DNA of 35,474 bases from Actinomycetota bacterium (GCA_019347915.1 JAHWKL010000013.1:1-35474), one strand, 5' to 3'. Positions 1 to 35,474 are shown, counted from the first letter of the stretch. Translations and numbers: made by a program. Notes: generated by a model not told the origin, from the sequence alone.

Positions 1-612
1 GAGCCGGGATCGATGTAGCTGGTACCTGCGCCGCTGAAGCGGCACCAGTCCCGCAGGGCGTTGGCGGTGAGTTCGGGGCCATTGTCACAGCGGATGAAGC
101 GGGGGTGGGTGCCTCGTGCTCCGGCGATCTTGTCGAGTGTCGCCACGGTGGCGTCGGCGTCGATGGAGCCGCCGACCACGTCGGAGAGTGACTCCCGGGT
201 GAACTCGTCGACGACGTGGAGGATCTTGATCACCCGCCCGGTGGCGGTGACGTCGAACTGGTAGTCGAGTGCCCACACATGGTTGGGGCTCGTGGCGGCC
301 AGGCGGTCGGCGGGCGTGGTTGAGGCACCAAGGCGCTGACGCTTGCGACGCCTGGGAGGGCCGCAGGCCTTCTTCACGCCACAGACGCTGCACCTTCTTG
401 CGGTTGAGGCAGTAGCCCTCCCGCACCAGCACAGCGTGGGCCCGGCGATAGCCCCACCGGGGATGGTCTTTGGCGAAGCACCGCAGCCGAGCCCGCAAGT
501 CCCGGTCGGGGTCGGCCTCGGCTGGGGCGTGGCGCTGGGTGGAGCGGTGCTGGCCGACGATCTGACACGCCCGCCGCTGCGACAATCCGAGCCGGCTCTG
601 GAGCATCTCCAC
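1..612 (-). pseudogene. IS3-family transposase OrfB, frameshifted and partial
   Basis: OrfB is the catalytic DDE integrase-type subunit, normally made as an OrfAB fusion by -1 frameshifting; the OrfB frame is open upstream of the GTG at 612 back to the slippery site. The N-terminal part has the HTH_21-like signature (RRACQIVGQHRSTQR, DHPRWGYRRAHAVLVREGY). Near base 355, after REEGLR, the frame changes: PPRRRKRQRLGAS continues the family sequence in another frame, through the first catalytic Asp (WALDY, codon at 264-266) and the second (CDNGPE, codon at 84-86). The catalytic Glu is beyond the window. The shift would abolish the product unless it is a sequencing error. Confidence 0.82.
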
Positions 613-635
613 AGCTCGGCGCCGCCTCGACGGGC

Positions 636-914
636 CTACCAGTTTCCCCGGCTGATCTCCCGGAGCGCATCGATCTCCAGCTCCTTGTCGGCCACGATGC
701 GCTTGAGGCGGGTGTTCTCGCGCTCCAGCTCACGGAGGCGCTTGGCGTCGTCGGCTTTCATGCCACCGAACTGGTTGCGCCACCGGTGGTAGGTCGCCTC
801 GGTCACCTCGAGGTGGCGGGCCACCTCCGCGAGGTCCTTGCCCTCACCGAGCATCCGGTCGGCCTCTCGCAACTTGCGGATGATCTGCTCGGGCGTGTGT
901 CGTCGTCTGGCCAT
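636..914 (-). CDS. IS3-family transposase OrfA
   Basis: This small DNA-binding subunit recognises the IS ends. The start at MARRRHTPEQIIRKLREAD is preferred over an in-frame ATG 45 bases upstream because it matches the usual OrfA N-terminus and has GGGAGGATCATCACG before it. Residues 5-50 form the helix-turn-helix (LAEVARHLEVTEATYHRWRNQ). Residues 60-90 form the leucine-zipper-like coiled coil (LRELERENTRLKRIVADKEL) that lets OrfA and OrfAB multimerise. It ends in REISRGNW and then TAG, directly over the presumed -1 slippage point into OrfB. The 92-residue length is normal for the family. Confidence 0.88.
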   Translation of the reverse strand: MARRRHTPEQIIRKLREADRMLGEGKDLAEVARHLEVTEATYHRWRNQFGGMKADDAKRLRELERENTRLKRIVADKELEIDALREISRGNW

Positions 915-1043
915 CGTGATGATCCTCCCTTCACCCACCATCGTGGGCAACGGGCTCACATCACGGGTGGACCGATCTCAGGGGGTCAGGCCACTCAATT
1001 GCAGGTACTGTTTCGCCTACTGAAGGATTGGCCTACCGGAACT

Positions 1044-1724
1044 TCATCTTGTACGAGACCGCCGGGCGCGCCACTTCCCATCACCGCGCAGGGCCAGCAC
1101 CTGGTTGGTGAAGGCAGTGGACCGCTCCGCCGCCAACATGATCTCCTCGGCGTCCCGCCGGACCTCCGACCACCCCGACTCCTGACCCTGTGTCCTCAGG
1201 TCGAGCCCACTGATCACGAAGTCGGCGTAGTTCCTGATGACCGACATGAAGTTGCTGATGCCGTGGGCGATCTCGCTCAGGTCCATGTGGAGGGCCCGCG
1301 TCTCCAGCACGCTGTCCATGCACACCACCACCTCGCTGTAGTCGAGTGGCGTTCCCAGGAGGCCCTTCGCCCCCGCGGCCAGCGCCTGCTCTTTCATGCG
1401 CTCCGACATCTCGCCGGTCATCACGAAGAACGGCAGGTAGGCGCCCGCCGGGGTGGCGCACTGCAGTTGCTCCATCACCTCGAAGCCGTCGCAGTCGTGC
1501 ATGCCCAGATCCAGCAGGACGATGTCGGTGCGGAGCTGGAGGTGGGAGCGCACCGCGGCGCGGGCGTCGACCGCGGTGGCCACCGTGCCGTAGCCGGCGC
1601 GCTTGAGGAACCGCTTCAAGAGGCGGACGTTGGCCGGGTCGTCGCTGACGACGAGAAGGAGCGCGTCGGCGCGATCGCGCGCTGGCTGGCCGTGCGCGAG
1701 TGCGGCGCCTGGTTCCGAGTCCAT
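1044..1724 (-). CDS. Receiver protein with histidine-kinase-like DHp segment, truncated
   Basis: Residues 22-140 are a CheY-like receiver: acidic pocket D28/D29, phospho-acceptor D72 (LLDLGMHDCDG) and switch threonine T103 (FVMTGEM). The conserved lysine of the usual KPF/KPL motif is replaced by threonine (GLLGTPLD, T125), so phosphorylation may be weak or absent. Residues 147-211 resemble the dimerisation/phospho-acceptor helices of hybrid histidine kinases, with H154 in EIAHGISNFMSVIRNYADF and a second helix EEIMLAAERSTAFTNQVLAL. No ATPase domain follows; the protein ends about 15 residues later in a basic tail close to the IS end. The start lies 18 bases after the stop of the upstream surface-protein gene, without a clear ribosome binding site, so translation is probably coupled. 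It may be a kinase truncated by the IS event; this is inference. Confidence 0.75.
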   Translation of the reverse strand: MDSEPGAALAHGQPARDRADALLLVVSDDPANVRLLKRFLKRAGYGTVATAVDARAAVRSHLQLRTDIVLLDLGMHDCDGFEVMEQLQCATPAGAYLPFFVMTGEMSERMKEQALAAGAKGLLGTPLDYSEVVVCMDSVLETRALHMDLSEIAHGISNFMSVIRNYADFVISGLDLRTQGQESGWSEVRRDAEEIMLAAERSTAFTNQVLALRGDGKWRARRSRTR

Positions 1725-1742
1725 CGGTATCAGCTGCGCGAG

Positions 1743-2285
1743 CTAGCTCGGGACGCGCGCACGACGGGCGGCGAGGGCCAGCCCGACGGTGGCGAGCCCG
1801 CCCAGCAGCACCACGTCGCTCGTGCTCACGGGGAGACCGTGCACCGATCGTGCCCCCTCCTCGGGCGGGCGCATCCGTGCGGAGAGTCCCCACCCGCCCC
1901 CGCGCCCAGGCCCACGGAGGTCGATGAGCGGCGGTGGCAGGCTTGCCGCCGCGCCCGCCCACGCGACGCCCACGTACTCGCCACCGTCTCGAGAAGCCGG
2001 TGGCAAGCCCACGTAGTCACCCCCTCCGGCTTCGCCGGGTAGGCCGACGTAGTCATTTTCTTCCCCTTCGCCGGGAAGGCCGGCGTAGTCATTTTCTTCG
2101 GCTTCGCCGGGAAGGCCGACGTAGTCGCCACCCTCTGCGGAGCCGGACTCGCGGCCAGACCCGACCTCATCGCTCCCGGCACCCGGTGGTAACCCGATGT
2201 GGTCCTGGGCCGACGAGGCCGGCGCCAGCCCGACGGAGGCCAGCACCAGGATGGAGCCGGATGCCAGCAGTTGACCGGTCCTCAT
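1743..2285 (-). CDS. Secreted YVGLP-repeat surface protein with sorting-signal-like C-terminus
   Basis: The 180-residue product begins with a clear signal peptide (MRTGQLLASGSILVLASVG, cleavage probably after ASSAQ). Residues 27-105 are acidic and carry six versions of a roughly 12-residue unit with the core (D/E)YVGLP: DHIGLPPG, DYVGLPGEAEEN, DYAGLPGEGEEN, DYVGLPGEAGGG, DYVGLPPASRDGG and EYVGVAWAG. The C-terminus has the tripartite look of a sortase-type sorting signal: LPVSTS, a hydrophobic helix (VVLLGGLATVGLALA), then the basic tail ARRARVPS. The canonical LPxTG is not matched, and no sortase is in the window. The start has GGGAGATCCAAC before the ATG. It is probably co-transcribed with the receiver gene. 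Function unknown; an envelope-anchored spacer is a guess. Confidence 0.72.
   Translation of the reverse strand: MRTGQLLASGSILVLASVGLAPASSAQDHIGLPPGAGSDEVGSGRESGSAEGGDYVGLPGEAEENDYAGLPGEGEENDYVGLPGEAGGGDYVGLPPASRDGGEYVGVAWAGAAASLPPPLIDLRGPGRGGGWGLSARMRPPEEGARSVHGLPVSTSDVVLLGGLATVGLALAARRARVPS
2030..2137 (-). repeat. Three tandem 36-bp coding repeats
   Basis: Units begin at 2030, 2066 and 2102 on the plus strand with cttcgccggg and differ by a few bases; unit 1 has gggtagg where units 2 and 3 have gggaagg. Each unit encodes one 12-residue YVGLP repeat of the surface protein. Degenerate flanking copies lie on both sides. The period is a multiple of three, so copy-number change would keep the frame. 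Confidence 0.85.
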
Positions 2286-2670
2286 GTTGGATCTCCCGAC
2301 CGGCCCTTGCCCGGGGAGCAGTCCCCCTTGGTCCTCGCTTCCAACGGCCGCCCTTCCTCTCGGTGGACGATCTCGACGGGACGGAGCCGTCTACGTCGTT
2401 CTCGAGTCGGTACGAAGCGATCGGCGCAGCGGATTCCCGGGATTTTCCCAAGTGCGGTGGCGACGCTCCACTCGAGGGCTCACAAGCAAAGAATTGGTCA
2501 AGGTGATGGCACAAGTGCCGACGCCTATGACAGGCTCTTCGTCTGGAGGACGTCGAGCGCTCTCGTTCGGAGGCTTCGTTGTCATCAATCGGGATCCCAT
2601 CGCAGTGCTCACCGTGCCGACACGGAGCGCACGTCGGCTACGGCCGCCGCAGCGCGGACAGGGGTCGGCC
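2286..2670. other. Divergent intergenic region, 385 bp
   Basis: This lies between the minus-strand YVGLP gene and the plus-strand anti-sigma gene and must hold both promoters. The middle is less GC-rich than its flanks (around 2440-2600). A small inverted repeat, gggattttccc, sits near 2440. I could not identify a convincing -10/-35 pair. Reading frames here look non-coding. Confidence 0.4.
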
Positions 2671-2943
2671 ATGACCCCCGCCCGCAGCCAACGGGAGACA
2701 CGTGCCTTGCTGGGGGCCTACGTGCTCGACGCCGTCGACGAGGCAGAGCGGCAGCAGGTCGAGGCCCACCTCGAGGGCTGCGCCGCCTGTCGTCGGGAGC
2801 TGGCGCGCCTGCGGGAGGCCGCAGACATGCTTCCCTCGCCCTCCCGGCCCCCCGAGGAGCTCTGGAGGCGCATCGTCGCCGAGGTGCAAGCCGTCGAGGA
2901 CGAAGGGCGTGGTGCGAATGGAGGCCAGACCGCAACCGGTTGA
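2671..2943 (+). CDS. Stand-alone zinc-finger anti-sigma (ZAS-like) protein
   Basis: The 90-residue protein carries the zf-HC2/ZAS signature of anti-sigma factors that bind group IV (ECF) sigma factors: LGAYVLDAVDEAERQQVEAHL followed by HLEGCAACRREL, giving the H-x3-C-x2-C zinc site at about residues 32-39. The ATG at 2671 is chosen because family homology starts almost immediately; the frame is open further upstream but that part does not look like protein. There is no transmembrane helix or extracytoplasmic sensor, unlike RskA/RsiW-type proteins, so it would be a soluble regulator. No sigma-factor gene is adjacent. It converges with the deacetylase gene, with stops 15 bases apart. Confidence 0.78.
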   Translation: MTPARSQRETRALLGAYVLDAVDEAERQQVEAHLEGCAACRRELARLREAADMLPSPSRPPEELWRRIVAEVQAVEDEGRGANGGQTATG

Positions 2944-2957
2944 GTAGGCCGACACGC

Positions 2958-3773
2958 TCAATCGGCCCCCGAGCCACCCACGACGTCGGACTGGGTGTCG
3001 GGCCAGGAACGGGCTGAGCGAGCCAGGTGGTAGGCGAGCCGGGCTCGGCCCTGGCCGCTGCACATGGTGATCCGGGGCAGCCGGAAGGGATCGATGCCCG
3101 GGTTGACCCGCCCGTTCACGAAGGTGAAGCCGGCCGCGTATCCGGCAACGGTCACCGCTTCTCGCACCCGGGCGTCGTGGTGCCCGAACGGGTAAGCGAA
3201 AAGGTCCACCGACGCCTGGACCAGGTCCTGGAGCTCGTGGCGGGCGCCGACGAGCTCGTCGGCGAGCGCGGTGGCGTCCAGGCCCGGCAGCGAGGGGTGG
3301 GTGCGGGTGTGTGACGCGATGGCGAGACCGGCCCCAGCCACCTCAGCCAGCTCCCGGCGGGTCATCAGCCGGGCTGCACCCCGCCACCACGGTGGCGGGC
3401 AGCCCAACCCCCGCGTGACGGCGAAGACGGTCGCCGGCAAACCGAGGTCGGCGAGTACGGGGAGGGCGTACCGGTGCACGCCGGCAAGGCCGTCATCGAA
3501 GACGACCGCGGCAAGTCCGTCGACCGACTCATCGGAGAGGAAAGCCTGCGTCAGCGTGGCCAGGTCGACGAAGCGGAGTCCTGCGTCCGCCGCGGTCGTG
3601 AGCTGCCGGCGGAGCTGGGCGGGCGAGACGTAGTAGTCCGTGCCGTTGGAGGCATCATTCCCGACGTCGTGGTAGGCGAGCACGACCGCGCCACGGGTCG
3701 CCATCCGCCAACCAGCCAGGACGGCACCGGCGCGCACCGCCCCCGAAAGCCGCGCCAGCGATGTGGTCAGCAC
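2958..3773 (-). CDS. Polysaccharide deacetylase (NodB/CE4 family)
   Basis: This is predicted to remove acetyl groups from N-acetylated sugars of the polysaccharide or envelope. In the 271-residue product, motif 1 is VFDDG (D93, D94), motif 2 is the metal-binding SHTRTH (H155, H159), and motif 3 is AYPFGHHD (about 193-200). An early block (VLAYHDVG, about 31-38) is typical of this family. The GTG at 3773 overlaps the end of the upstream glycosyltransferase by seven bases and follows GGAGG at a good distance, so the two are translationally coupled. The first 25 residues are mildly hydrophobic but not a clear signal peptide. As last gene of the block, it probably tailors the finished glycan. Confidence 0.87.
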   Translation of the reverse strand: MLTTSLARLSGAVRAGAVLAGWRMATRGAVVLAYHDVGNDASNGTDYYVSPAQLRRQLTTAADAGLRFVDLATLTQAFLSDESVDGLAAVVFDDGLAGVHRYALPVLADLGLPATVFAVTRGLGCPPPWWRGAARLMTRRELAEVAGAGLAIASHTRTHPSLPGLDATALADELVGARHELQDLVQASVDLFAYPFGHHDARVREAVTVAGYAAGFTFVNGRVNPGIDPFRLPRITMCSGQGRARLAYHLARSARSWPDTQSDVVGGSGAD

Positions 3774-4906
3774 CGTGACCGGGCCTCCACCAGCGTGGCG
3801 GCCCGTGGACCACCGTCGCCAGCGCCGGCCAGGTCGGCGAGTACCCCCAGCAACACCTCTATCTGCCGGTCCAGGCGCAGGCCGCGGGCGACGGCAGCGC
3901 GAGCGGGGGCCGCCTCGCCCCGGAACTGCCTCGGATTCTGCAGTACGTCCTCGAGGGCCCCGGCGAGGGCGTCGACCCGGCGGGGCGGGACCAGCACGCC
4001 GGCGTCGCCGAGCATCTCCACCACGCCCCCGTGGGCCGTGGCCACCACCGGCAGGCCGATGCTCATGGCCTCCACGACGCTCAATGACCCCGCCTCGGGA
4101 TCGGTGCTGGGCGAGACCATGACCGTCCAGGAGCGCATCCGGGCCAGCGGGTCGGCCACGTGGCCCAGGAAGCGGACCCGACCCGCCAGGTCGGGGCGGG
4201 CCGCCCGAGCCTCCAGCGACGTCACGTAGTCGCCGTCCTTCGGGAACCGGCCCCCCATGAGTTCGACGACGACGTCGCTGCGGGGAAGGGCGGCCACCGC
4301 GTCGAGCAGGACGTCTTGCCCCTTCCAGGAGGTGAGCACGGCGTTGCAGCCGATCACCGGCGACGCCGGAGGGTCGGGAAGCACAGGCTCGACGGGCCAC
4401 GGCGTGCCGTTGTACACCACCAGCGTGGCGAGGGAGAAGGGGGACAGGGCCCGCTCCACGGCCGACGAGACGCAAATCGCCAGGTCCACCGCCGGCGCGC
4501 AGCGCCGCAGCATGGCCAACCGGTCGCGGCGAACCACCACGTCGTGCACGAGCCATGCCGCCGGCACCCGGGCCGTCAGCCGGGCCAGTCGCAGCACGGG
4601 CAGAACCAGCAGCCCGTTGGCCAACACCACGTCGGCGCCGGCGAGCGCCCGGCGCACCGGCACAACGGCCCCTAGCCATCTCAGCACCAGGCGGAGGAAG
4701 GCAAGCAGGCGGGGGCCTCTGGGCAGGGTGAGCTCGGGCACCCGGCGGCGGTCCACGCCAGCATCTTCCAAGGTGGCGACCAGAGGACCGTCCGGGCTGA
4801 GACACGTCACCTCCCAGCCGTTCTCGACGGCGGCCCGCAAGACGCGGGCCAGCACTCGCTCGGCGCCGGAGGACTGGCCGGTGTGCGACACGGCGACCAG
4901 GCGCAT
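3767..4906 (-). CDS. Glycosyltransferase family 4 (GT-B fold)
   Basis: The 379-residue protein is of normal GT4 length. The N-terminal acceptor domain opens with MRLVAVSHTGQSSGAERVL, with the GAE motif seen in many EPS transferases. The donor-binding domain has the lysine segment LTSWKGQDVLLDA and the retaining-GT signature PEAGSLSVVEAMSIGLPVVAT (E-x7-E type), followed by GVVEMLGDAGVLVPP. It would add a sugar to the lipid-linked repeat unit at the cytoplasmic face; the donor cannot be told from sequence. Its ATG shares one base with the TGA of the flippase (TGATG), so the pair is coupled. Confidence 0.9.
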   Translation of the reverse strand: MRLVAVSHTGQSSGAERVLARVLRAAVENGWEVTCLSPDGPLVATLEDAGVDRRRVPELTLPRGPRLLAFLRLVLRWLGAVVPVRRALAGADVVLANGLLVLPVLRLARLTARVPAAWLVHDVVVRRDRLAMLRRCAPAVDLAICVSSAVERALSPFSLATLVVYNGTPWPVEPVLPDPPASPVIGCNAVLTSWKGQDVLLDAVAALPRSDVVVELMGGRFPKDGDYVTSLEARAARPDLAGRVRFLGHVADPLARMRSWTVMVSPSTDPEAGSLSVVEAMSIGLPVVATAHGGVVEMLGDAGVLVPPRRVDALAGALEDVLQNPRQFRGEAAPARAAVARGLRLDRQIEVLLGVLADLAGAGDGGPRAATLVEARSRC

Positions 4907-6435
4907 CAGCCGCTCACCTCCGTTTCCTCACCGGCCAGCGCCCGCCAGCCGCCGGGGCCGGCGGCACCGGCGGCGTCCGCAGCGGCGAGGAACACCACCG
5001 CCGTGCCGGCGGCGGCAAGAGGCCACGGGACCAGGCGGGCCAGAAGGGCACCGACGAGGAGGGCAACCACGCCGCAGGGAACGGCTCGCGCCGCCGGCGC
5101 CAGACGCGAGGGGCGCAGGCCCGGCTGTCGCAGGAGGATCAGCCAGAGCAACCCCACCACGACCAGCTCGGTCACCAAGGTGGTGACCGCTGCGCCCTGG
5201 TACGACCAGGCGGGAATCGCCCACAGGTTGAGCCCCACGTTGAGGACCACGCCGACGAGGGTCGCCACCGGGTAGAGGCGGTGGCGGCCGGTGGCCACCA
5301 GGGCGGTGAATGCCAGGCTGCCGAAGAAGGCGATGGCCTCGGCGACGACGACGATCCGGGTGGCGCCGGCACCGGCACCGTACTCCGCTCCGTACAGCGT
5401 CTCGACGAGGGGCTCGGCGAACAACAGGAACTCGACCACCACGAGCACGGCGGCGAGCATCAGGATGGTGAACGCACGCCGGAACCCGTCCCGGAACCGC
5501 GCCGGGTGATCGGGCCAGGCCCGTACCAGTACCGGGAGGGTGGCGATCATCATGGCCGTGGACACGAAGTGCACGACGTCGACGAACTTGTAGGCGACCC
5601 CGTAGACGCCAACCGAGGCGAACGAATCCAGCTTCGAGAGCATCACGGAGTCGATGCGGTAGTAGGCGGTGGCCAACGCTCCACCCAGGGCAAGGGGCAC
5701 GGCTTCCCGGAACAACCGTCCCCACGCTTCCCATAGGAACCGGTAGCGCAGGTCGAGCAGGCGTCGGCCCCAGCGCCAGTGCCAGGCGAGGATCACCACT
5801 TCGGCGATCACCGCCGGGATGGTGAAGAGCAGTACCGACCCGCCGGCGGTGGCGATGGCGGCGGTGAGGGCGATCTGGCTGAGCTGGCCCATGACGGATG
5901 CGGTAGCGAGGGGCCGTAGCCGGTTCTCGGCCTGGAAGACGGCGACGTAGGCCTGCGAGGGAGTGGCGATGACCAGCACCAGTGCCGCCACCGCCGTGGC
6001 CCTGACCACGTCACCGGGATAGCCGGTCGCCGCCACCACGGCGACAGCGATCATGTAGCCGCCGATACCAAGCGCCGTTCGCAACAACACGTAGGAGCCG
6101 GCGAAGGTGCCTGGGTCGTTCTTTTCGTCAAGGATGCCGGCTACCGCCACCCGGCCCATGCCCAACTCGGTGAGCGTCGCCACCAGACCGAGGAAGCCGA
6201 AGATGAAGGCGAAGCGCCCGAACTCGTCAACGCTCAGGCTGCGGACGATCAGGAGGGTCCCGGCCCACCCCAGGACGGCCACGGCGAGGCGGCCGGCGAG
6301 CAGGGTCCCGGCGTCGGCCAGCAGGCGACTCCCTCGGGGAGGACTGGCTTTCGTGTCGGGTCGGTCCGGCGGCACCTGCAAACCAGACGGCGCCGGCGGC
6401 CGATCGGATGGCCGGAGCCGCCCGCCGGCCGTCAC
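4906..6435 (-). CDS. Wzx-type oligosaccharide flippase (polysaccharide biosynthesis family)
   Basis: The 509-residue integral membrane protein of the MOP/Wzx superfamily moves the undecaprenyl-linked repeat unit across the membrane. About 12-14 hydrophobic segments are visible, starting at LLAGRLAVAVLGWAGTLLIV and ending near LVPWPLAAAGTAVVFLAA. Family features include RSLSVDEFGRFAFIFGFLGL in the first loop and AYYRIDSVMLSKLDSFASVG before the central helices. The GTG at 6435 overlaps the TGA of the upstream glycosyltransferase as GTGA. The frame is open far upstream, but that part is antisense-like and Arg/Gly/Pro-rich, so it was excluded. The first 45 residues are hydrophilic and proline-rich. 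Confidence 0.9.
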   Translation of the reverse strand: MTAGGRLRPSDRPPAPSGLQVPPDRPDTKASPPRGSRLLADAGTLLAGRLAVAVLGWAGTLLIVRSLSVDEFGRFAFIFGFLGLVATLTELGMGRVAVAGILDEKNDPGTFAGSYVLLRTALGIGGYMIAVAVVAATGYPGDVVRATAVAALVLVIATPSQAYVAVFQAENRLRPLATASVMGQLSQIALTAAIATAGGSVLLFTIPAVIAEVVILAWHWRWGRRLLDLRYRFLWEAWGRLFREAVPLALGGALATAYYRIDSVMLSKLDSFASVGVYGVAYKFVDVVHFVSTAMMIATLPVLVRAWPDHPARFRDGFRRAFTILMLAAVLVVVEFLLFAEPLVETLYGAEYGAGAGATRIVVVAEAIAFFGSLAFTALVATGRHRLYPVATLVGVVLNVGLNLWAIPAWSYQGAAVTTLVTELVVVGLLWLILLRQPGLRPSRLAPAARAVPCGVVALLVGALLARLVPWPLAAAGTAVVFLAAADAAGAAGPGGWRALAGEETEVSG

Positions 6436-7472
6436 ACGCACGCGCCCAGCGAGCGGTACACCGCAGCGGTGGCCGAGGCCGTCGCCGTCCACGTGAACGA
6501 CGCCGCCCGCTCGATCCCGGCCTGCGCCATCTCGCGGCGTCGCTCGGTGTCGCCCAGCACCTCCCTGATGGTCTGACCCAGGCGCTCGCCGTCGCCCGGA
6601 GGCACCAGCCAGGCGGCGTCTCCCAGCACTTCGGGCAACGATGCCACCCGAGTGGCCACCACCGCCGCGCCGCAGGCCATGGCCTCCAGGGGCGGGAGGC
6701 CGAAGCCCTCGTAGCGGGACGGGTAGGCCACCACCGTGGCGCAGCCGTAGAGCGGGGCCAGGTCGGTGCGCGGCACGTACCCGAGCCGGACGGTGCCCGG
6801 GGCCGCCGGGCTCCCGTCGCCGGCGCCGGCCAGCACGAGGGGAACGCCCACCTGGCGGCATGCCCAGGTCAGGGTGGGAACGTCCTTGCGGGGCTCGATG
6901 GTCCCGACGTGGAGCACGAACCTCGGTGGGAGCTGGTAGCGGCGTCGCACCCGCTCCACCTCATGGGCCGGCGCCGGCCTGAGGTCGGTCGACGGCGCCA
7001 GCGGCGTCACCACCGCCGTGCGGCCGAAGCGGGCGGCCACGCGCTCAGCGGTGAAGGCAGAAACCGCCACCACCGTGTCAACGCGCCGCAGGGAGCGACG
7101 GATCAGCGCTCGCTCACCGCGGGCGCGGGTGCGGGAGAAGGCCCAGGGGACGTCGAACACGGCCAAGTCGTGAACGGTGGCGACGCTCGGGCCCCGGCGG
7201 CGGACGGGGACGTCGACGTCGAGCCCGTGGACCACGTCGGCGGCGCCGAGCGACCGCAGACCGTGCAGGGCCCGCGCCACTCCGTCGGCCGTGGGCCGCA
7301 CCAGAGGCTTGACCCCGGGGGGCAACTCGCACTCGACGTCCCGCTGGACGGCGGCCACGACGTCGCCGTCGACGGCCAACGCCAGCGGGGGAAGGAGCTC
7401 GCGGATGTAGGTCTGCACGCCACTGCCACCCGGGCGCAGGGCCAGCGCGTTCAACGCGACGCGGCCGCCCAC
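6432..7472 (-). CDS. Glycosyltransferase family 4 (mannosyltransferase-like)
   Basis: The 346-residue protein starts at a GTG overlapping the 3' end of the ligase gene by 22 bases; homology begins at once with GRVALNALALRPGGSGVQTY, a typical GT4 N-terminus. Later motifs are VATVHDLAVFDVPWAF, VSAFTAERVAARFGR, HVGTIEPRKDVPTL and the donor-site block YEGFGLPPLEAMACGAAVVAT. These are those of retaining GT4 enzymes related to WbaZ/WbdA-type mannosyltransferases; the actual donor is not determined. The reading frame stays open on the minus strand to base 11132, but everything beyond 7472 is antisense to other genes and was rejected. Confidence 0.88.
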   Translation of the reverse strand: MGGRVALNALALRPGGSGVQTYIRELLPPLALAVDGDVVAAVQRDVECELPPGVKPLVRPTADGVARALHGLRSLGAADVVHGLDVDVPVRRRGPSVATVHDLAVFDVPWAFSRTRARGERALIRRSLRRVDTVVAVSAFTAERVAARFGRTAVVTPLAPSTDLRPAPAHEVERVRRRYQLPPRFVLHVGTIEPRKDVPTLTWACRQVGVPLVLAGAGDGSPAAPGTVRLGYVPRTDLAPLYGCATVVAYPSRYEGFGLPPLEAMACGAAVVATRVASLPEVLGDAAWLVPPGDGERLGQTIREVLGDTERRREMAQAGIERAASFTWTATASATAAVYRSLGACV

Positions 7473-8797
7473 GGCGTCACCGCCCCGGCGAAGAGCCAGA
7501 AGTACACGTCCATCGGGAAGATCTCGAGGTAGGTGGCAACCAACGACGCCACCGCGGCGGCCATCACCGTCGCCGCCACCCCACTGGCGAAGGCTCCCTC
7601 CTCGCCACCGAGACGAGATGCGGCCAACCGGGCGGTGGCGAAGATCGACACCAGCAGCATGACGAACAGCCACAGGCCGAGCACGCCAAGCTCGAGCAGG
7701 ACCTTGAAGTAGTAGTTGTCGGGCTGGTAGCGAGTCTTGCCGCTCTGCAGCTCCGCCACCTTCTCCGAAGCGCTGCCGGTCGCGCCCACGCCGGCTCCCA
7801 GAGGTGCGCTGGCGACCGCGGAACCCCGTTCCTGCCACGACTCCACCCGTTCCACCGACGACGACGCCGACAGCGCCGGGGCCGCCAGCTCCTGCGGCAG
7901 GAACAGGAGGGCCGTCACGCCGAGAGGGATCCCCAGCAGGAGGACCGGGTGCCGGGTGAAGCCCAGGTACGCCAGCCCCACGGCCACGCCGATCCACGCT
8001 CCTCGCACGAAGGTGAAGCCGAGGGCCACGCCGAGGACCGGCAGGGCCACCAGGAAGGCACGGTTCCGCCGACGCCCCGGGTCGGACAGGGCGGCAGGCA
8101 CGCCGATGAGGATCACCAGCATGAGGAAGAAGGCGAAGCCGAACGGCTGGTTGAACGTGGAGAACGACCGCAACATGCTGCCGGCGAAGCGGATGGCGCT
8201 GTTGTACTCGTAGCCCAGCCCGTGGAGGACGGCGCCACCGACGACCTGCTGGCCGAGTCCGACCACGGCGGTCACCACGCCGCAGGCCATCAGCACGGTG
8301 ACCAGGCGATCGCGCTCGGCGGCGGCCAGAGGGCAGCGCCACACGGCCACGGCGACGAGGACGTAGAAGAACAGGGTCTTCATGCCCACGGCGGCCTGGA
8401 GCCCGCCGACGATCATCGCCGACACGGCACCGAGGACTACGAGGCCCACCACGGCGGGAGTCCACGGGGGCAGGCGTCGACCGGAGGGGCCCCGCGCCTC
8501 GGGGGGGGCGACCACCGTCGCCGCCAGCGTGAGCAGCACCAGGGCCTCCTTCCACCCTGTGGCCACGGCGGGCGCGGGCACGATCAGGAGAAGCCCGTGG
8601 AACGGCACCAGCGCCGCCAGCAGGAGCAGCCCTCGCTGCGGCCGCTCGGCCACGGCGAGGCAGAGGGGGACGAGGACGGCCAAGGCCAAGATCCACGGCC
8701 CGAGGCCGGCCAGCAGGGCGGCGCCGAGGGCCAGGTTGGCGGCGGCCAACGGAGCGACGTGCGGGGAGCGGCGACCGGCGCCGACGGCGAGGGCCAT
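7451..8797 (-). CDS. O-antigen ligase/polymerase-like membrane protein (Wzy_C)
   Basis: The 448-residue polytopic protein has about ten or more hydrophobic helices. The Wzy_C/ligase region shows SFSTFNQPFGFAFFLMLVIL and the signature FVRGAWIGVAVGLAYLGF, followed by a large external loop (about residues 320-370) and a C-terminal helix cluster ending PMDVYFWLFAGAV. In a Wzx/Wzy pathway this protein would polymerise repeat units or join the glycan to an acceptor on the outer face. The ATG at 8797 gives MALAVGAGRRSPH just before the first helix; in-frame upstream sequence looks non-coding. There is no strong ribosome binding site, so the start is moderately certain. It opens the block that runs leftward to 2958. 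Confidence 0.84.
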   Translation of the reverse strand: MALAVGAGRRSPHVAPLAAANLALGAALLAGLGPWILALAVLVPLCLAVAERPQRGLLLLAALVPFHGLLLIVPAPAVATGWKEALVLLTLAATVVAPPEARGPSGRRLPPWTPAVVGLVVLGAVSAMIVGGLQAAVGMKTLFFYVLVAVAVWRCPLAAAERDRLVTVLMACGVVTAVVGLGQQVVGGAVLHGLGYEYNSAIRFAGSMLRSFSTFNQPFGFAFFLMLVILIGVPAALSDPGRRRNRAFLVALPVLGVALGFTFVRGAWIGVAVGLAYLGFTRHPVLLLGIPLGVTALLFLPQELAAPALSASSSVERVESWQERGSAVASAPLGAGVGATGSASEKVAELQSGKTRYQPDNYYFKVLLELGVLGLWLFVMLLVSIFATARLAASRLGGEEGAFASGVAATVMAAAVASLVATYLEIFPMDVYFWLFAGAVTPWAAASR

Positions 8798-8921
8798 CGA
8801 CTGGATACGGACATTGGCCCGCTGGAGATGCGCGGCCTTCGGTGAATCCTCCGGCACCCGCGTCCGTACACCAGGAACCGACCAGCGAGCCCGGCGAGCA
8901 CGACCAAAGGAGACGACCATC
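8798..8921. promoter_or_regulatory. Divergent promoter region between ligase block and protease block
   Basis: This 124-bp interval separates two divergent units and must contain both promoters. The protease side has an AAAGGAGACG ribosome binding site at 8906-8915. No clear -10 or -35 hexamers could be assigned. Confidence 0.45.
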
Positions 8922-11168
8922 ATGCTGCGACGCGCCACCGTCTCCGGCCTGGCCCTTGCGCTGGTGGCTGCCACCGCGGTGGTGGCCTCGGCCCCGCCCG
9001 GCGAGCGGTCCGATGAAGCGCCGGTGCCGGGCCTGCTCCGCCAGGGCAAGGAGGATCCCGGCCTGCTCAAACAGGCCGGACAGGTCCCCACGCTTGTCCC
9101 CCAGGCCGAGGAAGTTCCCCGCCTTCTCCCCCCGGCCGAGGAGGTCCCGGGCCTCGGCCGCCAGTCCGAGAAGGTGCCGGGGCGCTACATCGTGGTCTTC
9201 CGGCCCTCGGTGGCCGATGTCGGCAGCACCACCGCGGTCCTCGAGCGGGGCCGGGGCTTTCACGCCGAGCACCGCTACAGCCGAGCCCTGAAAGGATTCA
9301 CCGCCAAGCTGTCCGACGCCCAGGCCGCCGCCCTGCAGGCCCACCCCGACGTCGAGCTGGTGACCCCCGACCGCCCGGTGCAGGCCAGCGGCACCGTCCC
9401 CCTCGTCCCGCCGTTGGAGTCGGCACCCACGGGGGTGCGACGGATCGATGCGGCCACCGCCACCACCGGCCGCCAAGCCAGCACGGCCAACGTGGCCGTC
9501 CTCGACACCGGCGTCGATCTCGACCACAGTGACCTCAACGTCGTCCACGGCAAGAACTGCGTGGGCAGCGGCCCCGCCGACGACCTCCAGGGCCACGGCA
9601 CCCACGTGGCCGGCTCGGTGGCGGCGTTGAACAACGGGGCCGGGCTGACGGGCGTGGCGCCGGGGACCAAGGTGCACGCCGTCAAGGTCCTCGACGACAC
9701 GGGCAGCGGGACCTTCTCCCAGATCATCTGCGGCATCGACTGGGTCACCTCCACCCGTACCGACGCCGACCCCGGCAACGACATCGCCGTGGCCAACCTG
9801 AGCCTCGGGGGCTCCGGCAGCCCGGTGGGCACGTGCGCCAGCACCACCGACGCCCTGCACCGGGCCATCTGCAACTCCACCGCCGCCGGTGTCACCTACG
9901 TGGTGGCCGCCGGCAACAGCGGCTGGGACTTCGACAATTCCCTGGCGCCGGACCTGCCCGCCGCCTACCCCGAGGTGCTCACCGTCAGCGCCGCCGCCGA
10001 CAGCGACGGGGCCCCGGGGTGGCTCGCGGCCTCCAAGTGCGGCAACAGCGACGACACCTACGCCGGCTTCTCCAACTGGGCCGCCACCTCGGCCGGCGCC
10101 GCCCACCTGGTGGCCGCCCCGGGCGCGTGCATTCTTTCGACCTATCTCGCCAGCACCTACGCCACCATGTCGGGCACCTCCATGGCCGCCCCCCACGTCG
10201 CCGGGGTGGTGGCCCTGTGCCTGGGCGAGGCCGGGACGCCGGGCCCGTGCTCGGGGCTGGCGCCGGCACAGGTGATCGCCAAGGTGCGCTCCGACGCCAG
10301 CGCCCACAGCACCGCCCAGCACGGTTACGGCTTCAAGGGCGACCCCCGGAACCCGGTCCCCGGTCGCTCCTACGGTCACTTGGTCTGGGCCAGCAACACT
10401 TCCGCGGCGGTCGGCGCCCGCTATCACCCGCTGACGCCCGCCCGCATCCTCGACACCCGCTCGGGCAACGGCGCCCCGGCGGCCAAGGTCGGCGCAGGCG
10501 CGAAGGTCGACCTGCAGGTCACCGGCCGAGGCGGGGTGCCCACCACCGGGGTCGGCGCCGTGGTCATGAACGTCACTGTCACCGAGCCCACTGCCGCCAG
10601 CCACCTCACCGCCTGGCCCACCGGCTCCTCCCGCCCGGTTGCGTCCAACCTCAACTACGTCGCCGGCAAGACCGTGCCCAACCTGGTGGTGGCCAAGGTG
10701 GGCTCGGGCGGCAAGGTCAGCCTGCACAACAACTCCGGCCAGATCCACGTCATCGCCGACGTGGTCGGCTGGTACGGCGACGGCAGCGGCACCTCGGGGG
10801 CCCGCTACACACCGCTGACGCCCGCCCGCATCCTCGACACCCGCTCGGGCACCGGCGCCCCGGCGGCCAAGGTGGGCCCCGGCGGCACCGTGAACCTGCA
10901 GGTCACGGGCCGGGGCGGCGTGCCCACCGCCGGGGTCGGCGCCGTGGTCATGAACGTCACCGTCACCGAACCCAGCGCCGCCAGCCACCTCACCGCCTGG
11001 CCCAGCGCCTCGTCGCGCCCGGTGGCGTCCAATCTCAACTACGTCGCCGGCCAGACCGTGCCCAACCTGGTGGTGGCCAAGGTCGGCTTCGGGGGCAACG
11101 TCAGCCTGCACAACAACTCCGGCCAGACCCACGTCATCGCCGACGTCGTGGGTTGGTACTCCCAGTAA
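8922..11168 (+). CDS. Secreted subtilisin-like serine protease (S8) with VVGWY repeats
   Basis: The 748-residue exported protease has a signal peptide at residues 1-24. Residues 36-85 are five exact-period decapeptide repeats ([50 protein letters not shown]). Residues 88-155 are an I9-type propeptide ([14 protein letters not shown] to [10 protein letters not shown]). The S8 domain follows, with catalytic D195 ([12 protein letters not shown]), H225 ([16 protein letters not shown]), oxyanion N332 (AAGNSG) and S420 ([14 protein letters not shown]), all intact. From residue 499 to the end there are two copies of a 127-residue module ([35 protein letters not shown]) shared with the large Ig-like protein at 28669. 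AAAGGAG precedes the ATG. It may process surface proteins; the downstream BY-kinase gene suggests an EPS-linked role, which is inference. Confidence 0.93.
10416..11165 (+). repeat. Two tandem 381-bp VVGWY modules in the protease gene
   Basis: Copies start at about 10416 and 10797 and are highly similar at DNA and protein level. Each encodes Y[14 protein letters not shown] at the start and VIADVVGWY at the end. Related but more diverged copies are at 30940-32064. Long near-identical stretches make this a possible site of recombination and of assembly collapse. Confidence 0.85.
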
Positions 11169-11219
11169 GGAAGTCGACGTTCGGCTGGTCCACCGGTCGA
11201 TCGGCTCCGTGGAACCGAC

Positions 11220-12707
11220 GTGGAGCTTTCACGACACTTCCGGGCCATCTGGCGGCGACGCTGGCGTATCCTCCTGGCGTCGGCCCTGGTCGCCGCGCTG
11301 GTCGGTGCGTGGAGCGCCAGCCAGCCCAAGATCTACGAGGGCCGAGCCACGGTGGCCATCGCCTCCGGGCGGGCCACCGCCGGCGAGTCCGTCACCAGGG
11401 AAGACACCCTCTTCCTCACCCGTACGTACGCCGAGCTGGCCGAGACCCGCCCGGTCGTCGCCGACGCTGCGCAGCGGTCGGAGCTGCCGATCAGTGTGAC
11501 CGAGGCCGGCCGGCGCCTGAGCGCTCGGGCCCACGACGACGTCGGGTTCCTCACCGTCTCGGCCACCGGTCCCTCACCTGACGCGGCTACCGAGCTCGCC
11601 GCTGCCGGCGCCGACGCCGTGGTCGCCGCGGTGAGCGCCCAGCACAAGCAGGCGCTGCGCGAGGCGCTGGCGCCCGTGGAGGCCGAGATCGAGGAGGTCG
11701 AGGAGCGCCTCGCCAAGGTCGAGCGGGGGTCGGCCGACCGGGCGCCGCTCGAGGCCCGCTACGCCGCCCTTCTCGCCTCGGCCACCGAGCGGAGCCTGCA
11801 GCCCGTCGACCGCCTCACCGTGGTGTCGCCCGCCCGCACCGATCCCGCGCCGGTGTCACCGAAGCCGGCCAGGGACGCGCTGCTCGCCCTGCTCGTCGCA
11901 CTCGTGGTCAACAGCGAGCTGGCCGTGCTCCTCGCCGGGTTGGCCGACCGTTTCTCCGGCGACGACGAGGAGGTCGACGTGTCCGAGGTGACCGGGCTGC
12001 CCGTCCTGGCGCGGGTACCCGCCAGCGGGGAGGAGGCCATGGTCGAGGCCTTCCGTACGCTGCGCACCAACCTGATGTTCATGGACTCCCTGGAACACGT
12101 ACGCACGGTGGCCGTGGTGAGCGTCGACCCGGGAGCGGGCAAGTCGTTCAGCTCCGTCAACCTGGCCCGGGCTGCGGCCGGGCTCGACGTACCAGTGGCG
12201 CTGGTCGACGCCGACCTCCGCAGGCCGAGCGCCCACGAGTACCTCGACCTGCCGGTGGCCCCCGGCCTCACCGAAGTGCTCGGCGGGCGCTGCGAGCTCG
12301 CTCAGGTACTCAAGCTCGCTTCCCGCGACGAGGGCCTCCACGTCATCACCGCCGGCTCTCCTGTCGACGACGCCTCGCGCATCGTCGGTAGCCAGGAGCT
12401 GGGCGAGGTGCTCGCCGGGCTCCACTGGGCTGGCCTGGTGGTGGTCGACACCCCTGCCGCCGGCGTGTTCGCCGATGCCCTCGCCGTGGCCTCCCGCTGC
12501 GACGCCACCGTGGTCGTGGTCGACCTGGCCACCAGCAAGCGGAGGGCGACGCGCACCCTCGTCGACCAACTCCGCCAGGTGGGGGCCAAGCCCATCGGCG
12601 TGGTGTTGAACCGCAGCGACCGCGCCCCCCGAAGCTCGTACTACTACCAGAGGCAGAACGGGAACGGCACCGGCCGGCACCTGGCACGCGTGGGCGGGCG
12701 TCGATGA
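11220..12707 (+). CDS. Fused Wzz-like / BY-kinase (chain-length regulator and tyrosine autokinase)
   Basis: The 495-residue protein joins a Wzz/CapA-type membrane anchor to a CapB/CpsD-type kinase. The first helix is about residues 17-35 and the second about 220-241, enclosing an external region of roughly 185 residues with a short coiled coil (AEIEEVEERLAKVERG). The cytoplasmic kinase has Walker A SVDPGAGKSFSSVNLA (301-316), Walker A' VALVDADLRRP (D330, D332) and Walker B LVVVDTPA (D410). The conserved block EAFRTLRTNLMFM precedes it. The C-terminal tyrosine cluster is minimal, SSYYYQRQ (Y474-476). It would control EPS chain length and export by phosphorylation cycling. The GTG at 11220 lies 51 bases after the protease stop. 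Confidence 0.9.
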   Translation: MELSRHFRAIWRRRWRILLASALVAALVGAWSASQPKIYEGRATVAIASGRATAGESVTREDTLFLTRTYAELAETRPVVADAAQRSELPISVTEAGRRLSARAHDDVGFLTVSATGPSPDAATELAAAGADAVVAAVSAQHKQALREALAPVEAEIEEVEERLAKVERGSADRAPLEARYAALLASATERSLQPVDRLTVVSPARTDPAPVSPKPARDALLALLVALVVNSELAVLLAGLADRFSGDDEEVDVSEVTGLPVLARVPASGEEAMVEAFRTLRTNLMFMDSLEHVRTVAVVSVDPGAGKSFSSVNLARAAAGLDVPVALVDADLRRPSAHEYLDLPVAPGLTEVLGGRCELAQVLKLASRDEGLHVITAGSPVDDASRIVGSQELGEVLAGLHWAGLVVVDTPAAGVFADALAVASRCDATVVVVDLATSKRRATRTLVDQLRQVGAKPIGVVLNRSDRAPRSSYYYQRQNGNGTGRHLARVGGRR

Positions 12708-12729
12708 CGTCCCCCGGAGCGGTCCGGAC

Positions 12730-13946
12730 TCAGCTCACCGGCCCCCGCCGGTAGACCTCGCCAAGCAGCTCGACCAGCTCGGCGGTGGTCTTGCGGGCGT
12801 CGAAGCGCTCGCACACCCTCTTCCGGGCTGCCTCTCCCATGGCCCGACGGCGATCCTCGTCGGCCACCAGACAACGCAGGGCGCGGGTCAGGCCGAGGTC
12901 GTCGCCCTGCTCCACGAGGAGGCCGCTCACTCCGTCCTCCACCATCTCGGGGATGGCTCCCACCCTCGTGCTGACCACCGGCACGCCGGCGGCCATGGCC
13001 TCGAGCACGGCGTAGGGGGTCTTGTCGATCTCGGTGGGCAGTGCGAACACCGCGGTTCGGGCCAGCAGCTCCGGAATACGAGGATCGCCGGGATAGACGT
13101 CGGCGAGCACCTCGATCCCGGGACGGGGCTCGACGTGCTCCTGGGTGACGAGGGTCAGCTGGCACTGTCCCCGCAGGGCCGCCTCGAACACCCGCACCAG
13201 CTGCCAGCCTCCCTTGCCCTGCATCGTCTTGCCGATGAAGGTCACCCGTGGCAGGTCATCGAGCAGTGGGCGCGGCGCCGGTTCCGGAACGGTCACCCCG
13301 AAGGGGATGACCCGCACCCGGTCACGCGGGATCCCGTAGCTTTCCAGTTGCGCCGCCGTCCACTCCGACTGGGCCACGACCGCGCCGGCGGCCTCGTACA
13401 CCCGCCGCTCCAGGGGCATCACCGCACGCAGGGCCGGTCCGGTCATGAGCCCGGGACGCCGGTACGCGAGCGAGTAGGCGTTGACCACGTTGGTCGTGTC
13501 GAGGGAGACGACCGTCGGACGGGCGGCGAGAGCGGCCGCCGACAAGAGCACGGCATTGTGGGTGTAGACGTGCACCACGTCGGCATCGGCCAGGAGGCGG
13601 TGGAGGCGGCGCCGGACGTACCAGCTCTGGGCCAGCTGGTAGCGCAGGGGTTGCAGGTCGGCGTCGAGCCGGGCCAACCCCGGCACGGGGGCAGCGGCCA
13701 CGCGCCGCCAGAGCCCGGGTGGCGGCACCTCGAGGAAGGTGGCATCGAGCTCGGGATGCCCGACAAGGGCGCGGCGGACGTACGCGTGCATGGCGGTGTG
13801 GCCACCCAGGTTCTCGTTGACGAACAGGGCTCGCAGCGCTCCGCTCCGGGGGGAGCCGGTCGCCAACCCGCTCAGCGGCGACAACCCCCAGTGGGACCGA
13901 CGCGTGACCGGGCGCCGAGGCACCGCGGGATACGACCCCGACCGGC

Positions 13947-13950
<4 letters not shown>
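12730..13950 (-). CDS. Glycosyltransferase family 4
   Basis: The 406-residue protein starts at a GTG that overlaps the DUF4012 stop as GTGA; the preceding GTG is also possible. After a 40-residue non-conserved leader, the acceptor domain opens with RALFVNENLGGHTAMHAYVR. The donor domain has RVTFIGKTMQGKGGWQLVRV and ALPTEIDKTPYAVLEAMAAG, where the E of the usual E-x7-E motif is visible, then AIPEMVEDGVSGLLVEQGD. It is the last gene of the minus block started by the glycosylphosphotransferase and converges on the BY-kinase gene with a 22-base gap. Sugar and linkage cannot be predicted. Confidence 0.88.
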
Positions 13951-15857
<1,907 letters not shown>

Positions 15858-15875
15858 GGAGGGTATGCCATGGAT

Positions 15876-17324
15876 CTACGCCGCCGGCTCGCCCACTGGT
15901 TGCGGCAGACGGGGGGCAGCCGCCAGTGCCTCGACCGGGACCTCTGGGATCGGGGCCGGTCCCCCTTGGAACAGGGAGCTGACGGTGCGGGCCAGGGTCA
16001 CCACGTCTCTCCACGGCGACCAGTTCTCGATGTAGTGATTGTCGAGCCGGGCCCGCTCCTCGATCGAGGTGTCGCCCCGCAGGCCGTTCACCTGGGACCA
16101 ACCGGTCATCCCCACCGGGGCTCGATGCCGGTGGCGGTAGCCGGCGATCTCCTCGCTGAAGCGCTCGACGTAGAAGGGCCGCTCGGGACGGGGACCCACC
16201 ATGGACATGTCGCCCCGTAGGACGTTGAACAGCTGAGGGAGCTCATCCAGGCTGCTGCGGCGCAGGAACGCCCCTACGGCGGTCACCCGCGCGTCCGTGG
16301 CGACCGACCACTGGGTGTCCGCGTCGTCGTTGATCTCCATGGAACGGAACTTGAGGACCTCCACGAGCCTCCCGTGCTGACCCACCCGCGCCTGGCGGAA
16401 CAGGATCGGGCCCGGGCTGGAGAGGCGGACCAGGACGGCCACCGCCACCATGACCGGCGCCGCCACCAGCAGGGACAGGCTGGCCACCACCACGTCGAAC
16501 GCCCGCTTGGCGCCACGGGCGGCGGGATGACACAGCGACTGGCCCACTCGGACGAAGGGCAGTCCCCACACCTCCTCTGTCGTGTCCGCGCCGAGCTCGA
16601 AGAACCGGGGCAACACGTGGATCTCCACCGCGGCACGGTCACAGGCGCGCACCACGCCCACCATCTCGGCGTCGGTGGTCGGCCCGAAGGCCACCATGAC
16701 CCGGCGCACACCATGGCTGCGGACCACCGCCTCCAGCGAGGAGACGGGGCCGAGCACCGGCAGCAGCAGGTCGTCTTCCTCGTCCACGTCGTCGAGGAAG
16801 CCCACCGGGTGCGAGCCGTACTCGGGGTGGTCGGCGAGCACGCGCGCCACCTCGGCGCCCACGGGGCCGGCGCCCACCACGAGGGTCGGCTCCCCGAGCA
16901 CGCGTCTGGTCCGCAGGCCTCGCACCACGGCGTAGACGATCGCCCGCACCGTCAGCACCGCCACGGTGGCGACCAGGGCCGAGCGGAGCAGCGTGGCGCC
17001 TACCTCGGCCGAGCCTTGGAGGCCGCCGAGGATCACCCCGGGGACGATCACCGCCCCGGCGATCGCCGCTGCGTCCCTGCTCAACGACGGGGCCAGGCCG
17101 AGCCGTTGGTGGCCCCGGGCCACGATCGCCCCGAGCGTCATGAGCATCCAAGCGACGGCGATCTGCGGCGTCGGCACCGTCGCCAGACCAATGGCCATCC
17201 CAGTGGCGTCGCCGAAGAGCACCACTGGCCCCAGCGAGAGGCCGAGCGCTCCACTCGACCATCGGCCACCGTGGCCACGGCTGGTCCCCGTTGCGCCCAG
17301 TGTTACTTCCGGTTGATTGTCCAC
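15876..17324 (-). CDS. Exopolysaccharide polyprenyl glycosylphosphotransferase (initiating enzyme)
   Basis: The 482-residue WbaP/CpsE-type enzyme transfers a sugar-1-phosphate to undecaprenyl phosphate, the first committed step. The N-terminal half has four or more helices, then a Rossmann-like segment (TLVVGAGPVGAEVARVLAD). The catalytic C-terminal domain starts with RGAKRAFDVVVASLSLLVAA and shows LSSPGPILFRQARVG, LKFRSM, RRSSLDELPQLFNVLRGDMS, MVGPRPERP and PVGMTGWSQVNGLRG, all typical and intact. The start is the GTG at 17324 with TTGGAGG five bases upstream, which outweighs an open frame further upstream. It leads the minus block with DUF4012 and a GT4. Confidence 0.93.
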   Translation of the reverse strand: MDNQPEVTLGATGTSRGHGGRWSSGALGLSLGPVVLFGDATGMAIGLATVPTPQIAVAWMLMTLGAIVARGHQRLGLAPSLSRDAAAIAGAVIVPGVILGGLQGSAEVGATLLRSALVATVAVLTVRAIVYAVVRGLRTRRVLGEPTLVVGAGPVGAEVARVLADHPEYGSHPVGFLDDVDEEDDLLLPVLGPVSSLEAVVRSHGVRRVMVAFGPTTDAEMVGVVRACDRAAVEIHVLPRFFELGADTTEEVWGLPFVRVGQSLCHPAARGAKRAFDVVVASLSLLVAAPVMVAVAVLVRLSSPGPILFRQARVGQHGRLVEVLKFRSMEINDDADTQWSVATDARVTAVGAFLRRSSLDELPQLFNVLRGDMSMVGPRPERPFYVERFSEEIAGYRHRHRAPVGMTGWSQVNGLRGDTSIEERARLDNHYIENWSPWRDVVTLARTVSSLFQGGPAPIPEVPVEALAAAPRLPQPVGEPAA

Positions 17325-17544
17325 GGAACCTCCAATCCGGCGACGGTGAAGCCCCGCCTGGGCTTTTGGTACGAAGCGCCCCCCGGCCCGGATCCCGTAG
17401 AGAACGTCGAGCGTGACCCATCGCCTTGATCTGTAGCCACGACTGATCCGAATGGAGGAGCACAGGGACGGAGGTACCGACCGGAGATGCCGGCCGGGGG
17501 CGCCGGCGAGACGACGATCGGACGGCATGCGGCAACGGGGCGCA
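17325..17544. promoter_or_regulatory. Divergent promoter region with leader hairpin
   Basis: This 220-bp interval lies between the glycosylphosphotransferase and the HPr-kinase-like gene. On the minus strand a short hairpin (AAGCCC, 5-base loop, GGGCTT; bases 17349-17365) sits about 25 bases upstream of the glycosylphosphotransferase start, in its likely leader. Read on the plus strand the same hairpin is followed by T-rich sequence. I compared the leader with the c-di-GMP-I riboswitch and found no convincing match. Confidence 0.4.
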
Positions 17545-18600
17545 ATGGATCACCACCACGAAGCGCCGGCGACCGTGTGCGACGTTCGGCTCCACCAGTT
17601 GGTCACCGTGCGGGCGGCGGGGGCGACGCCGGCCGCTGCCTCCCGCCTCAGCCGACTGCTGCCCGGTCGCTGGTCCGAGACGAACGGGGACCGGCCCGAC
17701 CTCGTGCTGCGCCAGGTCGACCGCCTGGCCCTCGGTCCGGGTTCGGGGCGCATCGGGCAGATGTCGTTCGACAGAGAGTGGCTGGTGCTGCATCGCCGCG
17801 GCCGCAATGGCGCCCGTCGGGTGACCGTCGCTCTCGACGACGTGGGCTCGGGTGCGAGATCGTCGGCGAAGGCGACCTGCCCGACGCCAAGCTCGTGGTG
17901 TTGCTGCTCCGCACTGCGGCGCTGGGCCGGCAGGTGCTGCCCTTGCACGGCGCAGTGTTCGAGCACGGTGGCGCCGGCGTGGTGGCCACGGGCTGGCCCG
18001 GATCGGGCAAGACCGCCGCGCTGCTCGACTTCCTGGCCCAGGGAGCCCGCCCCGTCGCCTCCGAGTGCTCACTGGTGACGCCGGACGGGACCGACCTTCG
18101 GGGGCTGACGCACGACCTGCGGCTCAAGTCGGCGCACCTCCACCGGCTGCCCCCCGGCCGCGGTCCCCGGTGGGCCCGCTCGCTCGCCCGTCGGGCAGGC
18201 GGCGACGCCGGCCGCTTGACCCGCGCTCTCGCTCGCCGGGCGGCGGTGGACGTTCCCTGGTCCGCCGTCGCCGCTACGGGCACGGCCACCACCGGCTTCG
18301 ACGCCCTGTTCCTGCTGGAGGACGCCGAGGTGGGCGGCGTCGTGGTGGAGCCACTCGACCCGGCGACCGCCGCCGCCCGGCTGACCCGGCTGCTCGTCAC
18401 CGATCTGGGCGAGCTCACCACCGCCTACGGAATGTTCCGCTACGCCTTACCCCATCGGCGCAGCCCCGTGCTCGACCAGGCGGAGGAGCGCCACCGAGCG
18501 CTCCTCGAGCGCCATCTGGAGTCCCGACCACCTTCCTCGTGCGCTACCGGTACCCGGCGCCTCCGGGCGAGCTCTTCCTGGCCATGTCCCCGGTGCTGGC
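17545..18600 (+). pseudogene. HPr-kinase-like P-loop protein (copy 1), frameshifted
   Basis: The protein must be read in three frames. Segment 1 (17545 to about 17850) is MDHHHEAPATVCDVRLHQLV to RRVTVALDDVGS. Segment 2 (about 17850-18520) is CEIVGEGDLPDAKLVVLLLR, then the HprK-type P-loop LPLHGAVFEHGGAGVVATGW with GSGKTAALLDFL, ASECSLVTPDG and FDALFLLEDAE. Segment 3 (about 18520-18600) is GVPTTFLVRYRYPAPPGELF; its place is supported by the matching C-terminus of the second copy at 20502. HprK-like proteins of this type phosphorylate small molecules or peptides in several clusters; no HPr or PTS gene is here. The start could also be the ATG at 17527. The breaks could be sequencing indels or true decay. 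Confidence 0.75.
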
Positions 18601-18615
18601 GAGAGCGGGCTCGTC

Positions 18616-19277
18616 GTGGCGCTGGTCGGTCCCGACGGCGTGGGCAAGACCACCATCTCCCGCCGGTTGGCGGAGCTGCTGGAGGAACCCGTGCACCCGT
18701 GTACGCCGGGGACAATCCGGAGGACGCCGAACGCATCCTGGCCACCACCCGGCTGGTGTGGTGGTGCCGGCGGCAGGCCGGCCACGGCGTCACCCACGGT
18801 CAGCCGGTCTCCCGCCGCCGGCGCCATCGCTCGCTCCCGGCCGGGCTGCTCCAGGCGCCCCGGGTGCTGGCACTGGTCGCCGCCCAGTGCGGCGAGGAGT
18901 GGAGCCGCCTGCACCGGGCCCGGCGCCTGGCCCGGGCCGGCGCGGTGGTCGTGCTCGACCGGTCGTACCTCCACGACTACTACCGTCACGACATCGACGC
19001 CCCCGGCCGCTCCCCCACCCAGCGGCTGCACGGCTGGTGGCTGTGGCGGGTCCTCCCCCGACCGGAGCTCAGCGTGTTCCTCGACGCTCCCGTCGCCCTT
19101 CTCCACGCCCGCAAGCCCCAAGGTTCGATCGAGGACCTGCGACGCCGGCGTCAGGAGTGCCGAGACCTCGAGGGCCTCACGTCGGGATGGGCCCGGGTGG
19201 ACGCCGGCAGAGACCTCGACGCCGTGGCGACCGCCGTGGCCGACGCCGCCCGCGGCTTCCGCCGAGAGCGGCAATGA
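18616..19277 (+). pseudogene. Thymidylate-kinase-like P-loop kinase, frameshifted
   Basis: The start is taken at GTG 18616, giving VALVGPDGVGKTTISRRLAE with a textbook Walker A. Near 18695 the frame changes and VYAGDNPEDAERILATTRLV continues the fold. Later features match thymidylate-kinase-like enzymes: VVVLDRSYLHDYYRHDI (DR-type catalytic motif), LSVFLDAPVALLHARKPQG, and the lid-like RRRRQECRDLEG. Such proteins in EPS loci are usually not true thymidylate kinases; the substrate is unknown. The TGA at 19275-19277 overlaps the ATG of the ATP-grasp gene (ATGA), showing the two were designed to be co-translated. A single-base correction would restore the frame. Confidence 0.76.
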
Positions 19278-20521
19278 CCGTCACCGGTCCCCGCTCCGGG
19301 CGCTCGGTCCTGGTGACCGACGCCGGCCGTCCCAGCGCGCTGGCCGTCATCCGGTCCCTGGGCCGGGCCGGCTGGAGGGTGGTGGCCGCGACCAGCGACC
19401 GGGTGAGCCCGGCCCTGCACTCCCGCTACACCACCGCCCGGGTTCGCTACCCCAAGCCCCACCATGACCCGGCGGGGACCGTCGAGGCCGTGCTGTGCGC
19501 CGCGCGCCGGCACCACGTCGACCTGGTCGTGCCCGTCACCGACGACGTCATCCTGCCGCTGGCCGGCGCCCGCCGCCGGTTCCAGGGCGTGGCCACCCTC
19601 GCCATCGCCGATGACGCCGCCCTGGCGGCGGCGGCAGACAAGCTCGCCACCATCCGTCTGGCGAGGGCCCAGGGCATCGCCGTGCCCCGCACCCTGGCCG
19701 TCGACGAGCTCGGGCTCGAGCCGGCGGTGGTGGCGGCTGGCCATCTGGGATGGCCGGTCGTCGTCAAGCCCCGGCGTTCCTACACCTACGTCGCCGGGAC
19801 CCGGCCCCAGCGACGATGGGTGGGCTACGCCTTCGACGAGGCGGAGCTGCGCCACCGGCTCGCCGCCGCCGGCGACGGCGCGCTGCTCCAGGAACACCAT
19901 CCCGGGACCGGCGTGGGCGTGGGGGTCCTGGCCGACCACGGTCGCCCGCTCGCCGCCTTCCAGCACCGCCGCCTCCGCGAGTTCCCGCTCACCGGCGGGG
20001 CCAGCTGCTCCCGGGTGAGTGAGTCTGTCGACCCCGCGCTGCTGGGCGCCGCCACCACCCTTCTGGGCGCCCTGGAATGGACGGGGTTGGCCATGGTCGA
20101 GTTCCGAGTCGGCCACGGCGAACCCGTGCTCATGGAGATCAACGGGCGCATATGGGGCGCCCTGCCCCTGGCGGTGACGAGCGGGATGGACTTCCCCGCC
20201 CGGCTGGCGGCGCTGCACCTGGAGGGGGCGTCGCCGCAGGCAGGGGAACCCGATGTCGACTACCGCGTGGGCGTGTGCACCAGCGACCTCGACGGCGAGC
20301 GGGCCTGGCTGGCGGCCGTGCTCCGAGGTGTCCCGCTGCGGCCGCCGTTCGAGATGCCCCCTCGGCGGGAAGCGCTGGGCGCGGCCGTGGGCCTGCTGCA
20401 CCGTGGCTTCCCGATCGACGGCTTCGACCGCCACGATCCCGTCCCCGGTGCCTTGGAGGTGATGCGGGTGGTAGCCGGCGTGGCCGGCCGCCGGCTGAGG
20501 GTCAGCTCACCGCCCGGGTAG
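19274..20521 (+). CDS. ATP-grasp ligase
   Basis: The 415-residue protein is intact. The N-terminal preATP-grasp domain has VLVTDAGRPSALAVIRSLGR and HHVDLVVPVTDDVILPLAG. The ATP-binding part shows DKLATIRLARAQGIAVPRTL, GWPVVVKPRRSY (lysine that binds phosphate), ALLQEHHPGTGVGVGVLADH, and the metal-binding C-terminal block GLAMVEFRVGHGEPVLMEIN followed by GRIWGALPLAV. The family forms carboxylate-amine or carboxylate-thiol bonds through acyl phosphates. In this place it could attach an amino acid or similar group to the glycan or its precursor; that is inference. Its last 20 bases overlap the end of the convergent broken kinase gene. Confidence 0.88.
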   Translation: MTVTGPRSGRSVLVTDAGRPSALAVIRSLGRAGWRVVAATSDRVSPALHSRYTTARVRYPKPHHDPAGTVEAVLCAARRHHVDLVVPVTDDVILPLAGARRRFQGVATLAIADDAALAAAADKLATIRLARAQGIAVPRTLAVDELGLEPAVVAAGHLGWPVVVKPRRSYTYVAGTRPQRRWVGYAFDEAELRHRLAAAGDGALLQEHHPGTGVGVGVLADHGRPLAAFQHRRLREFPLTGGASCSRVSESVDPALLGAATTLLGALEWTGLAMVEFRVGHGEPVLMEINGRIWGALPLAVTSGMDFPARLAALHLEGASPQAGEPDVDYRVGVCTSDLDGERAWLAAVLRGVPLRPPFEMPPRREALGAAVGLLHRGFPIDGFDRHDPVPGALEVMRVVAGVAGRRLRVSSPPG

Positions 20522-21521
20522 CGGCCGGTAACCACCTGGCCCTGGTGGCCATGGCCCGGCGGATGGCGACGGCCACCTCCGCCGGTGGTGCCCTGGTGGG
20601 CACCACGGCAGTCCACCCCTCGACGCCGGCCAGGAACCCGTCCAACCGATCCGGGTCGACGTCGGGCCGCGTCGCAGCGGCCACGGGGCCAGCGCCGGCA
20701 GGCCGAAGCCGAACATGGCTCGCAGGGCGAACAGCCCCACCTCGTCGAGATAGGTGATGTGGTGGGCCACCCCCGTGAGGAGCTGCCGGCGAGTCAACGG
20801 CTCCACCTCGACGCTCCCGCCCCGCACGGGGGACAGGAACACCACGTCATCGAGCGCCGCCGTGGCCAGGAAGCCGGCGGCGGGGAAGGCGGGCTCCACC
20901 TCGAGCGTCACCCACCGCTCGGTGGCCGAGCGGGCCACCCGGTCGGAGATGGCGCCGGGAAGGGCGGCGAGGCGCGGGGCAGGTGCCGGAGCAGGAGCCG
21001 GTCCCGCCGGGAGAGGCCCCGGCCGCTGCCGGCGAGAGCTCGTAGCGGCAGCCGAGTGACAGGCGCAGGGGACCCGGGAACGACGCCACCCGTGCCCCGC
21101 CCTGGAGCACCAGCCACTACTCGGCCAGGTGGGCGGTGGCGTCGGCGAGGAGGTGGGCCAGAACCGACGACTTACCCGATCCCGTCGAAAGCGGGGTCCA
21201 CGGCCAGTCGCCGATCGCCGTCCGAGACCGGCAGCTCGGCGCGTCGACCGTTCCCGTCGCACAGTAGGAAGCGACGTCGGTTGACGGCGACGGCCCGCAG
21301 CCCGACGTGGACAGGTGCACCTCGTGCGATCCGGACAGCGGCGCACGGAACTCGATCGAGAGCGGGGCGTCTCCACCATGCCGGAGGAGTCGCCCGTAGG
21401 TGGCCACGAGCAGCTCACGTACCGCCGCCGGCGGGTCGCAGAACCGCAGCAGGGGCGTGCCCCCTACCCGCAGTGTCCAGTCGCCGCCGGACTGCGGCGC
21501 TCCTCCACGCTCGGCGCTCAC
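20502..21521 (-). pseudogene. HPr-kinase-like P-loop protein (copy 2), multiply disrupted
   Basis: The gene starts at GTG 21521, overlapping the coiled-coil gene stop as GTGA. Parts in different frames line up with copy 1: SAERGGAPQSGGDWTLRVGG to SIEFRAPLSGSHEVHLS, then GLRAVAVNRRRFLLCDGNGR, then GSGKSSVLAHLLADATAHL (P-loop), an in-frame TAG at 21117-21119, then WLVLQGGARVASFPGPLRLS. The large C-terminal part reads ISDRVARSATERWVTLEVEP, DDVVFLSPVRGGSVEVEPLT and YLDEVGLFALRAMFGFGLP, and the tail FLAGVEGWTAVVPTRAPPAE is in yet another frame. At least four frame changes and one stop are needed. The sequence before the P-loop also looks too short. It converges with the ATP-grasp gene. Confidence 0.7.
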
Positions 21522-22591
21522 GCGCCGCGGCGGCGCCACCCCGGGCCCCGCCTGGTCCTGGGCCAATCAAGGGAGTGGTCCCAGTGGCTGCCGCCCCGGC
21601 CTGCGGGGCCGCCGCCTTGTGGGTGGAGGTCGGGCTCGGGGCCGGCGTGGGAGGGTGGTGCCCCGGAGGGTCCCGCCGATGAGACGCTCTGGTTGCCGCG
21701 GGAGCCGATGAGCGGCACAGGGTCCCCGCACGCCGGCGCTGGGGGCGCCTCCGCCTGCGCCTCCGCCTGCGCCTCCGCCTCCGTGATGTCCAGTGGGGCC
21801 GGAGTCCGGTGGGCGGCGAACGTCCGCCCGGCGCTGACGGCGATCTGCGCCGCCAGACCGTCGGCGGCGGCGATCCGCTCCGCCAGCCCCTCTAGGGAGT
21901 GGGCCAGCCCCTCGGCCAGCGCGTTCACGTCCTGGTGGAGCTGACGGAGAGCCTCCTGCGCCACGTCATCGCTCCCGGCCCGCGGTCCCCCCTGGTCGCG
22001 CCGTAGCTCGGCGGCGGTAGCCATCCTGCTGCCGGGCGCCTGTCCACCACCGCCGCCGGACGGGGCCCGGATGCAGGCGGCCTCCTCCTTGGCCTCCTGC
22101 ACCAGCCTGATCGCCTTGGTCTGAGCCGTGTTCAGCAACGACTCGCCGGTGAGGGCCGCCTCCTCGCGCAGCCGGTCGGCGGCGGCGCTCGCCTCCGCCA
22201 TGAGCTCGTCGCGCTCCTTGTACGCCACCGCCAGGAGGACCTCGGCGTGGGCCTTCACCTCCTGCTCCGACGCTGCTCGCACACGGTCCACCTCCTGGCG
22301 GGCGGCCTCCAGCACCGAAGCGGCTTCGGCTTCGGCATCGGCCACCACCTTGCGGGCGGTCTCCAGCGCCGCCGCACGCGCGCGTGTCGCCTCCACGTGC
22401 AGTTCCGAGACCTGGCGTCGGGCCTGGCTCAAGAAGCGTTGCTGGACGTCGTCGACTTGGTCGATGCGGGCCAGGGCCTCGCGCAACATCCGCTCCGCCT
22501 CTGCCTCCGACTCCGACTCCGGTTGGGTTTGACCTTCTACCTCGTCGCTCTGGTGGTCGTCTTCCACGGGTTCCTCCGATGCTGCCGACAT
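21518..22591 (-). CDS. Ala/Glu-rich coiled-coil protein
   Basis: The 357-residue protein is not recognised as a named family. Residues 1-34 are acidic, and 35-180 form a long heptad-rich coiled coil (for example AERMLREALARIDQVDDVQQ and AEAEAASVLEAARQEVDRVR), resembling DivIVA-like or Wag31-like filament proteins in composition only; the conserved DivIVA N-terminal motif is absent. A glycine hinge (SGGGGGQAPG) is followed by a second helical stretch (QEALRQLHQDVNALAEGLAH) and a run of EAQAEAQAEA. The last 60 residues are low complexity. No signal peptide or membrane helix is seen. It lies three bases after a GT4 gene and overlaps the HprK-like gene, so it belongs to that transcript; a scaffold for the glycan machinery is a guess. 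Confidence 0.72.
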   Translation of the reverse strand: MSAASEEPVEDDHQSDEVEGQTQPESESEAEAERMLREALARIDQVDDVQQRFLSQARRQVSELHVEATRARAAALETARKVVADAEAEAASVLEAARQEVDRVRAASEQEVKAHAEVLLAVAYKERDELMAEASAAADRLREEAALTGESLLNTAQTKAIRLVQEAKEEAACIRAPSGGGGGQAPGSRMATAAELRRDQGGPRAGSDDVAQEALRQLHQDVNALAEGLAHSLEGLAERIAAADGLAAQIAVSAGRTFAAHRTPAPLDITEAEAQAEAQAEAPPAPACGDPVPLIGSRGNQSVSSAGPSGAPPSHAGPEPDLHPQGGGPAGRGGSHWDHSLDWPRTRRGPGWRRRGA

Positions 22592-22594
22592 GGG

Positions 22595-23815
22595 TTAGGC
22601 GGCGCCCACGATTTCGGGCACGTCCGCGCGACGACTCGAGGGGTCGGGTCGCTGGTCGGTCGCCATCGAGGCGACGACCCGCTCGACCACCGAGCGGAAC
22701 CGGCACCGGAAGGCGGCCTGGGAGAACCGGCGGGCATGGGTGGAGATCGCCAAGGGGTCGAAGCGGTCGCCGTCGAAGCCGGCCATGGCCGCCGCCAGGG
22801 CCTCGACCTCCTCGATGGGACTGCCGGCTTCGTAGAAGGTGCCGGTCACGCCTTCGACCACCGAATCGAGCACGCCGCCCAGGCCACGAGCCAGCACCGG
22901 CGTGCCGCAGGCCTGCGCCTCCACGGGCACGATGCCGAAATCCTCCTCGCCCGGGAACACCAGCGCCCGGCATCGCCGGTAGAGGTCACCCAGCGTCTCG
23001 TCATCGACCTGGCCCAAGACCTCGACGCCCCTGCCAGCGGCCGCCTCCACCGCCGGCCGGGCCCGCCCGTCGCCGGCCACCACCAGGCGCACGCCGGCGC
23101 GCACCGCCGCCGCCACCGCCACCTGGGGACGTTTGTAGGGCACCAAGCGCCCGGCCAGGAGGAAGAAGTCGTCGCGGTGGAGGCGGGGATCGGGCGCGAA
23201 CCGCTCCACGTCGACCGGAGGTGGCACCACCTCGGCGGTGCAGCCCCACCATCTGCGTACCCGCTCGGCGACGTGGTTGGAGTTGGCGACGATGGCGGTG
23301 GCCCGCTGGGCGGCCCGGGCGTCGAAGGGACGCTGCACCCGGGCGAAGGCAAGCAGGCCGGCCCGCCCCACTCGCCCGCCCACCTCGTCGGCCAGCATCT
23401 CCCGCTCCCACATCCAACGAGCCGGGGTGTGGGTGTAGGAGATCACCGGCACGCCGGGGCGGGCCCGCACCCGGTTGGCGAAGGAGTGGTGGCTGCAGAT
23501 CACCAGGTCGGCGGCGCCGAGGGCGAAGGCCCGCATGGCCGCCGGCAGGGCCGGGAGCAGGTGGGCGTAGCGACCGTCACCCCGGTACAGCCGCTGCAGG
23601 GCGCTGGGACGGATGTCGGCGCCGGCCAGGCCAGGCGGCACGGCGGCGGCATCGGCCAGGGCGGTGTGGATGGTGGCGTCGGGCCATAGTGCGTGCAGCT
23701 GTTCGACCACCCGCTCGGAGCCGCCCAGCTCGGTGAAGCGCTCGTGGACGATGGCCACCCGACCCGGCGACGGCCTCGTGGAGGGTGACGGCGCGCTCCT
23801 CAGACGGGATCCCAC
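22595..23815 (-). CDS. Glycosyltransferase family 4
   Basis: The 406-residue protein starts at GTG 23815 with AGGAAGC a few bases upstream; homology begins around residue 19 (GRVAIVHERFTELGGSERVV). Other motifs are VISYTHTPARWMWEREM, IVANSNHVAERVRRWWG, FFLLAGRLVPYKRPQVAVAA with the donor-site lysine, and EEDFGIVPVEAQACGTPVLA with the two glutamates. This pattern is that of GT4 mannosyl- or rhamnosyl-transferases acting on lipid-linked intermediates. It heads the minus block with the coiled-coil and second HprK-like genes. The C-terminal 20 residues are not conserved. Confidence 0.9.
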   Translation of the reverse strand: MGSRLRSAPSPSTRPSPGRVAIVHERFTELGGSERVVEQLHALWPDATIHTALADAAAVPPGLAGADIRPSALQRLYRGDGRYAHLLPALPAAMRAFALGAADLVICSHHSFANRVRARPGVPVISYTHTPARWMWEREMLADEVGGRVGRAGLLAFARVQRPFDARAAQRATAIVANSNHVAERVRRWWGCTAEVVPPPVDVERFAPDPRLHRDDFFLLAGRLVPYKRPQVAVAAAVRAGVRLVVAGDGRARPAVEAAAGRGVEVLGQVDDETLGDLYRRCRALVFPGEEDFGIVPVEAQACGTPVLARGLGGVLDSVVEGVTGTFYEAGSPIEEVEALAAAMAGFDGDRFDPLAISTHARRFSQAAFRCRFRSVVERVVASMATDQRPDPSSRRADVPEIVGAA

Positions 23816-23918
23816 ACGCTTCCTACGGAGCCGGCCCCGGCCGGATCAACGCGTGCTCATCCGCTCCCGGTGGTCTCCGTAGTACCGATGCCACCGCACC
23901 AGCGGCCCCCGGGTCGCA

Positions 23919-23957
23919 CCGGTGTCTCCGCTTCGCCCCCGGGGGCGGAGCCACCGG
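23919..23957. other. Stem-loop upstream of the GT4 block
   Basis: Arms CCGGTGTCTCCGC (23919-23931) and GCGGAGCCACCGG (23945-23957) pair over 12 of 13 positions around a 13-base loop. The flanking cgcacc/ggtgcg can extend it with a bulge. No T-run follows, so it could be a leader structure of the leftward transcript or part of a terminator. Confidence 0.4.
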
Positions 23958-24350
23958 GGTGCGTGGGCTGCTACTTCTCCTCGTCCCCGAGCACAGGAGG
24001 ATGAGGAGTCGCCCTGCGACGACTCGCACGGCCTCGCCGGCGGCGGCGGTCATGTCGTCGTCGCCTCGGTAGGCACCAAGGTCGACGAAGAGCTCCCATC
24101 GCCCGTGAGCCTTCCATGGCACGAGCGCCCGCGCTCTCTCATGGACGCCGTCCTGACGGCTTCCGCGTCGCTGGGCCGGTTTCTGACCAGGTCCAGGCCT
24201 GCCTGCGTGACCGCCAGTAGCCAAGCGTCGCCCAACGACCTCGGTCGAGAGCGCGCTCCCCACCGTTGCCCCTTTCCCAGTAGTCACCTTCCATCCGCCG
24301 GCGCTGCTTACCTGAAAAGAGAGCTGGCGCCCAATACCCCGCGAGGTCAA

Positions 24351-24394
24351 GTCTCGTGGGGCCCCCCCGTCCGCTGGCAACGGGCACACGAGAC
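24351..24394. other. Nested stem-loop upstream of the response regulator
   Basis: The outer arms are GTCTCGTG (24351-24358) and CACGAGAC (24387-24394), a perfect 8-bp pairing. An inner stem, CCCGT (24366-24370) with ACGGG (24380-24384), closes a 9-base loop. It lies about 150 bases before the regulator start in a lower-GC patch. It matches no RNA family I can recognise. Confidence 0.4.
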
Positions 24395-24540
24395 CGGCTG
24401 AGTGCTTGCAGCGCAAGAAACTACGCTCTACGGTTCATTAGCTCGTTCGGTTGCACTCGCTCGACCCCCGCCGGCCAGCCTCGACGCAACGACGGCGCCG
24501 GCCATGTGCTCCTCGGGACTGAGAAGGCGGACGCTCCACG

Positions 24541-25365
24541 ATGAAACACGTGTTGGTCGTCGACGACGAGCCGCAGATGCGGCGGCTCCTGCAGTCGGGA
24601 TTCAGTCGTGAGGGCTACAAGGTCGACACCGTGAGCGACGGCCACACTGCGCTGGAGCGTCTGGCGCGCCGCGGCTTCGACCTCTTCCTCATCGGGGCCG
24701 AGGTGCCGGGCTGCGGGGCCAGCGACGTGCTCGCCCGCGTTCGCGAGTGGTCGCATCTTCCGGTCATCGTGTTGTCGGTGTGCGGCAGCGTCGAGCACAA
24801 GGTGGGGTGGCTCCAAGCCGGGGCCGACGACGTGGTGGAGAAGCCCTTTGCCATCGAGGAGCTCACCGCCCGGGCCTACGCCCTCCTCCGACGGTCGGAA
24901 ACCACGGGGAGCTCACCGGTCCTGACCTTCGACGAGCTGCAGGTCGATCTGTCCCGGAGGCTCGTCCTGCTCGGCGGCGAGTCGTTGCACTTCACTCCCA
25001 CCGAGTACCGGTTGCTGGAGGTCCTGGTTCGCAACGCCACCAAGCTCCTGACCCAGGAGTTCCTGCTGCGAGAGGTATGGGGTCCGGGATACTCGAAGGA
25101 GCACGAGTACGTGCGCACCTACGTGGCCCAACTGCGGGCCAAGCTCGGCGACCGCGCCTCCTGCCCACGCTGGATCGCCACCGAACCGTGGGTGGGATAC
25201 CGATGGCTCGTGGAGCCGGAGGCGAACCCGTGCTCGGCCAGCCCGCCCCCTCGGCGTGACGTCGCCGGCGGAGGTCGAACGACGCGGAGCCTTGGGCTCT
25301 CTAAACACCAGGTGCACAAGGTCGCGGGCGAAGAGGGCCGCCAGCGCGAGCATGAGGAAGCCTGA
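24541..25365 (+). CDS. KdpE/OmpR-type response regulator lacking the phospho-acceptor Asp
   Basis: The 274-residue protein is of the winged-helix OmpR class. The receiver (1-118) keeps D8/D9 (VLVVDDEPQMRRLLQ), S79 (VIVLSV) and K101 (VVEKPF), but the expected phospho-acceptor position reads FLIGAEVPG, with G52 in place of Asp. Residues 128-225 form the DNA-binding domain, very KdpE-like: HFTPTEYRLLEVLVRN, TQEFLLREVWGPGYS, YVRTYVAQLRAKLGD, and IATEPWVGYRWLVEPE. The last 45 residues are an unusual tail, antisense to the LysE remnant, and could reflect a lost stop. No sensor kinase or kdp genes are adjacent. Phosphorylation-independent DNA binding is expected, as in other atypical receivers. Confidence 0.87.
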   Translation: MKHVLVVDDEPQMRRLLQSGFSREGYKVDTVSDGHTALERLARRGFDLFLIGAEVPGCGASDVLARVREWSHLPVIVLSVCGSVEHKVGWLQAGADDVVEKPFAIEELTARAYALLRRSETTGSSPVLTFDELQVDLSRRLVLLGGESLHFTPTEYRLLEVLVRNATKLLTQEFLLREVWGPGYSKEHEYVRTYVAQLRAKLGDRASCPRWIATEPWVGYRWLVEPEANPCSASPPPRRDVAGGGRTTRSLGLSKHQVHKVAGEEGRQREHEEA

Positions 25366-25748
25366 CACCCGCTCGACTCTCAGCCGCATCCCTACGCTCA
25401 GGCGTCGTCGCATCGCTGCCGTCCCGACCGCCAGGACCAAGAACCAGAGCCACGAAGCGGTCACGATCCCGCCGGCGAAGGCAGTCCGTTCGGTCACCTC
25501 CTGGGCAGCGATCGCCGCGCCGATGACCCCCACCGTCTCCAGGAGGGCCTGTGGCTCGAGCAGGGACAACGCCGCGGTCTTTCGTCGATCATCACCGGGG
25601 CACCCACCACGTCCTCGCCGATTCCGTTGCCGCTCGCCGTCAGTGCTCGCATCCCGACGTAGCTCAAGAACACGACGCCCGCCGCCAGGAGCAGCCCCTG
25701 GCTCACGGGACTGCGTTGCAGCACGCTCGCCATGCTCTTCCACCCCAC
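25300..25748 (-). pseudogene. LysE-family exporter remnant
   Basis: Two frames encode parts of a LysE/ArgO-type amino-acid exporter. Frame 1 gives LLLAAGVVFLSYVGMRALTA; near 25583 the frame changes and KTAALSLLEPQALLETVGVI, then FAGGIVTASWLWFLVLAVGT and RVERVSGFLMLALAALFARD follow. These match the family's middle and C-terminal helices. The usual N-terminal two helices are missing. The 3' end overlaps the response-regulator tail on the opposite strand. The missing start and frame change make this a pseudogene. Confidence 0.65.
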
Positions 25749-25809
25749 CGATCAACAAGCTGTCGCAGACGGCCGGCAACGGCCACGGTGGTGCTCCCGA
25801 CCGTCGTGG

Positions 25810-26272
25810 TGGCAAGGTTGGAGTGAATGATGGCCACAGCAAGGCGTGGAACGTCGTGGAGCAAGCGGTGGTGGGCCTCCTCGGCGATCGCATGTGCACG
25901 AGCCAGGGTCAGGTCGCAGTCCGAGATGATCTCGGCTTCGGCTCGCAGGTCGTGGCCGAGCCAGCGAATGCGCACGACCTGCACCTCCTAAACCCGGGGC
26001 ACGCCGGCTAACACCCGCTCGACGTGGGCGACGAGCTCAGACGGCGACGGGCACGCTCAAGGGTCGACGCTGTCCATGAGTCGGCGGAAGACGTCCCGGG
26101 CGGCGCTCTTGAGCACGAAGAGGATCACCACGGTGATCAGCAGGCCAACAACGGGATCGGCCAGCGGAAAGCCCAGCGCCACGCCCGCCGAACCTCCCAC
26201 AACGGCGAGCGAGGTCAGACCGTCGGTGCGGGCGTGCAGGCCGTCAGCCACCAGCAGGAGACCTTCCTCGGT
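25810..26272 (-). pseudogene. Cation diffusion facilitator (CDF) transporter remnant
   Basis: The 5' part reads VADGLHARTDGLTSLAVVGG, then PLADPVVGLLITVVILFVLK and FRRLMDSVDP, matching the last membrane helices of CDF metal exporters (HxxxD-type site HARTD present). A stop follows; in the next frame SELVAHVERVLAGVPRV leads to an in-frame TAG, then VQVVRIRWLGHDLRAEAEII and AHAIAEEAHHRLLHDVPRLA, the cytoplasmic CDF domain. The N-terminal half is missing: homology ends abruptly at about 26258 and a stop lies at 26273-26275. One truncation, one frameshift and one internal stop show real decay. Confidence 0.75.
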
Positions 26273-26390
26273 TCAACGAGCGCGGTACTACGGGGCGGTC
26301 GTCACCGACGCGAGCGCAGGGACGATGACGGTCGACCTCAAGGTCGAGAACGGCGACCTTCGTCATCGCCACGTGATCCCCGCCGAGTAA
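26271..26390 (+). pseudogene. C-terminal fragment of an unidentified protein, possibly a metallophosphoesterase
   Basis: The frame ending at TAA 26388-26390 reads ARYYGAVVTDASAGTMTVDL then KVENGDLRHRHVIPAE. It has the look of the beta-rich tail of secreted phosphatases, but the match is from memory of pattern only. It begins exactly where the CDF remnant on the other strand stops, suggesting a rearrangement junction. No upstream coding sequence is attached. Confidence 0.3.
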
Positions 26391-26909
26391 GGGGTCGGGC
26401 AGGCTCGCCGTCTCCGGGCGTCACACGTCATGCCGTTCGTCGGAGGCCGGCGGCCTTCGGCTCCACCCGCATGGCCGAGCTCACGGGCACCTCCGGGTCT
26501 GCTGACACCGGACTGTGTATCGCTGCTGACATGGCGCTGCGCACATCTACTGTCATTTCGACCGCGCCACGACAGCCCGAGGCAGGGCGGTGGTACAGGG
26601 ATGGCTGAGCGCGAGCACACTGAGGGACCCCGTTGAGTGGTCCAGGTGGACCACTATCCGGGGCCCCTGTCACGGACAGGCGGCAGCGTCGTCGAGCCGG
26701 ACGTCGAAGGTTCGTTCCCACTGGGCAGTTGACGCGAGGGCCGCTGGAGCAATATCGCTGGCGACGACGGCGGCGTCCACCGGTCCGCTTCTTCACCCAC
26801 ACCCGTCATGGACAATTGCGTTGGAGCCGACCGACCCCCGAGTCAGCGGGCGAACGCCAACACGCGAGAAGCGGGCCGCCTGCCGGAGAGTGGAACGGTC
26901 TCGAAGGGC
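26391..26909. other. Non-coding stretch, 519 bp
   Basis: No credible gene is seen. The only notable structures are a palindrome at 26637-26654, the self-complementary GGGGCCCC just after it, and CCTGTC-acg-GACAGG close by. It lies downstream of the minus-strand gene at 26910. Confidence 0.45.
26637..26654. promoter_or_regulatory. Perfect 8-bp palindrome, operator-like
   Basis: GTGGTCCA and TGGACCAC are exact inverted repeats separated by GG. The spacing is too tight for an RNA hairpin loop and fits a dimeric regulator site; TGGTC-GACCA half-sites recall FadR/GntR-type operators. No gene clearly starts next to it. Confidence 0.35.
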
Positions 26910-27506
26910 CTACCGGGGGCCACCGGGCGTTCCAGCAGGCGCCCCGCCCGGAGTGCCCCCAGACGGCCCCGACGGGGTGGGGGCAGGCGGGCCCGAGGGT
27001 GTTCCCGCCGGTGGCCCCGTAGGCACCTCTGGAGGCACGTTGCCGTTGCGGATGGCTTCCGCCTGCCGGCGGAGGGCTTCAGCTTGGCGGGCCTCGGCTT
27101 CCGCCCGGCGGGCCTCGGCCGCTGCCCGCTCCTCGCCCGCCCGATTCTGGTTGGCGGCTGCCTCGGCGGCCCGCTGCTCCGCTTCGATGCGCTTCTTCTC
27201 CGCCTCGGCCCGGAGTTCGGCGGCCCGGGCCTCGTGCTCGGCGGCCTTCTGCCTGGCCTCTTCGCTGCTCTCGGCGCTGGTGACGTCGTCTTCGAGATGG
27301 GTGGCGGTGTCGGCGATCTTCTCGTCGAGGTCGTCGTCGCTCAGCTCGAGAGGGGTGATCGCCTCCACGATCGTCTCCGCGGGGGGCACGCCGGCAACCG
27401 CGGCGGTACCGACGCTGCTGGCAGCGACGGCGGCGCCCAGGCCGACCTTGGCCACGGCGCTGGCGCCCGCCAGCTTCGACAGAACTCCCGACAAGATCCC
27501 GATCAT
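26910..27506 (-). CDS. Small coiled-coil protein with hydrophobic N-terminus and Pro/Gly tail (paralogue A)
   Basis: This 198-residue protein matches no family I recognise. Residues 1-42 are hydrophobic and Ala/Gly-rich (LAGASAVAKVGLGAAVAASS), able to insert in or associate with the membrane, without a clear signal-peptide cleavage site. Residues 45-80 are acidic. Residues 83-150 form an Ala/Glu/Arg coiled coil (AAEHEARAAELRAEAEKKRI). Residues 155-198 are a Pro/Gly/Thr tail (PTGPPAGTPSGPPAPTPSGP). GGAGGCAGGGCG precedes the ATG. The N-terminus (MIGILSGVLSKL, then AKVGLGAA) resembles that of the gene at 27759, and both leaders share ACGTGGAG followed by a C/G then CAG, so the two look like diverged tandem duplicates. 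Confidence 0.7.
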   Translation of the reverse strand: MIGILSGVLSKLAGASAVAKVGLGAAVAASSVGTAAVAGVPPAETIVEAITPLELSDDDLDEKIADTATHLEDDVTSAESSEEARQKAAEHEARAAELRAEAEKKRIEAEQRAAEAAANQNRAGEERAAAEARRAEAEARQAEALRRQAEAIRNGNVPPEVPTGPPAGTPSGPPAPTPSGPSGGTPGGAPAGTPGGPR

Positions 27507-27706
27507 CGCCCTGCCTCCACGTCGCCGTTGCCCGTTCTCCTTGTGGCCCAGCTGGAGACGTCGGCCTCACTCGGTCCGGTGAGGGACGGAGTCAAGCTGC
27601 CACCCAGCCGGGCCCGCTCACCGGGTTCTACGTGCTGAAAGACGCGGCGGATCATGACGCCGTCTCCAGCCACCTCGAGTCGCCGACCCGCAGCCGCCGA
27701 AGGCGC

Positions 27707-27735
27707 GGCCACGCCCCCCGGAGGTTCGCGTGGCC
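27707..27735 (-). terminator. Possible terminator between the paralogous genes
   Basis: Arms GGCCACGC (27707-27714) and GCGTGGCC (27728-27735) pair perfectly, with a partly self-complementary loop. It lies 24 bases beyond the stop of the gene at 27759 on the minus strand. No U-run is present, which is common in high-GC actinobacteria. Confidence 0.4.
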
Positions 27736-27758
27736 GGCGGTGGTGTCTCGGATCGGTC

Positions 27759-28322
27759 CTACCGGCGGGCGGAGCCGGGGTTGGTGCCGCGGCCGGGCGT
27801 GCCGGCGGGCGGCTGGGCGCCCACCTCGGGCCGGTAGCTCGTGCCGGGGTTGTTGCCGGCGGTGGGGCGCTCGGCCGGTGGGCGGATACCGGCGGTGGGG
27901 CGCTCGGCTGGCTGGTGGGTCTCACGAGCGGCGTTGCTGGTGTCCTGGCCGAACCGGCGACCGTCCTCCTGGGGAGCACCGCTGCGGGCGGCGTCGGACA
28001 CGCCGGTGCCGAAGTCGGCTGCGGCGGGCTTGTCGGGCACCTCGACCTCGGGCACCTCGACCTCGATCACCTCGGGGACCTCGGGGACCTCGGGGACCTC
28101 GATCACCTCGGTGGCCTCAGTGGCCTCGAGGCCGGCGGAGGTGCCGCCGGGGATGTCGATGCCCACCTGCTCGGCCACGGCCGCCACCCCCTCCTGGATG
28201 GTGGCGAGAAGCGCTCCGGTCGCCGCCGCCGCGGTACCGGACAGTGCGACCACGCCGGTGGCTGCGCCGATCTTGGCGACCAGGCCCAGCGAGGCCAATT
28301 TCGCCAGTGCGATCTCGATCAT
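27759..28322 (-). CDS. Small protein with hydrophobic N-terminus and VPEV repeat (paralogue B)
   Basis: The 187-residue protein opens with MIEIALAKLASLGLVAKIGA and a continuous hydrophobic Ala/Gly stretch to about residue 45, like its neighbour at 26910. It differs after that: residues 65-95 are acidic repeats built on IEVPEVPEV, followed by a hydrophilic tail with two near-identical units, PAERPTAG (about 139-146 and 149-156), ending in GTPGRGTNPGSARR. No catalytic motif is visible. GGAG lies about 12 bases before the ATG. The divergent gene at 28669 encodes a large secreted protein, so both may act at the envelope; this is inference. Confidence 0.68.
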   Translation of the reverse strand: MIEIALAKLASLGLVAKIGAATGVVALSGTAAAATGALLATIQEGVAAVAEQVGIDIPGGTSAGLEATEATEVIEVPEVPEVPEVIEVEVPEVEVPDKPAAADFGTGVSDAARSGAPQEDGRRFGQDTSNAARETHQPAERPTAGIRPPAERPTAGNNPGTSYRPEVGAQPPAGTPGRGTNPGSARR

Positions 28323-28668
28323 GGTTCTCTGGCTCCACGTTGGGTAGTCCGGCCGCCTGCGGCGCAGGCCCGGTCACGCTGCTTCGACTTGCTGGCGCGA
28401 CCAGCAGGCCCGCCTTCGTCTCCTCCGACGCCTGTGGACGTCCTCCGAGCTGATCTCTCGATCGACAAAGATCGGCGCCGGGCTGAAGGAGCAATCCCCT
28501 CGAAGACGCGGCGCGGGAAAATCTCCGCCGGCGTCGCCGACGTTGAAAGGACAACGGATCCAACCGCGACCGCGGTCCGGAGACGTCATGCAGCGGTGGC
28601 TCGATACGAGCGATGGCCGTGCACACCCGAGACCGGGCCCACGGCCCTCACCCACATGGAGGCGAACG
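28323..28668. promoter_or_regulatory. Divergent intergenic region, 346 bp
   Basis: This separates paralogue B (minus) from the Ig-like protein (plus). The stretch from about 28440 to 28560 is somewhat AT-richer and includes gggaaaatctcc and gttgaaagg. No promoter hexamers could be assigned with confidence. GGAGG lies seven to eight bases before the start at 28669. Confidence 0.4.
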
Positions 28669-31600
28669 ATGAACACCCGCAGACGACTGTCGGCGGCCCT
28701 TGCCGTCATGATGATCAGCACGGTGCTGGGCATCTCGCCTTCGACGGCCCAGACCGCCGGGGAACCGGCACTGGTCTCCACCACGCCGGCGGACGGCTCC
28801 AGCGTCCAAGCGGCGCCGACGGTGTCGGCCACCTACGACGTGGCCCTGCACCCGAGCTCGACGCTCCAGGTCTGGGACAGGACCGGCACCTCCATCAGCG
28901 GGGCCACGGCAGTGGACGCCGCCACCATCACGTTCACCCCCACCGCTGCCCTCACCGAGGCGGGGAGCCCCTACACCGCCAGCGCCACCGTGCGCGACGC
29001 CACCACCAACACGTTGGAGACGACGTCGACGTGGACCTTCTCCATCGACGTCATCGCACCGGCCGCCCCGGCCATCACCTCGGTGGAGGGCGACGACACC
29101 TCGCCCGCACTGGGCAACGATCCCACCCCCACCATCATGGTCTCCGGGGTGGTGGCGGGTGACTCCGTGGCCATCTCCGAGGGCGCCACCGTTCTGGCCT
29201 CCAAGGTCGTGCCCACCGGGGCCGACACCGTGACCTTCAACGCCGCCGAGACCGACGCCGAGCTCAGCGTCACCGTCGACGGCGATCACACCCTGGCAGC
29301 TACCGCCACCGATCCGGCGGGCAACACCTCGGCGGCCTCGGCCGGGTTCGTCTACACCCTCGACACCACCGCTCCTGCCGCCCCCGGCATCGCCTCCGTG
29401 CACGGCGACAGCCTGTCCCCGGCGGCGGGCAACGACACCACCCCGGCCATCGTGGTCTCCGGTGTGGTGGAGGGTGACACCGTGGTCATCGCCGAGGGCG
29501 CCACCGTCCTCGGCTCCAAGGTCGTGCCCGCCGGGGCCGACACCGTGACCTTCAACGCCGCCGAGACCGACGCCGAGGTCAACCTCATCGGCGACCGCGA
29601 CCACACCCTGACCGCCACCGCCACCGATCCGGCGGGCAACACCTCGGCGGCCTCGGCCGGCTTCGTCTACACCCTCGACACGTCAGCGCCAGCCGCTCCG
29701 AGCATCACCTCGGTGGAGGGTGATGCCACCTCACCCGCTGCCGGCAACGACGCCACCCCCACCATCGTGGTCTCCGGGGTGGCGGAGGGTGACACCGTGG
29801 CCATCGCCGAGGGCGCCACCGTCCTGGGCTCCAAGGTCGTGCCCGCCGGGGCCACCACGGTGACCTTCAACGCCGCCGAGGCCGACGCCGAGGTCAACCT
29901 CACCGTCGACGGCGACCACGTCGTCACCGCCAGCGCCACGGACCCGTTCGGCAACACCTCCGCCGCTTCGGCGTCGTTCATCTACTACCTCGACACCGGC
30001 ACGGTGGGGCCGACCCTGGTCTCCAACTCGCCTGACGGCTCCTCAGCGGTGAGGCCGCCGGCAACGGTGTCGGCCACCTACGACGAGCCCCTCGACCCGT
30101 CGACGTCGACGCTCACCGTCCTCAACCGCTTGGGGAACGCCGTCGCCGGCACCATCAGCTTCAGCGGCGACGCCAGGACGATCACCTTCACACCGTCGTC
30201 CTCTTTCACCGAGGCCGGCGGCCCCTACGCCGTGACGGCGGAGGTGCGGGACGTCAACGCCAACCTCACCACCACCTCGTGGTCCTTCACCGTCGACACC
30301 ACCGCACCGGCGGTCTCCACCATCATCTCCGTGAACGGGGACACCACCTCGCCCGCACTGGGCAACGACCCCACCCCGGCCATCGTGGTCTCGGGCGTGG
30401 TGGAGGGTGACACCGTCACCATCTCCGAGGGCGCCACCGTCCTGGCCTCCAAGGTCGTGCCCACCGGCGCCGACACCGTGACCTTCAACGCCGGGGAGGC
30501 CGATTCGGAGGTGAGCCTCACCGGCGAGGGGGACCACACGCTGAGCGCCACTGCCAGCGACCCGGCAGGCAACGTCTCGGCGACATCGCCCGGGTTCGTC
30601 TACACCCTCGACACCACCGCTCCGGGGATTGCCGCCATCGCCTCGGTGGAGGGCGACGCCAACTCACCGGCAGTCAGCAACGACGCCACCCCGACCATCG
30701 TGGTCTCCGGCGTGGCGGCCGGTGACACCGTCACCATCTCGGAAGGCACCACCGTCCTCGGCTCGAAGGTCGTGGCCGGCGGAGCCACCACGGTGACGTT
30801 CAACGCCGCCGAGGCCGATTCCGACCTGGTCGTCTCCCTGAGAGGGGACCACAGCCTGAGCGCCACCGCCACCGACCCGGCGAACAACACCTCGGCGCCG
30901 TCGGCGGGGTTCGTCTACACCCTGGTCTCGTTCGAGGGCACCTTCCACCCCCTGTCGCCGGCCCGCATCCTCGACACCCGTGAGGGCAACGGCGCCCCCA
31001 GGGGCAAGGTCACCGGCACCATCTCCCTGCAGGTCACCGGCCGGGGCGGCGTGCCCGCCAGCGGGGTCACCTCCGTGGTCATCAACGTCACCGTCACCGA
31101 ACCCACGCGGCCGAGCTTCCTGACGGCATGGCCCGCCGGACAGACCCGGCCCACCGCCTCCAACCTCAACTACACGGCCGGCCAGACCGTGCCCAACCTG
31201 GCGGTGGTCAAGGTGGGCACCGGTGGCAGGGTCAACCTGTTCAACTTCTCCGGCGGCGCCCACGTGGTGGCCGACGTGGTGGGCTGGTACTCCAACGACA
31301 CCGTCGCCACCTCAGGGGCCCGCTACGAGCCCCTGTCGCCGGCCCGCATCCTCGACACCCGTGAGGGCAACGGCGCCCCGAGGCGCATGGTCGGCCCCGG
31401 CGGCACCGTCTCCCTGCAGGTCACCGACCGGGGCGGCGTGCCCGCCAGCGGCGTGTCCGCGGTGGTCATGAACGTGACCGTCACCCAGCCCACGGCCTCG
31501 AGCGTGCTCACCGCGTGGCCCTCCGGTGAGACCCAGCCCAACGCCTCCAACCTCAACTACACGGCCGGCCAGACCGTGCCCAACCTGGTGGTGGTCAAGG

Positions 31601-32067
31601 TGGGTGCCGAAGGCAAGGTCAACCTGCGAAACCTGTCCGGCTACACCCACGTGGTGGCCGACGTGGTGGGCTGGTACTCCGACACCAGCGCCACCTCGGG
31701 AGCCCGCTACCAGGCCCTGTCGCCGGCCCGCATCCTCGACACCCGTGAGGGCAACGGCGCCCCCAAGGCCAAGGTGAGCGGCACCCTGTCCCTGCAGGTC
31801 ACCGGCCGGGGCGGCGTGCCCGCCAGCGGAGTGTCCGCCATCGTTATGAACGTCACCGTCACCGAACCCACGGCGTCGAGTGTGCTCACCGTCTGGCCCG
31901 CCGGCGAGCTCCAGCCCAACGCCTCCAACCTCAACTACACGGCCGGCCAGACCGTGCCCAACCTGGTGGCGGTCAAGGTGGGCACCGACGGCAAGGTCAA
32001 CCTGCGCAACTTCTTCGGCAGCACCCACGTGGTGGCCGACGTGGTGGGCTGGTACAACACCGAGTGA
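28669..32067 (+). CDS. Large secreted Ig-like protein with three VVGWY modules
   Basis: The 1132-residue protein begins with a signal peptide (MNTRRRLSAALAVMMISTVL, cleavage near STAQT). Residues 33-127 form a CopC/SbsA-type Ig-like domain (ALVSTTPADGSSVQAAPTVS to STWTFSID). Three Big-type Ig repeats of about 105 residues follow (APAAPAITSVEGDDTSPALG; TVTFNAAETDAE; TATDPAGNTSAASAGFVYTL). A second CopC-like domain (about 447-545) is followed by two more Ig repeats. Three 127-residue VVGWY modules end the protein ([15 protein letters not shown] to VVADVVGWY). There is no LPxTG or membrane anchor. An adhesin or matrix protein is likely by architecture; the modules shared with the S8 protease suggest a common surface ligand. 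The start at 28669 has ATGGAGG upstream and a strong terminator follows. Confidence 0.9.
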   Translation: MNTRRRLSAALAVMMISTVLGISPSTAQTAGEPALVSTTPADGSSVQAAPTVSATYDVALHPSSTLQVWDRTGTSISGATAVDAATITFTPTAALTEAGSPYTASATVRDATTNTLETTSTWTFSIDVIAPAAPAITSVEGDDTSPALGNDPTPTIMVSGVVAGDSVAISEGATVLASKVVPTGADTVTFNAAETDAELSVTVDGDHTLAATATDPAGNTSAASAGFVYTLDTTAPAAPGIASVHGDSLSPAAGNDTTPAIVVSGVVEGDTVVIAEGATVLGSKVVPAGADTVTFNAAETDAEVNLIGDRDHTLTATATDPAGNTSAASAGFVYTLDTSAPAAPSITSVEGDATSPAAGNDATPTIVVSGVAEGDTVAIAEGATVLGSKVVPAGATTVTFNAAEADAEVNLTVDGDHVVTASATDPFGNTSAASASFIYYLDTGTVGPTLVSNSPDGSSAVRPPATVSATYDEPLDPSTSTLTVLNRLGNAVAGTISFSGDARTITFTPSSSFTEAGGPYAVTAEVRDVNANLTTTSWSFTVDTTAPAVSTIISVNGDTTSPALGNDPTPAIVVSGVVEGDTVTISEGATVLASKVVPTGADTVTFNAGEADSEVSLTGEGDHTLSATASDPAGNVSATSPGFVYTLDTTAPGIAAIASVEGDANSPAVSNDATPTIVVSGVAAGDTVTISEGTTVLGSKVVAGGATTVTFNAAEADSDLVVSLRGDHSLSATATDPANNTSAPSAGFVYTLVSFEGTFHPLSPARILDTREGNGAPRGKVTGTISLQVTGRGGVPASGVTSVVINVTVTEPTRPSFLTAWPAGQTRPTASNLNYTAGQTVPNLAVVKVGTGGRVNLFNFSGGAHVVADVVGWYSNDTVATSGARYEPLSPARILDTREGNGAPRRMVGPGGTVSLQVTDRGGVPASGVSAVVMNVTVTQPTASSVLTAWPSGETQPNASNLNYTAGQTVPNLVVVKVGAEGKVNLRNLSGYTHVVADVVGWYSDTSATSGARYQALSPARILDTREGNGAPKAKVSGTLSLQVTGRGGVPASGVSAIVMNVTVTEPTASSVLTVWPAGELQPNASNLNYTAGQTVPNLVAVKVGTDGKVNLRNFFGSTHVVADVVGWYNTE
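29053..30924 (+). repeat. Five Ig-like (Big) repeat units of about 315 bp
   Basis: Units start near 29053, 29366 and 29681, then, after a CopC-like insert, near 30298 and 30610. The most conserved core encodes VTFNAAE-x-D and AT(D/A)PAGN. Nucleotide identity between units is high, in particular between 29366 and 29681. Confidence 0.8.
30940..32064 (+). repeat. Three tandem VVGWY modules of about 384 bp
   Basis: Copies begin near 30940, 31315 and 31699. Each runs from [12 protein letters not shown] to VVADVVGWY and is related to the two copies in the protease gene at 10416-11165. The high DNA identity among these copies, for example over the segment coding [13 protein letters not shown], points to recent duplication or gene conversion. 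Confidence 0.85.
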
Positions 32068-32073
32068 GCTGAG

Positions 32074-32109
32074 GCGTGGGCCCGGGCCTGAGGAGGCCCG
32101 GGCCCACGC
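32074..32109 (+). terminator. Strong intrinsic-type terminator after the Ig-like gene
   Basis: A perfect 16-bp stem, GCGTGGGCCCGGGCCT with AGGCCCGGGCCCACGC, closes a GAGG loop seven bases after the stop. The downstream sequence is gttcggtt, without a long T-run. It could serve in both directions, since a broken gene converges from the right. Confidence 0.85.
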
Positions 32110-32164
32110 CGTTCGGTTAGCGAGGCGAACCGCGTCTTGCCGCCGTAGTCGCTGATCGGTGCCT

Positions 32165-32547
32165 TCATTCGGCACGCCTGCTCAGGTGGCGGTGGACGGT
32201 GGGTGGGACACCGAGCTGCTGGGGGATCTCACACGGATCGACGCCTTGCTGGGCCAAGCGCCTCACCGCCAGCTCGGTCGCGCCCGGCACCCTCCGCTCC
32301 CGTCGGATCCGGCGGCGCCCCGCCTCGGTGTCCGGCCCCACAGGCCATGGGAGATGTCGTGCTCCAGGCGTACTCCAGGGACTGGCGACGCACCTGGCAA
32401 CCGCCACAGACCCGCCGCGCCTGGGTCCACACTCTCGCCGCGGCTGGCAAGGAAAGAGTCGTACTCGCTCCCCTACAGTTGACCCGGGCGTGCCACGGCG
32501 GACGGAGCGGCCCCAGTAAGGACGAGCGAGTCCACGTCGGTGCTCAT
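32165..32547 (-). pseudogene. WhiB-like (Wbl) regulator, broken
   Basis: Pieces in three frames reconstruct a Wbl protein: MSTDVDSLVLTGAAPSAVAR, an in-frame TAG at 32473-32475, then SEYDSFLASRGES, then (new frame) RRVCGGCQVRRQSLEYAW, then EHDISHGLWG, then PDTEAGRRRIRRERRVPGAT. The last parts give the family's G-[VIL]-W-G turn and basic DNA-binding tail. Wbl proteins hold a [4Fe-4S] cluster on four cysteines; only the C-x2-C pair is visible, and the fourth position reads QSLEYAW instead of CLEYA. A C-terminal extension, AVRRLAQQGVDPCEIPQQLG, looks helix-turn-helix-like. One stop, three frame changes and a missing ligand support true loss of function. Confidence 0.72.
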
Positions 32548-32611
32548 CTGGACGACCTCACCAGTGCGCGGCGCGCAACGCCCTGCCGTCGGCGGACGGG
32601 GAGCACCTGGG

Positions 32612-32767
32612 GGCGAGGCCGAGCAGGGCCCGGTAGCCCGGGAGCGAGCGCACCATCGGTTCGGGGATCGCTTCCAGCCCATGCGCTGCGCCCAGCAGGC
32701 CTCCAGCTGCCGCCAGGGCTAGCCCACCGGCTCTCAGGCCGGCGAGCTCTTCGAGGACCTCACCGGC
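32612..32767 (-). pseudogene. Possible ADP-ribosylglycohydrolase C-terminal remnant
   Basis: The minus-strand frame reads GEVLEELAGLRAGGLALAAA and GGLLGAAHGLEAIPEPMVRS, similar to the last helices of ADP-ribosylglycohydrolase-fold proteins (AGGLLGA-x-x-G-x-x-AIP). The metal-binding Asp motif that should precede it is absent and no start is visible. Identification is tentative. Confidence 0.3.
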
Positions 32768-33156
32768 CGGCCGCCAGCCCCTTCCTGGTCTAAGCCCTGT
32801 TAGTGCATGGATTGTTGGCCACTTTGGCGCCCTTGCCTCAGGAGACCCCGACACACCGCCCGAGGTCGGTCTAGGGGCGGCAGCCCAAGAGCGACGCCCG
32901 CATTCGCCGGTGCTGCGCAAGGGCGAAGCGTCAACCACTACCACCAGCTGGTTGTGGTCGCCGTCGTCCACGGCAGTCGATCAATCCGGAGCGAGGTGGC
33001 TCCGAGCCCGCCGTAGCCTCGATTTCCGCAGGCTCGCTATTACTCGTGGCCAGGGCCGCCCGCCTCGCTCCCTGAAGTACCCGATCGAGCGCCTCTTCCA
33101 CCAGGTCGTCGGCCACGCCCGGTTGGCTTGTTGGGTCCACCTCAATGGGCGGCCGA
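32768..33156. other. Stretch without recognisable genes, 389 bp
   Basis: The frames here are short or of biased composition. A weakly protein-like minus-strand segment, VADDLVEEALDRVLQG, near 33060-33110 might be another gene remnant. Confidence 0.35.
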
Positions 33157-33192
33157 CTCCGCGCCGGCGACAACCTCGCCGCCGGCGCGGAG
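33157..33192 (-). terminator. Terminator of the small glycine-rich protein gene
   Basis: CTCCGCGCCGGCG (33157-33169) pairs perfectly over 13 bp with CGCCGGCGCGGAG (33180-33192) around a 10-base loop, 25 bases beyond the stop at 33218 on the minus strand. No U-run follows. Confidence 0.7.
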
Positions 33193-33217
33193 GGCATGGT
33201 GCCAGGTGGAATGAGCC

Positions 33218-33529
33218 TTACAGGCCGATCCCACCCAAGCCGCCGAGGACACCGGTGACGAGCTCGAGGACCAAGCCGATCAGCCCGCCGAGGCCACCAA
33301 GTGCGCCCCCGAGGCCAGGCAGCGTGCCCGGATCCGGCAGTGGTGCCGGGCCAGGAAGCTCTCCCGGGTCCAGGATCGGCCCGGTGGCCGTGGTGCAGGC
33401 ACTGACCGTGGTGGTGCCCGCTCCGACGTTGTCGACACAGGCCGAGACGGTGGCAGGCTCGGCCGACGCCGTGCCTCCCACGATCGACATGGCCGCTGCG
33501 ACGAAGAGGGCGGCGCCGAACGTTCGCAT
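33218..33529 (-). CDS. Small secreted glycine-rich protein
   Basis: The 103-residue product has a strong signal peptide (MRTFGAALFVAAAMSIVGGT, cleavage after ASA). The mature protein has two cysteines about 15 residues apart (VSACVDNVGAGTTTVSACTT), likely a disulphide, then a proline-rich stretch (DPGELPGPAPLPDPGTLPG) and a hydrophobic Gly/Leu C-terminus (GGLGGLIGLVLELVTGVLGG). An AGGAGG ribosome binding site seven bases before the ATG marks the start clearly, and a 13-bp hairpin terminator follows, so it looks like a real, well-expressed monocistronic gene. The composition recalls small surface-active or wall proteins, but no chaplin or other named motif is present. Confidence 0.75.
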   Translation of the reverse strand: MRTFGAALFVAAAMSIVGGTASAEPATVSACVDNVGAGTTTVSACTTATGPILDPGELPGPAPLPDPGTLPGLGGALGGLGGLIGLVLELVTGVLGGLGGIGL

Positions 33530-33939
33530 TTGCAGTCCTCCTTGGCTCCTTGATGGGCGGGTTCGACGTGGGCATCCCCCCAGGTCACGGCCGCCGCTCC
33601 GACGGGAAACCGAACCGCGATGACTTCCGAGAGGCTGCCTATGGTCGCTCCTGGTACGACGCCCCATCCCCAACAGATGACGAACCGTGTCGCCGGCGCT
33701 CGCAGAAACCCATGGAGTAGGCCTCGAGCCTGTCGGCGCCCAAGCCTTAGCCCGCCAAGCCGACCGCCGCCGGGCTGGACTGCTCGCCGGCGCCGCCAAC
33801 CTCGGCCCGAGGTGGGCAACGGCGGGCATCGAAGCCAAAGAAGCTGAGAGCTCGGATCAGGGCGGAGTTCGGAGACGATGATGAGGCCACACGCAGGCGC
33901 TCCAGGCGTGCCACCGTGGGCGTTCACTGCGTGGCATCG
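33530..33939. other. Intergenic region, 410 bp
   Basis: No gene is seen. It holds the promoter of the small secreted protein gene and the end of the SipW-module transcript. No clear terminator was found next to 33940. Confidence 0.4.
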
Positions 33940-34383
33940 TCACAAGCATGGTCCCGGCGTGCTCGCCGTCACCGACACCTCAGGGGAGGTCCACGAGGTC
34001 ACGTACGCCCGCAGCGTCCAGGTGTAGGACGTGCCGGCGTCCAGGCCGGTCTCGGCGAGGGTGGTGGTGGTCCGGGGCGTGACCGTGGTGGTCGACTCCA
34101 GCGTCGAGCCGCGCCAGCGCTCCACGGTGTAGCCCTCGGCGAAGGTCGACGGCGTCTCGGTCCACGACAGGTCGGCCTCGGCGCCGAGTGCGATCAAGGA
34201 GCTGCAGCGGGTGGTGACACTCAGGTTCGAGGCCGGCTCCACGGTGGCCGAGGAGATGGTGTGCGCTGCCGAGCCGGCATCCGAGAAGCTGGCTCCGGCG
34301 GTCGGCGCCAGCACCGTGGCGGACACGGCGACGATGGCCACGGCGAGGGCGCCGAGGCGGCGGGCAGCGCGTGCCACGGTCAC
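33940..34383 (-). CDS. Fn3-domain protein with SipW-type leader
   Basis: The 147-residue protein starts at GTG 34383 (GTG 34377 is possible), ten bases after the signal-peptidase stop. The leader LGALAVAIVAVSATVLAPTA is followed by GASFSDAGSAAHTISSATV, which resembles the Y/F-F-(S/T)-D region after cleavage in SipW-dependent substrates such as TasA and camelysin. Residues 50-140 form a fibronectin type III-like fold (LSWTETPSTFAEGYTVERW; LDAGTSYTWTLRAY). Two cysteines (C60 and C146) could pair. Linkage to the signal peptidase gene supports its being that enzyme's substrate and a surface or fibre component. Confidence 0.78.
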   Translation of the reverse strand: MTVARAARRLGALAVAIVAVSATVLAPTAGASFSDAGSAAHTISSATVEPASNLSVTTRCSSLIALGAEADLSWTETPSTFAEGYTVERWRGSTLESTTTVTPRTTTTLAETGLDAGTSYTWTLRAYVTSWTSPEVSVTASTPGPCL

Positions 34384-34393
34384 GGTGTGCTGC

Positions 34394-34963
34394 TCAGCTC
34401 CCCACGGCGGCCGAGGGCACGCCCGGCTCGGGCTGGGCCCCCGTGCCGGCGGAGCGCCAGATTTCGGCCAGCCACAGCAGGGCAAGCACGACCGGCACCA
34501 CACCCACCGACAAGGTGCGCACCAGCGGGCTCCGCAGGGCCTGCAGGGCGAAGCCCAGGTTGGGCAACGCCCCCCGCACCTGCCACAGGGTCTCGCCCTC
34601 GAGGCGGGCCGTCCAGGCGTCGGGCTGCGGGTTGGCGTCGCCCTGGGTGCGCACCACCGGCCGCTCGCCGCCTTCCACGACCTCGACCACCCGGTGGGCC
34701 ACCACCCGGCGGTCCTGGGTGGGGATGCGGTACATGATCACGTGGCCCTGACGCAGTTCGGTGGCCGGCAAGGGGGTGACCAACACCACCGAGCCCTCGG
34801 TGATGGCGGGGCGCATGCTTCCGGAGAGCACGGTGGCGGTGCGGTAGCGGCCGGTGTGAGGGCCGAGGCCGAGGACGAGCAGGGCCAGGACCGACAGCGC
34901 CATCGCCGCCATGCCCGCCAGGCGTGCCCCCCGGCGGAGGGCTCCAATCAGCACTGGTGCCAT
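34394..34963 (-). CDS. sipW: SipW-like (ER-type) signal peptidase I
   Basis: This 189-residue membrane protease of family S26B removes leader peptides from fibre-forming exported proteins. Helix 1 is about residues 15-34 and helix 2 about 148-168. The nucleophile is S49 in VLSGSMRPAI. Where bacterial-type enzymes use lysine, the ER/SipW type has histidine: H90 in RRVVAHRVVEV. The conserved QGDANPQPD (D109) completes the site. AGGAGGAGAC just before the ATG is a strong ribosome binding site. It sits between a TasA/camelysin-like gene upstream and the Fn3 substrate downstream, as in other sipW operons. Confidence 0.9.
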   Translation of the reverse strand: MAPVLIGALRRGARLAGMAAMALSVLALLVLGLGPHTGRYRTATVLSGSMRPAITEGSVVLVTPLPATELRQGHVIMYRIPTQDRRVVAHRVVEVVEGGERPVVRTQGDANPQPDAWTARLEGETLWQVRGALPNLGFALQALRSPLVRTLSVGVVPVVLALLWLAEIWRSAGTGAQPEPGVPSAAVGS

Positions 34964-35014
34964 GTCTCCTCCTCTCGTGCGTTTCGTGCGCCTGGTGGGC
35001 TGGGATCGACGGGA

Positions 35015-35043
35015 CCCCGGCCGTGCTCAGGGCACGGCCGGGG
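35015..35043 (-). terminator. Hairpin between the TasA-like gene and sipW
   Basis: CCCCGGCCGTGC (35015-35026) pairs over 12 bp with GCACGGCCGGGG (35032-35043) around a 5-base loop. It lies just after the TasA-like stop and about 50 bases before the sipW start. It probably limits readthrough so that the structural protein is made in excess over the peptidase. Confidence 0.7.
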
Positions 35044-35060
35044 GTCGACGTCGGCGATTG

Positions 35061-35474
35061 CTACTTGTCGGTGCCGTTCCGCTGGGTGCCGGTGAAGGTG
35101 TACTCGATGGTCGCCGACTTGCCCTGGAAGGTGTTGTCGGCGGTGGTGGGCAGGCTGAGCGTGACCACCATGTCGTCGGTGTTGCCGGCGGTGACCGCCT
35201 GCATCCCGGACAGGGCCATGTCGGCGCCGATGACGGCCCGGGAGGCGAGCACGACGCTGCGGATCCCGGCGTCGTCGCCGGCGAGGGTGGCGTCGCAGGT
35301 GTAGGTGTAGGGCGTCGCCGACTCGGTCCACCCCAGCACCCCGGTGCAGCGCTCGATCTTGACCTGCAGCCCGTTGGTGGCGTCGGTGGTGAGCACGGTG
35401 TCGGGGTCGGTGGTGGTGTCGACCGTGGTGAGCACCACCGAGGCCAGGCTCTCGCTGCCGACGTTGGCCAGCTT
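35061..35474 (-). CDS. TasA/camelysin-like exported protein, 5' end outside window
   Basis: The C-terminal 137 residues are present; the start and leader lie beyond 35474. The sequence KLANVGSESLASVVLTTVDT is followed by two likely disulphide cysteines (ERCTGVLGW and YTYTCDATLAG). The end, MVVTLSLPTTADNTFQGKSA then TIEYTFTGTQR, is characteristic of the TasA/spore-coat-associated/camelysin family (LP-x-x-A-x-N-x-FQGK-x-S/A). These proteins form amyloid-like or matrix fibres after SipW cleavage. It is the first gene seen of the sipW transcript and is followed by a hairpin. Confidence 0.83.
   Translation of the reverse strand, partial: KLANVGSESLASVVLTTVDTTTDPDTVLTTDATNGLQVKIERCTGVLGWTESATPYTYTCDATLAGDDAGIRSVVLASRAVIGADMALSGMQAVTAGNTDDMVVTLSLPTTADNTFQGKSATIEYTFTGTQRNGTDK

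Follow-up and report, generated by a model that had tools for sequence, protein, structure and literature searches.

A putative remnant of a cross-phylum polysaccharide-modification cassette, with an intact ATP-grasp ligase, in an Actinomycetota EPS locus

Genes of the locus

The window—the whole stretch of 35,474 nucleotides analyzed here (Actinomycetota bacterium, GCA_019347915.1 JAHWKL010000013.1:1-35474)—is a high-GC contig of a MAG that comprises 2.7 Mb in 244 contigs. It carries an EPS locus with genes for a GT4 enzyme, a flippase, a Wzy_C protein, an S8 protease, a Wzz/ParA protein, a second GT4 enzyme, a DUF4012 protein, an EPS glycosylphosphotransferase and a further GT4 enzyme (Table 1). 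The GC content of the window peaks at ~75% exactly at the kinase/ligase region; in a MAG of such extreme GC, frameshifts could be local assembly errors. By codon statistics, the coding frames of this region lie on the plus strand as far as position 20521; past this point, they lie on the minus strand. Three minus-strand ORFs (17648-18421, 18447-19274 and 19151-20434) were discarded as spurious, as they had no family matches and showed non-coding codon use.

The initial annotation of positions 17545-21521 described two HprK-like genes at opposite ends of a set that also holds a thymidylate-kinase-like (TMK) gene and an ATP-grasp ligase gene. All four sequences are indeed present, but the ligase gene is the only intact one, with both kinase genes and HprK2 broken in frame; moreover, the set is not one operon, since HprK2 lies on the other strand and converges on the ligase gene. 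The end segments quoted for the two HprK-like copies (VVVEPL / VEVEPL and a second pair) exist in the sequence. The absence of PTS, HPr and lasso-peptide genes was also borne out: Pfam scans of ORFs from the window and from two related loci, L009 and L011, gave no match to a PTS, HPr, lasso cyclase, PqqD or B2 protease domain. A polysaccharide deacetylase gene sits at the opposite end of the EPS locus from the ligase gene rather than next to it; its product belongs to the same Pfam family as the deacetylase adjoining the ligase in relatives, and is only weakly similar to it.

Table 1. Features of the window, by position.
Feature	Coordinates	Strand	Evidence
Polysaccharide deacetylase (C-terminal part of ORF 2958-4805)	2958..3780	-	PF01522 E 3.8e-18
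GT4 glycosyltransferase	3767..4906	-	Pfam
Wzx/MATE-type flippase	4906..6861	-	PF13440
Wzy_C O-antigen ligase/polymerase-like protein	7451..9091	-	PF04932
Wzz/ParA-type chain-length regulator/BY-kinase-like protein	11220..12707	+	PF02706, PF01656
GT4 glycosyltransferase	12730..13983	-	Pfam
DUF4012 protein	13947..15857	-	PF13196 E 2.4e-34
EPS polyprenyl glycosylphosphotransferase (Bac_transf), divergent from HprK1	15876..17528	-	TIGR03025 376 bits, above cutoff; PF02397
HprK1, HprK/PEPCK-fold kinase gene, frame-broken near 17850 and 18515	17527..18590	+	Profile of 13 relatives
TMK, thymidylate-kinase-like P-loop kinase, frame-broken near 18697	18592..19277	+	TMK profile 131 bits
ATP-grasp ligase, 415 aa, overlapping TMK stop; PRK12767/PylC/carbamoyl-phosphate-synthase type	19274..20521	+	PF15632 E 5e-11
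HprK2, weak HprK-like, at least 3 frame breaks plus in-frame stops, convergent to ligase	20507..21475	-	HprK profile
GT4 glycosyltransferase	22595..23815	-	Pfam

An intact ligase beside broken kinase genes

The ligase has the features of an ATP-grasp carboxylate ligase—the fold, two Lys residues, an acidic residue and the ExN motif. Its K123, K165 and E276, together with the motif E288-I-N290, are invariant across 15 ligase sequences, and 88 of the 98 family-invariant residues are retained. The ATP-grasp residues given in PMC4431377 are likewise present. The structural model (pLDDT 89) found its best fold matches in 2pn1 (Z 27.6) and PylC (Z 27.5). Compared with the nearest relative, the sister locus L003 (ligase 80% identical), the ligase gene has a dN/dS of 0.32, with 0.22-0.37 for neighboring genes, and is under purifying selection in the lineage of the window and L003. 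The terminal branch of the ligase measures 1.02 vs a median of 0.37.

HprK1 is matched at E 7e-37 by a profile built from 13 relatives, and the match runs through three frames: an N-terminal part (17566-17850, profile positions 4-99), a core (17843-18527, profile positions 98-348) and the C-terminal segment quoted in the initial annotation. The Walker A motif GWPGSGKT is retained, and the invariant W/Y/P/E positions are mostly gone. After frame correction, 18 of the 34 residues invariant in the 13 relatives are left, with the P-loop and the conserved His and Glu among the features still present. TMK is split over two frames, with the P-loop (profile positions 5-32) in one and the remainder, from ~18699 (profile positions 34-232), in the other; frame correction leaves it with 45/59 family-invariant residues. 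Terminal branches are long for both kinases, at 2.37 for HprK1 (median 0.55) and 2.72 for TMK (median 0.45).

HprK2 scored 13.6 bits against the HprK profile, whereas 300 dinucleotide shuffles reached at most 4.2 bits, and its matching segments (profile positions 235-323 and 152-191) sit in different frames. The two HprK copies had been taken for paralogs; they are related above the level of shuffled sequence, but weakly (30% identity over 112 aa, E 0.002), so HprK2 is best regarded, on sequence grounds, as a weak paralog of HprK1 only. Paired flanking HprK genes do not hold up as a meaningful feature: HprK2 is missing from L003, where the end of the ligase gene runs straight into sequence resembling window positions 21504-21553, and a second HprK beyond the ligase was seen in none of the relatives examined. 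A search of 292 Actinomycetota genomes with the HprK2 pieces yielded two marginal matches (E 4e-4 and 7e-4). The arrangement of two HprK genes around the ligase is local and decaying.

Decay versus assembly error

In L003, the space between the glycosylphosphotransferase and ligase genes is taken up by a single in-frame ORF of 57 aa, the start of which matches the HprK N-terminus and the end the TMK C-terminus, with its stop codon overlapping the ligase start. No HprK match was found elsewhere in the L003 genome. In addition, a frame-switch check over other contigs of the window's MAG (~115 kb) revealed one unexplained switch, and none of the HprK1 and TMK breaks falls in a homopolymer run longer than 4. 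Because of the lost invariant residues, the L003 deletion, the scarcity of frame switches elsewhere and the lack of long homopolymers, we read the window's kinase genes as probable pseudogenes or near-pseudogenes; the working kinase module that had been proposed for this genome does not agree with genes that are frame-broken and fast-evolving.

The main rival to this reading is that the frame breaks are assembly errors, and that an intact HprK-TMK-ATP-grasp module works in the living organism. The fragmentation of the MAG into 244 contigs and the coincidence of its GC maximum with this very region are in keeping with such errors, as are the codon bias kept within each frame segment and the retention of the P-loops and several other motifs. 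However, the breaks are concentrated in the kinase genes, with open frames in the ligase gene and other neighbors, the ~115 kb checked elsewhere show but the single switch mentioned above, and no long homopolymers occur at the breaks. Errors of assembly would also leave unaccounted for the long kinase branches, the invariant residues lost even after frame correction and the deletion of the same kinase genes in the sister locus. On balance, we consider assembly error a doubtful explanation.

Recurrence in other phyla

A ligase-anchored scan delivered 15 loci, with close copies among them (L006/L015 and L010/L017), so that the counts given here are not independent events. Upstream of the ligase, 13/15 of these loci have HprK, and 12/15 have TMK as the gene directly before it—the window's order HprK1-TMK-ligase being shared with 12 other loci. 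A polysaccharide deacetylase gene follows directly 3' of the ligase gene in 11 loci, while the L008 contig ends at that point. In nine loci, HprK and TMK are separated by genes that encode a protein of ~200 aa, an APH-family kinase and a GT4 enzyme; in their place, the Pirellulaceae loci have upstream APH and sulfotransferase genes. The core order HprK-TMK-ATP-grasp-deacetylase recurs in EPS loci of Chloroflexota, Acidimicrobiales and Planctomycetota, and in a reduced form in Latescibacterota, with glycosyltransferases, flippases, and Bac_transf or sulfotransferase genes as surroundings in several phyla. A full cassette is found in G001, an uncultured Acidimicrobiales MAG from the window's own GTDB family (its locus, L002/L027, is identical in sequence to L014). 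The co-occurrence in relatives that was to be checked at the outset is therefore real for HprK, TMK and ATP-grasp, and it lies in polysaccharide loci; DUF4012, which had been named as a further partner, was found among the relatives in the sister locus L003 only.

HprK alone served as a second anchor, with loci picked independently of the ligase. This search matched 4 of ~295 other Actinomycetota genomes and 6/201 Chloroflexota genomes, a sporadic distribution amounting to ~2% of the sampled genomes. Among the strong matches outside the ligase set (G028, G086, G097 and G398), a TMK-like gene lies within ~4 kb in 4/4, and two of these loci have a divergent ligase beside TMK. In G311, a second copy (L039) lies within ~7 kb of TMK, deacetylase, APH and GT genes. 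Around four weak HprK matches (G178, G400, G456 and G511), the stretches covered (as little as 3.6 kb for G511) contained neither a TMK nor a ligase match, and these loci were left uncounted. Conversely, in a TMK search of 292 Actinomycetota genomes, G097, G086 and G028 ranked highest after the window's own genome. The HprK-TMK-ATP-grasp combination is not a chance one, and its tightest unit is the HprK-TMK pair, mostly accompanied by ligase and deacetylase. A strict shared pathway does not follow from this, because L007 has HprK and ligase without TMK, and in L024 and L035 the stretch covered gave matches for HprK and TMK but none for the ligase.

Comparison with known systems

The AlphaFold model of the L009 HprK (pLDDT 89) matched PEPCK over nearly its full length (Z 16.3, 289 residues, 5.1 Å), whereas the match to HPr kinase covers its catalytic core (Z 14.9, 130 residues, 2.2 Å). 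The HprK/PEPCK fold is accompanied by a P-loop and the expected His, with H132, K153, T154 and E171 invariant in aligned relatives. Most members have D-E as the acidic pair at +38/+39; Pirellulaceae have A-E, and the window copy has S-E. Nonetheless, the curated cut-offs for HPr kinase/phosphorylase were missed: the L009 HprK reached 19.2 bits vs 33.3 for PF07475 and 20.4 vs 240 for TIGR00679, and the window's HprK1, at 13.1 bits, likewise fell below the cut-off of the family model. The L009 TMK stayed short of the dTMP kinase equivalog TIGR00041 (37.3 bits vs 83.25), and the L011 TMK reached the PF02223 cut-off (41.7 vs 27). NCBIfam cut-offs were reached by none of HprK, TMK and ligase, and we found no NCBIfam or Pfam model, nor any published paper, naming the HprK-TMK-ATP-grasp combination.

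Several known systems share parts of this gene set. In the GAK system, HprK-related kinase genes are proposed partners of an ATP-grasp protein. The likeness to GAK (HprK_rel_A/B, TIGR04355) consists in this pairing; GAK, however, is without the TMK, deacetylase and GT of the cassette, the cassette HprK scored 18.1 bits against a TIGR04355 cut-off of 200, and grasp_GAK was absent among the matches listed for the ligase. Membership of GAK was rejected, as the cut-off was not reached. The kinases of lasso-peptide precursors (e.g., BsfK) have their His, Gly (+15), Lys (+21) and acidic pair (+38/+39) at fixed spacing (PMC10368454). The cassette HprK has equal spacing, but Glu replaces the second Asp, and the first Asp is lost in the window copy. 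As no B1, B2, C, RRE/PqqD or precursor genes were found in the window, L009 or L011, a lasso-peptide cluster was rejected, and with it the alternative raised in the initial annotation that the copies belong to a known peptide-modification cluster.

The cassette GT resembles TIGR03087 (236 bits vs a cut-off of 316.65) of XrtA/PEP-CTERM-type EPS loci, where deacetylase, Bac_transf and flippase genes likewise form the surroundings, but no exosortase was detected among the scanned ORFs. Earlier papers (PMC4000134 and PMC4431377) have proposed ATP-grasp aminoacyl ligases for surface-polysaccharide clusters; in the clusters as described there, ligases of the carboxylate-amine type stand beside glycosyltransferases, as in the cassette, and, unlike here, an HprK/TMK pair is not mentioned. 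Finally, among the FomA/FomB fosfomycin kinases, FomB is the best weak NCBIfam match of the planctomycete HprK (E 2e-5), at 23.6 bits vs a cut-off of 400, which indicates a common fold only. We regard the gene set as a putative EPS-locus decoration cassette covered neither by named families nor by the GAK and lasso systems.

Proposed function

Amide formation is the usual chemistry of the PylC-like group of ATP-grasp ligases. We consider it somewhat more probable than the contrary (about 0.55) that the region is a decaying remnant of a cross-phylum polysaccharide-modification cassette, the amide-forming ligase of which still works, independently of the kinases. The deacetylase would expose an amino group on a sugar, or supply an amino sugar, and the ligase would join a carboxylic acid or amino acid to a glycan building block as an amide, via an acyl-phosphate, before export through the Wzx/Wzy-type machinery. 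The substrate of the two P-loop kinases may be a small molecule that serves this decoration as precursor or intermediate—a use of the fold as in FomB—and not HPr, and, in the window's organism, the ligase would have become independent of them. The glycan-modification context without a named pathway, as first surmised, agrees with the recurrence in polysaccharide loci and the lack of a naming model or paper, while the reaction itself is one we infer. More tentatively, the cassette might represent a horizontally spread, unnamed decoration pathway, in which PEPCK/HprK-fold and TMK-fold kinases act in sequence and, with a deacetylase and an ATP-grasp amide ligase as partners, give a phosphorylated or amidated sugar new to exopolysaccharides; the window's lineage would then have a shortened, ligase-only form.

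Alternatively, the HprK-like protein could be a Ser/Thr protein kinase that regulates polysaccharide synthesis in the manner of BY-kinases, with TMK and ligase modifying the same target. Its fold, the spacing H-15-G-6-K-T-D/E common to HPr and lasso precursor kinases, and the Wzz/ParA-type protein in the locus point in this direction. Yet, the whole-length fold match is to PEPCK, the weak profile matches include the small-molecule kinase FomB, and no carrier protein or precursor peptide was recognized in the gene set, making such a role unlikely in our estimate. We deem it more improbable still that the cassette builds a small-molecule natural product and merely travels along with polysaccharide genes: ATP-grasp enzymes plus kinases are common in antibiotic pathways and the distribution is sporadic, but, in several phyla, the cassette stands amid polysaccharide genes with the deacetylase directly after the ligase, and its GT is similar to the EPS type of XrtA systems. 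A chance neighborhood of unrelated kinases, to which the non-conserved HprK2 and DUF4012 would be suited, is very hard to credit given the same gene order in anciently diverged phyla and the reciprocal HprK-TMK linkage in loci picked without the ligase.

For the preferred reading of a decaying polysaccharide-modification cassette, the gene order that Chloroflexota, Planctomycetota and Actinomycetota have in common suggests that they share a single, uncharacterized glycan chemistry, which would concern the surface polymers of bacteria that are for the most part uncultured. Together, the decaying copy in the window and the scar in L003 amount to a natural knock-out, in which the ligase step can apparently be kept without the kinases—and this, in turn, narrows the roles that the kinases may have.

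Additional genes of the window and of a related locus

The subtilase gene adjoins the Wzz/ParA gene of the exopolysaccharide locus in the window, and the start of the contig carrying the sister locus L003 resembles this subtilase region. Besides the broken genes already found, the shifting frames downstream of the response regulator mark another possible one. The Ig-like-domain product is probably a surface protein, and the HTH_21 match, located at the contig end, likely belongs to an IS3-type transposase fragment.

In L009, a relative's locus with the cassette, the conserved ~200-aa protein carries the motif WHWPDF...RIIPLD and returned no Pfam match; our impression is of a resemblance to a reduced methyltransferase. 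Several Chloroflexota loci likewise have the secreted protein pair after the cassette deacetylase.

Additional features and the basis of their assignment
Locus	Position	Strand	Feature	Basis or context
Window	85-612	-	HTH_21 domain	Domain match
Window	8382-11168	+	Subtilase with I9 propeptide, 928 aa	Domain content
Window	21518-22591	-	Coiled-coil protein, 357 aa	Weak DivIVA/Wag31 similarity (E 5e-4)
Window	24541-25365		Response regulator	Possible broken gene directly downstream
Window	25304-26272	-	Possible broken gene	Coding signal shifts across three minus-strand frames
Window	28543-32067	+	1174-aa protein, several bacterial Ig-like domains (Big_13, Big_5)	Domain matches
Window	35061-35438	-	Camelysin-like (M73)	Weak match, under cut-off
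L009	6474-7082	+	Conserved ~200-aa protein	Between HprK and APH kinase
L009	12232-15079	+	Two ABC_transp_aux/DUF4350-like secreted proteins	Downstream of cassette deacetylase
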